Shown one piece after another: positions 1 to 64,000 of a stretch of 64,000 bases of DNA (position 1 is its first letter; each line of letters starts with the position of its first letter). The notes beneath the pieces were generated by a model. It worked only from the letters and a program-made list of their open reading frames with translations. It was not told where the DNA came from and made no database searches. The position numbers were made by a program, and so were the translations under genes. The DNA comes from Parvularcula sp. LCG005 (lineage in GTDB: Bacteria > Pseudomonadota > Alphaproteobacteria > Caulobacterales > Parvularculaceae). The stretch lies in contig NZ_CP136758.1 in assembly GCF_032930845.1 (NCBI RefSeq), forward strand, positions 1,565,001 through 1,629,000, given 5' to 3'.

Positions 1-466
1 CGAACTCGAAAAACTTCGGGTTCAGTGACGAGAACATCAGCGCGATGATGCCGAGCGAGACGAAGATTGGCGCAACCCGATCATCATCATAGAAATGCCC
101 CGCGAATGGCGCGAGGCCACACAGCAGGGTCAGAATAATCAGCCCCCGAATAAACGACATCGTGAACAGCGTGTCGAGGTGACGGCGCTCAGCGTTCCCG
201 AACCGGATGACTGCCTGCGATACACCGACATCCGACACATTCTGCAACAGCTGCATGATGGCCACGCCGATCGCCACCACCCCGAAATCCTCGGGCACGA
301 GAAGGCGCGCCAGCACCAGTGTGTTCACGAACCCGACGAGCCGCATGATAATGCGCGACGAGGCGATCCAGGCAGCGCCCTTGGCAACGCGGCGGCTCAT
401 CTGATCGTCCGCCCGGGTGTCGGTGATGTCTGGACGAACCGGTGGTTCGGGCGGCAGGTCGGTCAC
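1..466 (-). CDS. Wzx-like polysaccharide flippase (N-terminal part, cut by window edge)
   Basis: The minus-strand frame is open from a GTG at 466 to base 1, giving about 155 residues. The sequence after the ATG at 400 begins MSRRVAKGAAWIASSR and continues with long hydrophobic stretches and the phrase LVPEDFGVVAIG. This is the usual opening of the oligosaccharide-flippase (Wzx/MOP) family, inner-membrane proteins that move lipid-linked glycans to the periplasm. The GTG overlaps the stop of the upstream hydrolase gene as GTGA, which suggests translational coupling; the ATG at 400 is the alternative start and gives the more family-like N-terminus. As the last gene of the minus-strand unit, it ties the assembly-line locus to a polysaccharide pathway beyond the window. 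The family call is firm, but the substrate and the C-terminal part cannot be seen. Confidence 0.85.
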   Translation of the reverse strand, partial: MTDLPPEPPVRPDITDTRADDQMSRRVAKGAAWIASSRIIMRLVGFVNTLVLARLLVPEDFGVVAIGVAIMQLLQNVSDVGVSQAVIRFGNAERRHLDTLFTMSFIRGLIILTLLCGLAPFAGHFYDDDRVAPIFVSLGIIALMFSSLNPKFFEF

Positions 467-1299
467 GGCGCGTTACCTTTCGCGACCTGGGCCAGCCAAT
501 CACAAAGCTGACCGATGAGCTGCTGCTGCGCTGCCCGCTCTGTGTGCGTGTGGTCCACGTCCATACCTACCGACAGGGTCAGTCGCCCCGCAAAGCCGTC
601 CTCGCGAAAATTGGCAAAGAAATGCTCGGGCTTCGTCAGGTCTTCCTGCACGTAATTGGTATAACGAATGAACAACCGACCGCCGCGCTGCGCGAAGGCC
701 GACAGCCGTTCGCCAAATTCTTCTACTGGCGGGTGGACGCGATCATTGTCTTCCGAATCCACCGTTGGCGCGTTTTCCGGCGGCGGCGTCACGCCGATCA
801 CCCTGCCGATGGCTCGCCCCCAGCGGTCGGTATCGGTCGCCTTGCTGGCTATTTTATCGAGGCGGGCGCGAACAGAGCCATAGGCATACGGATCAATCAG
901 GGCGAGCCCGGTTATCCGATCGTCCGCGGCGATCGCTTCATAGGCGTGATCCGCGCCAGAGCACATGCCGTAGACAATGAGCGGCAAGCCCTCAGCGCTG
1001 GTCTGACGATTCCAGTCATCGATCGCCTGGGTGATGTCTGCGACCGCCTGCTGCTCGTGGCCGAGGCCCGGGGCGGCCGGAGCGGTGTCGCCGAGGCCGG
1101 ACAAATCCAGCCTGATACTGGCAAAGCCAATTTCGGACGCCGCTCGCGCTAGTTTGACGTGCAGCCGGTGGGGGCCGCCGCGCCCGACAATGCCGGCATT
1201 GATCAGCAAAAGTCGGCCGACCATTGGACCATCGGGCATTGTCATCGTGCCGACCAGCCGGGCATCAGGGCCAAAGGTGACGATTTTTTCCCTCACCAT
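463..1299 (-). CDS. Alpha/beta hydrolase, exosortase-A-system hydrolase 1 type
   Basis: The 278-residue protein has an alpha/beta-hydrolase layout: a central phrase IRLDLSGLGDT at about 62-72 and a nucleophile elbow at 111-115. The elbow reads GMCSG, so Cys113 sits where serine is usual. This cysteine elbow and the GIVGRGGPHR oxyanion region fit the hydrolase-1 family found with exosortase A and exopolysaccharide loci. The family's substrate is not established. The start lies inside the end of hydrolase 2 (7 bp overlap), and the stop overlaps the flippase start, so the three genes look like one operon. A role in releasing or editing an acyl group made by the neighbouring assembly line is inference. 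No exosortase or PEP-CTERM gene is visible in the window. Confidence 0.8.
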   Translation of the reverse strand: MVREKIVTFGPDARLVGTMTMPDGPMVGRLLLINAGIVGRGGPHRLHVKLARAASEIGFASIRLDLSGLGDTAPAAPGLGHEQQAVADITQAIDDWNRQTSAEGLPLIVYGMCSGADHAYEAIAADDRITGLALIDPYAYGSVRARLDKIASKATDTDRWGRAIGRVIGVTPPPENAPTVDSEDNDRVHPPVEEFGERLSAFAQRGGRLFIRYTNYVQEDLTKPEHFFANFREDGFAGRLTLSVGMDVDHTHTERAAQQQLIGQLCDWLAQVAKGNAP

Positions 1300-2069
1300 T
1301 CAGCCACCTGTCGACAGATTTCTTCGATCGTCTGCATGGGAACAAGATGGGCGTTCATCGCCTCGTCGGAGTTCCAGTCCTGCTCGGTCGGATCGAGGAT
1401 CTCATCGAACGAAGCAGACGCACTATCTGCCCAAGCGGCCAAGCCGGGGACGTCGCGCCGTCGGATGGCCAGTGTTTTGGGACGCGTCTTGCCGGTGACG
1501 GATGACAGATCCGTCTTCTCAAGCTCGGATCTGAACGAAGCTGAAAGGCCAAAGCCCAACACTTCCTCTTCGCTTGCTGGCGGTCGACCCATCATACCAC
1601 TGATCGCACGGGCATGAGCCGCTTGCATCTCCGCCAGATAGTCAGGGCCACTGACAACGGGATCCCATAGCAGGAGGCCTATGGGCCGTTCCAGCTTGAG
1701 CGCTTTCATCGCGGCGAGCGCGCCGAATCTGAGCCCGAGCCAGATGTTGCGCGACTGCCCGCTCATGTCTTCAAGCTCGATATGGGCGTCGGCGACGGAT
1801 TGCACCGCGTTGGCGAGGCTGAAATCCTCGCAATCCCCGGCTGACTCACCGCTGCAGGGATAATCAAATCGCAAGGTGGGCGACCCTTGAGCGGCCAGAC
1901 GTTCAGCCAGGACGCGCAGTAGACGGGCAGAGCGGATCCCCTCTTCCCCCCACGGCGGACAGATGACCACGCCCTTTGCCCCGCTCACACGACGCATCGG
2001 CGGGTGGTACGCCCCGTAAAGAGGTGACAGGCTTGACCCGAATTGAAACGGTGTCACGGCGATCAGCAT
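1293..2069 (-). CDS. Alpha/beta hydrolase-fold protein, exosortase-A-system hydrolase 2 type
   Basis: The 258-residue protein opens with VTPFQFGSSLSPLYGAYHPP and has VVICPPWGEE at 34-43, both typical of the second exosortase-A-associated hydrolase. The nucleophile elbow at 112-116 reads GLRFG, with Arg114 where the catalytic serine would be. LRFDYPCSGES at about 66-76 is the usual strand-turn before the elbow. The protein may therefore not be a serine hydrolase despite the fold. It is the first gene of the hydrolase-hydrolase-flippase unit and diverges from the thioesterase gene across about 110 bp. The annotated ATG has AGGA only one base upstream, so a GTG at 2057 is an alternative start. 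Function unknown. Confidence 0.75.
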   Translation of the reverse strand: MLIAVTPFQFGSSLSPLYGAYHPPMRRVSGAKGVVICPPWGEEGIRSARLLRVLAERLAAQGSPTLRFDYPCSGESAGDCEDFSLANAVQSVADAHIELEDMSGQSRNIWLGLRFGALAAMKALKLERPIGLLLWDPVVSGPDYLAEMQAAHARAISGMMGRPPASEEEVLGFGLSASFRSELEKTDLSSVTGKTRPKTLAIRRRDVPGLAAWADSASASFDEILDPTEQDWNSDEAMNAHLVPMQTIEEICRQVAEW

Positions 2070-2181
2070 TCCTGTGTATCATGCAACAGCACATGGGAGG
2101 TCGTTCGTCGCGCACTACCCCATTGTCGGGGCGATCCCAAGCGCCGAAGAACGATCGTCAGAGAAGAAGGATGCAAGATCG

Positions 2182-2928
2182 GTGACAACGCCGCTTATTT
2201 GCCTGTCGCCCCGCCCCATGGCCAGCACGCGCCTCGTCTGCATCCCCTTTGCCGGGGCTGGCGCGAGTGTTTATCGGCGATGGGCGTCACTTCTGCCGCC
2301 CAATGTTGAACTGTTCGCCGTGCAGCTGCCGGGCCGTGAGAACCGGTTGAGCGAGCCGCCAATGACCGAGTGGGATCTGGTCGTGGCCAGTATCGCGGAT
2401 GCGCTGATCGACATGCCTTGGGGCAATTATCGCCTGTTCGGGCACAGTCTTGGGGCTCTGCTGGCGCTCGACGTCGCACGGTCGATGACAAAAAGGGGTG
2501 AAGCACAGCGCCATCTCGCGGTCAGTGGTCGCCCGTGGCCTGGATTTCATAACGATGTGCGGTCACCGATCGCCGTCGATGTCATGAGCGATGATGATGT
2601 CCTTGAAGAGCTCACCGAACGGTTCGGCCCCCTGCCCGACTCCCTGCGTGACCTAGAGATAAGAGACATTGTGATGCCCACACTGCGGGCCGACCTCCAG
2701 CTGCTGCACAATTATCGGTGGCAGTCCGATCCCGTGCTGACCGGACCCGTCACAGCATTTTACGGCCAGCAGGATCCGTCCCTGTCCAAGAGCAGCGTTG
2801 CCGGATGGGCCAAGGAGACGTCAGGGGCGTTTGCGGCGGAACCGCTGAATGGCGGCCACTACATGCTCGACCAGCAGTCAGAAGCCATCTGCCGACTGAT
2901 CGAGTTACAGATCCGTACGCAGCCTTAG
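2182..2928 (+). CDS. Type II thioesterase of the PKS/NRPS locus
   Basis: This GrsT-like external thioesterase has the family signatures in order: LVCIPFAGAGAS near the N-terminus, QLPGREN, the nucleophile elbow GHSLGAL, and the catalytic histidine in GGHYML near the C-terminus. Such enzymes hydrolyse stalled or wrong acyl groups from carrier proteins and sometimes release product. The megaenzymes here have no built-in thioesterase, so it may also do the release. I chose the GTG at 2182 because AGAAGGA lies about 10 bases upstream and the protein then starts right before the fold. The open frame extends back to an ATG at 2074, but those 36 residues look non-coding. Its 3' end overlaps the 3' end of the convergent megaenzyme gene by 4 bp. 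Confidence 0.88.
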   Translation: MTTPLICLSPRPMASTRLVCIPFAGAGASVYRRWASLLPPNVELFAVQLPGRENRLSEPPMTEWDLVVASIADALIDMPWGNYRLFGHSLGALLALDVARSMTKRGEAQRHLAVSGRPWPGFHNDVRSPIAVDVMSDDDVLEELTERFGPLPDSLRDLEIRDIVMPTLRADLQLLHNYRWQSDPVLTGPVTAFYGQQDPSLSKSSVAGWAKETSGAFAAEPLNGGHYMLDQQSEAICRLIELQIRTQP

Positions 2929-5900
2929 CTGGCTGCGGCCGCACTCTCGGCCCCCGCCGCCAACTGTTCCAGCGTTTCAAAGATGACGGCCCGGGGCGCG
3001 ATGTGGCAACCCAACTGCCGACGCACACGAACGACCATCTGCGCGGCCTGCAGGGACTGCCCCCCAAGCTCAAAGAAATTATCTGTGACCGAGATCGCCT
3101 CAACGGCCAGCATCTCGGCCCAAATATCTGCGATGGCCCGCTCAAGGTCACTGCGCGGCGGTACCGCCATCTTGTGATCGTTGGCTGCGCCCGACGGCTG
3201 CGGCAGTGAACTGCGATCGATCTTGCCATTGGCCGTCAACGGCATGTTGTTCAGCTCAACGAACAGTTGCGGCAGCATGTAATTGGGAAGGCGACGACGA
3301 AGTGCGCGGCGCAATTCACTACTGGTGGCCGACTGCCCATCGCGATAGACCGTGTACGCGATCAACATGGGCTCACCGGCCGCATCGGGACGGACGACGA
3401 CGGCCGCATTGGAAACCACGTCGCAGGCTTCAAGCGCGCTTTCAATTTCGCCCAACTCAACGCGGAAGCCGCGAAGTTTGACCTGTCCATCGTTGCGCCC
3501 CAGCACCGCCAGTTCTCCATCGGCGCGCACGTAGCCAATGTCGCCGGTGCGATAGAGGCGCGCGCCAGCCTGCCCGCTGTAACGGTCAGGCACGAAACGC
3601 TCCGCCGTCTGGGCCTCGCGATTCCAGTAGCCCTTCGCAACCACCGGTCCGCCGATCAGAATTTCACCGCGCACACCGGCGGGGCAAAGTTGGCCATCAC
3701 CATCCACAACATAGACCTGTACGTTGGGTAGGGGTGTGCCCGCCGAAATGTCCTCCGCATTCGTTATTTTTTTATAGGTCGAAAAGACTGTCGTCTCCGT
3801 CGGACCATACTCATTCCACACCACGCGAGACCGGGCGAGCAGCGCTTTGGCCAGTTCGGCGCTCAGGGCCTCTCCACCAGAGAGGACCGTCAGATCGCTT
3901 TTTCCGGTCCAGCCTGCGTCGACAAGAAGGCGCCAGAGGGACGGCGTTGCCTGCATCATCGTGGCGTCAGTGCGGTCGACCAGCGCCCCCAATACCTCAC
4001 CATCAGCCACGTCGTCATCGTTGGCGAAGGTCACCTTAGCGCCGACCATCAGCGGACCGAGCATCTCCAGCAGCGAGATGTCAAAGCTTGGGGTCGTGAC
4101 CGACAGGAAGTGATCTGCCGCCTTCAGGTCAATCCGTTTGACCACGGCATTCAGATAAGCCCTGAGCGACAGGTGACTGACATTTACGCCCTTCGGTACG
4201 CCCGTCGACCCGGAGGTGTAGATCAGATAGGCAGATTGGTCTGCCACCATGGCCTGTTGCGCCGGTGCCTTGGCCCCGTTCAGTTCGGACAGAAGAATTG
4301 TCGCAACGTTCAACAGACCGGCCCGGCTGGCGTCATTGCAGACGATCAGGCGCGCGCCGGAGTCCGCGACCATGTGATCGAGCCGGACGGCCGGATAGCT
4401 GGGGTCAAGCGGCAGATAGATCCCTCCGCAACGCCAGATCGCAAGCATTGCGATCACGACATCACCCGAGCGCTCCATCAGGACACCGACGACATCGCCC
4501 GGCCCTACCCCCTGCTCGGTCAGTCCGGCGGCAGCCGCGTCAACGGCGCTACGCAATTGCGCATATGTCATGGTGCGATCGCCCCACGCCAGGGCCTGAC
4601 GAGACCCGGCCACCCCAGCAATACAGTCGGTAATATCCGTCTGCAGCGCTTCTTCATCCGACGGACCGCGCAGAAGATGATAGGCTTTGTCTGCCGCGTC
4701 GGACGTCATCCAGGTCAGGTCTGACAATTGCGATTGCGGGGCCGCGACGAGCGCCGTCAGAATGGCCTGATACAGATCAATCCAGCTCGATATCGTGCCA
4801 TCGTCGAACAGAGCCGTCGAATAATCCCAGTCGACGATATAGCCTCCGTCCGTTTCGCTGACATTCATGAACAGCTCATAGAACACAGCCTGCCGCGGGT
4901 TTTCCATCGGCCGGACGCGGCAGTCTCCAAGATCAAGATCCCGCAGGAAACCACTATTGTTGAAGACCGCTTGGACCAGCGTCGGGCGCCCAGGCTCCCG
5001 TGGCAGGTCGAGCGCGGCGATCAGATCCATCAACGCGGGACCTGCATGATCGGTCCCGTCCATCACACAGCGGCGGACCGCCGTAACAAAGTCCTCAACC
5101 GACCGGCCTGCCGATGGCTGCAATCGCAACGGCATCATCTCGACGCCATAACCGATCGACTCCATCTGCCGGACTGCCTGTCCAGCCACGGGAACACCGA
5201 TGACAAGGTCCTCCTGACCGGTTAGGCGGGACAGAAGAATAGCGTATGCGGAGAAAAGAATCGTGTTGGCACTGACGCCCAGTTCTCGTGCGGCGGCCTT
5301 GATCTGTGGGAGCAAGCCCGGATCCAGGCGACGATGGCATGTCGCCCCGGAAAATTGCGGCATAACCGGAAAAGGCCGATCCGTGGGCAGGTGCAACGCT
5401 GCGGGCGTATCGCCCTGCAGCTGCGACAGCCAATACGCGGTCGTTTCCGCCTCGGCATCAGCGTCAGCAAGGGCGTACTGGCGGAATGGGACCAGCGCCG
5501 CGGGTTCATCTCCACGATAGAGTGCAGCGATGTGCTGCATCAACAGGTCAGCGGCATAACCATCAAAAGCAATATGGTGCGCATACAGCAGAAAATCGTG
5601 GCGATCTTTTGCGCGGCGGACGAGGAAGGCCCGCGCGAGAGGGCTGTTTTCAAGATCAAAAGGTGTCGAGGCTTGTCGTCTCGTCAATTCGCGCCAGCGG
5701 TCTTCCTGCTCATCCGGCGACATCGCACTCCAGTCGAGCAGCTCAACGTCAATCGCAGAATCCGCCTTCACCGACTGCGACGTGCCTTCAGGATCAATCG
5801 TCAGACGCAGCGCATCGGCCGCGTTGAGGGCCTGTTCTGCCGCCTGCCGAAAACGCTCCGCATCCAGCGGGCCCTCAATCGACAGACGGTCGGATTCGTT

Positions 5901-7910
5901 GAAGGCGCAATTGGCCTCGTCACTCAGCTGCGCCGTCACCCACATTTCCTGCTGCCCGGGCGTCAGGGGAAACGGCCGTTCATCGGCCACTGGAGAAACG
6001 CCGGGACGCAGCGGAAGGATATCGTCCGCCTGCATCTCCAGGATGGCAGCCTTTACCGCCGCGATGACCAGCGCCACATCTTCATCGGTGTGAGCCGCCG
6101 TCATATAGCTGGGGAAGCCCTCGAGAATATGCACGCCTCGGTCACGCAGGTGATAGAAGAAGAGCGTTGCTAGCTCGCTCTCTTCGGACACGCGGAAGAA
6201 CATTTGTGACGCGAACTGAGCGACAAAGATTTTGACACCCCGTTCTTCAAAGAAGGCATTGAGCGTATCAGCGAGGTATTTCGCCTTGGCGTTGACCCCC
6301 TGTTGCAACGCTGGCCCGGCCGCCTTCAGATAGCTCAGAGACGCGTGGACGGCGGCAATCGTCATGGGATGACGGACAAACGTCCCGGCAAAGAACGTGA
6401 CACCGGCGGTCGGTTTACTGTCATCGCCATATTGCCACATGCCGCCATCGAACGTGTCCATGAATTCAGAACGCCCCGCAACAACGCCAATGGGCATACC
6501 GCCGCCGATGATCTTGCCATAGGTCGCAAGGTCGGCCTTCACACCGTAATATTCCTGCGCCCCGCCCGGACAGGTCCGGAACCCTGTGATCACCTCGTCA
6601 AAAACGAGCACGATGCCCCGCTCTTTCGTCAGATCCCGGAGCTTATGCAGAAACTCGCGAGGCTGAAATTCGGGTCGTCGGCTCTGCACGGGTTCGACTA
6701 GAACAGCAGCGATATCGTCAGCCTCGGCTGCGATGCGTTCAAGCGCGCTGTCCTCGCCGTAGTCGCACACAATGATATTGTCGACGGACCCGAAAGGAAT
6801 GCCCGGCGCGAGCGGCAAGGTCTTTTTGGTCCCGCCCGTGCCCACGCCCCGGACCAGCACCTCATCGAAATTGCCGTGATAATCGCCCGAGAACACCACG
6901 ATCTTGTCGCGCCCTGTCACCGTCCGGCTGATCCGCATGGCGGCCTGCACGGCTTCGGATCCGGTGCTGACCCAAGACACACGGTCCATTCCTGTCAGTT
7001 CACAGAGCAGTCTTGCGGCCTCGCCCGCCTTGGGTGTCTGGGGTCCGACCTCAAACCCGTCGTCCAACTGTCCCTTCAGCGCGTCTATGATGAACGGCGC
7101 GCGGTGACCGAAGAAGTTTGGGCCGAAGCCGTTGAGCAAGTCCACATACTCATTTCCGTCGACATCCCACAGACGCGCACCCAACGACCGCTCGACAACG
7201 ATGGGATAGACGATTTCTTTCCAGCGACTGTTGAAGCCCGACGCTGTGCGCGGATCGGCGTGGTACTGACGATCCCGCTGGGTCCGCTCCTTCGATCCTT
7301 TGGTCTTCGCGTTGTAGCGTTTTGTCAGGCGATCCACATGAGCGCGCTGCACAGGGCTCAGGTCTTCACCATCGTCATTGAGCGACGGACCGAACCCTTT
7401 GGGCAGGACAGGAGCCGGTACCGCCTCTCTTGTCCGATCGGCCGCTGGCGCAACCGACGGCGCGACACGTGGCACCGGCGCTGACGACTTATGTCCTGAG
7501 AGAAGGCGGATCTGTTCCTGCATCAGCTCAAGTTGCGACCGGAACAGCGCCGCCATGGCTTCTCTGGATCCTTCTGTGATCGGCGCAGATGGGGCTGGCG
7601 GCAGAGGTCGGGGCGGCGTTTCGGCTTGCGATGTCGCGGCCTGAACCACTGGGGCTGGCGCTGGGGCTGGCAGAACGCTGTCGAGATGGTCGGCGAGCGA
7701 CGCGATGGTTGGCGCCGTGTCAATCAACTGACGAAATGTCACCTTGGTGCCCACGGCTTTCTGATAGGCGGCAGCCAACTGGGTCAGAAACAGGCTGTCG
7801 AACCCCAGCGACAGAAACGGGACATTCGGTGCTAACTCGCCAACCGGCACGCCTGACAGGTCCGACGCTGTCGCCGTCAGTTGTGCAATCAGATCATCCT
7901 TACGCGTCAT
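2925..7910 (-). CDS. Hybrid megaenzyme ACP-aminotransferase-C-A-PCP
   Basis: This 1661-residue protein has five domains. An acyl carrier domain is at 5-80, with the phosphopantetheine serine in GFDSL (Ser39). An Ala/Pro-rich linker follows to about 200. A class III PLP aminotransferase spans about 225-630, with FDEVITGF and the PLP lysine in GKIIGGG (Lys466). A condensation domain spans about 645-1085, with intact HHIAFDG at 778-784. The adenylation domain has IYTSGSTG, NEYGPTE, YRTGD and NGKID. The C-terminal carrier domain has LGGQS (Ser1619). The ACP-aminotransferase-condensation order matches the iturin/mycosubtilin type, where the beta-keto acyl group becomes beta-amino before peptide coupling. 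Reading the pocket against GrsA from memory gives D-I-L-Q-L-G-E-V-F-K, whose first six positions match the glycine code. There is no thioesterase domain. The gene starts 22 bp after KS-AT. Confidence 0.93.
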   Translation of the reverse strand: MTRKDDLIAQLTATASDLSGVPVGELAPNVPFLSLGFDSLFLTQLAAAYQKAVGTKVTFRQLIDTAPTIASLADHLDSVLPAPAPAPVVQAATSQAETPPRPLPPAPSAPITEGSREAMAALFRSQLELMQEQIRLLSGHKSSAPVPRVAPSVAPAADRTREAVPAPVLPKGFGPSLNDDGEDLSPVQRAHVDRLTKRYNAKTKGSKERTQRDRQYHADPRTASGFNSRWKEIVYPIVVERSLGARLWDVDGNEYVDLLNGFGPNFFGHRAPFIIDALKGQLDDGFEVGPQTPKAGEAARLLCELTGMDRVSWVSTGSEAVQAAMRISRTVTGRDKIVVFSGDYHGNFDEVLVRGVGTGGTKKTLPLAPGIPFGSVDNIIVCDYGEDSALERIAAEADDIAAVLVEPVQSRRPEFQPREFLHKLRDLTKERGIVLVFDEVITGFRTCPGGAQEYYGVKADLATYGKIIGGGMPIGVVAGRSEFMDTFDGGMWQYGDDSKPTAGVTFFAGTFVRHPMTIAAVHASLSYLKAAGPALQQGVNAKAKYLADTLNAFFEERGVKIFVAQFASQMFFRVSEESELATLFFYHLRDRGVHILEGFPSYMTAAHTDEDVALVIAAVKAAILEMQADDILPLRPGVSPVADERPFPLTPGQQEMWVTAQLSDEANCAFNESDRLSIEGPLDAERFRQAAEQALNAADALRLTIDPEGTSQSVKADSAIDVELLDWSAMSPDEQEDRWRELTRRQASTPFDLENSPLARAFLVRRAKDRHDFLLYAHHIAFDGYAADLLMQHIAALYRGDEPAALVPFRQYALADADAEAETTAYWLSQLQGDTPAALHLPTDRPFPVMPQFSGATCHRRLDPGLLPQIKAAARELGVSANTILFSAYAILLSRLTGQEDLVIGVPVAGQAVRQMESIGYGVEMMPLRLQPSAGRSVEDFVTAVRRCVMDGTDHAGPALMDLIAALDLPREPGRPTLVQAVFNNSGFLRDLDLGDCRVRPMENPRQAVFYELFMNVSETDGGYIVDWDYSTALFDDGTISSWIDLYQAILTALVAAPQSQLSDLTWMTSDAADKAYHLLRGPSDEEALQTDITDCIAGVAGSRQALAWGDRTMTYAQLRSAVDAAAAGLTEQGVGPGDVVGVLMERSGDVVIAMLAIWRCGGIYLPLDPSYPAVRLDHMVADSGARLIVCNDASRAGLLNVATILLSELNGAKAPAQQAMVADQSAYLIYTSGSTGVPKGVNVSHLSLRAYLNAVVKRIDLKAADHFLSVTTPSFDISLLEMLGPLMVGAKVTFANDDDVADGEVLGALVDRTDATMMQATPSLWRLLVDAGWTGKSDLTVLSGGEALSAELAKALLARSRVVWNEYGPTETTVFSTYKKITNAEDISAGTPLPNVQVYVVDGDGQLCPAGVRGEILIGGPVVAKGYWNREAQTAERFVPDRYSGQAGARLYRTGDIGYVRADGELAVLGRNDGQVKLRGFRVELGEIESALEACDVVSNAAVVVRPDAAGEPMLIAYTVYRDGQSATSSELRRALRRRLPNYMLPQLFVELNNMPLTANGKIDRSSLPQPSGAANDHKMAVPPRSDLERAIADIWAEMLAVEAISVTDNFFELGGQSLQAAQMVVRVRRQLGCHIAPRAVIFETLEQLAAGAESAAAAS

Positions 7911-7932
7911 GGTTGGTCTCCGTGAATCATGG

Positions 7933-10734
7933 TCACGATTTCAGGGCCGCGAGCTGCGCGGCGATTATTCGCAATTGAGTCTCGACAAGCTGTTCGATTG
8001 AGCCGTCGGGTGCGGCATTTGCCGGAGCGGGCATTGTCGGCGGTACAGCTTCTTGTACGGGCTGACGCGCGGGCGGATCCACCCAGTGGCGTTGCCGCTC
8101 AAACGGATAGGTCGGCAGCGGTATCCGCTGGCAGGGCGCCGTGCGCAGGTCGGACCAGTGAAGAGCCACACCCTGCCCCCACAAAGCCCCCAACGCCGCC
8201 AGCAGATGCGCTTCGTCATCGCCCGGCTCCTGCACAGGTCCGAGAACCGATACGGGCGAGAAACCGGGGCGCCGGACCGACTGACGCGCCAGGGTTGACA
8301 GCGTCTGCCCCGGACCGACCTCAACCACGATTGTGCTGGCTTCCGCCGTCGCCAGCCTGATGGCGTCGACATACCGAACCGGTGATGTGATTTGCTGTCC
8401 CCAATAGGCCGGGTCCATCATATCCTTATCGGAAAGCTGCATGCCCGTCACGGTGGAGAAAACGGGAAGTTGGGCAGGCCGCAGGTCAAGCGCGGCCACA
8501 GCCTCTTCAAAGCTCTCGCGCGCCGGCGCCATCATCGCCGAGTGAAATGCATGTGACGTCTTCAAAACCGAGAAAGCCACCTCGTCCGAGGTCAGGCGTT
8601 CGGTGAGAGCGTCCATCGCATCGGTGGGACCGCTCAGCACACAGAGGGATGGACTGTTTATCGCCGCCAGGTCAATTTCGCCGGAAATATAAGATGTTGC
8701 TTCATCCGCCGAGAGGCGGACAGCCAGCATTTTCCCTGCTGGCATCTGTTGCATCAGGCGTCCGCGGAGAGCAACGAGCCTTGCCGCAACGTCCAGATCC
8801 ATGACATTTGCCAGCACGGCGGCCGCAAATTCGCCGATACTGTGGCCGATGACAGCGTCCGGCACGATACCGCGGGCACGCATGCTGTGGGCAAGCGCGA
8901 TCTCCATGGCGAAGATGGCGGGCTGCGCCAGGCTGGTCTGCGCCAGCTGAGCCGCCGCCGCCTCACCAGAAAGTGGGCTCGTTTCGTCCCAAAGGAGAAG
9001 GCCTTTCAACGCCTTTCCCTGTTGATCCTTGCCGGACAGGCTGCCGATGACATTGTCGATCGTCGCCTTGAACACTGCATCCGCTGCATAGTGCTGCCGA
9101 GCCATGCCAGGGTACTGCACCCCCTGCCCCGGAAACTGGAACAACAAGCCGGGAGAACTGGCGACGGGCTTGTGTATCGGCGTCTCCATCCGTAGGCGTT
9201 CTATTGCTTCGGCAGGTGATCTGGCGACGATGGCCGTGCGCTGTTCAAATTGCCGGCGGCCAACCTGCAAGGTGTGTGAGACGTCGTCGAGACGAAGCTG
9301 CGGATTTGCTTCCAGATACGCAGCCAGACGTAATTTCTGTTGGGCCAGCGCCGTATCCGTCCGCGCGGACAGAACGAGAATCTGCGGCTCCTCGCGCACG
9401 GCCCTCTCGGCGGCCGTTGGCGCACTCTCAATCACGACATGGGCGTTGGTGCCGCCAACCCCGAAGGACGAGACGGCGGCGCGACGCGGCTCCTGCGCCG
9501 CCGGCCAAGGGTTCAGCGCGGTGTTGACGTAAAAGGGCGTTGCCTCAAAATCGATATTCGGGTTCGGCCCTGCATAATGGATTTGCGGCGGCAGCACGCC
9601 TTCATGGACGCTGAGGCTGGTTTTGATCAGGCCGATGGCGCCGGACGCTGCATCAAGATGACCCAGATTGGCCTTCACCGATCCGATGGCGCAATATTGC
9701 CGGTCGTCCGTATCCCGCCGATAAGCAGTCGTCAGCCCGGCGATCTCGATGGGGTCGCCCAATGGGGTCGCCGTGCCGTGCGCCTCGACATAGCCAATGG
9801 ATCGGGCATCGATCTCGCCCAGCCCCATGGCCAGCGAAATGACCTCTGCCTGCCCCTCGACGCTGGGTGCAGTATAACTGACCTTCGTGCCGCCATCATT
9901 ATTGGTGCCATAGCCGCGAATGACAGCGTAGATGGTGTTGCCGTCGGCGATCGCGTCTTCAACCCGCTTGAGCAGAAGAACCGCCGCACCATTGCTGAAG
10001 ACCGTCCCTGCGGCATCGCTTGAAAATGTGCGGCACGTCCCATCGGGGGAGAGCATGCCGCCCTCCTTGTAGAAATAGCCTCGCTTCTGGGGCAGTACGA
10101 TCGTTACGCCCCCCGCGAGCGCCATGTCGCAGCCATAGGTGTCGAGCGCCTGACAGGCGGAGGCAATTGCCACCAGCGATGTCGAACAGGCCGTCTGTAT
10201 CGTCATGGCAGGGCCGCGGAGGCCCATTTTGAATGCGACCCGAGTGGCGAGATAGTCCTTGTCGTTGCCCAGTTCGGTCTGCAGCGTGCCCACCTGGATA
10301 TTGTCGATCAGGTCCCGCCTGAATTTTTCATCGGCACACAGATTGTTGATGAGATAGGTGTCCATGTAACAGCCGGCATAGACACCGACAGCACCATCAT
10401 AGCGCGCGGCGTCATGACCCGCATGCTCCATCGCCTCCCAGCAGATTTCGAGGAAGACGCGATGCTGGGGATCCATGACTTCCGCTTCGCGCGGCAGATA
10501 GCCAAAGAAACGCGCATCGAACTTGTCGATGTCGTCGAGCACCCCCTTGGCACGGACAAACTGTCCATCCCCCTCACCAGCGGGCTGCGGAATCTCCAGC
10601 TCCTCGGGCTCGAAATGGCTGATCGTATCCTTACCGGCTTTGATGTTTTCCCAGAACGTCGCCACGTCCTGCGCACCGGGAAACCGGCCCGCCATGCCCA
10701 CAATGGCAATGCCGCTCTGTGCTGTATCCGTCAT
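7933..10734 (-). CDS. Polyketide synthase KS-AT didomain
   Basis: The 933-residue protein is a type I ketosynthase at 8-430 and acyltransferase at about 525-860. The ketosynthase triad is intact: Cys183 in TACSTS, His319 in EAHGTAT and His359 in NLGHLD. The acyltransferase has GQG near 536, the nucleophile Ser632 in GHSIGEF, and HAFH near 735, the signature for malonyl-CoA rather than methylmalonyl-CoA. There are no ketoreductase, dehydratase or carrier domains. It should therefore add one C2 unit without reduction and hand the beta-keto chain to the ACP at the N-terminus of the next protein. The last 30 residues form a possible docking helix. The ATG start overlaps the FkbH-ACP stop by 4 bp. 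Confidence 0.95.
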   Translation of the reverse strand: MTDTAQSGIAIVGMAGRFPGAQDVATFWENIKAGKDTISHFEPEELEIPQPAGEGDGQFVRAKGVLDDIDKFDARFFGYLPREAEVMDPQHRVFLEICWEAMEHAGHDAARYDGAVGVYAGCYMDTYLINNLCADEKFRRDLIDNIQVGTLQTELGNDKDYLATRVAFKMGLRGPAMTIQTACSTSLVAIASACQALDTYGCDMALAGGVTIVLPQKRGYFYKEGGMLSPDGTCRTFSSDAAGTVFSNGAAVLLLKRVEDAIADGNTIYAVIRGYGTNNDGGTKVSYTAPSVEGQAEVISLAMGLGEIDARSIGYVEAHGTATPLGDPIEIAGLTTAYRRDTDDRQYCAIGSVKANLGHLDAASGAIGLIKTSLSVHEGVLPPQIHYAGPNPNIDFEATPFYVNTALNPWPAAQEPRRAAVSSFGVGGTNAHVVIESAPTAAERAVREEPQILVLSARTDTALAQQKLRLAAYLEANPQLRLDDVSHTLQVGRRQFEQRTAIVARSPAEAIERLRMETPIHKPVASSPGLLFQFPGQGVQYPGMARQHYAADAVFKATIDNVIGSLSGKDQQGKALKGLLLWDETSPLSGEAAAAQLAQTSLAQPAIFAMEIALAHSMRARGIVPDAVIGHSIGEFAAAVLANVMDLDVAARLVALRGRLMQQMPAGKMLAVRLSADEATSYISGEIDLAAINSPSLCVLSGPTDAMDALTERLTSDEVAFSVLKTSHAFHSAMMAPARESFEEAVAALDLRPAQLPVFSTVTGMQLSDKDMMDPAYWGQQITSPVRYVDAIRLATAEASTIVVEVGPGQTLSTLARQSVRRPGFSPVSVLGPVQEPGDDEAHLLAALGALWGQGVALHWSDLRTAPCQRIPLPTYPFERQRHWVDPPARQPVQEAVPPTMPAPANAAPDGSIEQLVETQLRIIAAQLAALKS

Positions 10735-12740
10735 GACACCTCCCGCAGGGTTCGACGCCGTGCCGCAAGGCGGCTGGTCGATTGCCTGACGCGTTCAGCC
10801 CGGTGGCTTGCCGGTTGTTCCGGATGCCCGCCCTGGGTCAGCGCATTGACCAATTCTTCGACGGTGGAATAGCGGAACAGGCTGGTAATTTCGACAGGCC
10901 GGCCCAACCATTTGACGAGGCCCGCCTGGACTTGGAGCAGCTGGATAGACCGTCCGCCAAGTTCCGTGAAAGAATCCCGCACACCGATTGGCCGTATACG
11001 CAGCACATCCTCCCAGATCGCGGTGACAACCGACATGGCACCTGGCCCCGGAGCGACATAGCCGTGCTGAAAAGTTGGTCGGGGACGATAAGCGGCGGCC
11101 ATGGCCTCAACGATCGCATGACCGGTGGTCATCTCATTGGCGATCCAGTCGTAAATATCAGGGGGCGCCCCGCCTTCATAGATTGGCGCGCTCATGTCCG
11201 TCACCGGCACCGCCTGCCCCGGCTCAAACCGGCAGTCCAAAGCCATCTCCTGTGACAGACTGTATTGATCCTCTGCGCTGCTATTGGACCAGGCCGCCAA
11301 AAAGCGGCGAACCGGCGTGTTGCGCGGGCCCTCGACGGCGACAATGACGATCTCGTTCAGACCGGCGTCAGCAGCACACTGGCCCAACAGGGTCAGCATC
11401 TGGTGTTCAACACCGCGCCCAAGAGCACGACAGCTCAGCAGGAACAGGTCACATAGAAAACTGTCCTGCTTGGCCCGACCGCCGACCACACCGACAAGTC
11501 CGTAGTCGCCGAACCGGTCGCGGACCGTGACCGTGTACAGAAAATCAGTATTGCTGGCCTGGCGGGAAGAAATGTCCGCTTCACTGCACCGGATCAGGCT
11601 GGCGTTGAACTGGTTCGTCCGTTCCGTAAGTTGCGCGATGCGAGGGCAATCGGTGGCCATCGCCGGTTCAATGATAATATCGAGCTCAAGCGTCTCAAAA
11701 AAATCTGATAGTGACGGCGCGGCGGTCATTGCCGCCTGTCGCTTGGTCTCCTGCCTGTAGCGATCGGTTCGCCGCTCATCTTCTTCCGTGACGGGGACGG
11801 GATCGAGTGGCCACACATGCCGCGCAAAGGCGGGCTCTCCTTCTGGCACGGTGACACTCATCACACCGGGCAAAGCGGCCCGCATGGCAGCGATTTCTAC
11901 CGGATTGTCGTCGAGAAACAGGACCGCATCCTGACCCACACCAAACCGGCTCAGGCCTTCGGCCAGATTATCCGGCTTGGCCTGCCAGTCTGCGCGGATA
12001 TCAAGAAAATCGTCGCTGCGAAGAGCGAAATCCGTACGCTGACGGAAGATGTCGTCGATGTCAGAACGATCGTTCTTCGTACACAGCGACAGGATGCGGC
12101 CCTGCGCCGCGTTTTCCCGCAATGTGCTCTGCAGCGCTGAATCCTGTGGCGACAAACGCACGCCGTTGGCCCCATCCTCACCAAGCACACCTCGCCAGAG
12201 GGTCTGGTCGGCATCCACTGCGATCATCTTCAACGGCGGACGCCGCAACCGATCGAGCCAGCGCGCAATGCCGGTCCCGAGGACCGCCATTGCCTCCGGG
12301 GTGTAGGGGACATGCCCAGCCTCATCAGCCATCGGGTCTGCTACCTGATCGACACCGTAAGCCGTCATCAGCTCCGCCACATTGATCGCCTCAACGCCGT
12401 CTGGCCAAGCCTCAATATCGGGCATGCTTCCATCGGCTTCAGGACACAGGAGAAGGGCAAGGGGCTTTTCCTGGCCGACGTTCGACAGGACGGAATACAA
12501 TACGTCGCGATCATTCCCAATGTCGGAGAGCCGCACGAGCACGACGCGCGGGCCCGCATGTTGCGCGAGCAGGCCCTGCGGGTTCAGCCCATCGGCCAGC
12601 AACTGACCATAGGGCACAGCGATCGCGCCATCGGGCAGCACCAGTTTGCGTCGCCAGAAATCGATCGCCTCGAGCACCGGCTCCACCGTAAAGGTCGCCG
12701 CAATTACAGGCGCCGCGATTGATGTCTTTGCTGCAGCCAC
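10731..12740 (-). CDS. FkbH-like HAD domain with C-terminal carrier domain
   Basis: This 669-residue protein carries an FkbH-type HAD-IIIC domain. The HAD motif DADQT (Asp176, Asp178) is followed by LWRGVLGEDG, then LCTKN near 220 and LFLDDNP near 275, all usual for the family. The phrase AGHVPYTPEA before it is typical of the long PKS-associated forms. A GNAT-like stretch follows, and a carrier domain lies at about 585-645 with LGGRS (Ser598). FkbH domains take the C3 unit of 1,3-bisphosphoglycerate, remove phosphate and load glyceryl onto a carrier protein. Here the starter would be carried in cis. It is the first gene of the minus-strand operon. The GTG start has AGAGGGA about 8-14 bases upstream. 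Confidence 0.9.
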   Translation of the reverse strand: MAAAKTSIAAPVIAATFTVEPVLEAIDFWRRKLVLPDGAIAVPYGQLLADGLNPQGLLAQHAGPRVVLVRLSDIGNDRDVLYSVLSNVGQEKPLALLLCPEADGSMPDIEAWPDGVEAINVAELMTAYGVDQVADPMADEAGHVPYTPEAMAVLGTGIARWLDRLRRPPLKMIAVDADQTLWRGVLGEDGANGVRLSPQDSALQSTLRENAAQGRILSLCTKNDRSDIDDIFRQRTDFALRSDDFLDIRADWQAKPDNLAEGLSRFGVGQDAVLFLDDNPVEIAAMRAALPGVMSVTVPEGEPAFARHVWPLDPVPVTEEDERRTDRYRQETKRQAAMTAAPSLSDFFETLELDIIIEPAMATDCPRIAQLTERTNQFNASLIRCSEADISSRQASNTDFLYTVTVRDRFGDYGLVGVVGGRAKQDSFLCDLFLLSCRALGRGVEHQMLTLLGQCAADAGLNEIVIVAVEGPRNTPVRRFLAAWSNSSAEDQYSLSQEMALDCRFEPGQAVPVTDMSAPIYEGGAPPDIYDWIANEMTTGHAIVEAMAAAYRPRPTFQHGYVAPGPGAMSVVTAIWEDVLRIRPIGVRDSFTELGGRSIQLLQVQAGLVKWLGRPVEITSLFRYSTVEELVNALTQGGHPEQPASHRAERVRQSTSRLAARRRTLREVS

Positions 12741-13142
12741 CGAATGCTGTCCCTCTGCCCTAGCCTATTGCCCTCTGGTGCAATCCGCGCGCCGACTGAA
12801 GCAGAATTTTCGAAAAAGTGCACCAGATACGGGAACTTGGCCTCAACGTTAACACGAGTGGGCTCCGCTTTGCGCCAAATGCGTGCGTCACGTGACGCGA
12901 CAGGATAAGGTAGCAAGAGTCTCCTCACACCCGAAAAACGACTTTGTCAATATACATCAATGGCTTATAGCGCCCGCCTCCGCAACGACCTCCTCAACCG
13001 GCGAACCAGAAGCCGTATTAAAGACGTGGTTGACGGCAAGGCCCGGCGCCAAAGCTTAAGTCGCATTAATCCTACAATATAACCAGACTTCAAGACACGT
13101 GCGGTAGACCGTTTGTATTGAAGAGGAATGGGGAGCGGCTTT
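12741..13142. other. Divergent intergenic region between the biosynthetic operon and the GGDEF gene
   Basis: About 400 bp without a credible gene, and visibly more A+T-rich than its surroundings between 12900 and 13127. It must hold the promoters for the minus-strand assembly-line operon and the plus-strand diguanylate cyclase. I see a 14-bp palindrome at 12885-12898 and a weak plus-strand promoter candidate: TTGTCA at 12944-12949, a 16-base spacer and TATAGC at 12966-12971. A minus-strand TTGACA at 12945-12950 has no convincing -10 partner. AT-rich TACAATATAAC near 13074-13084 could be part of a second promoter for the GGDEF gene. I see no RNA gene here. Confidence 0.5.
12885..12898. promoter_or_regulatory. 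Perfect 14-bp palindrome, candidate operator
   Basis: The bases GCGTCACGTGACGC read the same on both strands, with CACGTG at the centre. The site lies 145 bp upstream of the FkbH start and 245 bp upstream of the diguanylate cyclase start, in the region both genes share. A dimeric regulator site is the natural reading, but no regulator gene is nearby in the window. Confidence 0.4.
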
Positions 13143-14216
13143 GTGATTACGTATCCAATGCCACGGTTTGAACAGCAGAAAATCGAAGTTCTACAACGCT
13201 ACAAGATCCTTGATGGATCGAAAGAATACGACACCAGCCACATACCACGGACGGTATCCCTCGTATTCGACATGCCCATGGTCATTGTCGCGCTGAATGA
13301 GCGCTACCGGAAGTGGTTCAAGTCATCCTGCAACATGACCGACGAACAGCACGACATTCTGCAAGGGTTCTGTGCCCACGCTCAGTTGTCGGACGCGGCG
13401 TTTTGCGTCGAAGATGCACGCGATGAAGAATATTTTGCTCGCGAAGAGGCCGTCCAGGGCGACCCTAATGTCGTCTTTTTCGCTGGCGCCCCGCTGCGCA
13501 ATCCGGACGGAATTCGGTTCGGGACACTCTGCCTGATTGATCAGCGTCCCCGCACGCTCGACGCGATGCAGATGAACATTCTGAACAGTTTTGCGGCCAT
13601 GTTGTCACAGGATATCTGCCTGCGCAGTGCTGGTCGTTACGCTTTGGCGGATCTGATCGAAACGGAAAAAGACAAAAGTGATCTGTACGGCCTCGCCATG
13701 ACGGATTCACTTACCGGCGCCCTTAATCGCCGTGCGTTCTTCCGCTTCAGCGAACGCGAGATGAGCCGGACACGTCGGTATAATCTCGACATGTGCGTGA
13801 TGATGCTGGACATCGACTTTTTCAAGAAGGTCAATGACGTGCACGGCCACAATGCCGGCGACATGGTGTTGAGTAAATTCGTCAAGACGCTGATCGACAC
13901 CGTCCGGGACGAGGACCTGGTGGGACGTCTTGGTGGTGAGGAATTTGCCATCGTCATTCCTGAGACCAGCAAGGAGCGCGCTGGCGCCCTCGCCGACCGT
14001 ATCCGAAACAACGTGAAGGCCATGCGCTTCAACGGCGATGGCGGCAATTTCTCCATTTCCGTCAGTATCGGGATCAGTGAACCTGCCATCAATGAGACCG
14101 ATATAGATCCGTCACTCGAGCGCGCCGACAAGGCTTTGTACGAGGCCAAACGCGCCGGCAGGGACCGGGTGGTGCTGGCGGACACGCCGCGACGCCTCAT
14201 CGCCCTGGAGGCCTGA
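13143..14216 (+). CDS. GAF-domain diguanylate cyclase
   Basis: The protein makes the second messenger c-di-GMP from two GTP. The first ~165 residues resemble a GAF sensor domain (LQRYKILDGS at the start, FAGAPLRNPDG and GTLCLID near its end). The C-terminal ~170 residues are a GGDEF domain with the active-site motif GGEEF, DSLTGALNRR at its start, and an RDED inhibitory I-site five residues before GGEEF, so it should be active and product-inhibited. No signal peptide or membrane segment is seen, so it is probably cytosolic. I prefer the GTG at 13143 because GGGGAG lies 7 bases upstream; the ATG at 13128 has AGGA directly against it. It diverges from the biosynthetic operon, and c-di-GMP commonly controls surface polysaccharides. 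The ligand is unknown. Confidence 0.92.
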   Translation: MITYPMPRFEQQKIEVLQRYKILDGSKEYDTSHIPRTVSLVFDMPMVIVALNERYRKWFKSSCNMTDEQHDILQGFCAHAQLSDAAFCVEDARDEEYFAREEAVQGDPNVVFFAGAPLRNPDGIRFGTLCLIDQRPRTLDAMQMNILNSFAAMLSQDICLRSAGRYALADLIETEKDKSDLYGLAMTDSLTGALNRRAFFRFSEREMSRTRRYNLDMCVMMLDIDFFKKVNDVHGHNAGDMVLSKFVKTLIDTVRDEDLVGRLGGEEFAIVIPETSKERAGALADRIRNNVKAMRFNGDGGNFSISVSIGISEPAINETDIDPSLERADKALYEAKRAGRDRVVLADTPRRLIALEA

Positions 14217-14233
14217 TCCAGCATACAAAGAAG

Positions 14234-14266
14234 AAAGGCGCCTGCTTGATCCGCAGGCGCCTTTTT
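14234..14266. terminator. Bidirectional rho-independent terminator
   Basis: The 9-bp stem GGCGCCTGC (14237-14245) pairs with GCAGGCGCC (14253-14261) around a 7-base loop. A T-run follows on the plus strand, and an A-run precedes the stem, giving T's on the minus strand. It sits between the convergent ends of the diguanylate cyclase and transglutaminase genes and can serve both. Confidence 0.9.
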
Positions 14267-14274
14267 CACGAAAC

Positions 14275-17200
14275 CTACTGGCGCATGAGGTCCAGCGTGG
14301 TGGGGTATTCTTCGCTACGGATCGGTTCGTAGATATGGAACGGCCCCGGCGTGTGCCCTATTCTTTCGAACCGGGCGCGACGACGACCTTCAGCTTCCAG
14401 CGAATTGACCGGACGGAATTCGAAATTCCGGCCACCCGGGTGGGTCGCGTGGTAGGTACAGCCTCCGACGGAACGACCAGCAGCCCGATCGACAATGTCA
14501 AAGATCAGTGGCGCGTGCGGTTGGATCGTGGGGTGCAGCGCCGATGATGGCAGCCAGGTGCGGAAGCGGACCCCCGCGACACGCTGATCGGACCGCTCCG
14601 TGTCATGCAGCGGCACGCGGTATCCGTTGCAGGACACATCGAATCGGTCAGCGAAATCACCCGTCACCTTGACCTGCAGTCTTTCGACAGAACTGTCGAC
14701 AAACCGTGCCGTACCGGTGGCCGACCCCTCCTCGCCAAGAACAGGCCAGCATTCGAGACCCGCCCGCAATTCGAGATCGACACCGCCATGGCGGATCGTG
14801 CCGTAATGAGGGAAGCGGAATTCGAACTGCGCATCATACCAGGACGGATCAAGACGAACGCCAAGCCCGGTCGACACTTCGTCCAGCACCGCATTCAGAT
14901 CTGCCCGGAGATAATAGGGCAGCATGAACCGGTCATGCAGTGCCGTGCCGAACCGATTGAGTGGCCGGGTGTACGGATTTTTCCAGAACCAGGCGATCAG
15001 TGCCCGCAGGATCAGCTGCTGCGCGAGGTTCATGTCCTCATGCGGCGGCATCTCAAATGCCCGGAATTCGACCAGGCCGAGACGGCCTGTAGGACCATCC
15101 GGGCTGTACAATTTGTCGATACAGATTTCCGCGCGGTGCGTGTTGCCAGCAACATCCACCAGCAGGTTCCGGAACAGACGGTCGACCAGCCATGGCGGGC
15201 ATTCACCGCCCATCGCCTTTTCGGGATGCGGCAGTTTGCTGAGCGCAATATCAAGGTCGTAGAGTGCGCTCTCACGTCCCTCATCGACACGCGGTGCCTG
15301 GCTCGTCGGGCCGATAAACATGCCCGAGAAGAAATAGGACAGGGACGGATGGTTCTGCCAGTATCGGATCAGGGATCCGAGCACGTCCGGCCGGCGCAGG
15401 AACGGGCTGTCGCTGGGCGTTGCGCCGCCGACAACCACGTGCGCCCCGCCGCCAGAGCCTGTCGGGCGACCATCGAGCATGAATTTCGATGCCTCAAGGC
15501 CGCATTTTTCAGCCTCTTCATAGACAGCCCGGGTGATATCCACCTGTTCAGCCCAATTGTGGGCAGGCTGAATATTCACCTCGATCACGCCGGGATCCGG
15601 TGTCACCTTGATGACGTTCAGACGCGGGTCGTCGGGCGGCGGATAGCCTTCGATCTGAATCGCGATGCCGGTCCGCAACGCGGTTTCTTCAAGCGCGTTG
15701 ACAATATCAATATACTCATCGGCAGTCGCCGTTGGCGGCATGAACGCACACAGAATACCATTGCGCGGCTCGACCGTCAGGGCCGTGCGCACAGCGGGAC
15801 CCGCCGAGAACGGTCCGCCGGGCAAGGCGGCGTTGGTGTTCACGCCCGGCTCCTCGATGGGCACCAGCGGAATGTCGAACTCACCGGCCTGTGCGTTTGA
15901 GATGGGCCGGTCTTCCCAATGGTGGATCTTCGTCGGCAGCTGTTCACGCGGTGCAAACGGGTCAAGCGGGATGATTTCCGGCCGCTGATTTTTCGGCAGA
16001 TGCGCAAGAGACTGGAGCGGCAAACGGAAACCGGCGGGACTGTCACCGGGCATCAGGAAGAGACGCTGGCGACGGGTCTGCCATTTTTCACTCTGCCAGC
16101 GGAATTTCCGTTTACGGGCGAGCTGTTTCATCTCTTTGGATGCCCGCGCCGGGGCCTGGGCCAGCTGCAATGGCAGGATAAAGGCGGCTGGGCTCTCGAG
16201 ACCGCGATCGAAGACGCGCGCCAACCGGGTACGCGTTTCAACGTCGTCGAGCTTGTTGTCGATAGGATCGACATTTGGCGCGAGCTTCTGCTCGCGCAAC
16301 ATGAACTCGGCAGGATCTTCAAAGGCTGGCGTGGCGTAATCCGCTTCCAGCCCGAGGCTTTCAGCCAGACCTTCGGCAAACAGCTGCGCCTGATCGATTG
16401 TTGCGTTCTTTGGCTGGTCCTCACGCGCGATCATCTCGGGCGCTTCCCAGGTCGGCTCTCCATCAGTGCGCCAGTACAGTGCAAAGGCCCAGCGGGGCAG
16501 GCTTTCGCCGGGATACCATTTGCCCTGCCCGTGATGCAGGAATCCATTCGGTGCAAATCGCTCCTGCAGGCGGCGCAGATATCTGTCGGCAAACGCTCGT
16601 TTCGTGGGGCCAACCGCGTCGATATTCCACTCGCCGGCATCCCGGTCGGTGGTGGCCACGAAAGTGGGCTCGCCGCCCAGGGTGAGACGGACGTCTTCGC
16701 GGTTCAGTATCTCGTCAATCGCGGCGCCTGCGTTGATGACGGCTTCGACCTGCCCTTCATCAAGCGGCTTGGTGACCCGCGGTGTTTCGAGAACCCGCGA
16801 CACTTTCATGTCGAAGTGAAGTTTCGCCTCGGCCTTTTCTGTAGCGCCACTGATCGGCGCGGCACTTGACGGTTTTGGCGTGGCCGCCAGCGGAATATGC
16901 CCCTCACTGGCGAACAGGCCTGACGTCGGGTCGAGACCGATCCAGCCTGCACCCGGTGCGTAGACTTCGGCCCAGGCATGCAGATCGGTGAAATCTTCTT
17001 CGGGGCCTGATGGGCCTTCGAGGCTCTTCCGGTCGGCTTTCAGCTGGATCAGATAGCCGGAGACGAAACGGGCGGCGAGGCCAAGCTCGCGCAACACGGC
17101 CACGAGCAGCCACCCGGAATCGCGGCACGAGCCGGTCCCGATGGACAGCGTCTCCTCAGGGGTCTGCACGCCCGGTTCCATGCGAACGGTATAGCCCACT

Positions 17201-17700
17201 TCCGCATTGATCCGCTGGTTGATCTCGACAAGGAAATCAATCGTCTGCAGACGGTCTTCTTCTCTCTGGACACCCGCTGTCGAGGTAAAGCGATCCTTGG
17301 CCCAGCGGACAAGTTCCGCGAATTTACTGCCGCCCTCGACGCGCTGCAGATACGGCTCGAGTTCTTCCTTCAGCTCCTTGTCGTAGGAGAACGGCGAGTT
17401 GAACGCGCTCTCATCGAGAAAGAAGTCGAACGGGTTGATTGCCTCAAGGTCGGCGACCAGATCGACCTGCACCTCGAACCGGTCGGTCTTCTCCGGAAAG
17501 ACCAGTCGGGCCAGGTAATTGCCGAAAGGATCCTGTTGCCAATTGATGAAGTGCTGCTCGGGAAACACCTTCAGCGAGTAACTCAAAATACTGGTTCGCG
17601 TATGGGGTGCGGGCCGCAGACGGACAATTTGCGGAAATAGCTGGACCCGGCGATCATAATCATAACGCGTCAGGTGAAATATAGCGGCAGAGGTGCTCAT
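14275..17700 (-). CDS. Transglutaminase-like / DUF2126 protein of the Anbu system
   Basis: This 1141-residue protein has a bacterial transglutaminase N-terminal domain (about 1-90), a transglutaminase core with Cys192 in GTGSCRDS, His241 in LHAW and Asp257 in GLDPTSG, and a long C-terminal DUF2126 region. The full catalytic triad suggests an active papain-fold peptidase or amide-forming enzyme. Proteins of this length recur next to circularly permuted ATP-grasp, alpha-E and Anbu genes, and all three lie directly across the divergent promoter region here. The substrate of the system is not known. No signal peptide is present, so it is probably cytosolic. The ATG has AAGGGA 6 bases upstream. 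Confidence 0.93.
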   Translation of the reverse strand: MSTSAAIFHLTRYDYDRRVQLFPQIVRLRPAPHTRTSILSYSLKVFPEQHFINWQQDPFGNYLARLVFPEKTDRFEVQVDLVADLEAINPFDFFLDESAFNSPFSYDKELKEELEPYLQRVEGGSKFAELVRWAKDRFTSTAGVQREEDRLQTIDFLVEINQRINAEVGYTVRMEPGVQTPEETLSIGTGSCRDSGWLLVAVLRELGLAARFVSGYLIQLKADRKSLEGPSGPEEDFTDLHAWAEVYAPGAGWIGLDPTSGLFASEGHIPLAATPKPSSAAPISGATEKAEAKLHFDMKVSRVLETPRVTKPLDEGQVEAVINAGAAIDEILNREDVRLTLGGEPTFVATTDRDAGEWNIDAVGPTKRAFADRYLRRLQERFAPNGFLHHGQGKWYPGESLPRWAFALYWRTDGEPTWEAPEMIAREDQPKNATIDQAQLFAEGLAESLGLEADYATPAFEDPAEFMLREQKLAPNVDPIDNKLDDVETRTRLARVFDRGLESPAAFILPLQLAQAPARASKEMKQLARKRKFRWQSEKWQTRRQRLFLMPGDSPAGFRLPLQSLAHLPKNQRPEIIPLDPFAPREQLPTKIHHWEDRPISNAQAGEFDIPLVPIEEPGVNTNAALPGGPFSAGPAVRTALTVEPRNGILCAFMPPTATADEYIDIVNALEETALRTGIAIQIEGYPPPDDPRLNVIKVTPDPGVIEVNIQPAHNWAEQVDITRAVYEEAEKCGLEASKFMLDGRPTGSGGGAHVVVGGATPSDSPFLRRPDVLGSLIRYWQNHPSLSYFFSGMFIGPTSQAPRVDEGRESALYDLDIALSKLPHPEKAMGGECPPWLVDRLFRNLLVDVAGNTHRAEICIDKLYSPDGPTGRLGLVEFRAFEMPPHEDMNLAQQLILRALIAWFWKNPYTRPLNRFGTALHDRFMLPYYLRADLNAVLDEVSTGLGVRLDPSWYDAQFEFRFPHYGTIRHGGVDLELRAGLECWPVLGEEGSATGTARFVDSSVERLQVKVTGDFADRFDVSCNGYRVPLHDTERSDQRVAGVRFRTWLPSSALHPTIQPHAPLIFDIVDRAAGRSVGGCTYHATHPGGRNFEFRPVNSLEAEGRRRARFERIGHTPGPFHIYEPIRSEEYPTTLDLMRQ

Positions 17701-17715
17701 AAACGTCCCTTTTCA

Positions 17716-17730
17716 CCCCCTATATGGGGG
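17716..17730. repeat. Short inverted repeat in the Anbu-system divergent promoter region
   Basis: CCCCC and GGGGG flank TATAT, 16 bp upstream of the transglutaminase start, within 126 bp shared with the ATP-grasp gene. It could be an operator or merely occlude the transglutaminase leader. No clear -35/-10 pair could be assigned on either strand. Confidence 0.3.
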
Positions 17731-17826
17731 CGATTAGAATTTTTTGCCAGCTATTGACGCGACGCAACAACCTGCGCTCAGCTTGCCTTAATAGCTTGTG
17801 GCTTATATCCACACTATAAAGATGGA

Positions 17827-19284
17827 GTGAAGCAATACGTGTCTTACGATGAAATGATCACCGACGGCGAATCCCGGGCTCCGTATGCTCGCGTCAGTCA
17901 ATGGCTGGATCGAACCGGGCACGACAAGCTCTCACACCATCAGGCGTTGGCTAAGAAGCTGTTTCGCAAAGCCGGCATCACGTTCCAAGTGTATACTGAG
18001 AAAGGTGATCCTGAACGGCTCATTCCTTTCGACGTCATTCCGCGCGTGTTCTCCTCGTCAGAGTGGCGAACGATCGACAACGGCGTCAAACAGCGCGCCA
18101 ATGCGCTGAACGCTTTCCTGCGCGACATCTATGGCGAGCAGGAGATCATCAAGGCCGGGATCATTCCGCGCAGCCTGGTCGAAAATAACGAAGCGTTTGA
18201 GCCTGTCATGGTCGGCTTCAAACCACCCCACGGGATCTACAGCCATATTATCGGTACAGACATTGTCCGCACGGGGGAGAATGATTTCTTCGTCCTGGAA
18301 GACAATTGCCGCGTGCCCTCCGGCGTCTCCTACATGCTGGAAACCCGTGAGAGCATGGTCCGCATGTTCCCCGAGCTCTTTGCCGAGAACCGGGTACTGC
18401 CCGTCGACGACTACAGCGAAGCCCTGCTTCGCATGATGAAGTCGGTAGCCGGTCCCCATGCCCCCGCCAATCCGCGTGCCGTTGTCCTGACGCCCGGCCA
18501 CTTCAACAGCGCCTATTACGAGCATTCTTTCCTGGCCGACGAGATGGGCATTCCCCTTGTCGAGGGCGCAGATCTCATGGTCGAAGACCAGCGGGTCTAT
18601 GTGCGGACCACGGAAGGACGCCAGCAGGTCGACGTGATTTACCGCCGCCTCGATGACGCGTTTCTGGATCCCCTCGTGTTCCGCAAGGATTCCATGCTCG
18701 GCGTCCCTGGCCTGATGGATGCCTATCTGAATGGCGGCGTGACCCTGGTGAACGCGCCGGGCGCCGGTGTCGCTGATGACAAGGCAATCTATTGCTTCGT
18801 CCCGGACATGATCAAATTCTACCTCGGCGAAGAGGCGATCCTGCCGAATGTCGAAACTCATCGGTGTGCTGATCCCGACAGTCTGGCTTATGTCCTCGAC
18901 AATCTCGATCAGCTGGTGGTCAAGGAAGTCCACGGCTCCGGCGGGTACGGCATGTTGATCGGCCCCCGCGCGAGCCGCGAGGAAATCGAGACATTCCGCG
19001 AGAAGCTCAAAAAGCATCCATCCAACTATATCGCCCAGCCGACGCTGTCGCTGTCGACTTGTCCCACACTGGTGGAGGATGGGGTTGCACCGCGCCACGT
19101 CGACCTTCGCCCGTTCTGCCTGACCGGCAACGGCGTCAGCCATCTCAGCAAGGGCGGCCTGACGCGGGTCGCGCTGCCCGAGGGCTCGCTCGTCGTGAAC
19201 TCCAGCCAAGGCGGCGGCGTCAAGGACACTTGGGTCGTCGATGACGACTACGGACAATCACAAATTCAGAGGCAGAGCCAATGA
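17827..19284 (+). CDS. Circularly permuted ATP-grasp protein (DUF404/DUF407)
   Basis: The 485-residue protein is a circularly permuted ATP-grasp family member. Recognisable phrases are LIPFDVIPRVFS near 65, FEPVMVGFKPPHGIYSH, FFVLEDNCRVPSGVSYMLE, RRLDDAFLDPL, VNAPGAGVADDK and VVKEVHGSGGYGM. ATP-grasp enzymes usually form amide bonds from a carboxylate and an amine via acyl phosphate, so peptide-like tagging or synthesis is plausible, but the family's product is unknown. The GTG at 17827 is very close to its GGAG; a GTG at 17839 is the alternative. The stop overlaps the alpha-E start by 4 bp, so the two are translationally coupled. It diverges from the transglutaminase gene. Confidence 0.93.
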   Translation: MKQYVSYDEMITDGESRAPYARVSQWLDRTGHDKLSHHQALAKKLFRKAGITFQVYTEKGDPERLIPFDVIPRVFSSSEWRTIDNGVKQRANALNAFLRDIYGEQEIIKAGIIPRSLVENNEAFEPVMVGFKPPHGIYSHIIGTDIVRTGENDFFVLEDNCRVPSGVSYMLETRESMVRMFPELFAENRVLPVDDYSEALLRMMKSVAGPHAPANPRAVVLTPGHFNSAYYEHSFLADEMGIPLVEGADLMVEDQRVYVRTTEGRQQVDVIYRRLDDAFLDPLVFRKDSMLGVPGLMDAYLNGGVTLVNAPGAGVADDKAIYCFVPDMIKFYLGEEAILPNVETHRCADPDSLAYVLDNLDQLVVKEVHGSGGYGMLIGPRASREEIETFREKLKKHPSNYIAQPTLSLSTCPTLVEDGVAPRHVDLRPFCLTGNGVSHLSKGGLTRVALPEGSLVVNSSQGGGVKDTWVVDDDYGQSQIQRQSQ

Positions 19285-20258
19285 GCATGCTCGCGCGGGT
19301 TGCTTCGAACCTTTACTGGATCGGCCGCTATCTGGAGCGGGCCGAGAATACGGCACGCCTTCTTGATACAGCGCGTCGCATGGCGGCCCTTCCGGGGCCT
19401 GACGGCCATCACAATGAATGGGAATCCGTTCTGGCGAGCTCGGGCAGTGATTACTGCTTCCCCGAGACCGGGAACAAGAATGACCCGACCGACGTCGTCT
19501 ATCATCTGGTCCTGGCGCCATCCAATCCGTCGTCGATCTATTCGAGCCTGCAGAAGGCGCGCAACAACGCCCGGTCGATCCGCGAAGGTCTGTCGTGGGA
19601 ATGCTGGCACACGCTCAACAATCTTTGGCTTGAGTTCAAGGACCTGACGCCGATGGAGCTGTCGGATGCCAGCCTCCCGGATATCATCGAAACAACGAAA
19701 TATGGTTGCATGACAGTCAATGGCTCAATTGAGTCCACCGTCCTGCGCAATGAAACCTATCACTTCGTCCGTCTGGGAACGTTCTCTGAACGGGCTGACA
19801 GCACGGCGCGTATTCTCGACGTGAAATATTTCAGCCTGCTGCCGCCGGGTGAACCGATCGAAGGCGCTCTCGATTCCTATCAGTGGATGACGCTTCTGAC
19901 AGCGACCAGCACCCGCCGCCTGTTCCGCCGCATTTACGGGACAGATCTGCGCGCAGAAACTGTGTCCGACCTCCTGATCAAGAACGATGACTGCGCGCGG
20001 TCGCTCGTCTTCTGCATCAGCCAGATCTGTGACCACCTCTCGCACCTGTCTGATCTGTATGACCGGCAACTTGGCGCCATGTCGGCAGCAAGCACCATAC
20101 GCGATGAATTCGTGGAACGGTCGGTCGATGACATCATTATTGGTGGCCTGCACGACTATCTCGGTGCGTTCATGCGCGCCAACAATTCGCTGGCGCAGGA
20201 CATCTCTCGCGATTTTTACTTCGAGCCCGTCAACGAGACGTCAGATACTGACAAGTGA
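19281..20258 (+). CDS. Alpha-E domain protein
   Basis: The 325-residue protein begins MLARVASNLYWIGRYLERAENTARL in continuous sequence (first residues shown in part: ASNLYWIGRYLERAEN), the diagnostic opening of the alpha-E family. It is predicted to be almost all helical, with repeated glutamates such as FSERADSTARILD near 175. Alpha-E proteins are nearly always encoded after a circularly permuted ATP-grasp gene, as here with a 4-bp overlap. No enzymatic function is established; a partner or scaffold of the ATP-grasp enzyme is the usual guess. No signal peptide or membrane segment. An 86-bp gap separates it from Anbu. Confidence 0.92.
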   Translation: MSMLARVASNLYWIGRYLERAENTARLLDTARRMAALPGPDGHHNEWESVLASSGSDYCFPETGNKNDPTDVVYHLVLAPSNPSSIYSSLQKARNNARSIREGLSWECWHTLNNLWLEFKDLTPMELSDASLPDIIETTKYGCMTVNGSIESTVLRNETYHFVRLGTFSERADSTARILDVKYFSLLPPGEPIEGALDSYQWMTLLTATSTRRLFRRIYGTDLRAETVSDLLIKNDDCARSLVFCISQICDHLSHLSDLYDRQLGAMSAASTIRDEFVERSVDDIIIGGLHDYLGAFMRANNSLAQDISRDFYFEPVNETSDTDK

Positions 20259-20344
20259 AACAAATCATTTATTGCAAACAGTAGTGGTCTTGCGCTTGCC
20301 TGCGGTCTAGATAGCGGTTTCGATATAACCCCACTGAGGATCCC

Positions 20345-21076
20345 GTGACCTATTGTGTTGCCCTCCGGCTCAAGGCCGGACTTGTCATGCTGTCCGATAC
20401 CCGCACCAATGCCGGTATCGACAGCGTTTCAAAATTCAGAAAAATGTTTACTTGGTGCGTGCCCGGAGAAAGAGCCCTGTGCCTCATGACGGCCGGCAAC
20501 CTCTCCATCACCCAGTCGGTCATCACCACACTGCAGGAACAGATCGACGATCCGAACTTTGTCGGTGACACCATGCTGACGGCCCCAAGCCTGTACCGGG
20601 CGGCCGAAATCCTGGCGCAAGCGATGCGCGACGTCATGGCGAAATACGCCGAAGGCATCAATTCCGCAGGCGAGAATTCCGGCGCCAGCATTATTCTTGC
20701 CGGTCAGCGCAAGGGCGGCAAATTGCGGCTCTATATGATCTATTCGGCAGGCAATTTCATTGAAGCATCCGAAGATACGCCCTTCTTCCAGATCGGCGGC
20801 TTCAAATACGGCAAGCCGATTCTCGACCGCGTGGTGACCGAGGAAACCTCGCTCGAGGACGGCAAGACCGCCGCCATGCTGTCCATGGACAGCACACTGC
20901 GATCAAATCTGGCCGTGGGCATGCCGCTTGATCTCTGCGTGATCCCGACCAGCAAATACGAGCTGTCAGAATATCGCCGGATTGAAGCCGAAGACCCGAA
21001 CTTCCGCGCCCTGTCCGAAGCGTGGTCTCAGGAACTCCGAGACAGTTTCGTCAAGATGCGGGCCATGCCCAAGTAG
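20345..21076 (+). CDS. Anbu, bacterial proteasome-type peptidase
   Basis: The 243-residue protein is the ancestral-beta-subunit (Anbu) proteasome homologue. It starts Met-Thr-Tyr-Cys-Val-Ala, so removal of Met exposes the N-terminal threonine nucleophile without a propeptide. It has LSDTRTNAG at 16-24 and lysines in SKFRKMF at 29-35, which fit the Ntn-hydrolase active site. Anbu is known to assemble into ring-like oligomers in the cytosol; its substrates are unclear. The GTG start has GAGG 6 bases upstream. The gene follows the ATP-grasp and alpha-E genes in the same direction, completing the usual four-gene neighbourhood, and ends at a strong terminator. Confidence 0.93.
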   Translation: MTYCVALRLKAGLVMLSDTRTNAGIDSVSKFRKMFTWCVPGERALCLMTAGNLSITQSVITTLQEQIDDPNFVGDTMLTAPSLYRAAEILAQAMRDVMAKYAEGINSAGENSGASIILAGQRKGGKLRLYMIYSAGNFIEASEDTPFFQIGGFKYGKPILDRVVTEETSLEDGKTAAMLSMDSTLRSNLAVGMPLDLCVIPTSKYELSEYRRIEAEDPNFRALSEAWSQELRDSFVKMRAMPK

Positions 21077-21086
21077 AACACCAAAG

Positions 21087-21113
21087 CCCTCGCCTTCTCG
21101 GCGGGGGTTTTTT
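21087..21113 (+). terminator. Rho-independent terminator of the Anbu operon
   Basis: CCCTCGCC (21087-21094) pairs with GGCGGGGG (21100-21107), with one G-T pair and a 5-base loop, followed by six T's. It lies 11 bp after the Anbu stop codon. Confidence 0.9.
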
Positions 21114-21203
21114 CATTGTAAGGATGAAAAACAATACCGCACCACAAGGGTACGACCTTCAGTGTCGCATCCCCTCAGCATGATGTGCATGAAATGGAAT
21201 AAA

Positions 21204-21279
21204 TGGTGAGCCCGACAGGATTCGAACCTGTGACCCGCTGATTAAAAGTCAGCTGCTCTACCAACTGAGCTACGGGCCC
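21204..21279 (-). tRNA. tRNA-Lys (anticodon UUU)
   Basis: The minus strand folds into a full 76-nt cloverleaf. GGGCCCG pairs with CGGGCTC in the acceptor stem (one G-U), TAGCTCAGTTGGTAGAGC forms the D arm, the anticodon loop is CTTTTAA with anticodon TTT, GGTTCGAATCC forms the T arm, and the 3' CCA is encoded. Confidence 0.98.
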
Positions 21280-21341
21280 GACCGAAGGGCGGAAATAACG
21301 GCGACGGCCCCGCGGGTCAACCTCAAAACTCAACAAAAACG

Positions 21342-22085
21342 CTATTTGCCGCGAGCAATCGTGCCGAACTGCATGAGCCGGCGGGCCAGCATGCCGGGGC
21401 GTCGCCCCTGCCCCAGAGTCCGCGCCGACTTCAGAGCTGCCGCAACCGGCGCAACCGCCTGATCGGCAGGTGTGATCGCCGTCCAGGCAGCATTGAACGC
21501 CGCCAGCAACTCCCGTCGCAGTTGTTCAGCATGCGGCGCGCGGGCAATCCGGGCGGTGGGCGTCTCGATATCGGTCCGTCCCCCGGGCTCGGCCCGGACG
21601 AGCGCCCGCAGCGCGCCATAGGCGGCCCCTGCCTTGTGCCAGCCCTCAAGCTCGGCTGTCGGGTCCAACAGCGCTACGAGACCACCGGCAAGGCCCCCAT
21701 CATGCACCGCCGCGACGTCCAGCGCCGCTTTGGCGCCGGTGACGTCCGCGTGACTGAAGAACGTCTCCGTGCCGTCAATCATCATCAGCATGGGGGGGTT
21801 GAGATGCGCCGCCTCGCGCAGGGTCACCGCTAACGCCGAGACAAGCGGATGAGCGCGGACACGGCCTTCACCGAACACCTCGTCCAGGGCTTCGCGCCAC
21901 CATTGCAGGCGAATGGCCCCCAGCATAGGCTCGGACACGCGCAAGGGGACGCTGCGCATCTCGGCAGCGAACGCCATCAGCGCGAGGCCAGCGGCCCGCT
22001 TGTCATCAGGGTAATAGGCGAGCGCTGCGGCGTGGTCAGGCTCGGCAAGCGAAACAGCCGCGAGAAGTTCCGCGGCCGTTTCCAT
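21342..22085 (-). CDS. Squalene/phytoene-synthase-family protein
   Basis: The protein of about 247 residues matches the squalene/phytoene synthase fold by MLGAIRLQWWREALDE, a hallmark phrase of the family. The first aspartate-rich motif that binds prenyl diphosphate is missing: the equivalent helix reads FAAEMRSV. It is therefore more like the non-catalytic NDUFAF6-type branch, linked in mitochondria to complex I assembly, than a true carotenoid enzyme. No carotenoid or hopanoid gene is adjacent. I prefer the ATG at 22085; an in-frame GTG at 22115 would overlap the end of secF by 11 bp. Neither has a clear ribosome-binding site. It follows yajC-secD-secF in the same direction. Confidence 0.75.
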   Translation of the reverse strand: METAAELLAAVSLAEPDHAAALAYYPDDKRAAGLALMAFAAEMRSVPLRVSEPMLGAIRLQWWREALDEVFGEGRVRAHPLVSALAVTLREAAHLNPPMLMMIDGTETFFSHADVTGAKAALDVAAVHDGGLAGGLVALLDPTAELEGWHKAGAAYGALRALVRAEPGGRTDIETPTARIARAPHAEQLRRELLAAFNAAWTAITPADQAVAPVAAALKSARTLGQGRRPGMLARRLMQFGTIARGK

Positions 22086-22104
22086 ATTTATCGGTGCAAA
22101 CCGC

Positions 22105-23136
22105 TCAGGGTGCACGGGCCGCTTTTGTATCCGCTGGCATGTTGGACCAGTCGCGCTTGACGCCGGTCTTCAGCAGGAACGGCGAGGCGATAAAGATCGA
22201 GGAATAGGTCCCGATCACGATGCCCCAGATCAGCGCAAAGCTGAAACCGCGTAACACTTCACCGCCGAGGAAGAACAACGCCAGCAGCGCGATCAGCGTC
22301 GTGCCGGAGGTCATCAATGTCCTCGAAAGCGTGTTATTGATCGACATGTCGATGAGCTGCGACAGCGGCATCTGTTTGTACCGTCGCAAGTTCTCGCGGA
22401 TCCGGTCATAGACGATGACCGTGTCGTTCATCGAATAACCGATGATGGTCAACAGCGCCGCGATGATAGACAGCGTGAACTCGAATTGGGTGATGGCAAA
22501 CAGGCCAAGCGTGAGGGTCACGTCATGCACCAGCGCGAAGATGGCCCCAAGGCTGAACTGCCATTCGAACCGGAACCAGATGTAGAGCAGCATCATGAAA
22601 ATGGCGACGCCAAGGCCGGTCAGACCATTGCGCAGCAACTCACCGGACACGGTCGGTCCGACGACGTCGATGCGGCGGACATGGATGTCGTCGCCAAGCG
22701 TTTCTTTCAAGACGTCGGTCATCGTCTCGGCGATCTGCATCTGCCGACGTTCCGCAGCCTGATCGACAGATATGGCTTCGCCTGTCTCTGCATCAACCTC
22801 CGGCGCAGAGTCAGGCACATCCTGCAGCTCGACCGTTACGGCGATGCCACCGGGCGCACCGGCGACGCCGCCGATTTCCTTTGTTCCCACTTCGCCGAGG
22901 CCGAGTTGGCCGACCGCTTCACGGACGGCGCCCAGATCGCTCTGCTCAAAAATTTGCCCGTCTGCTGGTCCGACTTCGACCGTGACCCCACCACGGAAGT
23001 CGATGCCGAGGTTCAAACCCAAGACAAACAGTGCCCCGATAGAGGCCAGCATCGCGGCGGCGGAAATGGCCAGGGCCACATCGCGGAATTTCGCGAAGGG
23101 AACATGCAAGTCGTTCGGTATCAGTTTCAGACCCAT
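22105..23136 (-). CDS. secF: Protein translocase subunit SecF
   Basis: The 343-residue inner-membrane protein is SecF, which works with SecD to pull preproteins through SecYEG using the proton motive force. An N-terminal membrane segment precedes LGLNLGIDFRGG, a periplasmic domain of about 110 residues follows, and the C-terminal half has five membrane segments with FALVHDVTLTLG and GYSMNDTVIVYDRIREN, both diagnostic. Length is normal for alphaproteobacteria. It starts 9 bp after secD stops, so the two are one operon with yajC. Confidence 0.97.
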   Translation of the reverse strand: MGLKLIPNDLHVPFAKFRDVALAISAAAMLASIGALFVLGLNLGIDFRGGVTVEVGPADGQIFEQSDLGAVREAVGQLGLGEVGTKEIGGVAGAPGGIAVTVELQDVPDSAPEVDAETGEAISVDQAAERRQMQIAETMTDVLKETLGDDIHVRRIDVVGPTVSGELLRNGLTGLGVAIFMMLLYIWFRFEWQFSLGAIFALVHDVTLTLGLFAITQFEFTLSIIAALLTIIGYSMNDTVIVYDRIRENLRRYKQMPLSQLIDMSINNTLSRTLMTSGTTLIALLALFFLGGEVLRGFSFALIWGIVIGTYSSIFIASPFLLKTGVKRDWSNMPADTKAARAP

Positions 23137-23145
23137 GACGACCTC

Positions 23146-24735
23146 CTAAAGCGACAACGTCTTGGGACGCTTGGAGAGGACATAGCCCCCTGCCATCAAG
23201 CGCGTCAGGACGTATGCGGTGAATACGGATGTGATGACACCGATGCCGAGCGTGACAGCGAAGCCCCGCACAGGGCCGGAGCCAAGATAGAACATGATCA
23301 GACACGCAATCAGCGTGGTCAGGTTGGCGTCAAAGATAGCCGACCAGGCGTGGCGATAGCCCGCCTCGACAGCCGCCACCGGCCCCTTCCCGGCATCCAG
23401 CTCTTCGCGGATACGCTCAAAGATCAGGACGTTGGCGTCGACTGCCATGCCGATGGTCAGAACGATACCGGCGATCCCGGGCAAGGTCAGCGTCGCGCCC
23501 AGCAGCGACAGCGACCCGGCGATGAGCAGGACGTTCGCAAGAAGTGCAATGTCAGCATAAAGACCAAACCGGCCATAGGTGACGACGATGAAGACGATCA
23601 CCGCCACAAAACCGATGATCAGGGCCAGTGTCCCGGCCCGGACCGAGTCCGCCCCAAGATCGGCGCCAACCGTCCGCTGTTCAATTGTTGTCAGCGAGGC
23701 CGGCAGCGCACCCGATTTAATCAAGACTGAAAGCTCCGTGGCCTCCTCAGGCGAGAAGTTGCCGGTAATCCGGCCTGAACCGCCGGTGATCGGCGACTGG
23801 ATGGTCGGTGCGGAGATGATCTCGTTGTCGAGTACGATGGCAAAATTGCGGCCCAGATTTTCGGTCGTGATTTCCCGGAACTTCCGCGCACCGCGACTGT
23901 CAAAGGCGAAGTTGACCTGGAAGCCGGCGCCATCGCTGTTGGGGGACGCGCTGGCATCGGTGACCATGTCGCCGGTCACATCAGGGTTCTCCATGATGAC
24001 CAGGAAGCCGGTGCCATCAGCCAGCGGCAGGCGCAGGCGACGCGGCGGCACCGGCGCGTTCGCATCGGCGGCCATGTCGACCATGTGGAAGGTCAGCTGA
24101 CCGGTCCGGTTAATCACGCTTTTCAGGGCTTCTGAATCGCTCGCCCCAGGCACCTGGATGACGAGGCGATTCTCCCCCTGTCGCTGGATCAGCGGCTCGG
24201 TGGTCCCAAGGCTGTCGATCCGGCGACGAATGACGGTAATGGATTGGGTCACAGCCTCGTCGGCAAAATAGGCTTCAGCCTCCGGCGTCAGGGTCAGGCG
24301 GACAGAGCTGCCCTCGCCTTTCTCCACTCGGAACTCGCGCCCGCCACCGGCCAGCAGCCCCCCGAGAGGGCGGGCCATTTCACGGCGCAACAGGTTCTCA
24401 GCCTTTTCTAGGTCAGCCACACTGGTGATCGGCACGGTAATCGAGCGCGGTGTCACCTCCAATCGCCGGAACGCGATTCGCCCCCCTTCGGCCCGGCGCA
24501 GCACGCTGCGCACATCAGACTGCATGCTGATGACGCGGTCGCGCAGGACCTTTTCCGTATCGACTTCAAGCAGGAGGTATGAACCGCCCTGCAGGTCGAG
24601 GCCAAGGGTCACCGCAGTATGCGGCAGGCCCGGGACCTTGTGGTCCTTAGGCAGGAAGTTGGGAATCGTGAAGTAGGCTCCCAGCAGGATCAGCACGATG
24701 ATCGCGCCGGTCTGCCAGCGATTGAACTGCAGCAT
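23146..24735 (-). CDS. secD: Protein translocase subunit SecD
   Basis: The 529-residue SecD partner of SecF. It has the N-terminal membrane segment, LGLDLQGGSYLLLEVD near 43-58, the periplasmic P1 region, and the C-terminal RND-type membrane half with GMAVDANVLIFERIREEL, the standard SecD signature. Length is within the usual 500-620 range for alphaproteobacteria. It starts 12 bp after yajC. Divergence from other SecD proteins is not evident. Confidence 0.97.
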   Translation of the reverse strand: MLQFNRWQTGAIIVLILLGAYFTIPNFLPKDHKVPGLPHTAVTLGLDLQGGSYLLLEVDTEKVLRDRVISMQSDVRSVLRRAEGGRIAFRRLEVTPRSITVPITSVADLEKAENLLRREMARPLGGLLAGGGREFRVEKGEGSSVRLTLTPEAEAYFADEAVTQSITVIRRRIDSLGTTEPLIQRQGENRLVIQVPGASDSEALKSVINRTGQLTFHMVDMAADANAPVPPRRLRLPLADGTGFLVIMENPDVTGDMVTDASASPNSDGAGFQVNFAFDSRGARKFREITTENLGRNFAIVLDNEIISAPTIQSPITGGSGRITGNFSPEEATELSVLIKSGALPASLTTIEQRTVGADLGADSVRAGTLALIIGFVAVIVFIVVTYGRFGLYADIALLANVLLIAGSLSLLGATLTLPGIAGIVLTIGMAVDANVLIFERIREELDAGKGPVAAVEAGYRHAWSAIFDANLTTLIACLIMFYLGSGPVRGFAVTLGIGVITSVFTAYVLTRLMAGGYVLSKRPKTLSL

Positions 24736-24747
24736 AAAAAATGCGCC

Positions 24748-25080
24748 TTATTTTTTCTCGGCTGGCTGTGTCCGCGAACGGACGTCGGTCAGGGTTTGTT
24801 TGACAACGGTCACTTGGACGCCCTCGGCGATTTCGACGACGATCTCATCGCCATCGCTCGCGCGCACGACTTTGCCAAGAATACCGCCCGAGGTGACGAC
24901 CTGATCACCGCGCTGCACGCCCTTGACCATTTCCATGTGTTTCTTGCGCGCATTCTGCTGCGGACGGATCAGCAGGAAATAGAACACGACAAACATGAGA
25001 ACGAACGGGATCAGGGTCGACAGACCGCTGGGTCCCGGGGCAGCGTCGGTCGTCTGGGCCATGGCTTGGGAGAAGAACAT
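24748..25080 (-). CDS. yajC: Preprotein translocase accessory subunit YajC
   Basis: The 110-residue protein has a short N-terminal region, one membrane segment (LIPFVLMFVVFYFLLI at about 22-37) directly followed by RPQQNARKKHMEMV, and a small basic C-terminal domain with GDQVVTSGGILGKV. This is the full YajC pattern. It heads the yajC-secD-secF operon, with AAGGAG upstream of the ATG. About 120 bp separate it from the prmC end, enough for its own promoter. Confidence 0.97.
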   Translation of the reverse strand: MFFSQAMAQTTDAAPGPSGLSTLIPFVLMFVVFYFLLIRPQQNARKKHMEMVKGVQRGDQVVTSGGILGKVVRASDGDEIVVEIAEGVQVTVVKQTLTDVRSRTQPAEKK

Positions 25081-25199
25081 CTTCGCTCCTTAAAAATTTT
25101 GAATGCCGCGGCTCAGATAGGAAGCCAATCGGTCGTTTGTAACCTGTGTTGAGGCGGGGCTATAGACCGAAGCGTTCCCATTCGGCAACACATCCGCGA

Positions 25200-26033
25200 T
25201 CACGCTTTTGCCGCAATGGAGACGAGCCGTTCCCGACCGGCCAGATCAGGGTTGAGAGTGACCGGCCGATCCGGCATCACGGCCTGCATCAACTGGCTGA
25301 CGGCAGCCCCCTGACCGTCACCGATTTCCAGGAAAGCATGCCCGTCCGGCGCAAGCGCCCCGGCAATAATCGGCGCGAGCGCGCGATAGGCGTCGAGCCC
25401 GTCCTGCCCCGCAAAGAGCGCCATGGCCGGCTCATGCTCGGCTACGGAGACGGGCAGCACCGCCGCCGCCTCAATATAGGGCGGGTTTGAGACAATGAGG
25501 TCGAAGACACCCGGTAGCGCAACCTCGAAACTGCGCACCGCCAGAGCGGCCCGCGACCGCACCGCCAGTTGCGTAAGGTTGGCCGCCGCCACCCCGAGAG
25601 CCGCTGGCGACAGGTCGACGCCCAAGCCCGTAGCCTCCGGTATTTCTGCGAGCAGCGTGCCCAGAATGCAGCCCGACCCCAGTCCCAGATCCGCAATGCG
25701 CGGTTTGGATACCGCCACGCGCAGGGCCGCGTCGATCAGCATTTCCGTTTCGGGGCGCGGAATGAGAACGTCCGGACCGACACGAAAGCGGCGCCCGTAA
25801 AATTCCTGCTCACCGAGGATGTAAGCGATCGGCTCGCCACCCATCCGCCGAGCGACCAGCGCGGAAAACGTCCCTTCCACCGCCGGGTCGACCGGATCAC
25901 GGTCAGCCGCAATCAGCCCGGCATGATCAAGTCCCGACGCCGCCAAGAGAAGAAGCCGCGCATCGAGCGCTGGCGTCGGCGAGGCCGACAATCCCTGCGC
26001 CGCCTGTCGCAGCGACTGCCCATAGGTCGCCAT
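25200..26033 (-). CDS. prmC: Release factor glutamine methyltransferase PrmC
   Basis: The 277-residue PrmC (HemK) methylates the glutamine of the GGQ motif in release factors RF1 and RF2. The SAM-binding domain has LIPRPETEML, DLGLGSGCILGTLL and the catalytic NPPY in IVSNPPYIEA. It follows prfA, its own substrate gene, by 2 bp in the same direction, the usual bacterial pairing. ATG start. Confidence 0.97.
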   Translation of the reverse strand: MATYGQSLRQAAQGLSASPTPALDARLLLLAASGLDHAGLIAADRDPVDPAVEGTFSALVARRMGGEPIAYILGEQEFYGRRFRVGPDVLIPRPETEMLIDAALRVAVSKPRIADLGLGSGCILGTLLAEIPEATGLGVDLSPAALGVAAANLTQLAVRSRAALAVRSFEVALPGVFDLIVSNPPYIEAAAVLPVSVAEHEPAMALFAGQDGLDAYRALAPIIAGALAPDGHAFLEIGDGQGAAVSQLMQAVMPDRPVTLNPDLAGRERLVSIAAKA

Positions 26034-26035
26034 GC

Positions 26036-27112
26036 CTATTCGCTGGTTTCCTGCAGGTCCGCCAGACGGTCGGACTGGTCCTGCAGGACAAGCGCGTCGA
26101 TCATCTCGTCCACGGCCTCGCCCTCCAGCATCTTGTCGAGCTTGTAGAGCGTGAGATTGATACGGTGGTCCGTCACCCGGCTCTGGGGGAAGTTATAGGT
26201 GCGGATGCGCTCTGACCGGTCGCCGGTGCCCACCTGCCCCTTGCGATTCGCCGAGCGCTCTGCGTCGAGACGCGCCCGTTCCGCGTCATAGAGCCGTGCG
26301 CGCAGCACCTTCATCGCCTTGGCGCGGTTCTTGTGCTGGGACTTTTCATCCTGCTGGCTGACCACGAGACCGGTGGGAAGGTGCGTGATGCGAACCGCCG
26401 AATCGGTCGTGTTGACCGACTGGCCTCCCGGCCCGGAGGCCCGGAAGACGTCGATCCGCAGATCGGCCTCGTTGATCTCGATATCCACATCCTCAGGTTC
26501 GGGCAGGACAGCGACCGTCGCGGCAGAAGTGTGGATTCGCCCTTGCGTCTCGGTTTCGGGCACACGCTGCACCCGGTGGACGCCGCTTTCAAACTTCAAC
26601 CGCCCATAAACATTGTCGCCAGACACGGTGGCCTGAATTTCCTTGTAGCCGCCCATCTCGCTTTCAGAGGCCGTGAGCGGCTCGAGCCGCCAGCCGCGGA
26701 TCGTGGCGTAGCGCTGATACATGCGGAACAGGTCGCCCGCGAACAGCGCCGCCTCATCGCCCCCTGTACCTGCGCGAACCTCGAGAATGACTGAGGAATT
26801 GTCCGCCTTGTCCTTTGGCAGCAGCATGAGCTGAAGCTTATGCTCCAGGTCGGGCACGCTGACTTTCAGCGTGTCGATTTCCTCGCGCGCCATCTCCGCC
26901 ATATCAGCATCGCCGCTTTTCAGCATCTCCTCCGCCGTCGCCATGTCCTCCCGCGCTGTCGTCAGTAGAATCGCAGCATCGGCGATGGGCTTGAGCTCGG
27001 CGTGCTCCTTGGAAAGGCGAACGATGTCGGCAGCGTCGGTGACGGTCGACATCTCCTTTTCCACGGCCTGCAGCCGTGAGCGGATGGCATCAAGTTTTTG
27101 TTGCGGGATCAA
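26036..27112 (-). CDS. prfA: Peptide chain release factor 1
   Basis: The 358-residue RF1 recognises UAA and UAG. The stop-codon recognition tripeptide is PET (in [10 protein letters not shown]), occupying the RF1 PxT position, and the peptidyl-tRNA hydrolysis motif GGQ lies in [11 protein letters not shown]. It starts at ATG 27112 and is divergent from the ZIP transporter gene. It is co-transcribed with prmC. Length is normal for RF1. Confidence 0.98.
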
Positions 27113-27221
27113 GTAAGGACGCCTTTTGCAGAGCTTTCATCAGGAGCCGGGCTTCTGCCATGAAGGCCGCTTATGGGGCAAGCCGCCAATCCGCACTGGC
27201 CGGGCGACGGGCGGGAGATAA

Positions 27222-27965
27222 ATGAAGAACAGTCCGTTCTTCTGCCGCGGGACCCATGCCAACATGCTGACCCTCATCATTGTGTCCGTGATCGTTTCCG
27301 CTGCCCTCATCGTCGGCGCGGTCTGGGGTGTGTACGGCAAGCTCCCCAAACAGGTGGAAGGCTTCATCATCGCGCTGGCCGGCGGTGCGCTCATTGCGTC
27401 AGTGATGAGTGAGCTGGTCACACCATCGATTGAGGAGGCCGGGCTTCTATGGGCGGTCCTGGGCGTCGGCATTGGTGCAGCCGTCTTCACAGGCGTTGAT
27501 TATCTCATCGATGAGAAATGGAATTCGAGCTCCGGCGGTGGCCTCCTGGCGGCGATCTCGCTCGATGGCATCCCCGAAAATCTCGCGCTTGGCGTTGCAC
27601 TGATCGGCGCCGGTCCGAAGGAAGTCGCCGCCCTTGCCGGCTCCATCCTTCTGTCAAACCTCCCCGAGGCAGCGGGGGGCGCAAAGCAGATGCGCGATGG
27701 CGACATGTCGAAAAAGAAGATCCTGCTGTTGTGGTCCGCCACGGCCGGGATCCTGTCCGTCGCGGCGATCGGGGGCAATCTGCTCCTCGAAGGCGCACCG
27801 GACGAGGCACTGGGGGTTATCCGCTGCATCGCTGCCGGGGCCGTCGTCGCCTCACTGGCCACCGAAGTCTTTCCCCAAGCCTTTCGTGAAGACCATCACA
27901 TGACCGGGATTGCTGTCTCACTGGGCTTGATACTTTCGGTCCTGCTGTCATCCTTGTCCGGATGA
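27222..27965 (+). CDS. ZIP-family metal transporter
   Basis: The protein of about 247 residues is a small hydrophobic permease of the ZIP type. It has several membrane segments and the phrase LDGIPENLALGVAL, the ZIP transmembrane-4 pattern in which the usual HxxPE histidine position is Asp, then SNLPEA in the next segment. ZIP proteins bring zinc or other divalent metals into the cytosol; which metal is unknown. The ATG at 27222 has GGGAG 5 bases upstream, but the first membrane segment starts right after a second ATG at 27264, which is the alternative start. It is monocistronic and divergent from prfA. Confidence 0.8.
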   Translation: MKNSPFFCRGTHANMLTLIIVSVIVSAALIVGAVWGVYGKLPKQVEGFIIALAGGALIASVMSELVTPSIEEAGLLWAVLGVGIGAAVFTGVDYLIDEKWNSSSGGGLLAAISLDGIPENLALGVALIGAGPKEVAALAGSILLSNLPEAAGGAKQMRDGDMSKKKILLLWSATAGILSVAAIGGNLLLEGAPDEALGVIRCIAAGAVVASLATEVFPQAFREDHHMTGIAVSLGLILSVLLSSLSG

Positions 27966-28057
27966 AAAATCGGCCGCCAAACCTTTACCCTGGACAGGCG
28001 TCACGCTAGCCTCCGGGACTGGGATCGCGCATCGGCGCGAGGGAGAACATCAATATC

Positions 28058-29164
28058 ATGTCATCATCTGCGTACCGCCGATTTCTGGGCCATTCATCCT
28101 CACGTCTGTCAGCTATTGTCGTCAGCATGGGTCTTGCGATGCCGACGATGGTCGGCGCACAGGATGACCCTGCCCCCTGCGTTGAGGAGACGCGCGGCGC
28201 CCCCGATGCCCAGTTTGATCGTGCCGTTTCCCACATCGATCTGTGGCGTGCTGATGAGGCCGGGAATAGAGCCGCCGGACAAAACGAATATGCCGAGATT
28301 TTTCTCAAGCCCAAACTGCGGTTTGACACCAAGACGTCTTTCGCCCCCACCACCAATGGCTTCCTCCTGCAGATCAACAAGACGCGGCAAGCCGATCCCT
28401 CTCACGAGTTTCCGACCGGCCCGCTCGCCTGGAAGGAATGGAAGCTGTTTCTGCCGCGGATCCTCAAGGAACCCGACCAGACCCCGGCGCGCCGGATCGC
28501 GCTCTATGTCTATCTGGGAGACACACTGCTCCATGGCGGTTTCTATTCGTTGACGGATGACTCTGCGGAGGCAGTCAATGGCGAGAAGCCTACACGGGAA
28601 TTTGTCATTGTCCGGCGGAATGACGAGACAATCGGTGAGAGTGAGTTTGACCACCGGCTCGCAGAGGCGTTGACAAGCGAAAAATCCGATGCGCCTTTCA
28701 AGATCAGTATCGCGCCGGATCACGACCCCGATTATCTGATCAGTGCGATTATCGAACGTGAGGCCTTGAAAGCCGCGATCGCCAGTGGCGACAGGAATCT
28801 CGCCGCGTTGCGAGATGAGGCACGGACTGGCGCGTGTGAGCCGGGCACGCCCAATGTCGACTGCTTCATGACGACGGCCGCCTGCGATACGCTGGGCCTT
28901 GATGATGATTGCTGGGAGCTGCGGACCCTCCGGCGTTTCCGTGACGACTATATGGCGAACGCAACGGAAGGCTCGGGCGATATCGCCACTTACTATGCAA
29001 CGGCTCCTGACATTGTCAGAAAAATCAGCACCCGTCCTGATGCGCCCCGCGTCTGGAAACAGCTCTACGGCCGCTACATCCTGCCATCAGCGATCATGGC
29101 GCGCCTCGGCCTCAACCGCATGGCGCACCAGCACTATCGCCGCATGATGGAATTTGTCGGCTAG
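28058..29164 (+). CDS. Exported protein of unknown function with a C-terminal CFMTTAAC-type domain
   Basis: The 368-residue protein has an N-terminal signal peptide ending near AMPTMVGAQ (about residue 34). Its middle has no recognisable domain. The last ~105 residues read CFMTTAACDTLGLDDDCWEL, then LRRFRDDYM and later an Arg-rich YRRM, a conserved cysteine-containing pattern I have seen at the ends of unrelated bacterial proteins, without a function. Three cysteines there could bind metal or form disulfides; this is inference. It ends two bases before a stem-loop and converges on ispG. Nothing about its neighbours suggests a pathway. Confidence 0.7.
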   Translation: MSSSAYRRFLGHSSSRLSAIVVSMGLAMPTMVGAQDDPAPCVEETRGAPDAQFDRAVSHIDLWRADEAGNRAAGQNEYAEIFLKPKLRFDTKTSFAPTTNGFLLQINKTRQADPSHEFPTGPLAWKEWKLFLPRILKEPDQTPARRIALYVYLGDTLLHGGFYSLTDDSAEAVNGEKPTREFVIVRRNDETIGESEFDHRLAEALTSEKSDAPFKISIAPDHDPDYLISAIIEREALKAAIASGDRNLAALRDEARTGACEPGTPNVDCFMTTAACDTLGLDDDCWELRTLRRFRDDYMANATEGSGDIATYYATAPDIVRKISTRPDAPRVWKQLYGRYILPSAIMARLGLNRMAHQHYRRMMEFVG

Positions 29165-29184
29165 GCCGCCTTACTCGGCGGCCT
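29163..29184. terminator. Stem-loop between convergent genes
   Basis: AGGCCGCC (29163-29170) pairs perfectly with GGCGGCCT (29177-29184) around a 6-base loop. It covers the stop codon of the exported-protein gene and the last codons of ispG. There is no strong T-run, so termination is plausible rather than certain. Confidence 0.45.
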
Positions 29185-30295
29185 GCATCTCTGCGGTTTT
29201 GGCAGCCTCAATCTCTGAAGCTTTCTGCTCACACAACTCGACGAGGCGATCGACCATCTCCTCGTTCTTCAACTTGTAGGCAGGGACACCGCCCAGATAG
29301 ACCATGCCCGCCTGGGCGCCGCCACCGGTGAAGCCCAGATCGGTTTCCTTGGCCTCGCCCGGCCCGTTCACCACACAGCCAATAACCGACAGGCTCATCG
29401 GCGTTGAGATATGTGCAAGGCGCGCTTCCAGTTTCTCCACGGTACGGATGACATCAAATCCCTGCCGTGCGCAGGACGGGCAGGAAATGACATTCACGCC
29501 GCGATGCCGCAGACCGAGGGATTTCAGGATGTCGAAGCCGACCTTCACCTCTTCCTCCGGCTCGGCAGAGAGGCTGACGCGGATGGTGTCGCCGATACCG
29601 GCCCAAAGCAGGCTGCCAAGGCCGATGGACGACTTGACCGTGCCGATCCGTGTACCCCCGGCTTCGGTCACACCCAGATGCAGCGGCGCATCGGTGGCGT
29701 CAGCAAGGGCATGGTAGGCAGCCATCGTCAGAAAAACGTCGGAGGCTTTCACCGAGATTTTGTATTCGTGAAAATCATAGTCCTGAAGAATACGCGCATG
29801 ATCAAGCGCGCTTTCAACCATCGCCTCCGGACAGGGCTCGCCATATTTCTCAAGCAGGTGCTTCTCAAGTGAGCCGCCATTCACACCGATGCGGATTGAA
29901 CAGCCATTATTGCGGGCAGCACTGATCACTTCACGCACGCGGTCCGCCGACCCGATATTGCCTGGATTGATGCGCAGGCATGCAGCGCCCGCCTCCGCTG
30001 CCTCGATGCCGCGTTTGTAGTGGAAGTGAATATCCGCCACGACGGGGATCGGTGAGTGCTGACAGATTTCCTTCATCGCCGCAGTGGACGCTTCATTGGG
30101 GCAACTGACGCGAACGATATCCGCGCCCGCTTCCGTGATGCGCTCAATCTGTTCCAGTGTCGCCTTTGCGTCGGCGGTGTCGGTGTTCGTCATGGACTGC
30201 ACGGCAATCGGCGCATCACCGCCCACGGGGACATTGCCCACCATGATCATGCGGGATTGACGACGGTCGATATCTCGCCAGGGACGAACGCTCAT
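29171..30295 (-). CDS. ispG: 4-hydroxy-3-methylbut-2-enyl diphosphate synthase IspG
   Basis: The 374-residue enzyme of the non-mevalonate isoprenoid pathway reduces MEcPP to HMBPP using a [4Fe-4S] cluster. The three cluster cysteines are Cys272 and Cys275 in SCPSCARQG and Cys307 in [12 protein letters not shown], with the conserved Glu314 following. The N-terminal TIM-barrel half has VQSMTNTDT and LRINPGNIG. It lies 78 bp after the RodZ-like gene on the same strand, as in Escherichia coli, where rodZ precedes ispG. Cytosolic. Confidence 0.98.
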
Positions 30296-30373
30296 CTTGA
30301 AGCTCCGGGGGCCGACGGGCCCGTTGCAATACGCTTCACATAGGCTGCCTGCGCCATGTTCTCAACGCCCAGA

Positions 30374-31837
30374 TCAGGGATGCTGGAAGATGACGCGGGT
30401 GGTGCGCACCTCAGAGGCGACGGCACGTCCATCGGATGTGGCGGGCTCAAAATCCCATCGGGCGATGGCACTCAACGCTGAACGGTTGAAGCAGCTATTG
30501 GTCGAGTCCTGGACCTGCGAGTTTGTCACCTTGCCGTAGCGGGACACGGTAAAGGCTATTGTCACGATCTCGCGGTCTGCCGCGCCGGTCTGGCAACGCA
30601 CGGGATAGACGGGCTCCACCGCCACGCGCAGGACAGGTTTCGTGACGACTGGCGTCCGGCGCTCAGCCGTTTCGGCCTCTTCCGTCAAAGCGGGCTCTGT
30701 ATCTTGGCCGGCGTCTTCCTCGACGGTCACGAGGCCTTCCGCCGGCTGCCCTACGACGCCGCCCTCAATCGCTGGGCCGTCCTCACTGTTCCGTGAGCGG
30801 GTCAGCTGTTCAGCCGTCGAAGGCGTCGGGGCCGGGGTGGCCGGTTCGGGCGTCTCTACGGTGGTCACTGGCTCGCCTGCGTCGAGTTCTGTGCCGTCGG
30901 TGTCGCTCGGCGCAGCAGCACTGGCGTCTTCTTCACTGTCCGACAGGATGGCCAGCGGATCATCGCTTGCAACTTCCTCGCGGGTGATGACGATCGGGTC
31001 GTTCGATGGACCGACCGTATCGATAACCTGCGGCAGGCTGATCTGCGTCGGGTCGCTGTCCGGCACCATGGGTACCGAATCTTCAAGCGAGGTGCCCACC
31101 TCATAGCTTTCCTGCTCTGGGGCAACCACACCGGGCTCCAGGGGGAATTGCGCCATGGGCACGGTCTGTTCGGGGGCTAGGGCCTCGATCATCCGCCACC
31201 CAATCCACAGCATGAAGCCGATGACCACAATCACGGCCAGCAGGCTGATCTGAGGTCTTGGCCCCAGATCGTTCTGCAGCTTGGGGTTCAGAACCGGCGT
31301 TCGGCCCCGCTCACCGAAATTCGCTTCCGCCCTGAACCGCGCCATCATGGGTTCCGCCGGCAGATTGAGGACCTGCGCGTAGGTCCGTACAAATCCCAGC
31401 GTGAACGGCGCGGTCGGCAGTGCGCTGATCTCCATGGCTTCGAGCGCGCGCAGACGCTCCACGGTCAGGTTGGTGCGGGCGGACACGTCTTGCAGCGAAT
31501 AGCCAAGAGCGTGCCGCGCAGCGGCCAGCATGGCGCCTGCGGTCTCGAATTCTTCGGGCGGTGTATCGTCTGCCGCGTCGGATGGCTCAGCGACGACCGT
31601 TTCCTCAACCGGCGCGGCAGACGCGGATGGCGCCGCCTGCTCGTTCACGATCTCGGCCTCTGTCTCTGAATTCTCGACGTCTGCTGCCTCGGCCGCGTTC
31701 TCATCTGTCTCATCGGCGGCTGATTCGGCAGAAACGGTGTCGTCCTCGGGCAGGTTTTCCTGCGCCCGGCGACGGCGTTCTTCGTCCAGTTCGACGATAT
31801 CTGCGGCTTTTTTGGAGGCCATGGGTACAGAATTCAT
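30374..31837 (-). CDS. RodZ-like helix-turn-helix membrane protein with C-terminal TonB-like domain
   Basis: The 487-residue protein has a very acidic, Ala-rich first 90 residues, then a RodZ-type helix-turn-helix at about 99-165 (GAMLAAARHALGYSLQDVSA, then LRALEAMEISAL). One membrane segment lies at about 197-217 (LLAVIVVIGFMLWIGW). A long acidic, proline-rich region follows, and the last ~85 residues form a TonB C-terminal-like domain (EPVYPVRCQTGAA, FTVSRYGKVTN, WDFEPATSDG). RodZ normally links the MreB cytoskeleton to the wall and ends in a different periplasmic domain. The TonB-type end would lie in the periplasm and could contact the outer membrane or wall. It precedes ispG. Start is ATG 31837, with ATG 31822 possible. 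Confidence 0.85.
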   Translation of the reverse strand: MNSVPMASKKAADIVELDEERRRRAQENLPEDDTVSAESAADETDENAAEAADVENSETEAEIVNEQAAPSASAAPVEETVVAEPSDAADDTPPEEFETAGAMLAAARHALGYSLQDVSARTNLTVERLRALEAMEISALPTAPFTLGFVRTYAQVLNLPAEPMMARFRAEANFGERGRTPVLNPKLQNDLGPRPQISLLAVIVVIGFMLWIGWRMIEALAPEQTVPMAQFPLEPGVVAPEQESYEVGTSLEDSVPMVPDSDPTQISLPQVIDTVGPSNDPIVITREEVASDDPLAILSDSEEDASAAAPSDTDGTELDAGEPVTTVETPEPATPAPTPSTAEQLTRSRNSEDGPAIEGGVVGQPAEGLVTVEEDAGQDTEPALTEEAETAERRTPVVTKPVLRVAVEPVYPVRCQTGAADREIVTIAFTVSRYGKVTNSQVQDSTNSCFNRSALSAIARWDFEPATSDGRAVASEVRTTRVIFQHP

Positions 31838-32001
31838 TTTGACGTAGCGGATCTTAAAACAGCTATGCGCCCATTTGAAGGCAGGCGATACAAGCGGGGC
31901 GAGATTGTTGAAAGCAAAACGCGATCTTAGGCTGTACTAGCCCGAAACGCTTAAGAAATAGGGTCTTGACTTAAGGCGCGAGCACAGGACCTTGCTAGCT
32001 C

Positions 32002-33255
32002 ATGTCCCGCCGCCTTTCATCTCGCGCCACTGCCCTTGGAGGAGATGCGCTGGCCTTGGTCACCAGTGTTGACCAGCGGGCGCTGAGCAATGTCAGCCGC
32101 TATCTCTCCGGCGTGTTTTCGTCGCGCATGGTGCTGTCGACGGTCTATGACGGGCCCCGCGCGGATGACCTCGACGAAGCAGCTCAGGCCGACCTGAAGG
32201 ATCTTGAAAAAGCGCTGCCCATTGGCACGATCTCACGGCGCGGCGCCGACCGGGACTGGGCCGAGGGGCGCACCCGCCTTGAAAGCTTTATTGCGCAGCT
32301 GGAGGGAAAGGCACCGGCGACCGCCCTCGCCCTGACACCCCGAGACCGCGAAACCATGGACGAGGCCCTGTCCGAAGTCATGGCGATGGGGTTCAGCCGA
32401 ACGCCCGGCCCGCGTCAGATCGCCCTGATCCCGCCTGGCACACCGGCCCCAGTGCCCGATCAACCGAACAGTTTCTCAATCACCAGCAGCACCCCCTGGG
32501 AAGCGCTGGCCATTGCGGCAGCCGAAGCGCGGCTCAGTCTGGCGACAGGTCTGCCTGACCTCTTTGCCACGCCCATGGAAGCGGCCCGTGCAGGCACGTG
32601 GCGGCATATGCACTTTGAGGGTCGCCCCGGGGCTGCGGCCAAGGCGCTGATCACCCTACCGCCCCGCAGTGTCGGCCTGATGGCGCGCAGCTGGGTGTTC
32701 CGGGACCGTGCCGTCGCTGAGGCGATGCTGGAGCGGGTGGTGCAGCGGTATGAGCCGTTTGTTGCTGAGACGGTGCCGGCGATCGATGCTGGCGTCTTGA
32801 AGGCGGCAGGGCTGTGGCGCGCCGGTATGGGGCCAGAGGATCTTGACTATGCGGTCCTGCGCCTGGGCTTTGCTGGTCCCCGACTGACTAGGCGGGTGGC
32901 CCTCATGGAGGCCAGCTGGAGCATTGAACGCGCAGGCGGCTTTGTGCGGCATCGCGGTGCGTCCCCCTCGCGGGTCCTGCTCGACGCCCTGGCCGTGGCC
33001 GCCGGGACCGCGCGCCTTGAGCAGGCCGAACCCGTCGACCGCCCAATCCCCGATGGCGCTATCGCGGCCTCCCGGCTGTTCGCCGTCAACGGCGACATTC
33101 AACGCCGACGCGTCACCTGGTATGTGCGGGACCTCGCCCGTTCCATTGACGAAGTGCAGGATCTTCTCGCGCCCGCAGCGAGCAGGCCTGTTGAATGGGC
33201 GCCCGACCCTGCGCTGCAGGCACCGGTCCGCTCCGATACGGCGCGATATGCTTGA
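32002..33255 (+). CDS. Protein of unknown function upstream of a TusA-like gene
   Basis: The 417-residue protein has no signal peptide and no motif I recognise. It is Ala/Arg-rich and apparently cytosolic, with a middle rich in short helices (for example PWEALAIAAAEARLSLATGL). There is a single tract of Pro/Ala near residues 148-156. The gene starts at ATG 32002, 164 bp from the divergent RodZ-like gene, and ends 9 bp before the TusA-like gene. That tight spacing suggests the two act together, perhaps in sulfur or persulfide handling, but there is no sequence evidence for a reaction. Confidence 0.75.
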   Translation: MSRRLSSRATALGGDALALVTSVDQRALSNVSRYLSGVFSSRMVLSTVYDGPRADDLDEAAQADLKDLEKALPIGTISRRGADRDWAEGRTRLESFIAQLEGKAPATALALTPRDRETMDEALSEVMAMGFSRTPGPRQIALIPPGTPAPVPDQPNSFSITSSTPWEALAIAAAEARLSLATGLPDLFATPMEAARAGTWRHMHFEGRPGAAAKALITLPPRSVGLMARSWVFRDRAVAEAMLERVVQRYEPFVAETVPAIDAGVLKAAGLWRAGMGPEDLDYAVLRLGFAGPRLTRRVALMEASWSIERAGGFVRHRGASPSRVLLDALAVAAGTARLEQAEPVDRPIPDGAIAASRLFAVNGDIQRRRVTWYVRDLARSIDEVQDLLAPAASRPVEWAPDPALQAPVRSDTARYA

Positions 33256-33264
33256 GAGGCACGC

Positions 33265-33501
33265 ATGAGCAGTGCGCCCGACATGCTCGACACGCGCGGC
33301 CTTCGCTGTCCCCTGCCCGTGATTCGGCTCGAAACCAGGCTGCGGCGCATGGCGGAAGGCGCCCGCGTGAGGATCATGGCCGATGACCCCATTGCCGCGA
33401 TTGATATCCCTCATTTTGCGCGACAGGGTGGCCACACCTGCCTTAGACTGCCTTCGGAAGACGATAAACTATGCGTCTTCGAGGTCACACGCGGGCCTTA
33501 A
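33265..33501 (+). CDS. TusA-family sulfur carrier protein
   Basis: The 78-residue protein has the TusA/YedF fold signature: DTRGLRCPLPVIRLE near the N-terminus, with Cys15 in the CPLP motif carrying a persulfide. Family members pass sulfur for tRNA thiolation, molybdenum cofactor or other uses; which applies here is not visible. It ends with FEVTRGP. GAGAGG lies upstream of the ATG, and the gene starts 9 bp after the unknown 417-residue protein, so it is probably co-transcribed. Confidence 0.92.
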   Translation: MSSAPDMLDTRGLRCPLPVIRLETRLRRMAEGARVRIMADDPIAAIDIPHFARQGGHTCLRLPSEDDKLCVFEVTRGP

Positions 33502-33606
33502 GACGGAAATACCCGCTTGGGGGGATGTTCAATCCCTAAAGTGGTGTTAACAATAATGCAGGACTCGATTTGCGTCCTACCCGTTGGGGATCGAGGGACG
33601 TCGAAC

Positions 33607-34989
33607 ATGGGGAGCACGGGAATGGGCTCGAAGCGGTTTTCGAAAGTAGCCAAGCGGCTGACGGCAGTGTCCTGTCTGGCACTGTCAGCACTCAGTCTGA
33701 ATGGCATAGCTTTTGCCGACTTTGATGATGCGTTGCGCGCATATTCAATGCGGTCAAATGGTCAAATTGATCAGGCCAAAGTGGCGGAGGCACTGGACCT
33801 CTGGCACAAATACGCCGTTGCGGGGGACGTGCTGTCGCGTCAGATCCTAGGTGATCTGTACTCGAACCAGCCGGTGTTCACCCAGCCGGTCAGCGGGGGT
33901 GCCTATGGCGTTCCGCTGCCTGAAGAGACCGGCGTGATCGCCCAGGACAATGTGAAGGCTCTGGCCTGGTACATCATCGCGGCTACTCACGATTTCGACG
34001 ATTACAGTCAGCAGCCTGATTTCCGTCAGATCAACGCGCGCATCCGGGCCCAGGATCGGATCCCTGAACTGAAAGCTGTCATGACCACCGAGCAGGTGCA
34101 GGCCGCCGAAGCGCAGGTCGTCAACGTTCTGGCCAGCCAGTCCGAATTTGACCTCTACCGCCTTGGGGCGATGTACCAGTCCGGTAACGGTCTGCCCAAG
34201 GACAATGTCGAGGCGCTGAAATACTATAAGCTCGCCACCAACCGGGCGCGCAATTCCAATCAGAGCGCGGCCAAAGCGGCGAACTTCCTTCTGACCATCA
34301 TGACGAAGGAAGACATCAAGAAGTCAGAAAATCTGGCGATGGAATGGGAGCCGCCACTGCCGGATGCCCTGACCACGAAGTCGCCACGCACCATCGAGCT
34401 TGAGAACCAGCTGCGCCTTCTGGGCGAGCGTCAGGCGGCCCTCGCGATCGCCGACCTCGAGCAGGAGTTCAAGGGCAATGATCACCTGATCCAGAACGCC
34501 CTGGCGGCTCTAGGGCTTTATCTCGGTGATATTGACGGCAAGACCGGTCCCGAAACACGCAATGCGATCAAGAAGTTCCAGTACATTCTTGTGGAGAAGG
34601 ACGAGAGCCTGTCCGTTGAGGAAAAGGCCGACGTTGCCACGGGGACGCTGACGGTCATGCAGAAAGTGGCGCTGTTGAAACGCGCTGCCAGAGTCGACCA
34701 TCCACAGTCACAGTACATTTACGGCATCATGAATGCTGAAGGGATCGGCGTTCCTGTCGATGGCGCGGAAGCGGTCAAATGGCTGAAGAAATCAGCTGGC
34801 TTTGGCTATCCGCTCGCTCACTATGCCCTCGGTAAATATTATCGGGACGGCATCTTCGGTGACAATCCGGTTCAACCCAGCAAGGCCGAGGCGAGCTATC
34901 ACCTCGGTCAGGCGGCAGCTCTCGGCCTCGATCAGGCCCAGAAAGAGCTCGTCGAGTTGAACTATGAATTCAATTACACGCAAGATTGA
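33607..34989 (+). CDS. Secreted SEL1-like repeat protein with peptidoglycan-binding-like region
   Basis: The protein of about 460 residues starts MGSTGMGSKRFSKVAKRLTA followed by a hydrophobic segment and AFADFDD, a cleavable signal peptide. SEL1/TPR-type repeats lie in the N-terminal half (FDLYRLGAMYQSGNGLP, ALKYYKLATN) and again near the C-terminus (SQYIYGIMNAEGIGVP, AVKWLKKSAGFGYPLAHYAL). Between them, IQNALAALGLYLGDIDGKTG resembles a peptidoglycan-binding domain 1. It is likely periplasmic and wall-associated. Start could be ATG 33607 (GAGGGA upstream) or ATG 33622 (GGGGAG upstream). It is followed at 16 bp by the beta-helix gene. Confidence 0.85.
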   Translation: MGSTGMGSKRFSKVAKRLTAVSCLALSALSLNGIAFADFDDALRAYSMRSNGQIDQAKVAEALDLWHKYAVAGDVLSRQILGDLYSNQPVFTQPVSGGAYGVPLPEETGVIAQDNVKALAWYIIAATHDFDDYSQQPDFRQINARIRAQDRIPELKAVMTTEQVQAAEAQVVNVLASQSEFDLYRLGAMYQSGNGLPKDNVEALKYYKLATNRARNSNQSAAKAANFLLTIMTKEDIKKSENLAMEWEPPLPDALTTKSPRTIELENQLRLLGERQAALAIADLEQEFKGNDHLIQNALAALGLYLGDIDGKTGPETRNAIKKFQYILVEKDESLSVEEKADVATGTLTVMQKVALLKRAARVDHPQSQYIYGIMNAEGIGVPVDGAEAVKWLKKSAGFGYPLAHYALGKYYRDGIFGDNPVQPSKAEASYHLGQAAALGLDQAQKELVELNYEFNYTQD

Positions 34990-35005
34990 TCGGAGGGGTG
35001 AGAGG

Positions 35006-36169
35006 ATGACCAAGACTCTGAAGATTTCTGTCCTGGCAGTGTCGGCTTTGGCGGCCCTGACCACGGTAAGTGCCGCACAGGCGCAAAGTTTCGGTGGTCT
35101 GCCGACGGTGACACCGCAGGCGCAGGCTGATCGTGCCCGCCGTGCCGCTGATTCCGATCGCGGTCGCGATACGGTTCGCCAGGAGCGTCCATCCTATGTC
35201 GTCGTCGACAAGGGCGGACCGGGCGGTGGCCAGCAGCGTCAAAGCTATGACACGATCCAGTCGGCCGTTGATGCGGTGGCCTGGGGCGGTGTCGTGGTGG
35301 TGATGCCCGGCATCTATGAAGAGAACGTGGTGCTTAGCCGCTCGGTCAGCCTGCAGGGCGACCGCGGTGCTGGCGCCGGCGTTGAAATCATTCCCGCCAG
35401 CGGTGAGGCCCCTTGCCTCTCCTTCCTGCCGACGCATTTCAACGACCACGCCATGGTCTCGAACATCACGTTCCGTCCAGGCGCGCGTCTGTCCAAACAG
35501 ACCGCATCGATCAATGGCGACATCAACGCATCGGTGAATGGCAGCATGGATGCCAAGCCCTGCGTTGACGTGACCGGCGGCATCTTCACCATGGTCGAAT
35601 CGACCGTCGATGGTGCCGGTGCGCACCGTGGTGACCTCGTTCACATCTCGGGCGGCACCGCCACCCTTGAGAAAAACCAGTTCACCGGCGGTCGTCGCGG
35701 TATTTCGGTCAGCCAGAACCACGCCCTGTGGGATCGCGCGCTGCTGATCGACAACATCGTATCGAACAACCTCGTTGAAGGTGTCCATCTGGAAGGCGTG
35801 TCGTCCATGCTGGCGACCGGCAACCTGATCAACGCCAATGGCCGGGGTCTCGTCTATAATGGTCGCGGCGCCGCAACGCTCGTCGGCAACAAGATCCTGA
35901 ACAACCAGAGCCATGGTCTCCTGCTTGATCAGGATGCGCATCAGGTGCTGGTCCGTCTGAATCAGATCTGGTCGAACAAGGGCGACGGCATCAAGGTGTT
36001 CAGCTCCGGCGGTTTGATCGAGGATAACGATATTGACGGCAATATGGGGGCTGAAATCTCCACTGTCGGTCACCTCGACACGGTTCCTACGATCATCAAC
36101 GATGTGGCCGCCAACAAGCGGTCACCGAAGCGGGGCGGCTGGGCGATCAACCAGCCTCGGGCCAACTAG
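35006..36169 (+). CDS. Secreted right-handed beta-helix protein
   Basis: The protein of about 387 residues has a clear signal peptide, MTKTLKISVLAVSALAALTT, ending at SAAQAQ. The mature part is a pectin-lyase-type parallel beta-helix: YDTIQSAVDAV at the start, VVVMPGIYEENVVLSRSVSL, then coils such as GNLINANGRGLVYNGRGAA and LVGNKILNNQSHGL. The fold fits polysaccharide binding or cleavage, but catalytic residues cannot be assigned. The ATG at 35006 has GGAGGGG upstream; an in-frame ATG at 34964 would overlap the previous gene. It forms a pair with the upstream SEL1-like protein and ends before a terminator. Confidence 0.9.
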   Translation: MTKTLKISVLAVSALAALTTVSAAQAQSFGGLPTVTPQAQADRARRAADSDRGRDTVRQERPSYVVVDKGGPGGGQQRQSYDTIQSAVDAVAWGGVVVVMPGIYEENVVLSRSVSLQGDRGAGAGVEIIPASGEAPCLSFLPTHFNDHAMVSNITFRPGARLSKQTASINGDINASVNGSMDAKPCVDVTGGIFTMVESTVDGAGAHRGDLVHISGGTATLEKNQFTGGRRGISVSQNHALWDRALLIDNIVSNNLVEGVHLEGVSSMLATGNLINANGRGLVYNGRGAATLVGNKILNNQSHGLLLDQDAHQVLVRLNQIWSNKGDGIKVFSSGGLIEDNDIDGNMGAEISTVGHLDTVPTIINDVAANKRSPKRGGWAINQPRAN

Positions 36170-36198
36170 GCTCCTTCGCCTCACTGGAAATTTGCAGA

Positions 36199-36223
36199 CA
36201 GCTCCCCTCGGGGAGCTGTTTTT
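36199..36223 (+). terminator. Rho-independent terminator after the beta-helix gene
   Basis: CAGCTCCC (36199-36206) pairs with GGGAGCTG (36211-36218) around CTCG, followed by five T's. It lies 30 bp after the stop codon of the beta-helix gene. Confidence 0.92.
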
Positions 36224-36273
36224 GTTTCGGTTCGACCAATATGACGACAATAGTCGACTGAAAGCCCTCTCTC

Positions 36274-37290
36274 ATGCCGATCCGATTGTCTGTCCGACGC
36301 CTTTTTGCCCGCCTGACGGCCACTGTTATGCTCGTCAGTACCAGCGCCCTCGCCGATCCCCTGCTCGCTGACTTTGATTATGGCGAACCCGTCCAGCATT
36401 TCAGCCTGGTGTCACAGGGTCAGGCGCTGGACATGGCCTATCTTGACCTCGCCCCGCGCGGACAGCTGCAGGGCACTGTTGTCCTGCTCCACGGCAAGAA
36501 TTTCTGCGCGGCCACGTGGCGCGACACGACGGAGGCTCTTCGCAAGGCGGGCTACCGGGTCATCGCCCCGGATCAGATCGGCTTCTGCAAATCCTCAAAG
36601 CCGCCCGGCTATCAATACGGCCTGCATACGCTGGCCGCCAATACCAATGCCCTGCTGAACGCGCTGGAGATTGAGCGCCCCATCATCATGGGCCATTCCA
36701 TGGGCGGCATGCTGGCAGCGCGCTATGCCCTTCAGTACCCCGACAGCACCGGCGCGCTGGTGATGGTCAATCCGATAGGCCTTGAGGATTGGCGCGCCAA
36801 GGGCGTCCCCAATGCAACGGTCGACAACCTCTACGCTGCACAGAAGAAAACGACGCGAGACAGCATCAAGGCCTATCAACAATCGACCTATTATGTGGGC
36901 ACATGGCAGCCCGGCTATGATGAATGGGTCGATATGCTCTGGTCGATGTATCAGGGCGCCGGCGGCGACATCGTGGCCTGGCACCAGGCGCTGACGGCCG
37001 ACATGATCTTCAATCAGCCGGTGGTACACGAGTTTCCCTCGCTCAGAGTGCCGACGCTGCTCCTGATCGGCGAGCAGGACAATACGGCGCTGGGCAAGGC
37101 TCGCGCCCCCGCCTCCCTGCGAGATCGGCTTGGCAATTACAGCGTCCTCGCCACGGAGACAGAGGCGGCAATTCCCGATGCCCGTCTCATCACCTTCAAG
37201 GATCTTGGCCACAGCCCGCATATCGAAGCCGCGGACCGTTTTCACAAGGCGCTGCTGCCGGCGCTGAAATCGCTGAAGACCAGCCCATGA
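36274..37290 (+). CDS. Exported alpha/beta hydrolase
   Basis: The 338-residue protein starts with a signal peptide (RRLFARLTATVMLVSTSALA). The fold has VVLLHGKNFCAATW as the oxyanion region, VIAPDQIGFCKSSKP, the nucleophile elbow GHSMGGM, LLLIGEQDNTA for the acid, and the histidine in KDLGHSPHIEA. The triad is complete, so it should be an active periplasmic or secreted esterase or peptidase. The substrate cannot be told. It is monocistronic, ending in the stem-loop shared with rplA. Confidence 0.9.
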   Translation: MPIRLSVRRLFARLTATVMLVSTSALADPLLADFDYGEPVQHFSLVSQGQALDMAYLDLAPRGQLQGTVVLLHGKNFCAATWRDTTEALRKAGYRVIAPDQIGFCKSSKPPGYQYGLHTLAANTNALLNALEIERPIIMGHSMGGMLAARYALQYPDSTGALVMVNPIGLEDWRAKGVPNATVDNLYAAQKKTTRDSIKAYQQSTYYVGTWQPGYDEWVDMLWSMYQGAGGDIVAWHQALTADMIFNQPVVHEFPSLRVPTLLLIGEQDNTALGKARAPASLRDRLGNYSVLATETEAAIPDARLITFKDLGHSPHIEAADRFHKALLPALKSLKTSP

Positions 37291-37316
37291 AAAAGGGCGG
37301 ATCCGAAGATCCGCCC
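37290..37316 (-). terminator. Rho-independent terminator of rplK-rplA (shared stem-loop)
   Basis: GGGCGGATC (37295-37303) and GATCCGCCC (37308-37316) form a 9-bp stem around CGAA. On the minus strand it is followed by five T's, making it a strong terminator for rplA. On the plus strand only TGATTATTTT follows, so it is weaker for the hydrolase gene. Confidence 0.9.
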
Positions 37317-37343
37317 TGATTATTTTGAAACGCTATCCGCGTC

Positions 37344-38042
37344 TTAGGCAGACAGTGCGTCTGTCGTGTCGATCCGCACACCTGGGCCCATGGTCGAGCT
37401 CAGCGCGATGCGCTTGACGTAGATGCCTTTGGCGCCCGACGGTTTGGCACGGTTCACAGCTGTGATGAACGCCTTGACGTTCTCAACCAGCTTGTCCGCA
37501 TCAAAGCTCGCCTTGCCGACGCCAGCGTGGATGATCCCGGTCTTGTCGACGCGGAACTGCACCGCACCGCCCTTGGCGTCTTTGACAGCCTGGGCAACGT
37601 TTGGCGTCACAGTGCCGACTTTCGGGTTCGGCATCAGGCCGCGAGGACCCAGCTGCTTACCCAGACGGCCGACCAGCGGCATCATGTCAGGGGTGGCGAT
37701 GACGCGATCGAAATCCATCATGCCGCCTGTGATCTGCTCAACGAGATCCTCGGCGCCGACGATTTCTGCACCGGCTTGGCGCGCTTCGTCCGCTTTCGCG
37801 TCCTTGGCGAACACGGCGACGCGGACCGAACGGCCCGTACCGTTGGGCAGGCTGACAACGCCGCGGACCATCTGGTCAGCGTGGCGAGGGTCAACGCCCA
37901 GGTTCATGGCCACTTCGATCGTCTCGTCGAATTTGGCGTTGGCCTTTTCCTTGACGGCAGCAACCGCGTCAGCGACTGAGCGGGCTTCGTTGGAATCAAA
38001 ATTCTCTTTCGCAGCGCGAAGACGTTTTCCGACTTTAGCCAT
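37344..38042 (-). CDS. rplA: 50S ribosomal protein L1
   Basis: The 232-residue L1 protein of the ribosomal stalk region. It has [19 protein letters not shown] and [15 protein letters not shown], diagnostic of L1, and [16 protein letters not shown]1 also commonly represses its own operon by binding the mRNA leader. Start ATG 38042, 4 bp after rplK stops. rplJ-rplL do not follow; the gene ends at a terminator. Confidence 0.98.
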
Positions 38043-38046
38043 GATC

Positions 38047-38475
38047 TCAGCCCTCCACTTTCAGGCCCATGGCCCGCGCTGAACCGGCGATGATTTTGGT
38101 CGCCTGGTCGAGATCGTTTGCGTTCAGATCTTTCATTTTCGCTTCGGCGATTTCACGCAGCTGGGCCGTCGTGACGGTGCCTGCGGTCTCGCGACCTGGC
38201 GTCTTGCCGCCAGAGGAGATTTTCGCCGCTTTCTTCAGCAGGTAGGACGCAGGAGGCGTCTTCGTTGCGAAGGTGAATGACTTGTCCGAGAAAATGGTGA
38301 TGATCGTGGGGATAGGCATCCCCTTTTCCATTTCCTGGGTCGCCGCGTTGAACGACTTACAGAATTCCATGATGTTCAGACCGCGCTGACCGAGAGCCGG
38401 ACCGATGGGTGGGGACGGCGTTGCCGAGCCCGCAGGGACCTGAAGTTTCAGGTAACCGCTGATTTTCTTTGCCAT
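38047..38475 (-). CDS. rplK: 50S ribosomal protein L11
   Basis: The 142-residue L11, which with L10 forms the GTPase-associated centre. It has [26 protein letters not shown] in part ([19 protein letters not shown]), the standard L11 pattern, and a normal length. AGGAAGG precedes the ATG. Unlike most bacteria, secE-nusG do not lie upstream; the next gene is an exported unknown. The 147 bp upstream should hold its promoter. Confidence 0.98.
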
Positions 38476-38622
38476 GATGTACCTTCCTGAATTGGCGAAG
38501 GGTCGTGGTGCGAACCGACCAGGACTTAAAGGCCGAATTCTCCCACGAAGTCGTGGCGGCTACCCCATTTGCGCTGGTTTGGCAACAGGGCCGGCCGCTT
38601 TCTCAGGCGCTGCGTTCAGTAC

Positions 38623-39498
38623 TCAGCGCGTCTCCCAATACTCGACTATTCTGTTCCACTTGCGGCGGATCAAACCGTCTGGCCCCCTATCCCAGTACTC
38701 AATCACTCGTTTGACGAGGACATCGCGTTCTTGGCTGAGACTCGTCAGAGTTCGTTTAGCCTTAGGCGGACCGACCGGACGAATATCGAAAGTGACGAGT
38801 GGTGGTTGTCCTGCAGTGGGCGGCGCAGAGTGTTTTGACGGTGGTGGCTGGTATTGCGGCTTCAAATCTGGCGCATCAATTGAATCAAGGTCCAAGCCCG
38901 CCTTGATCAGTTTTCTGAGCAAGGGCTCACCCGAAAATTCCGAGCCGGGACAAGCGAGTGCCGCGTTTGACATCGCTTTCGTCGTCACTTTCCAGTCCCA
39001 GTAATTCTCTTCGTCAGGACTAACCTTCAATCGCTCAGCGGCCTTAATACCGCGGTCGAACAGAATTGCGGCAACGGATCTGCATTGACGGCGATCAACA
39101 CCGAGTGTCGGTGCCTTCAGCACATCAACAGCCTTATAAACACGAGGCTGCAAAAGCCAGTTTCCCGGCAGGGAATGCAAGTAGACGATCTCGCCGTCGC
39201 GCTGTCGATCTAGGACCTCGAGCACTTCTGAAAGATTCTTCAAATCAGCAGGAAGTTTGTTTAACTCGCGCTCTGCAGCGTCCCAGAACTGCCTGATCAA
39301 ATCGGGTGGAAATTCTCTGATTCTACCGGCCAGTTCCCAATATGCACTGGCGTAGGCGACATGAAGAGCGTCACGCACCTCGTATTCGATCTGACGCAGC
39401 CGGACTGCGGCCTCTTCAGGTGACAATTCCTTTTGTCTAGCCATAGCGCCCTGGCTCGTCAGATTGATGAGGAGAAATAGGAAGCATATCAATTTCAC
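38623..39498 (-). CDS. Exported protein of unknown function
   Basis: The 291-residue protein has a probable signal peptide (MKLICFLFLLINLTSQGAMA). The mature part is charged, with a helical first half (ALHVAYASAYWELAGRIREF), and a central pair of cysteines (RRQCRSV and ALACPGSE). A Pro-rich linker follows near 215-235. The end holds two related phrases, RVIEYWDRGPDG and RIVEYWETR, either side of LIRRKWN, a short duplication. No family was recognised. The GTG start overlaps the upstream desaturase stop by 1 bp. The codon use looks less G+C-biased than its neighbours by eye, which might mean recent arrival. Confidence 0.65.
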   Translation of the reverse strand: MKLICFLFLLINLTSQGAMARQKELSPEEAAVRLRQIEYEVRDALHVAYASAYWELAGRIREFPPDLIRQFWDAAERELNKLPADLKNLSEVLEVLDRQRDGEIVYLHSLPGNWLLQPRVYKAVDVLKAPTLGVDRRQCRSVAAILFDRGIKAAERLKVSPDEENYWDWKVTTKAMSNAALACPGSEFSGEPLLRKLIKAGLDLDSIDAPDLKPQYQPPPSKHSAPPTAGQPPLVTFDIRPVGPPKAKRTLTSLSQERDVLVKRVIEYWDRGPDGLIRRKWNRIVEYWETR

Positions 39499-40250
39499 TA
39501 AGAGGCCGACCTCCCCATCGGATCGCCCGACATGTCATCGGTGCCCATCCAGTGGTCCCACCAGCGGAAATAGAGGCCATAATTCCGCTTGAACCGGGTG
39601 TGGTGGAGGTTGTGATGCCGCGCCGTAATCAAATGCCGCCCGACCGGGCCATCAAGAAACCGCCGCGGCAAGATTTCCCACCCTGAATGGTTGGCGACGG
39701 AATTGAACGTCATCAGCGTCAGCAGGAACAGGAACGCGCCGATATGGATCGGGATGATAAATGCCAGCAGCGGAATGAAGGGCGCGGAAATCGCCGCCTC
39801 CCATGGGCTGAAGGCGAATGCGGCCCACGGCGTTGGCTGTTTCGACAGATGGTGGGTGTGGTGCGTCGCCTTGTAGAGCCGTGGATGATGCATCATCCGG
39901 TGCGTCCAGTAAAAATAGGCGTCGTGCAGGACCAGATAGATCAGCACGCTGACAGGCATCCACAGCCAGTCGACAAGGCCCGGCACGCCCTCGTAAATCG
40001 CCGTTCCGCCCCGCTTCCAGCTTTCGATCAGGATCGCCGCTGGCAGGGCGTAGATGAGCGATACGGCCATGGAGGTACGGGCCTCGCGCCACATGGTCTG
40101 CCCCGTCGGCGCGGCCTTGGCGAGCTGCGTGCCGCCGACCTTGTGCGCCGGACGTCCCCAGACGGCCTTCCAGAACAGTCCGGCCACCAGCACGTAGCGG
40201 AACAGAATGATGCCAAGCAGGCCGATATAGGTCAGGGCGAAACTGGCCAT
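39498..40250 (-). CDS. Fatty acid hydroxylase / sterol desaturase family protein
   Basis: The 250-residue membrane protein has several hydrophobic segments and the di-iron histidine motifs HDAYFYWTHRMMHH near 110, HHTHH near 131 and HHNLHH near 213. These bind two irons in the ERG3/FAH superfamily, which hydroxylates or desaturates lipids using oxygen. The substrate (fatty acid, hopanoid or other lipid) is not shown. It overlaps the antiporter gene by 1 bp and the next downstream gene by 1 bp, so the three are one operon. Confidence 0.9.
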   Translation of the reverse strand: MASFALTYIGLLGIILFRYVLVAGLFWKAVWGRPAHKVGGTQLAKAAPTGQTMWREARTSMAVSLIYALPAAILIESWKRGGTAIYEGVPGLVDWLWMPVSVLIYLVLHDAYFYWTHRMMHHPRLYKATHHTHHLSKQPTPWAAFAFSPWEAAISAPFIPLLAFIIPIHIGAFLFLLTLMTFNSVANHSGWEILPRRFLDGPVGRHLITARHHNLHHTRFKRNYGLYFRWWDHWMGTDDMSGDPMGRSAS

Positions 40251-42031
40251 CAGGCTTCCGCCTCGTCGCTCTTGCGATCAACGGCCTTGAACGGCTTGGT
40301 GATGATTTCCTTCTTCGCGTGTATGCCTTCGGCGCGCTGGGCGAGCAGGCGGTCGCGGTCCCTTTCACGATATTCGGCCGTGATTTCGGAGATCATGTGA
40401 TCGGAGAAGCCAAGATAGCTCAGGGTCTTCTGCGCCAGGACGATACTCGATTCCAGCATCTCGCGGACAACGTAGTCCACTTCGACATCCATGAGCTCCA
40501 TCTCATGGATCCGGTCATGCACCCGGGTCAGGATACGGACTTTCGGACAGCGCTCACGCAGGGCCTGGATCGTCGGTTTGAGTTTGTCCCGCGCGCTGAT
40601 GCAGAACACGACCGCGTCCACCTTGGTGGCGCCTGCCTGCACGAGCAGGTTCACGTCACTGCCATCGCCGAAATAGACTCTGTTGCCGAACTGCGCGGCG
40701 ATTTCGATGCGCCGTGGATTATTGTCGATGGCTGTTACCGCCACGTTGGAGCTGTGCAGGATCTGGTTCACCATCTGGCCAATCCGCCCGAAGCCGACGA
40801 TCAGCACCGATCCGTCCTGATCGATATCCTCGATGCCGGGCACGGCGCCTGCCTTCTCTCGCCCGACCATGCGCTGGGCAAGAATGACGATGACGGGCGT
40901 GACCATCATGGACAGGGTGATAATACCGGACATGACGGTGGCCACTTCGGTCTCGAAAATGCCCCGCCCGACCCCAAGACTGAAGACCACGAAGCCGAAC
41001 TCACCGCCCTGGCACAGAAAAGCGGCCGCTTTCAGCGCATTGGAATGGTTTGACCGGAACAGTCGGGCCAGCCCGTAGATGATCGCCATCTTAAGCAGGA
41101 TCAGACCGCCCGCCCCGGCAAGAACAATCCACCAATATTGCCACACGACGTCGAGGTCGAGTTGCATCCCCACGCCGATGAAGAAGAGCCCTAGGAGCAA
41201 TTCGCGGAAGGGTTCAATATCCGCCTCGATCTGGTGCCGGAACGCGCTTTCTGCCAGCAGAACACCGGCGAGGAATGCGCCGAGCGCCATGGACAGGCCG
41301 ACCTCGACCATCAGGATCGAAGTGCCCGCCACCACGAAGAGCGCAGCGGCCGTAAAGGCTTCCCGTGAACCGGACACCGCGACCAGGCGGAAGAACCAGT
41401 TCAGGACAAATCGGCCGAGAACCACAATGGCAATGATGCAGCCGGCAGCGGCAGCGATCGCTTCCCATTCAAACTGGACCGCTTCTTCGGCCCCGGCCGA
41501 CATGCGGGCGACCAATGGCACCGCCGCCAGAAGCGGAATGACGGCCAGATCCTGAAACAGCAGGACAGAGAACGCTTTTGTTCCGTAGGCTGTATTCAGC
41601 TCACGGCGCTCCTCCAGCAGGCTGAGGGCAAATGCCGTGGAGGAACAGGCGAGCGCAAAGCCGGCCACCAGCGCCGGTCCCCGCGACATCAGCCCGAAGT
41701 ATTCAAAACCCACGGCGATTGCGAGGCCGGTCACCGCCATCTGTAACAGGCCAAGGCCAAAGATGGTTCGGCGCAGTGACCAGAGGCGCCGGAAGCTCAG
41801 TTCCAATCCGATGACAAACAGGAACAGGACGACGCCCAGTTCCGCCACGTGAAAGACCTCGTCTTCCTGTCGCAGCCAGTTCAGGCCCGACGGCCCCATG
41901 AGGATACCGGCGGCGAGAAACCCGAGGATCGTTCCCAGCTTCAGCTTCTTGAAAATCGGCACGGCAATCGCCGTGGCCCCGAGATAAATCGTTGCCTGGA
42001 GGAGGAAGCTGTTATCGACAGGGCTGGCCAC
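40250..42031 (-). CDS. CPA2-family cation:proton antiporter with RCK domain (KefB/YbaL type)
   Basis: The 593-residue protein has about 12 membrane segments of the CPA2 fold: GFLAAGILMGPSGL near 36-49, ELGVVLFLFVIGLEL and ACSSTAFALSLLEERRELN. The C-terminal part is an RCK/TrkA-N domain with VLIVGFGRIGQMVNQ and GDGSDVNLLVQAGA, which binds nucleotide. Such proteins exchange K+ or Na+ for H+ and help with pH and oxidative stress. A KefF/KefG partner is not adjacent. ATG start; it heads the antiporter-desaturase-exported protein operon. Confidence 0.93.
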   Translation of the reverse strand: MASPVDNSFLLQATIYLGATAIAVPIFKKLKLGTILGFLAAGILMGPSGLNWLRQEDEVFHVAELGVVLFLFVIGLELSFRRLWSLRRTIFGLGLLQMAVTGLAIAVGFEYFGLMSRGPALVAGFALACSSTAFALSLLEERRELNTAYGTKAFSVLLFQDLAVIPLLAAVPLVARMSAGAEEAVQFEWEAIAAAAGCIIAIVVLGRFVLNWFFRLVAVSGSREAFTAAALFVVAGTSILMVEVGLSMALGAFLAGVLLAESAFRHQIEADIEPFRELLLGLFFIGVGMQLDLDVVWQYWWIVLAGAGGLILLKMAIIYGLARLFRSNHSNALKAAAFLCQGGEFGFVVFSLGVGRGIFETEVATVMSGIITLSMMVTPVIVILAQRMVGREKAGAVPGIEDIDQDGSVLIVGFGRIGQMVNQILHSSNVAVTAIDNNPRRIEIAAQFGNRVYFGDGSDVNLLVQAGATKVDAVVFCISARDKLKPTIQALRERCPKVRILTRVHDRIHEMELMDVEVDYVVREMLESSIVLAQKTLSYLGFSDHMISEITAEYRERDRDRLLAQRAEGIHAKKEIITKPFKAVDRKSDEAEA

Positions 42032-42086
42032 CTGTCTGTCTTACAGGGTTCCCGCCCAACTACCAACGTTCAAATAGCCACGGCGG

Positions 42087-43391
42087 CTAAAGGGCCTGCG
42101 ATACATTCGCCCCGATCGACTTCATCAGATCCGTGAAACCGGTGAAGGACGTGCCGATCATCTCGCCATCGTCGATCTGCACGGGGACATCGGCGCCGAG
42201 ACCGAGGACAAGCGCTGACATCGCGATGCGGTGATCATCATGAGTCATCACGACCCCGCCGCCAGGGACAGGTCCGCCATCCACCTCGAGCCAGTCGGCA
42301 CCCGACCGGCAGGTGACGCCATTGGCTTTCAGCAAAGCCTCCGTCGCCGCGAGGCGATCGCTTTCCTTGACCCGCAGTTCACCGAGGCCTTCCATCCGGG
42401 TTGTGCCCTCGGCGAACGCCGCCACGACCGCCAGGATCGGGTATTCGTCGATCATTGATGGCGCACGCAAGGAGGGCACGTTGACGCCTTTCAGGCTGCC
42501 CGATTTCACCACGAGGTCGGCAACAGGCTCGCCGCCCGCCTCACGCTTGTTGGTGATCGTGATATCTGCGCCCATCTCCAGAAGGGTGACGACCAGACCA
42601 TCACGCTGCGGATTCATCAGCACACCGCTGATCGTGACGTCCGACTCTTTGGTGACGAGTGCCGCAGCGATCGGAAAGGCTGCCGAGGACGGATCCGCTG
42701 GCACGGCCACATGGGTGGCCTTGAGCTTGACGGGGCCCTTGATGGACAGCTCCCGCCCGGCATCCACCTCGCGAATGCCAACAGGGACACCGAAGGCGGG
42801 CAGCATGCGTTCCGTGTGATCGCGCGACAGGACCGGCTCCTCGATCACGGTCTCGCCATCTGCGCCGAGAGCGGCCAGCATGACGGCGGATTTGATCTGG
42901 GCGGACGGTTTGGGCAGCCGATAGCGAATCGCCTTCACGGCACCTGCCTTGAGCGAGACCGGCAGGAAGCCGTCGTTGGACTCCGATGCGACGCCCATCT
43001 CTGCAAGGGGGTCGAGAATGCGGCCCATGGGCCGACCCCGCAAGGAACGGTCGCCATCAAAACTGGCTGCGACCCCCTGCCCGCCGACAGCGCCCATGAG
43101 CAGGCGAACGCCGGTCCCGGCATTGCCGCAATAAATATCGCGCTCGGGCGTGCTCCATGGCTTCCCCGTCACAACCCATCCCTCGCCCTCGCGCTCAACA
43201 CTGGCGCCCAGCGCCCGGACGGCAGCTGCGGTCCGCAGAACGTCATCGGCTTCAAGAAGACCGGAAATGGTCGTCGTCCCCTCAGCCAGAGCGCCGAAAA
43301 TCAGCGCGCGGTGAGAAATCGACTTATCGCCGGGGACTGTGATATTGCCGTTCAAACGGCTTGATGGCCGGGCGATAAGAGGGACTGACAT
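42087..43391 (-). CDS. aroA: 3-phosphoshikimate 1-carboxyvinyltransferase (EPSP synthase)
   Basis: The 434-residue enzyme joins PEP to shikimate 3-phosphate in aromatic amino acid synthesis. It has VPGDKSISHRAL at 19-30, GNAGTGVRLLMG at 89-100, DRSLRGRPMGRILDPL and RDHTERML. The layout resembles class II EPSP synthases, but the position where the best-known insensitive enzyme has Ala is Gly92 here. No cmk follows. It diverges from the FYDLN-acid gene across 126 bp, a typical alphaproteobacterial arrangement. Confidence 0.97.
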   Translation of the reverse strand: MSVPLIARPSSRLNGNITVPGDKSISHRALIFGALAEGTTTISGLLEADDVLRTAAAVRALGASVEREGEGWVVTGKPWSTPERDIYCGNAGTGVRLLMGAVGGQGVAASFDGDRSLRGRPMGRILDPLAEMGVASESNDGFLPVSLKAGAVKAIRYRLPKPSAQIKSAVMLAALGADGETVIEEPVLSRDHTERMLPAFGVPVGIREVDAGRELSIKGPVKLKATHVAVPADPSSAAFPIAAALVTKESDVTISGVLMNPQRDGLVVTLLEMGADITITNKREAGGEPVADLVVKSGSLKGVNVPSLRAPSMIDEYPILAVVAAFAEGTTRMEGLGELRVKESDRLAATEALLKANGVTCRSGADWLEVDGGPVPGGGVVMTHDDHRIAMSALVLGLGADVPVQIDDGEMIGTSFTGFTDLMKSIGANVSQAL

Positions 43392-43517
43392 GGGCGCTCC
43401 GCTGATTTTATTGGGCGCGGCGTTTTGACAGCACCGTTTTGCTCTGGCAACACCGCTTCTTTCGGGTCAGATGGGCCCTCCCTCATCTTTTCCCCCAAAC
43501 CAAACACGAGATAATCT

Positions 43518-44006
43518 GTGGCAAACGAAGAGCTAGGCATAAAACGCGACTGCCCCAATTGCGGCGCGCGATTCTACGATCTGAAGAAAGACCCCGCGGT
43601 CTGCCCCAAATGCGCCCATGAATTCACGCCGGAAGTGATTCTGAAGCCGCGCCGCAGCCGCGCCGATGAGGAAACCGCTAAACCGGCCAAGAAGGCAGAG
43701 CCTGACGAGCTGGATGATGACGAGGACGAACTGGACGACGAGGATGATCTCGCGACCAGCCTCGATGCGGCCGATGAAGAGAACACGCCTGCGAAGTCCA
43801 AGCGCAAGAAAGCCGCTGACGACAGCGACGAAGATGCGGATGAAGATGACGATGATGACACCGAGGACGAAGATGATCTGAGCGACATCGACGATATCGA
43901 CGTGGATCTCGACGACGATGATTCGCTGCTCGACGATGATGATGAAGAAGATGATGACTTCTCCAGCGTCGTCGGTGGCGGCGGCAATGACGAGGAAGAG
44001 CGCTAA
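43518..44006 (+). CDS. FYDLN-acid domain protein (TIGR02300 type)
   Basis: The 162-residue protein has a short zinc-ribbon-like start, DCPNCGARFYDLKKDPAVCPKC in part (CPNCGARFYDL and CPKCAHEF), giving four cysteines at about 12-34. The remainder is extremely acidic, with runs of Asp and Glu from about residue 65 to the end. This is the TIGR02300/FYDLN-acid family, conserved in alphaproteobacteria next to aroA, with no known function. The low-complexity acidic tail makes homology searches uninformative there. Start is GTG 43518. A terminator follows. Confidence 0.93.
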   Translation: MANEELGIKRDCPNCGARFYDLKKDPAVCPKCAHEFTPEVILKPRRSRADEETAKPAKKAEPDELDDDEDELDDEDDLATSLDAADEENTPAKSKRKKAADDSDEDADEDDDDDTEDEDDLSDIDDIDVDLDDDDSLLDDDDEEDDDFSSVVGGGGNDEEER

Positions 44007-44025
44007 GCGCTCATTCAACTGAATC

Positions 44026-44059
44026 GAAAAAGCCGCTGGGTCACCCCGGCGGCTTTTTT
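44026..44059 (+). terminator. Rho-independent terminator after the FYDLN-acid gene
   Basis: AAAAAGCCGC near 44027-44036 pairs with GCGGCTTTTT near 44050-44059 with a T-run after the stem. It lies 20 bp after the FYDLN stop codon. The A-run gives some activity in the other direction. Confidence 0.88.
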
Positions 44060-44162
44060 GTTTCTGGTGGCCTTTGTTGCCGAAGACGCTGGTGGCAGCC
44101 TGCAGGATGAGACTTTATCTGCAAGTTCACACGCCGAAGTGCGCCGGGCTGAACCCGTCTAT

Positions 44163-44507
44163 CTAAAGGCTTTTCCCGTCATATTCCTGGGTCGGAACAT
44201 TCCGCCAGTCCAGATCCTCGACACAGCGAAGATTGACAGCATACATCTCTGAACCGTCGGGGGCCGCCCCATGACCGAACGCCGTCACACCGCATGTCGA
44301 ACAGAACGTGTGGTGAATGTGCTTCTTGCCGAACTGTTAGTCCGTCAGGGCGCCATCGCCTGACACCAGTGTAAACGCGTTACCCGGGATAAAGGCCAGC
44401 ACCGTCCCTTTCCTGTCGCAGATGGAACAGTTGCAAGTGATGGCACTGTCGAACGCGGCATCGACCTTGAACTTGACGGCACCGCAATGGCAGCTTCCAG
44501 AATGCAT
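44163..44507 (-). pseudogene. GFA/CENP-V-family protein gene broken by one stop codon
   Basis: The minus strand from ATG 44507 encodes HSGSCHCGAVKFKVD with CNCSICDRKG, and later FCSTCGVTAFG and MYAVNLRC, the zinc-binding cysteine pattern of the GFA (glutathione-dependent formaldehyde-activating / CENP-V) family. A TAA at 44337-44339 (codon 57) interrupts the frame at LTD*QFGKKHIHHTFC. Family members have an aromatic residue, usually Tyr, there, so one base change from TAC or TAT would explain it. The remainder is open to a TAG at 44163. AGGAGAG precedes the ATG. The whole is 114 codons, normal for the family. A sequencing error is possible. About 100 bp with no gene lie between its end and the FYDLN terminator. 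Confidence 0.85.
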
Positions 44508-44574
44508 CGCTCTCTCCTGTTGAATTGCGTATCACCGTGACAATGATGGGCAGCGCCGTCGAGCGGCAACTGCA

Positions 44575-45682
44575 CTAGTCCCCGCCACCAACCCGCTGCG
44601 CCAGGGCCGCGCCCATGAACTCGTCCAGTCCGCCATCCAGCACGACATCCGGAGACGGGCTTTCAACACCGGTGCGCAGGTCCTTGACCATCTGATAGGG
44701 CTGCAGGACGTAGGAGCGAATCTGGTGGCCCCAGCCGATATCTGTCTTGGAGGCCGCGGCGGCATTCGCCTCTTCCTCCCGCTTTTGCAGTTCCAGCTCG
44801 TACAGACGCGCACGCAGCATGTTCCATGCGGTCGCGCGGTTCTTGTGCTGGGAGCGTTCGGACTGGCACTGCACCACGATACCCGTGGGCTGGTGCGTGA
44901 TGCGCACGGCACTGTCCGTCGTATTCACGTGCTGACCGCCGGCGCCCGACGCGCGGAAGGTATCCACCCGACAATCGCTCTCATCGATCTCGATCTCGAT
45001 CTGATCGTCGATAACGGGATAGATCCAGACGGACGAAAACGACGTGTGCCGCTTGGCATTGGAATCGAACGGGCTGATCCGCACCAGGCGATGCACGCCC
45101 GCCTCGGTCTTCAGCCAGCCATAGGCGTTCTGGCCCTTGATCAGCAGCGTGGCGGATTTGATGCCCGCTTCGTCACCTGACTGCTCTTCGATTACCTCGA
45201 CCTTGTAGCCGCTCTTCTGGGCCCAGCGGGTGTACATGCGCAGCAGCATCGACGCCCAGTCGTTACTCTCTGTCCCGCCAGCGCCGGAATGGATCTCGAC
45301 ATAGGTGTCATTGCCATCGGCCTCGCCGGACAGCAGCGCTTCAAGCTCCGCACGGCCCGCGCGCTCGCGCAGCTCCGCCATGGTCGCCTGAATATCGTCG
45401 ATAGTGTCGTTGTCCCCTTCTTCTTCAGCCATCTCACCGAGCTCTAGGGCATCATCCAGCTCACTCTGGATGCCGGTCAGCGCCTTGATCTGGCCATCGA
45501 GATAGGTCCGCTCCTGCATCAGCTTCTGGGCGGCCTGGGGGTCGTTCCAGAGGTTTGGATCCTCTGCTTTTTCGTTCAGTTCCTGAAGACGGGCGTTTGC
45601 GACGTCCCAGTCAAAGACGCCTCCTCAGCAGGGACAGCGATTGCCTCACCTGCTCAGCGTCATGAAGAATTTCTGCTCTCAT
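44575..45682 (-). CDS. prfB: Peptide chain release factor 2, with programmed +1 frameshift
   Basis: The 368-residue RF2 reads UGA and UAA. It starts at ATG 45682 (GGAGAG upstream) and runs 23 codons to an in-frame TGA at 45611-45613; the ribosome then shifts +1 and continues from GAC to the stop at 44575. The stop-recognition motif is SPF ([10 protein letters not shown]), and the hydrolysis motif is GGQ ([11 protein letters not shown]), typical of RF2. An annotation beginning at 45519 misses about 54 N-terminal residues. The stop lies 67 bp from the broken GFA gene. Confidence 0.97.
45611..45625 (-). promoter_or_regulatory. prfB +1 frameshift site
   Basis: On the minus strand AGGAGG (45620-45625) is followed by CGT, then CTT-TGA-C. 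The spacing between the Shine-Dalgarno-like AGGAGG and the slippery CTT is the same as in the well-known prfB autoregulatory site. High RF2 ends translation at the TGA; low RF2 allows slippage. Confidence 0.95.
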
Positions 45683-45807
45683 CAAGCTCTCCTTGGGGAA
45701 GCGCGTGGATTAGGCATTTTCCCGCGCCAAGGCAAGGGTGCCAGCGGGGTCATTGAGCTTATTGCCCCCAGCGTCTAGGCCGCCCCCCAATGCGCCGTGA
45801 CGGAGGA

Positions 45808-46263
45808 ATGCCCTTGATTCTCGTTGATGCCGATGCGTGTCCGGTGAAGGACGAAATCTACCGCGTGGCGACGCGGCTTGGGGTGCCGGTCAAACTGGTC
45901 AGCAATTCATGGATGCGCATCCCCACCGGCGGTCTTGTGTCGATTGAGGTGGTCAGTGACGGGTTTGATGCTGCCGACGACCGGATTGCCGACCTGGTCA
46001 CCCCGGCCGATGTGGTGATCACGTCCGATATTCCGCTGGCGGATCGATGCCTGAAGGCGAATGCTGCTGCCGTCCTGGCCCCTAATGGAAAGCCCTTCAC
46101 TACCGATACGATCGGCACCGCGCTTGCTACCCGCGCGATCATGGCCGATCTGCGCGGCGGCGGTGATCAGCTTGGGGGTCCGCCGCCCTTCCGCAAGGAA
46201 GACCGGTCGCGCTTTCTCTCTGCGTTGGATGAGGTTCTCCAGCGGCTGAAACGGGAGGCATAA
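45808..46263 (+). CDS. UPF0178 (YaiI/YqxD) family protein
   Basis: The protein of about 150 residues has ILVDADACPVKDEIYRVA at the start, DRIADLVTPADVVITSDIPLADRC in part in the middle, and GPPPFRKEDRSRFLSALD near the end: the YaiI/YqxD (DUF188) pattern, a PIN-like fold of unknown role. The start is uncertain. The ATG at 45808 has GGAGGA only one base upstream, while a TTG at 45814 has it 6 bases away and gives the family-like start. It diverges from prfB. The DADAC motif could bind metal. Confidence 0.92.
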   Translation: MPLILVDADACPVKDEIYRVATRLGVPVKLVSNSWMRIPTGGLVSIEVVSDGFDAADDRIADLVTPADVVITSDIPLADRCLKANAAAVLAPNGKPFTTDTIGTALATRAIMADLRGGGDQLGGPPPFRKEDRSRFLSALDEVLQRLKREA

Positions 46264-46389
46264 AAGCCCGCCAACTGTCCCTGATCTACCGCACACGATA
46301 ACGACACGGCGGATGGCCCTCAGCTATTCTAAGAATAACTCGATGACACGCGTTTCAAGTTCGTCGGGTGACATCGGCTTGTGTCGATC

Positions 46390-46947
46390 TCAATGAATGA
46401 CACACGAATCTGAAAAATCTGGCCAATGGCCCGCGGCACGGGGATACCAATAGGCTGCCAGTGCCTCGACGACGCGGTGCTCGATATCTGTGCCGTCTCT
46501 CTCCACCCGCCATTCGAGGTAGTGCACGATGGCACACACCTGATCCTGCGCAAGACGATCCCAACAAGCGCATGCAACGTCTCCCCACGTCTCTCTTTTA
46601 TCGGCCCGAATTTTCCGACGGCGAGATTTGTCGTCAAAGCCGTGGACGAGGTGGAAAGCCGGGTCGACACGATGTAGTGCACCGGCCAAGTCTGCGGCCA
46701 TGAAGGCCGGAATGTAGAAGCGAATTGCCTCATTGCTGAGAAAGCTCAGCGCGGACCCAAGTCCATCTGGCACCCTATCCAACCAGCTGGGCGACAATTT
46801 GGTCCAGTCATCTTTGTCAGAGAAATCTGCTTCGACCTGCGCCGGTTCATCACCCTGAAGACTATTTACTAGAGGCTCAAAGCGCCGCTCTCGAATGGCA
46901 GGAAAAGCGGCCTTCAACTCGTCGATTATGGCGGATGCGGACGACAC
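46390..46947 (-). CDS. Protein of unknown function, possibly DUF6714-like
   Basis: The 185-residue protein has LSFLSNEAIRFYIPAFMAADL near the middle, recalling DUF6714 proteins (a phrase like ...S.EAFRFYLPA), which are sometimes part of toxin-immunity loci. No signal peptide or membrane segment. It is flanked by the YaiI-like gene and the class A PBP and is transcribed alone on the minus strand; 77 bp separate its start from the PBP stop. The family call is from memory and weak. Confidence 0.55.
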   Translation of the reverse strand: MSSASAIIDELKAAFPAIRERRFEPLVNSLQGDEPAQVEADFSDKDDWTKLSPSWLDRVPDGLGSALSFLSNEAIRFYIPAFMAADLAGALHRVDPAFHLVHGFDDKSRRRKIRADKRETWGDVACACWDRLAQDQVCAIVHYLEWRVERDGTDIEHRVVEALAAYWYPRAAGHWPDFSDSCVIH

Positions 46948-47024
46948 TAAGAGGTTCCTGTGGGGCGATGAACTTGACCGCGCAATGCCATCGGCCCCGC
47001 GCAGCCAATATATGGTGTCACGCC

Positions 47025-49646
47025 CTAGTAGATACCGCCCAGATCGTCGGCAATGCCTTCATCGCCGCGGCCTGCATTGCTAGGGGAGGCGTCGGTCGAG
47101 AACCGGTTGGAGCCGTAAATATCGTCTTCCGCTTTAAAGGCTTCCAGGATGACGTTTGGATCGCCCGGTGTCGTCGGCTTGCCGGTTTTGGAGTTCACAC
47201 GGACAAGACGGATCCCCGATGGTGCGCGGAATGGCACCACATCACGGCCCGGCAGGACGCGGCCCATGAACTCGCCAAAGATCGGCGCGGCGACATTGCC
47301 GCCGCCCTCACCGCCACCCAGCGTCGATGGCGTGTCGAAGCCCACATAGACGCCCGCAGCGAGGTCGGGGGAGAACCCGACGAACCAGGCGTCACGGTAA
47401 TCATCCGTCGTCCCCGTTTTACCCGCTAGCGGCAGACTGGGATCCGCAAGCTGGTTGATTTTGGAGCCCGTCCCACGATCGATGACGCCCTCAAGAATCG
47501 ACACCATCTGATAGGCCGTACGCGCATCAATGACATTTTCGCGCTCATCGGCAAGACGAGGCTCGGACTGCTCATCCCATTCATCGACGTTACAGTCGTA
47601 ACACATGCGGTCGTCGCGGGCGTAGATCGTATCGCCTGAGCGGTCCTGAACACGGTCAATCACGAAGGGCTCAATCCGTTTGCCGCCGTTCACGAACTGG
47701 GCATAGGCCGTGGTCAGACGCATGAGGGTCGTCTCCCCGGCGCCGAGGCTGATAGCCAGTTCTCGGGGCAGGGTTTCGGACACACCGAACCGTTCGGCAT
47801 AGTCAATGATCCGGCCGATACCGATATCCTGGGCCAGACGCGCGGTCATGGTGTTCCGGGATTTCTCGATCCCGAGGCGCAGCGTCGATTCGCCGTAGAA
47901 GCGCCCCTGCACATAGTTGCCTGGCTTCCACCATTCACCGTTCAGGCCCGGCGCAACAAAGGGGGCGTCGAGCACGATCGAAGACGGCGTGTAGCCCGCA
48001 TCAAGGGCAGCGGCGTAGACGAACGGCTTGAACGTCGAGCCCGGCTGGCGCCAGGCTTGCGTAGCGCGGTTATATTCGTTCATGCCGAACGAGAAACCGC
48101 CCACCATGGCCAGCACGCGGCCCGTATGCGGATCAATCGCGACGAAGGCGCCATTCACCGCCGGGATCTGGCGCAGCGCGAACGTCTTGTTCTCTTCGCC
48201 GCCCAGCTCTTCGACATAGATCACATCGCCCGTGCCGAGAACCTGCTTCGCGGTCGTGATCTCAGGGCCCATATGGTCGGCATCGCCATATTCGCGCGCC
48301 CATTCCATCTGCGCCAGAGGCACGATCACGGTCCGGCCGTCGATCAGGCCGACCTGCGCACGCTCATCCTCGACGCCCAGCACCAAGGCCGGGATCCAGG
48401 GCTCAAGGTCATCGGATGCCTTGCGCTCATCATAAAGCGTCCGCATCTGCGCCTGCAGCGCATCCTGCCAGACATAGGGCGGTTCTTCTTCACCGCGGCT
48501 GTCACTGTCGACACGGGCATTCAGATCCGACGGCAGCGGAATATTGGCCAGCGCCCCGCGCCAGCCATGACGCCGGTCATATTCTGCCAGCCATTTGCGG
48601 AAGGCGAACTGCGCGACTTCCTGCAGTTTCGGGTCGAGGGTTGTCCGTACCGACAGGCCGCCATCGTAAAGAGCCTCAACGCCATAAAGAACGGCGATCT
48701 GACGACGCACTTCCTCAGCAAAATAACGGGAATCCGATGACCGTGCGCCCAGCGGTGGTGCGATCTGCGCGTTCAGCGGCTTGGCCTGCTCCGTGGCAAG
48801 CTGCTCTTCGGACAGGAACCCGTCTTCGAACATCCGGTTCAGGATCCAGTTCCGACGCGCCAGGGCACGGTCGTGATTCCGGATCGGGTGATAATTGCTC
48901 GGCGCCTTGGGCAGCACGGCGAGATAGGCGGCCTCATTGGGTTCGAGTTCCGTCAACGGCTTGCCGAAGTAGTTCAGCGCCGCGGCTGCCACACCATAGG
49001 AGCGGTTGCCGAGATAAATTTCGTTCAGATACAGCTCGAGGATGTGGTCCTTGGTAAAGGCCTTCTCCATCCGCATGGCGATCAGGGCTTCTTTCGCCTT
49101 CCGCTCGAACTTCTGGTCCGATGTCAGAAGGAAGTTCTTCGCCACCTGCTGGGTGATGGTCGACGCGCCTTCCATGGGCCCGCTGCGCCCGCGCAGCTTG
49201 TCGATGATGTTGTTCCTCCCGGCGCGGATGATGCCGCGATAATCAAGGCCGTGATGCTCGTAGAAATTCTTGTCTTCCGCAGAGATGAATGCCTGCTTGA
49301 CGGAATCCGGGATCGTTTCGATCGGCACGAACAGGCGCCGTTCGCGCGCAAATTCAGCGACCAGCGTCCCGTCACCGGCATGGACCCGGGTGGTCACGGC
49401 CGGCTGGTATTCCTCCAGCACCGTGTAGTCCGGCAGGTCCGGCTTGAGACTGTTCATGTAGTTGAACGCGTAGATCGCCCCGGCCACGGCAACGACCAGC
49501 CCCAGAACCGTCAGCGCGGCCATGGACTTCCAGATAATGCCCCAAGGGAAACCGCCCGATTTTTCCTGATGGTCGTCAGGATCCTTTACCAGGGGATCGG
49601 CGCCGCCAAGGACATAGCGAGGTGTTTCGTTGTTCTGATCAGACAT
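47025..49646 (-). CDS. mrcA: Class A penicillin-binding protein 1A
   Basis: The 873-residue bifunctional enzyme makes glycan strands and cross-links peptidoglycan. A cytoplasmic N-terminus leads to one membrane segment near 34-56. The GT51 transglycosylase has EDKNFYEHHGLDYRG, GASTITQQVAKN and ELYLNEIYLGNRSYGVAAAA in part. The transpeptidase has the SxxK serine in QPGSTFKPFVYAAALD, SRN in EKSRNTM, and KTG in AGKTGTTDD. All catalytic motifs are intact. It acts in the periplasm at the inner membrane. A 213-bp gap without a gene lies upstream. The start at ATG 49646 has no strong ribosome-binding site. Confidence 0.97.
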   Translation of the reverse strand: MSDQNNETPRYVLGGADPLVKDPDDHQEKSGGFPWGIIWKSMAALTVLGLVVAVAGAIYAFNYMNSLKPDLPDYTVLEEYQPAVTTRVHAGDGTLVAEFARERRLFVPIETIPDSVKQAFISAEDKNFYEHHGLDYRGIIRAGRNNIIDKLRGRSGPMEGASTITQQVAKNFLLTSDQKFERKAKEALIAMRMEKAFTKDHILELYLNEIYLGNRSYGVAAAALNYFGKPLTELEPNEAAYLAVLPKAPSNYHPIRNHDRALARRNWILNRMFEDGFLSEEQLATEQAKPLNAQIAPPLGARSSDSRYFAEEVRRQIAVLYGVEALYDGGLSVRTTLDPKLQEVAQFAFRKWLAEYDRRHGWRGALANIPLPSDLNARVDSDSRGEEEPPYVWQDALQAQMRTLYDERKASDDLEPWIPALVLGVEDERAQVGLIDGRTVIVPLAQMEWAREYGDADHMGPEITTAKQVLGTGDVIYVEELGGEENKTFALRQIPAVNGAFVAIDPHTGRVLAMVGGFSFGMNEYNRATQAWRQPGSTFKPFVYAAALDAGYTPSSIVLDAPFVAPGLNGEWWKPGNYVQGRFYGESTLRLGIEKSRNTMTARLAQDIGIGRIIDYAERFGVSETLPRELAISLGAGETTLMRLTTAYAQFVNGGKRIEPFVIDRVQDRSGDTIYARDDRMCYDCNVDEWDEQSEPRLADERENVIDARTAYQMVSILEGVIDRGTGSKINQLADPSLPLAGKTGTTDDYRDAWFVGFSPDLAAGVYVGFDTPSTLGGGEGGGNVAAPIFGEFMGRVLPGRDVVPFRAPSGIRLVRVNSKTGKPTTPGDPNVILEAFKAEDDIYGSNRFSTDASPSNAGRGDEGIADDLGGIY

Positions 49647-49859
49647 GAGCTACACAGTTCTCGTCATTTGCGCCGTTATCGCAGGGTTTTCCCGTCGGGG
49701 ACAAGCGTTCCTTACGTGAAAATCTTGGCATGAATAAGGATGGGCCCCGTCACGGCCGAAGTTTCTTTACCCTATCATATTTCTGCCGATCTGGACGTGC
49801 GTCCGCGCCAAACCACGCTATATGGAGCGCATTACACAAAGACGCCGGAGTACGATCAC

Positions 49860-50048
49860 ATGGGGCTGAACACGCCATCCGATGAAGAAGCTGACATCCA
49901 GATCGGGGCAACCGATCGGGGCATGGTCCGTATCTATATTTCGTCGGAGACTGTTGATCTGCCTCTCGATTTTGAACCCGACGATGCCGAAGCCATTGCC
50001 GAGGAGCTGGTCGCCGCGGCGACCGCTGCCCGCCTGAACGCCAGCTAG
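49860..50048 (+). CDS. Small DUF6324-like protein
   Basis: The 62-residue protein begins MGLNTPSDEEADIQIG and continues with DRGMVRIYISSETVDLP and FEPDDAEAIAEELVAAA, which matches small conserved alphaproteobacterial proteins I recall as DUF6324. It has no signal peptide. The ATG at 49860 has GGAG 9 bases upstream. An open frame runs upstream to 49740 but does not look coding. It starts 8 bp before the AsmA gene ends the spacing, so they are co-transcribed. Function unknown. Confidence 0.7.
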   Translation: MGLNTPSDEEADIQIGATDRGMVRIYISSETVDLPLDFEPDDAEAIAEELVAAATAARLNAS

Positions 50049-50056
50049 GACAAGCC

Positions 50057-52207
50057 ATGCGCCGCCTTCTCATCATTCTTGCAGGCGTTGTTGTCCTGCT
50101 CGTTGCCCTCGTCTTCCTGCTGCCCGTCTTTATCCCGGCCGATAAGCTGGAAGCGCAGGTCGAGGCGAAGGCAAGCGCGGCTCTGGGACGCGAAGTGACA
50201 ATTGACGGGGCCCCCAAGATCTCGATCCTGCCCACCAAGCTGACCGTGCGCGGCCTGACCGTCGCCAATGCGGAGGGCTTTTCTGCGCCCTATCTCGTCA
50301 AGGTCGACGAGGCCCGGATCGGCGTGAAGCTCTTTCCGCTATTCAGCAGCCGGGTTGAGATCACACAGTTCGACCTCGATTCGCCGGACGTGAACCTGCA
50401 GTCCGATGCAGCGGGTAACGCAAACTGGATGCTGGGCAGTGGCGAAAGCGCCCCGGCCGAGGAGAGTGACGGCAGTGGCCTGAACGATGTGCAGCTTGGC
50501 ACCATCAACATCAACAATGGCCGGATCGCCTACGATGGCGGCACGGGCGAGACCTATCAGGCCGAAAACGCCGACATCCAGATCACCATGGAAAGCTTGG
50601 ATGAGCCCCTGAGCATCGACGGGACGATGGACGTTCAGGGCGAAGCCTCCAGCGTCAAAGCCATCTTCACAACCCCGCGCCAGTTCACGGATCAGGGCGA
50701 GGCGACCCTCGACCTCGACATGAAGCTGGGCCCGAACACCGTCGACACGCGACTGAACCTGTCCGACACCCTCGCTTTCAATGGCGACCTCGACGTCGAC
50801 GTCCCTGCCCTGCGCGCCCTGATGCAGCTCGTTGGCGCGTCGATTGACACCGATAATGGTTTTGAAAAACTGCGGTTGAAAGGCCCGGTTCAGGGCACGT
50901 CAGAAAAAGTGCTGTTCGGGACCGGCACAGAACTGACCTTTGATGACATCAAGGGCACCGGCAGTGTGTCGATTGACCTCGCCGGTGAGCGACCTGCGGT
51001 GACCGGCGAGCTGACGGTCGGAACGCTCGACCTGACGCCTTATCTTCCCGCTGAGCCGGAAGGCATGAAGGACGCCAAGGAAGGCGGCGCTTTCCCTGAA
51101 TGGTCCACGGAGCCAATGGACTTCAGCGCCCTGACGGCGATCGATGCCCAACTGTCCTTCATCGCTGATCAGATCATCCTGCCCAGTGTGCAGGTGGACA
51201 ACAGCCAGCTGCGCGTGAAACTGCAGAACGGCAATCTGCTCGCCAATATCGACCAGATGGTCCTCTATGGCGGGACCGGCACGGGGACGATGACGGCGAA
51301 TTTCGCCGCAACACGTCCGTCGCTGGGGGCGAAGTTCAATCTGACCGACGTGAATGTCGGGACACTGGCCAAGGAGTTGCTGGCGGTCAGCCGCCTGAAC
51401 GCGACCGGTGGCGTCAATATCGATGTGAAGACCCAAGGCCGCAGTCAGGCAGAGTGGGTCAACAATCTGTCGGGCACGCTGACCACGGATCTTGCAGATG
51501 GCCAGATCCAGGGTTTCAATCTGGGCAAAGTCGCCCGATCGGCGATGCAGGCGTACACGTCATTGCGCGATGGCGGCCTGAACGCAGCCACCCTGACCTC
51601 GACCTTTGCCAATATCGGCTCGACCGCACGGGGCCCGGCGGAGGAAACGGATTTCTCCGATCTGCTGGTGGATGTCGGTATTGCCAATGGCATTGTGACG
51701 TCGAAGACCCTGCGCCTCGTTGGTCCGTATTTTGAAGTGGCCGGTGATGCCGTCATCAACCTGCCGGCACAATCGGTCGAGATGCGCCTGACACCGACAG
51801 TTTCCGCCGTCGATGGGGAGGCGCTGCGCGCCCTGCCCGTGCCCATTCAGATTTCCGGCAGCTTCAACAGCCCGAAAGTCGGCGTTGATGCGGCACCGCT
51901 GATCAAGGGCGTGGCAAGCGGTCAGGTAAAGCAGTTGCTGAACAAGGGTGGCATCGGTGTCGGCGAAGACGAAACGGTCGAGGACGCCCTGCGCAACAAG
52001 GGACGCGAGGAACTCGGACGGCTTCTCGGCGGCAAGAAAGAAACCGTGGAAGACGGCGATACTGTCGATGAAGCCACCGGCGAAGATGCTGATCCTGATG
52101 CTGCCGCCGAGGATACTGAGGCTGAGGCTGACGAAAAATCCGCCAAGGACGAACTGATCGAACAGGGCCTCAACTCCCTCTTCGGCAACAAGAAAAAAAC
52201 AAATTGA
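50057..52207 (+). CDS. AsmA-family protein
   Basis: The 716-residue protein has an N-terminal membrane anchor (ILAGVVVLLVALVFLLPVF) followed by PADKLEAQVEAKASAALG and TIDGAPKISILPTKL, the AsmA/YhjG start. The C-terminal AsmA-2 region has LSGTLTTDLADGQIQGFNL and PVPIQISGSFNSPKVGVD. AsmA-like proteins are anchored inner-membrane proteins thought to bridge the periplasm and move lipids or help assemble the outer membrane. The last ~90 residues are acidic and low in complexity. The stop overlaps the glycosyltransferase TTG by 4 bp. Confidence 0.9.
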   Translation: MRRLLIILAGVVVLLVALVFLLPVFIPADKLEAQVEAKASAALGREVTIDGAPKISILPTKLTVRGLTVANAEGFSAPYLVKVDEARIGVKLFPLFSSRVEITQFDLDSPDVNLQSDAAGNANWMLGSGESAPAEESDGSGLNDVQLGTININNGRIAYDGGTGETYQAENADIQITMESLDEPLSIDGTMDVQGEASSVKAIFTTPRQFTDQGEATLDLDMKLGPNTVDTRLNLSDTLAFNGDLDVDVPALRALMQLVGASIDTDNGFEKLRLKGPVQGTSEKVLFGTGTELTFDDIKGTGSVSIDLAGERPAVTGELTVGTLDLTPYLPAEPEGMKDAKEGGAFPEWSTEPMDFSALTAIDAQLSFIADQIILPSVQVDNSQLRVKLQNGNLLANIDQMVLYGGTGTGTMTANFAATRPSLGAKFNLTDVNVGTLAKELLAVSRLNATGGVNIDVKTQGRSQAEWVNNLSGTLTTDLADGQIQGFNLGKVARSAMQAYTSLRDGGLNAATLTSTFANIGSTARGPAEETDFSDLLVDVGIANGIVTSKTLRLVGPYFEVAGDAVINLPAQSVEMRLTPTVSAVDGEALRALPVPIQISGSFNSPKVGVDAAPLIKGVASGQVKQLLNKGGIGVGEDETVEDALRNKGREELGRLLGGKKETVEDGDTVDEATGEDADPDAAAEDTEAEADEKSAKDELIEQGLNSLFGNKKKTN

Positions 52208-53253
52208 TCCAGTCGCCTTCGCGGGACGCCGAGAACGAAAACACGCCTCGCGCCACCGTCATCATCATCAACTTCAATAGCGGCGACCGCCTGTCGACGA
52301 TCTATGCCGCGCTGCAGTCCCAGTCGACGCAGGGCTTTGACGTTATCGTCTGGGACAATGCGTCTACGGATGGCAGCGCGAGCATTCCCGTGCCGTCATC
52401 ACTGAACGTCTCCATTTATCGGTGCCCTGAAAATCTCGGCTTTGCCGGCGGCATCATGGCCGCGGTTTCTGAAACCAAGGCGGAATGGCTCGCCATTCTC
52501 AACCCCGATGCCTATCCCGCCCCCGACTGGCTCGCGACGCTGTTCAGGGCAACCGAGCTCTACGGGCAGGAAACCGTTCTCGGCTCGGTACAGACGATTG
52601 CCGACAACCCGGCGAAGCTGGATGGCCTCGGCGATGTCTATCATATCTCAGGCGTGGCGTGGCGTGGCGGTTTCGACCAGTCTGCGCTGACTGCGCCGAC
52701 CGAGGATGTGGAAATTTTCTGTGCGTGTTTCGCGGCGACCATGGTCCATCGTGAGACATTCCTGCTGCACGGTGGTCTGGACACTTCGTTTTTCTGCTAC
52801 CACGAGGATGTGGATTTCGGCTATCGCCATCGCCTCTACGGCGGTCGGGCGGTTCTCGTTCACGATGCGATTGTCGCCCATGAGGGGTCCGGCATCACGG
52901 GGCGGTACAGTGACTTTACCGTCTATCACGGCATCCGGAACCGTCAGTGGACGGTTATCAAGAACACGCCGCTGGCCCTTCTGCCCATTGTTGTGCCACT
53001 GAACATCTTCTTCACCTTGGGCTTCCTCGTGCGATCTTACATGCTGGGGCACGGCAACGCCTATCTCAAGGGAATGCTGGCAGGCTATGGCGGCATTGCG
53101 TCGGTCTGGCGCCAACGCGGTGAGGTACTGTCACGGCGCAGTGTGCGGATCATCGACATTGCCAAAGCGATCTGCTGGTCTCCCATTGCCCCCTTCCGGC
53201 GGGCAGCGCATTTCAGGCCAATCGGCGGATCACGCTATTCATTAGACGACTGA
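52204..53253 (+). CDS. Glycosyltransferase family 2 protein
   Basis: The 349-residue protein is a rhamnosyltransferase-like GT2 enzyme. It has ATVIIINFNSGDRLSTIYAAL in part, IVWDNASTDGSA, ENLGFAGGIMAA and NPDAYPAPDWL, then CYHEDVDFGYRHRLYGG, the acceptor/catalytic region. A hydrophobic stretch follows near 255-275 and may anchor it to the membrane. The TTG start overlaps the AsmA stop as TTGA; its ribosome-binding site is weak, so an alternative start cannot be excluded. The 3' end overlaps cca by 41 bp on the opposite strand. Confidence 0.9.
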   Translation: MIQSPSRDAENENTPRATVIIINFNSGDRLSTIYAALQSQSTQGFDVIVWDNASTDGSASIPVPSSLNVSIYRCPENLGFAGGIMAAVSETKAEWLAILNPDAYPAPDWLATLFRATELYGQETVLGSVQTIADNPAKLDGLGDVYHISGVAWRGGFDQSALTAPTEDVEIFCACFAATMVHRETFLLHGGLDTSFFCYHEDVDFGYRHRLYGGRAVLVHDAIVAHEGSGITGRYSDFTVYHGIRNRQWTVIKNTPLALLPIVVPLNIFFTLGFLVRSYMLGHGNAYLKGMLAGYGGIASVWRQRGEVLSRRSVRIIDIAKAICWSPIAPFRRAAHFRPIGGSRYSLDD

Positions 53254-54415
53254 TCGTATCAGGTTCCGAAGGAAAATCGGCGGCAATCCAGTCCCTTTCG
53301 AACTGGCTGACCGCCTGACCGACGAGTGGCCCCGGCGCCAGCCCGGCGGCCACAAAATCCTTACCGCTCAGCGGCAGCGCGGGGATCGGCCATTTCTCGA
53401 TCTCACGGGCGACCTGTGCGTCGGTAGGCTGACCGGTTCGGGCCGACTGAACGAGCGCGGCGTCCCGCGTCACATCGCGACCATGGCGATAGAGCACGTG
53501 CCGAACTGGCATTGAGCGCGCCAGTTCCCCAGCCGCCATCTCGATGGACGCCACCTGGTCCAAAAGCTCATTCGATGGTTTGAAGGCGGCCTGAAGGGCG
53601 CGGCGCGGCAGCCCCTGCCACAGCGCGGCAACCCCCAGCCCGGGGCTCACCCGCCCATCAACGGCCGCGTGCACACGCCTGAAATGGTCGACATGTCCCT
53701 TCTGCTCAACGACATGGCTGAGCACGCCATCAGCGATGGCCGCCTGCAGCACCATTGGCGCTCGGGCGGTCGCAAACAGTTTCGAGATTTCCGACCAGAT
53801 CCGCTCTTTGGACAGACGGTCGAGACCGTCGCGACAGGCGACGCAGGCCGCCCACCCTGTCTCATCAAGCTGGTCCGAGAACCGCGCCGTAAAGCGCAGG
53901 AACCGCAGAATGCGCAAAAAATCTTCGCGCAAACGGTCTTCCGCGACGCCGATGAACCGCACGACACCCGCGGCCAGGTCCGTCTGCCCACCGACATCAT
54001 CGTAAACCGTTCCGTCAACGGACAGGTAAAGCGCATTGATCGTGAAATCCCGTCGCAGGGCATCGGCACGCCAGTCGGTGGTAAAGGCAACAATGGCCCG
54101 CCGACCATCGGTCGTGACGTCAGAGCGCAAGGTCGTGATCTCATAGGGCACCCGGTCGATGATCGCCGTCACCGTGCCGTGCTCAATTCCCGTGGGGATA
54201 ACGCGGATTCGCGCCTTCTCCAGCGCCTTCATCACGACACCGGGTTCTGTCGTCGTGGCGATATCGATGTCGGTACGCCCGGCATGCCCCGGCGGGACCC
54301 CCAGCAGGCTGTCGCGCACGCAGCCGCCCACGAAGCGGGCCTCGCCAATCTCATTCAGGACGCCCATCAGCCGTGATGTGCCGGGCGTCTTGATCCAGTC
54401 AAAGCGGCTATCCAT
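53213..54415 (-). CDS. cca: CCA-adding enzyme / tRNA nucleotidyltransferase family protein
   Basis: The protein of about 400 residues adds or repairs the 3' CCA of tRNAs or is a close poly(A)-polymerase-like relative. The nucleotidyltransferase head has FVGGCVRDSLLG, TDIDIAT (catalytic aspartates) and RRDFTINALYLS, then ILRFLRFTARF. I chose ATG 54415 because GAGGAAG precedes it; an in-frame start at 54430 is less likely. It follows the Nudix gene, with an 8-bp overlap, and DUF1285, a conserved alphaproteobacterial order. Its 3' end overlaps the convergent glycosyltransferase gene. Confidence 0.92.
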   Translation of the reverse strand: MDSRFDWIKTPGTSRLMGVLNEIGEARFVGGCVRDSLLGVPPGHAGRTDIDIATTTEPGVVMKALEKARIRVIPTGIEHGTVTAIIDRVPYEITTLRSDVTTDGRRAIVAFTTDWRADALRRDFTINALYLSVDGTVYDDVGGQTDLAAGVVRFIGVAEDRLREDFLRILRFLRFTARFSDQLDETGWAACVACRDGLDRLSKERIWSEISKLFATARAPMVLQAAIADGVLSHVVEQKGHVDHFRRVHAAVDGRVSPGLGVAALWQGLPRRALQAAFKPSNELLDQVASIEMAAGELARSMPVRHVLYRHGRDVTRDAALVQSARTGQPTDAQVAREIEKWPIPALPLSGKDFVAAGLAPGPLVGQAVSQFERDWIAADFPSEPDTISRLMNSVIRRLA

Positions 54416-55064
54416 CGGCTTCTTCCTCAAACGCCAAGGCCAGCGTGTGCAGGATGCCTGCGGTCAGGCCCCAGATGTGATGCACTTCCTCGCCCGTATC
54501 GTAGGGCACCGCATACATCTGATAATCCGTCCCCGCCGCATTCCGCGTCTCGACGATATGCTGCTCCCGGTTGAGGATGTGCAGGAGCGGCACCTCGAAC
54601 ATGGCGGACACTTCGCGGTCACAGGCGATCAGATCTGGCACATCGGCGACCCAACCCACCACTGGCGTGACCCGATAGCCAAGCCCGCCATGATGCGGCG
54701 CGAACTGTGCGACCACTTCTACATGAGCGGCAGAGAGGCCAACCTCCTCCGACGCTTCACGCAGGGCGGTATCGACCGGCGTCGCATCCGGCGGTTTCGG
54801 TCCGCCGCCGGGCAGGCTGATCTGTCCCGCGTGGGACGGCATGGTCGGTGCGCGGACGGTAAAGAGGATCGTCGGCCCTTCGGATCGATTGAGAATGGGG
54901 ATCAGAACAGATGCCGGTCGGGGCTTTGACGGCGGCTGGCTGAGAATCGGCGTATGCGCCAGATCGGGGTTCAACTCCTGAAACAGCTTCCGCTCGGCCA
55001 GCGCGGTGGGCGACCTGTCCATTCGCCGCAATCGGTCGAGCCAGTCGGCTGGCAGGTCGTTCAC
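54408..55064 (-). CDS. CoA-pyrophosphatase-type Nudix hydrolase
   Basis: The 218-residue protein has the Nudix box GGGPKPPDATPVDTALREAS in part, ending REASEEVGL, with the REUxEE core intact. The usual first Glu is replaced, as is common in CoA-specific Nudix enzymes. ILFTVRAPTMPSHAGQISLPGG precedes in part, matching the CoAse family, which cleaves CoA to 4'-phosphopantetheine and 3',5'-ADP. It overlaps DUF1285 by 4 bp and cca by 8 bp, so it is within one operon. Confidence 0.92.
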   Translation of the reverse strand: MNDLPADWLDRLRRMDRSPTALAERKLFQELNPDLAHTPILSQPPSKPRPASVLIPILNRSEGPTILFTVRAPTMPSHAGQISLPGGGPKPPDATPVDTALREASEEVGLSAAHVEVVAQFAPHHGGLGYRVTPVVGWVADVPDLIACDREVSAMFEVPLLHILNREQHIVETRNAAGTDYQMYAVPYDTGEEVHHIWGLTAGILHTLALAFEEEADG

Positions 55065-55594
55065 TGAAAATCCCCCAGCGAAAAGCGCGAAGAGCCACTG
55101 TGAACGACCAGTTCATCGCCATTCTGCTCTGCCATTTCGACAAGTTGATAATAGGCGGTCCGGTTGAACCGTGCTTCAAGCCGTCCACGGACGATCGCAT
55201 AGGGCACAGCGGTCCCGTCCGGGCCCGGCCGCACGCTGATCGGATGCGCCTCACCGATTGTGAACATGTCGCCGACATTGGTGCGTACCTGCAGACATCC
55301 GGCATCATCGCGTTCCACATCGACAATGAGGAACGGCACATCTTCAACCGCAATCGTCAGTTTTTCGGCCGGCGTGACGAGAACGTAGCCGTCGTCATCT
55401 TTCCGCAGGACGCGGGAAAACAGGCGGATCAGGGCGGGCCGTCCGATGGGCGAGCCCTCGTGGATCCACATGCCATCGGATTTGATGACAAGGTCCATCA
55501 TCCCGCAATGGTCCGGGTGCCACCCTTCCACGGGAAGCGCCGCATCGGGGCTGTCAGCCGACAGGTCGGCAGCGATGGAGAGAAAATCGGTCAC
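55061..55594 (-). CDS. DUF1285 protein
   Basis: The 177-residue protein has MDLVIKSDGMWIHEGSPIGR and the phrase LFSRVLRKDDDGYVLVTPAEK in part, diagnostic of DUF1285, whose role is unknown. It lies before the CoA-type Nudix and cca genes, the usual order in alphaproteobacteria. Start is GTG 55594. Unusually, the start codon and the AAGAAGG before it lie inside a stem-loop (55588-55610). No signal peptide. Confidence 0.93.
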   Translation of the reverse strand: MTDFLSIAADLSADSPDAALPVEGWHPDHCGMMDLVIKSDGMWIHEGSPIGRPALIRLFSRVLRKDDDGYVLVTPAEKLTIAVEDVPFLIVDVERDDAGCLQVRTNVGDMFTIGEAHPISVRPGPDGTAVPYAIVRGRLEARFNRTAYYQLVEMAEQNGDELVVHSGSSRFSLGDFQ

Positions 55595-55610
55595 CCTTCT
55601 TAGGTGACCG
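55588..55610 (-). promoter_or_regulatory. Stem-loop covering the DUF1285 start codon
   Basis: CGGTCACC and GGTGACCG form a perfect 8-bp stem around a 7-base loop on the minus strand. The GTG start lies in the second arm and AAGAAGG straddles the loop. It could restrain translation of DUF1285. It also lies just after the sppA stop and could act as a weak terminator, though the following bases are only partly T. Confidence 0.4.
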
Positions 55611-55634
55611 TTTTTCGCGTGACGTCAAGCGCCC

Positions 55635-57566
55635 TTACTGGCCGGGGCACTCCATGCACCGGACATAGATCGAGGAAGGATCATTGAAGCTGGCAAAGAA
55701 ATCGGCCTCATCCTTCACGGCTTTGACGATCCGTGCCGCGTCCAGACGACGCTGGGTTTCCCCGGCGAAGATCTCGTCCGCCAAGCTGGCCTGACCGGCG
55801 GAAGCGTCAGTTTCCGCCTGGGCGAGCTGCTCAAGCAGGGTCTCGAAGCGGGTCTTCTCGCGCGTCAGGCCGACCACGTCGTAATCTTCGAGGCTCGCCC
55901 GGGCCGCTGCCGACGCGATGGCGTCGTCAATGTCACCAAGCTTGTCCACGAGACCGATCTGGCTGGCCGTTTCGCCAATCCACACCCGGCCCTGGCCGAT
56001 TTCATCGACCCCGACCGTTGTCATGCCGCGACCTTCAGCCACGATTTGCAGGAAGTGCTTGTAGATGTCTTCCACATTGGCCTGGATAATCTCGGCATAG
56101 GCTTCCGGCACAGCGGCTGGACCGACGGAGGTGATCGGGGCGAGCGGCGTCGTGCCGACGCCATCGGTGTAGACGCCCACCTTCTCGAGTGTTTTCTCGA
56201 AGGTCGGAATAAACCCGAACACGCCGATAGAGCCTGTGACCGTGGACGGTGACGCCCAGATCTCATCGGCGCTGGCGGAGATCCAGTACCCGCCGGACGC
56301 AGCCAGAGAGCCCATGGAGACGACAACCGGCTTGCCGGCTTCCTTCACTTTCAGAAGCTCGTCGCGGATGATCTCGGACGCAAAGGCCGACCCACCGGGG
56401 CTGTCGACGCGCAGAACGACGGCTTTCACGTCATCCCGTGTACGGGCATCGCGCAGCTGGCTGGCAATAAAGTCGCCGCCGGCGGCACCGAACTGCTCCT
56501 CGCCGTCAACAATCGCGCCAGCGACCGTGACCACAGCGATATTGCCGATTTTATCGCGATCATGCGGGCCCTGCATGGCCAGACGGTAAGACCGGTAACC
56601 AATGCCGCGGAAGCCCGCCTGGTCGTCAGCATCACGGCCAACGATGCCCGCGATGAAATCGATCTGCGCACCGCGATCCATCAGCTTGTCGACCAGACCA
56701 TTATCGAGCGCCATCTGGGCGATGCTGCCGCCGGCCTGGCGAACCTGCGCCGGGGCGTTGTTCACGAGCCGTTCGGTCGACCCGGCCGTCAGGCCACGAT
56801 TTGTGTCGATCGCCGTTGTGTAATCTTCCCACAGCGAGCCGAGAAAGGCGCGGTTGGCTTCCTTGGCGGGCTCGGACATGTCATCGCGAATGTAGGGTTC
56901 GATGGCGGATTTGAAGGTGCCGACGCGGAACACGTTGGCGGTCACTTCCAGCTTGTCGAGGGCGGATTTGTAGAACTGGCGATAGCTGCCATAGCCGTCG
57001 ATCATCAGCGAACCGAAATCATGCATCAGGATCGTGTCCGCCTTGGAGGCGATGATATACTGCTCTTGGCTGTAGCCGTCGCCCACCGCGATCACGCGTT
57101 TGCCGCTGTCCCGGAAGGACTGAACGGCGTCGGCCAGATAATAGGCTTTCGACGCCGAGATGCTCGGAATGTAGAGGCCCTGCAGGTCCAGCACCATGGC
57201 CTGGATCCGCTTGTCCTCTTCGGCGGCACGAATCACCCGGACCAGCTCATGGACCGAAATCTGCGCATCAGAAGAGCCGCCAAAGGCTTCATTGATGATC
57301 GATTCGAACGGATCCTGTGGCGGGGCCAGTTCGACCAGCACGCCTTCAGGATTGAGCACCAGAGCGCCGCCATCGGGCACGGTGATCGAAGGGCCCTCAG
57401 GGTTTTTGCCTGACAGGGAGCTGGAAACACTGCCCAGCACACCGGCGACGAGGATGAGGATAAAGAGGAACAGAAGCGACTGTACCAACAGGGAAAAGCC
57501 GATGACGACCTTGAAAAGTCCTTTGAGGAACGACCAAACGGTCATCCGGCTGCGCTCATGTTCCAT
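55635..57566 (-). CDS. sppA: Signal peptide peptidase SppA, 67K type
   Basis: The 643-residue inner-membrane protease degrades cleaved signal peptides. One membrane segment lies at about 22-45. The two tandem domains of the long SppA form are present: the catalytic Lys219 in VGTFKSAIEPY and Ser424 in LAASGGYW, matching Lys209 and Ser409 of the E. coli enzyme. DSPGGSAFAS and STVTGSIGVFG are also typical. It is divergent from moxR across about 160 bp and separated from DUF1285 by 40 bp. Confidence 0.96.
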   Translation of the reverse strand: MEHERSRMTVWSFLKGLFKVVIGFSLLVQSLLFLFILILVAGVLGSVSSSLSGKNPEGPSITVPDGGALVLNPEGVLVELAPPQDPFESIINEAFGGSSDAQISVHELVRVIRAAEEDKRIQAMVLDLQGLYIPSISASKAYYLADAVQSFRDSGKRVIAVGDGYSQEQYIIASKADTILMHDFGSLMIDGYGSYRQFYKSALDKLEVTANVFRVGTFKSAIEPYIRDDMSEPAKEANRAFLGSLWEDYTTAIDTNRGLTAGSTERLVNNAPAQVRQAGGSIAQMALDNGLVDKLMDRGAQIDFIAGIVGRDADDQAGFRGIGYRSYRLAMQGPHDRDKIGNIAVVTVAGAIVDGEEQFGAAGGDFIASQLRDARTRDDVKAVVLRVDSPGGSAFASEIIRDELLKVKEAGKPVVVSMGSLAASGGYWISASADEIWASPSTVTGSIGVFGFIPTFEKTLEKVGVYTDGVGTTPLAPITSVGPAAVPEAYAEIIQANVEDIYKHFLQIVAEGRGMTTVGVDEIGQGRVWIGETASQIGLVDKLGDIDDAIASAAARASLEDYDVVGLTREKTRFETLLEQLAQAETDASAGQASLADEIFAGETQRRLDAARIVKAVKDEADFFASFNDPSSIYVRCMECPGQ

Positions 57567-57725
57567 TCGAAATACCCTCCAACGCTGGACTCACGTTTAA
57601 CACATCACGTTTATCGGTAAATACTCAATAGGCTGTGACCATTCGCCAAGTTTTCACATGTTGCCGATTGTCCATTTGTCCCGAATGGCGTCATGCCATA
57701 CGCCCCTGAGGGACAGGCAACTTGA

Positions 57726-58724
<999 letters not shown>

Positions 58725-58746
58725 CCCGGCCCCTGAGACAGTATTG

Positions 58747-59619
58747 ATGGCGGACCTCCTTTCTCTCGAACATGACAGTGCCGATCTGGCGCGGGCCCTG
58801 CCGGCGCTGCTCGCCGATGCGCAAAGCCTGGCTGCCAGCCTGCAGGCGGGTTCGCACGGCCGACGCCGGTCAGGCACGGGAGAGACATTCTGGCAGTATC
58901 GAGATTACGCGACCGAGGATTCCGCCTCGATGATCGACTGGCGGCAGTCTGCGCGCTCGCCCAACCGGCTCTATGTGCGCGAAACCGAATGGGAAACCGC
59001 TGCCACCATCAGATTGTGGGTCAGTCCTGCGCCGTCCATGAATTATCGCTCTGGCAATGCGCCGACCAAGGCGTGGCGCGCCATGACGCTGGCGACGGCC
59101 ACCGCCCTCCTCCTGATCCGGGCCGGGGAAAAAGTCGCCCTGCTCGATCCCATGACACCGGCGCGCGGCGGTCAGCGGGCAGTCACCGACATCGCCGAAT
59201 ACCTGCTCCGGTCGTCTGCGACCAACACACTGCCCCCGCTACCCCCGCGCGGTACGACGCAGACGATCTATTTCAGTGACTTCTATGAGAAGACGAACGA
59301 TCTGGTCGCATCCATTGGCGCTATCGCGGCCACCGGCGTCCCTTCTCATTTCGTCGAAATCGCTGATGACAGCGAAGAGACCTTTCCCTTTACCGGCCGG
59401 ACCCTGTTTCAGAAGCCGGGCCAGACGGGAACCGGTCGCCTGTTCGGTGATGCCGCCTCCATTCGGTCAGCCTATCAGCAGGCACGCGAGGCCCATCGCG
59501 GCACTTTCGCCGATGCCTGCCGCCGCTACGGCTTTGCGCGCCTCAGCCACGTCACCGCTCACCCGGCCACGACCACCCTCGGCGCCCTGCATCAGGCTGT
59601 TGCAGGAGAGCGCGCATGA
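58747..59619 (+). CDS. DUF58 protein
   Basis: The protein of about 290 residues has FWQYRDYATEDSASMIDWRQSARS in part (YATEDSASMIDWRQSAR), the DUF58 hallmark, and LYVRETEWE just after. The remainder is a von Willebrand A-like fold with IYFSDFYE. It lacks a strong N-terminal membrane segment, so it is probably cytosolic. It usually works with the MoxR ATPase encoded just upstream. I chose ATG 58747; the frame is open further upstream into the moxR end. Its stop overlaps the next gene by 4 bp. Confidence 0.93.
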   Translation: MADLLSLEHDSADLARALPALLADAQSLAASLQAGSHGRRRSGTGETFWQYRDYATEDSASMIDWRQSARSPNRLYVRETEWETAATIRLWVSPAPSMNYRSGNAPTKAWRAMTLATATALLLIRAGEKVALLDPMTPARGGQRAVTDIAEYLLRSSATNTLPPLPPRGTTQTIYFSDFYEKTNDLVASIGAIAATGVPSHFVEIADDSEETFPFTGRTLFQKPGQTGTGRLFGDAASIRSAYQQAREAHRGTFADACRRYGFARLSHVTAHPATTTLGALHQAVAGERA

Positions 59620-62345
59620 CCGGGCTGACCTTCGCCGCCCCCTTTGTCCTGCTGGGGCTTCTTGCCCTGCCGGTGATCTGGTGGTTGCTCCGCGCGACAC
59701 CGCCCGTCCCGGTACGGAAAGTCTTTGGCGGTCATATCTTTCTTGAAAATGTTCAGAACGAGAAGGACACGCCCGCCCGCACACCATGGTGGCTCCTGCT
59801 GCTGCGATTGCTGGCCGTGGCTTTCGTCATCCTCGGCCTGTCCGGCCCCGTTCTGAATGCAGCCGACGACGCCATTGGCGATGGACCACTTCTCATTGTT
59901 GTCGATGACAGCTGGCCGGCAGCGCCCTATTGGCGTGAACGCCAGAACGCCATTGAAGCGCTTGCCCTGCAGCCTGCGGCAGCCAACCGGCCGACCCGCA
60001 TCCTGACCACGGCCGGGGAGCCGGAGCTGAGCGATCCGATGCCCCTGCACGAAGCGGCAGAATATATTGGCGGGCTCCTGCCCAAAGCCCTGTTACCGGA
60101 CCGGGCCCGGGCGCTCGATCTGATCGAGGATCTCGATCAGGCCCAGACCGATGTCTTCTGGCTCAATGACGGTACAATCGGCCGCCGCAATGCTGACCGC
60201 AGCTTCCTGCGCACCATGTCCCGGTCGCGCTCCACAACGCTTTACCGCATCCCGTCCGAGCTCCCGATGGCGATCACTGCGCTTGAGCCGTCTGGCCCGG
60301 CCCTGACCGCCACGGTGCAGCGCATCGGAAATGGCGCCGTATCGACAATGTTGGTGGCCACCAGCCGCGATGGCCGCACGCTGTCCGAGGTGCCTTTTGA
60401 TCTGGGGGCCGATCAGGCCACCGTCGATGTGCCGATAGAACTGCCGCTGACCCTGCGGAACGAGATCGCAAGGATCAGTATCGCCGGGGTGCAGAGTGCC
60501 GGGGCCACATGGCTGGTGGATGGTGGCGCACGGCGTATCAGGGCGGGCATCGTCACGGAACGGATGAGCTCCCTTCTCGATGGCGGCTTCTACATTACCG
60601 AAGCATTGGCCCCCCATGCCGTCATCACCGACGGCACGATCACCCAGCTGGCCACCGCCGACACGGGTCTCATCATTCTCGACGATGTGGGTACACTGCG
60701 CGCCAGCGACGAGGCCACGCTGTCCCAATGGGTACAGGACGGCGGCATCCTCGTCCGCTTTGCCGGGCCCAATACGGCCAACGCCATCAGTGCCGGGGCC
60801 AGTACCCGCGCGCCGACCTATCCCGTGGTGTTGCGCGATACGGAGCGGTCGTTTGGCGGGGCCCTAAGCTGGGCTGAGCCCCAGGAGATCAGCGATTTTG
60901 CAGTGGACGGTCCATTTGGGGACCTGACGATCGCCGACCCCGTGCCCGTACGGCGCCAGGTGCTCACCCGCGCCGGCAACGAGCCGGGCTCAGTGGTCTG
61001 GGCCAGTCTCGCCGATGGCACGCCGCTCGTCACGGCCCGCCCCGATGGTCGCGGTACCCTGGTGCTGTTCCATGTGACCTCTACGCCCACATGGTCCGAT
61101 CTGCCCCTGTCGGGTCTCTTCCCGCAAATGCTTGAGCGTCTGTCCCGCCTCGCCTCGGGCGCCGCGCCGACGCAGCTTGTCCGTCCGGTTGCCCCTTACA
61201 GGCTGCTCAACGGATTTGGGCAGTACACGGACCCACCAGCCGGGGCTCGCATGGCCACAGCGCAGGAGATGGCGACCGGCACCCTGCCGCCCGGCCTCTA
61301 TGGCAATGATGAGGGTCTCTATGCAGTCAACACCTATACCAGCGAGAGTCCGACCCTCGACCGGATGTCAGCAGCGATCATCCCGCCGACTTTCATCATT
61401 CGCGGCCCCGACAGTGAACGCGCACGCGATCTGGTGCCGCTCCTGATGACCCTCGCGCTTGTCCTTCTCGCGCTGGACGGCATCGCGCTCTTCTGGCGGC
61501 GCTGGCAGGATGGCCGCGCAGGCAGCGCCGTGGCCGCCGGTCTTGTGGGCCTGATCGCCGTCACCGTGCTGCCGCACGATGCCCGGGCACAGGACCTTTC
61601 GCTGCGCCCGGATCTTGATCCCAAGGCGATTGAAGCCACGGTGGATGTCCGCCTTGCCTTTGTGCTGACGGGGAATCTTGAGGTCGACCGCATCTCCCGC
61701 GCAGGCCTCGTTGGCATTTCCCAGGAGGCGACCCGCCGCACGGCCCTTGAACCTGATGATCCGGTCGGCGTCGATATCGAGCGCGATGATCTGTCCGTGT
61801 ACCCGCTCATCTACTGGCCGGTAACGGCGTCCACCCGCGCGCCCTCGGACGATGCCCTCTCACGGCTTGAAGCCTTCATGGCGGGCGGCGGCCTTCTTCT
61901 GATCGACACGATGGATGGCGAACGCCAGACCGCCGCCGATACCAGCCCCGCAGGCGACAATCTCCGCCGTATTCTGCTGCGCATGAATATTCCGCCGCTG
62001 GAGCCCCTGCCCGACGATCACATCCTGACCAAATCCTTCTATCGCCTCGATGATCTTGTGGGACGCAATACGGGCGGGCCGGTCTGGGTCGAAGCTGTCA
62101 CGGCCCTGCGGGAGAGTACTGACGGTGTGCCCTCCCTTGTTATCGGCGGGCGTGACTGGGCGTCGGCCTGGGCGGTCGATGCCAATGGCACGCCGCTTCG
62201 TCCCTCCGGCGCCGGCGGCATCTATCAGCGCGAGATGGCGCTCAGGACCGGTATCAACATGGCGATGGTGGCGCTGACCGGAAACTACAAGGCGGATCAG
62301 GTGCACGTGCAGGAACTCCTCGACCAGTTGGGGACCGGCCCATGA
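59616..62345 (+). CDS. BatA-type N-terminal / DUF4159 membrane protein
   Basis: The 909-residue protein opens with a BatA-like segment (FVLLGLLALPVIWWLLRATPP) and a second hydrophobic stretch (LLLLRLLAVAFVILGLSGP), then a large periplasmic or cytosolic region with a vWA-like fold. Membrane segments recur near residues 608-660. The C-terminal ~210 residues are a DUF4159 domain with FVLTGNLEVDRISRAG, YPLIYWPV and GGLLLIDTMDGE. It is in the MoxR-DUF58 operon, overlapping its neighbours by 4 bp on each side. Function: envelope-related chaperone system, exact role unknown. Confidence 0.9.
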   Translation: MTGLTFAAPFVLLGLLALPVIWWLLRATPPVPVRKVFGGHIFLENVQNEKDTPARTPWWLLLLRLLAVAFVILGLSGPVLNAADDAIGDGPLLIVVDDSWPAAPYWRERQNAIEALALQPAAANRPTRILTTAGEPELSDPMPLHEAAEYIGGLLPKALLPDRARALDLIEDLDQAQTDVFWLNDGTIGRRNADRSFLRTMSRSRSTTLYRIPSELPMAITALEPSGPALTATVQRIGNGAVSTMLVATSRDGRTLSEVPFDLGADQATVDVPIELPLTLRNEIARISIAGVQSAGATWLVDGGARRIRAGIVTERMSSLLDGGFYITEALAPHAVITDGTITQLATADTGLIILDDVGTLRASDEATLSQWVQDGGILVRFAGPNTANAISAGASTRAPTYPVVLRDTERSFGGALSWAEPQEISDFAVDGPFGDLTIADPVPVRRQVLTRAGNEPGSVVWASLADGTPLVTARPDGRGTLVLFHVTSTPTWSDLPLSGLFPQMLERLSRLASGAAPTQLVRPVAPYRLLNGFGQYTDPPAGARMATAQEMATGTLPPGLYGNDEGLYAVNTYTSESPTLDRMSAAIIPPTFIIRGPDSERARDLVPLLMTLALVLLALDGIALFWRRWQDGRAGSAVAAGLVGLIAVTVLPHDARAQDLSLRPDLDPKAIEATVDVRLAFVLTGNLEVDRISRAGLVGISQEATRRTALEPDDPVGVDIERDDLSVYPLIYWPVTASTRAPSDDALSRLEAFMAGGGLLLIDTMDGERQTAADTSPAGDNLRRILLRMNIPPLEPLPDDHILTKSFYRLDDLVGRNTGGPVWVEAVTALRESTDGVPSLVIGGRDWASAWAVDANGTPLRPSGAGGIYQREMALRTGINMAMVALTGNYKADQVHVQELLDQLGTGP

Positions 62346-64000
62346 GCACCACCATCGTCTTCAACCCGCTCCTGCCTGGCTATCTTCTGGCTGCGATGCT
62401 GGCCATTGCTGTCATCGCCGCGCTGCTTCGTATCCGGCATTCGGTAGCGGGCGCGCTGTTGCGCCTGCTGACGATTGCGCTGATCGGCCTGTTCCTGTCC
62501 GGCCCCGAGCAGCGCCAGACCGAGGGCGATGTCCTGCCGGATATCGCCGTCGTCATGGAGGACATGAGCCGCAGCACGACCTTTGGTGACCGGCGCGCCA
62601 TCGTCACCGATGTCACTGACCGGCTTGTGCAGACACTTGAAAATCAGGGGCTCGATGTCCGCCGTGAACGCTTCGGTGACCGGCTGTCCACGGACCTCGA
62701 TGATGCCCTGTCGACCCATCTGGCCGACGTCCCGCGTCGTCGTCTGTCGGCCGTCTTTGCGGTCACCGACGGCCAGATCCAAGGCGACCTTAGCCGTATA
62801 TCGGATGGGCTGGACGTTCCGTTGCACAGTTTTATTACCGGCAATCCCGACACTGAAATCGACCGGCGGGTCGAGGTCGTCCGCGCCCCCCGCTTTGGCG
62901 TGGTGGGCGAGACCGTGGAGTTGACGCTGCGCGTCACGTCTCTCAACGAAAGCGGGGAACTGCCCGCCACGCTGCTGGTGAACGGCGAGGTCTACTCGAC
63001 GCCCAACGTGCCGATCGGCGAGCCTATCACATTGTCCGTGGGCCTTCGGGAGCCTGGTGAAACCATCGTCGAACTGGATGTGGACCCGGCACCCGGTGAA
63101 CTGACGCGCCTGAACAATCGCGGTGTCGCGGCCCTGACCGCCGTCCGCGACCGGCTGCGTGTCCTGCTCGTGTCCGGCGAGCCCCATGCTGGTGAGCGGG
63201 TCTGGCGGAATATTCTGAAGAGCGACCCGGCGGTCGACCTTGTGCACTTCACGATCCTCAAGCCTGCCGAGAAGGCTGTGACCGCGCGGCGCGAAGACCT
63301 CAACCTAATCGAATTTCCGCATGAGGAGCTTTTCCTTGAAAAGCTGTCCTCTTTCGATGTTGTGATCTTCGACCGCTATACCTATCGCGGCGTCCTGCAG
63401 TCCTATGAGTTTGAGGAAATCGCCCGGTATGTGGAGCGGGGCGGCGCGGTGCTGATCGCCGCCGGTCCGGAGATGACCGAGCGGACGAGCCTCGCGAGCC
63501 GTCCGAACCTTGCCTACATTCTCCCGATCCTGCCGGCCGGTCAGGCCCGCGAGGGTGAATTCGTGCCCGCGCGGTCGACGCTGGGTGAGCGTCATCCCAT
63601 CACATCGGATCTTGAAGCCCCGGCAGAATGGGGCCGCTGGCTGCGCTATATTCCCGGCTTTGCCCGCGGTGGCGAGGTGCTGCTCGAAGCACCGGGCGGT
63701 GAGCCCCTGCTCGTGGTCGACCGGGTACAGCAGGGACGCATTGCCGTCCTCATGTCCGATCACGTCTGGCTCTGGGCGCGCGGTTTTGACGGCGGCGGAC
63801 CCCATCAGGAGATGCTGCGCCGACTGGTTCATTGGCTGATGCAGGAGCCAGAGCTTGAGGAAGAACATCTGAGCGGCGCTGTCTCCGCAGATGGCCAGCT
63901 GTCAGTCACCCGCCGGACGCTGGCCGATTCCGTCCTGCCCGTAACGATCGAAGATCCCGAGGGGGAGGTCCAGACCATCGGCCTGCTGCCCACCGGCCCC
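62342..64000 (+). CDS. Membrane-anchored GATase1-like protein (C-terminus beyond window)
   Basis: The reading frame from ATG 62342 is open to the window end, about 553 residues. Two or three N-terminal membrane segments (LAAMLAIAVIAALL, LLTIALIGLFLSGP) precede a vWA-like region and then a class I glutamine-amidotransferase-like fold: LLVSGEPHAGERVWRNIL, VVIFDRYTYRG and VERGGAVLIAAGPEM. Catalytic Cys is not evident, so it may be non-catalytic. It is the fourth gene of the MoxR operon, overlapping the DUF4159 stop by 4 bp, the usual order in alphaproteobacteria. Confidence 0.88.
   Translation, partial: MSTTIVFNPLLPGYLLAAMLAIAVIAALLRIRHSVAGALLRLLTIALIGLFLSGPEQRQTEGDVLPDIAVVMEDMSRSTTFGDRRAIVTDVTDRLVQTLENQGLDVRRERFGDRLSTDLDDALSTHLADVPRRRLSAVFAVTDGQIQGDLSRISDGLDVPLHSFITGNPDTEIDRRVEVVRAPRFGVVGETVELTLRVTSLNESGELPATLLVNGEVYSTPNVPIGEPITLSVGLREPGETIVELDVDPAPGELTRLNNRGVAALTAVRDRLRVLLVSGEPHAGERVWRNILKSDPAVDLVHFTILKPAEKAVTARREDLNLIEFPHEELFLEKLSSFDVVIFDRYTYRGVLQSYEFEEIARYVERGGAVLIAAGPEMTERTSLASRPNLAYILPILPAGQAREGEFVPARSTLGERHPITSDLEAPAEWGRWLRYIPGFARGGEVLLEAPGGEPLLVVDRVQQGRIAVLMSDHVWLWARGFDGGGPHQEMLRRLVHWLMQEPELEEEHLSGAVSADGQLSVTRRTLADSVLPVTIEDPEGEVQTIGLLPTGP

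Follow-up and report, generated by a model that had tools for sequence, protein, structure and literature searches.

Gene organization of the locus

The window analyzed here is a stretch of 64,000 nt from Parvularcula sp. LCG005 (assembly GCF_032930845.1, NZ_CP136758.1, positions 1,565,001–1,629,000), which encodes three core open reading frames that are arranged head to tail on the minus strand, the FkbH and KS-AT genes overlapping by 4 bases (Table 1). The first of these in assembly-line order, the FkbH-like loader, scored 271.9 bits against TIGR01686 (cut-off 146.65) and bears its carrier in cis. The KS motifs (TACSTS, EAHGTATPLGDP and GSVKANLGH) and AT motifs (GHSIG and HAFHS, which together we take to denote a malonyl-type AT) of the second protein are intact, and no KR, DH, or ER families were listed for it by Pfam profiles. 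The third protein contains two PP-binding domains, Aminotran_3, Condensation, and AMP-binding by Pfam and NCBIfam profiles, in the order PP-binding, Aminotran_3, Condensation, AMP-binding, PP-binding, with recognizable motifs for the ACP (GFDSL), the aminotransferase or AMT (YGKIIGGGMP), the C domain (HHIAFDG), and the PCP (LGGQSL). Both the AMT lysine motif and the C-domain HHxxxDG are kept in all 11 rows of an alignment of the window and its relatives; among the KS-AT proteins, the pattern HAFHS had no match in relative G053, and EAHGT.T.LGDP had none in relative G048.

Against solved structures, the window AMT was closest to 6kfm, the MycA AMT (422.5 bits, E 1.5e-125), with the next different protein, glutamate semialdehyde aminomutase, at 201.1 bits; by this similarity, we class the aminotransferase with that of mycosubtilin (MycA). 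The initial annotation had described three genes making one complete short line, consisting of an FkbH protein with its carrier, a single malonyl-type KS-AT, and an ACP-aminotransferase-C-A-PCP protein whose aminotransferase is of the beta-amino type, and the profile scores, domain order, and intact motifs agree with that description throughout. A profile search of the genome found one condensation domain, so the line looks self-contained, and an Sfp-like PPTase is encoded elsewhere in the genome, outside the block. Beside the FkbH gene lies a GAF-GGDEF diguanylate cyclase (13128–14216), with a related gene near the G053 block. Positions 14275–21076 hold in tandem a DUF2126/transglutaminase protein, a circularly permuted ATP-grasp, Alpha-E, and a proteasome-subunit-like protein, presumably the gene set found with the Anbu proteasome-like protease.

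Table 1 Core genes and adjoining conserved genes, with positions in the window.
Feature	Length	Positions	Strand	Evidence
FkbH-like HAD loading domain with C-terminal carrier (residues 571–634)	669 aa	10731–12740	-	TIGR01686, PF00550
KS-AT, malonyl-type AT motif, without reductive domains	933 aa	7933–10734	-	PF00109/PF02801/PF00698, motifs
ACP - class III aminotransferase (MycA type) - C - A - PCP	1661 aa	2925–7910	-	Pfam, motifs, pocket
TE, stand-alone thioesterase (GHSLG)		2209–2928	+	PF00975, 133.9 bits
HYD2, alpha/beta-hydrolase-like (GLRFG)		1293–2069	-	TIGR03101, 66.3 bits, below cut-off 202.75
HYD1, alpha/beta hydrolase (GMCSG)		463–1299	-	TIGR03100, 63.4 bits, below cut-off 168.45
Flippase, polysaccharide-transporter type, N-terminal part		1–466	-	PF13440/PF01943

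A conserved block with putative release and export genes

We compared 11 neighbourhoods, those of ten Parvularculaceae relatives and the window itself. The flippase, HYD1, the KS-AT, and the ACP-AMT-C protein each occur in all 11, FkbH in 10 (the contig of the eleventh starts inside FkbH), HYD2 in 10, and TE in 6. Since the block is kept in every neighbourhood and a long match spanning ACP-AMT-C is present in 13 of 62 Parvularculaceae genomes, the window's included (counted from rows), the three-gene set is not a chance arrangement. The conserved unit is larger than three genes, extending to TE, HYD2, HYD1, and the flippase; the initial annotation, which took the three genes for the complete set, thus had the core line whole but omitted the conserved release and export genes left of position 2925. 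A PPTase lies in the block of eight of the ten relatives; the window block has none, and in one of the two remaining relatives the block is cut by its contig end. No gene outside the block was common to all 11 neighbourhoods, and neighbours beyond it recurred only in smaller sets (four genomes from a single genus; G048 and G049; G015 and G024; the window and G053).

The flippase is cut by the window edge: the whole protein has 513 aa (G000:C1:1563925–1565466), running 1,076 bases to the left of the window, and was recovered as a complete ORF at L003:14925–16466. TE is convergent with the NRPS gene, overlapping it by 4 bases, and its ORF start could lie as early as 2074. In alignments, the Cys at the nucleophile place of HYD1 and its His are invariant in 11 of 11 sequences (C113, D136, and H250 in 9 of 9), and HYD2 has neither Ser nor Cys at that place in 10 of 10. 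A structural model of HYD1 has the alpha/beta hydrolase fold (mean pLDDT 83.3); the fold search was unspecific, returning a generic alpha/beta hydrolase, and we rejected a functional assignment on that basis. With TE unseen in 5 of the 11 blocks, HYD1 seems the stronger choice for the final transfer step, and its conservation and nucleophile-place Cys make it a candidate transacylase or release enzyme.

The NRPS part varies in layout. An unsplit ACP-AMT-C-A-PCP protein occurs in 3 of the 11 neighbourhoods, including the window's; two others have three genes (ACP-AMT-C, A-PCP, and C-A-PCP), in which both A domains are glycine-type; and the remaining six (L105 (=G036), L107 (=G041), L113 (=G038), L115 (=G049), G039, and G048, the last recognized by eye and the other five by motif) have an ACP-AMT-C-PCP followed by a C-A-PCP. 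The ACP-AMT-C-PCP protein of these six has no A domain, and one glycine-type A domain may serve two carriers.

With core motifs mapped to the PheA numbering, the window A pocket reads DILQLGEVFK. Most Parvularculaceae relatives have DILQLGMVWK or DVLQLGMVWK, which we take to be glycine-type pockets, and the window pocket shares 7 of 10 positions with the code DILQLGLIWK. The same method yields well-known codes in relatives (DFWNIGMVHK and DAFWLGGTFK). Glycine is nevertheless an uncertain call for the window, because E and F stand where most relatives have M and W; the pocket appears glycine-like but atypical, and the substrate is probably glycine or another small residue.

Relatives across phyla and the KS clade

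Scanning a species-level collection yielded 331 pattern matches, of which 258 encode a relative of the ACP-AMT-C-A-PCP protein; the locus counts given here cover the best 80 of these 258. By domain profiles, the loader in these 80 is FkbH in 17, A-T in 33, and not assignable in 30, many of which end at contig ends. Lines of the KS-AT-ACP-AMT-C-A-PCP type occur in several phyla among the best 80 of 258, and the window line is thus no one-off but a member of a widespread family of short lines. Six Verrucomicrobia (L060, L073, L081, L092, L099, and L120) encode FkbH-T-KS-AT-T-AMT-C-A-T as one protein, and two more (L100 and L123) spread the same domain order over two; the single-protein lines support the FkbH, KS-AT, ACP-AMT-C-A-PCP order in which the window genes had been placed in the initial annotation. 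In four Rhodobacterales (L076, L095, L097, and L112), the line is a one-protein A-T-KS-AT-T-AMT-C-A-T of ~3450–3500 aa with varied pocket codes. The genomes of L059, L090, and L106 (G062, G066, and G067) encode an FkbH protein (frames of 611–645 aa) on a contig without the AMT line; the AMT lines of L059 and L106 have an A-T loader, and none was seen for L090.

Evolutionarily, the KS separates by loader. A tree of 52 rows, comprising 20 FkbH-line KS (17 of 17 FkbH loci plus the window, G053, and G024) and 32 of the 33 A-T loci (L094 was omitted, its KS being split over two matches), placed all 20 FkbH-line KS on one side of a 100/99 branch and all 32 A-T-loaded KS outside, with one loader label change against a shuffled mean of 16.0. 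The FkbH-line clade includes Verrucomicrobiota, Pseudomonadota, and one Acidobacteriota row, and the A-T-loaded KS come from the same three phyla and others. Because the FkbH-line KS form one clade across three phyla, the tree suggests that the KS tracks loader type.

Proposed pathway

Taken together, we think it reasonably likely that the locus encodes a self-contained, FkbH-initiated PKS-NRPS line in which a glyceryl start is followed by one malonyl extension, beta-transamination, addition of one amino acid, and release and export; the probable product of its enzymes is a small acid with amino and hydroxy groups, linked to a single glycine-like amino acid. The FkbH family loads a glyceryl unit derived from phosphoglycerate, and the window protein would accordingly be expected, as a family member, to put such a unit onto its own carrier. 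The KS-AT, by its domain content, would extend the glyceryl unit once with malonyl, and the beta-keto group would be kept because the protein has no reductive domain. On the ACP, the AMT, by analogy with its strong relative MycA, would then make 3-amino-4,5-dihydroxypentanoyl, which the C domain would join to one A-loaded amino acid, probably glycine or another small residue. HYD1 would most likely free the chain or hand it to an acceptor, with HYD2 as a helper and TE as a proof-reader, and the flippase would carry the product or a conjugate of it across the membrane. The steps from loading to C-domain joining are well backed by the anatomy of the line, and we infer those of release and export.

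Fate of the product and alternative readings

What becomes of the chain can be read in two ways, both of which bear on the polysaccharide-type genes found around the wider family. The flanks of the best 80 of 258 loci, 753.8 kb in all, contained 94 such genes, spread over 40 of the 80 loci. The control sequence, 673.7 kb in 36 stretches (16 + 20), contained 7, from 3 of the stretches; the 16 loci with genomes requested for controls, of which 14 gave control stretches, had 14 genes in 211.4 kb (7 of 16 loci). These counts rest on flank profiles seeded from the loci themselves, and those for L079 and L086, where the ORF caller gave no core, include the cores as flank. Because of this seeding, we repeated the comparison with Pfam on random samples of ORFs, drawing 111 from the 393 eligible in flanks and 106 from the 346 in controls, in which Polysacc_synt had 10 flank members (at least four of these ten flippases come from related Parvularculaceae blocks and are non-independent), PPTase 10, Glycos_transf_1 5, Glycos_transf_2 5, and Bac_transf 4, with at most one of each in the control (families absent from the 25 listed, which go down to one member). 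Sugar-nucleotide epimerase-type families numbered two in flanks and two in control.

One reading is that TE or HYD1 hydrolyses an aminodihydroxypentanoyl dipeptide, which the flippase exports as a free secreted metabolite with no glycan or lipid acceptor, a plausible outcome but to our minds a somewhat improbable one. It is favored by the genes closest to the line: profile searches found neither a glycosyltransferase nor a chain-length gene by the block in the window, where the only glycosyltransferase-profile match is distant (52204–53253), and no glycosyltransferase lies within the block in any of the 11 neighbourhoods. Consistent with it are also the C-terminal thioesterase fused to the line in L060 and L076 and the six of eight Verrucomicrobial FkbH loci without polysaccharide-type flank genes. 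However, the families that the transporter matches (PF13440 and PF01943) are those of polysaccharide transporters, HYD1 and the flippase are universal in the 11 blocks whereas TE goes unseen in 5, and polysaccharide genes are abundant around the lines of the wider family.

In the other reading, HYD1 passes the peptidyl unit on to an amine or hydroxyl group of a sugar, and the resulting lipid-linked conjugate is moved by the flippase, a possibility that we take seriously while leaning against it. The flank enrichment and its Pfam counterpart argue for it, and glycosyltransferase or chain-length genes are present beside many other AMT lines. A flippase tree of a chosen set (21 line-associated and 18 other rows) also points this way: the 11 line-associated rows from Parvularculaceae group together (100/99), as do those from five Acidobacteria (100/100), and the two clades stand apart, which would fit repeated recruitment. 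A single origin of line-associated flippases is unsupported; L053, L121, L068, L114, and L108 belong to neither main clade. Near the line itself, the next gene selected past the flippase in G053 encodes a group 1 glycosyltransferase, but this and a weak family 2 match in G048 are the only two such matches in the 11 neighbourhoods. Against it, too, 7 of the 14 flank matches in 18 FkbH loci (17 plus the truncated L113) are the block's own flippase, and since 80 of the 94 matches belong to lines with other or unassigned loaders, the enrichment comes mostly from those. Finally, the distant kinship of HYD1 and HYD2 with exosortase-A-associated hydrolases led us to expect an exosortase link, but the two exosortase matches of the genome lie ~61 kb from the FkbH gene, on its right side, and at 2.98 Mb, no block-profile match was found in 40 kb around the latter or 20 kb around the former, and we rejected a physical link. 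Given the enrichment of polysaccharide and flippase genes around the wider family, the product may be a glycan decoration or be carried along with a glycan, with several results pointing the other way.

It is quite improbable that the FkbH protein uses a different C3 unit (a lactyl-like or modified glyceryl group), so that the acyl part differs from 3-amino-4,5-dihydroxypentanoyl. Some FkbH-like domains are known to hand over other units, and residues around the FkbH motifs vary among relatives; the Cys of the window CTKN motif is not conserved and was dropped as a covalent site. Yet the TIGR01686 score is well above its cut-off, the HAD DxD (DADQTLW in the window) and S/TKN motifs are kept in all 27 aligned rows (23 distinct, four genomes being counted twice), and Pfam profiles detected no domain for methylation or dehydration in any of the core proteins. 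An iturin-like, fatty acyl-started synthetase was rejected, as the three core proteins have no fatty acyl-AMP ligase starter and their sole AMP-binding domain is the A of C-A-PCP.

Returning to the glyceryl-started line, a broader proposal, tentative and in our estimation unlikely, is that minimal KS-AT-ACP-AMT-C-A-PCP lines across phyla make beta-amino acyl-peptidyl groups for surface glycans, with the starter swapped between amino acid and glycerate, and that the glycerate version of Parvularculaceae would be attached to a lipid-linked sugar by means of a Cys-type transacylase and a flippase. If true, PKS-NRPS lines would provide a general route to the decoration of glycans.

Comparison with known systems

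The hydrolase pair resembles the exosortase A-associated hydrolases TIGR03100/TIGR03101 in being two alpha/beta hydrolases with detectable similarity, but both scores fall far under the cut-offs (Table 1), and there is no exosortase near the window block. The microcystin McyE-type module has the same ACP-AMT-C-A-PCP order as the window, which differs in its starter, in having no C-methyltransferase, and in being a short stand-alone line. MycA of mycosubtilin starts from a fatty acid, whereas the window has an FkbH loader and a line that ends after one amino acid. The two share an AMT at the PKS-NRPS border and, for the window by prediction, the conversion of a beta-keto into a beta-amino group on an ACP, the MycA domain transferring the amine from Gln onto the ACP-bound beta-ketothioester according to PMC3870968. 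FkbH brings in glycerate in the vioprolide, cystomanamide, and corramycin lines, and cystomanamide also contains a beta-amino acyl group (PMC8949500, PMC9581180, and PMC10099666). In those long lines, FkbH forms the second or fourth module and follows a C domain, unlike the window, where FkbH is the first loader of a KS-AT-AMT module in a short line.

The initial annotation did not recognize the set as a described pathway, and among the open-access matches listed we likewise found no description of an FkbH starter and a beta-aminotransferase module as a whole short line. Each domain is known, and it is their union, an FkbH loader with an AMT module in one short line, that is apparently undescribed within those matches. 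The system matters because its KS clade is tied to the loader across three phyla, because the line is short enough for in vitro rebuilding, and because a connection of assembly-line chemistry with surface polysaccharide loci can be tested with it in bacteria that have received little study.
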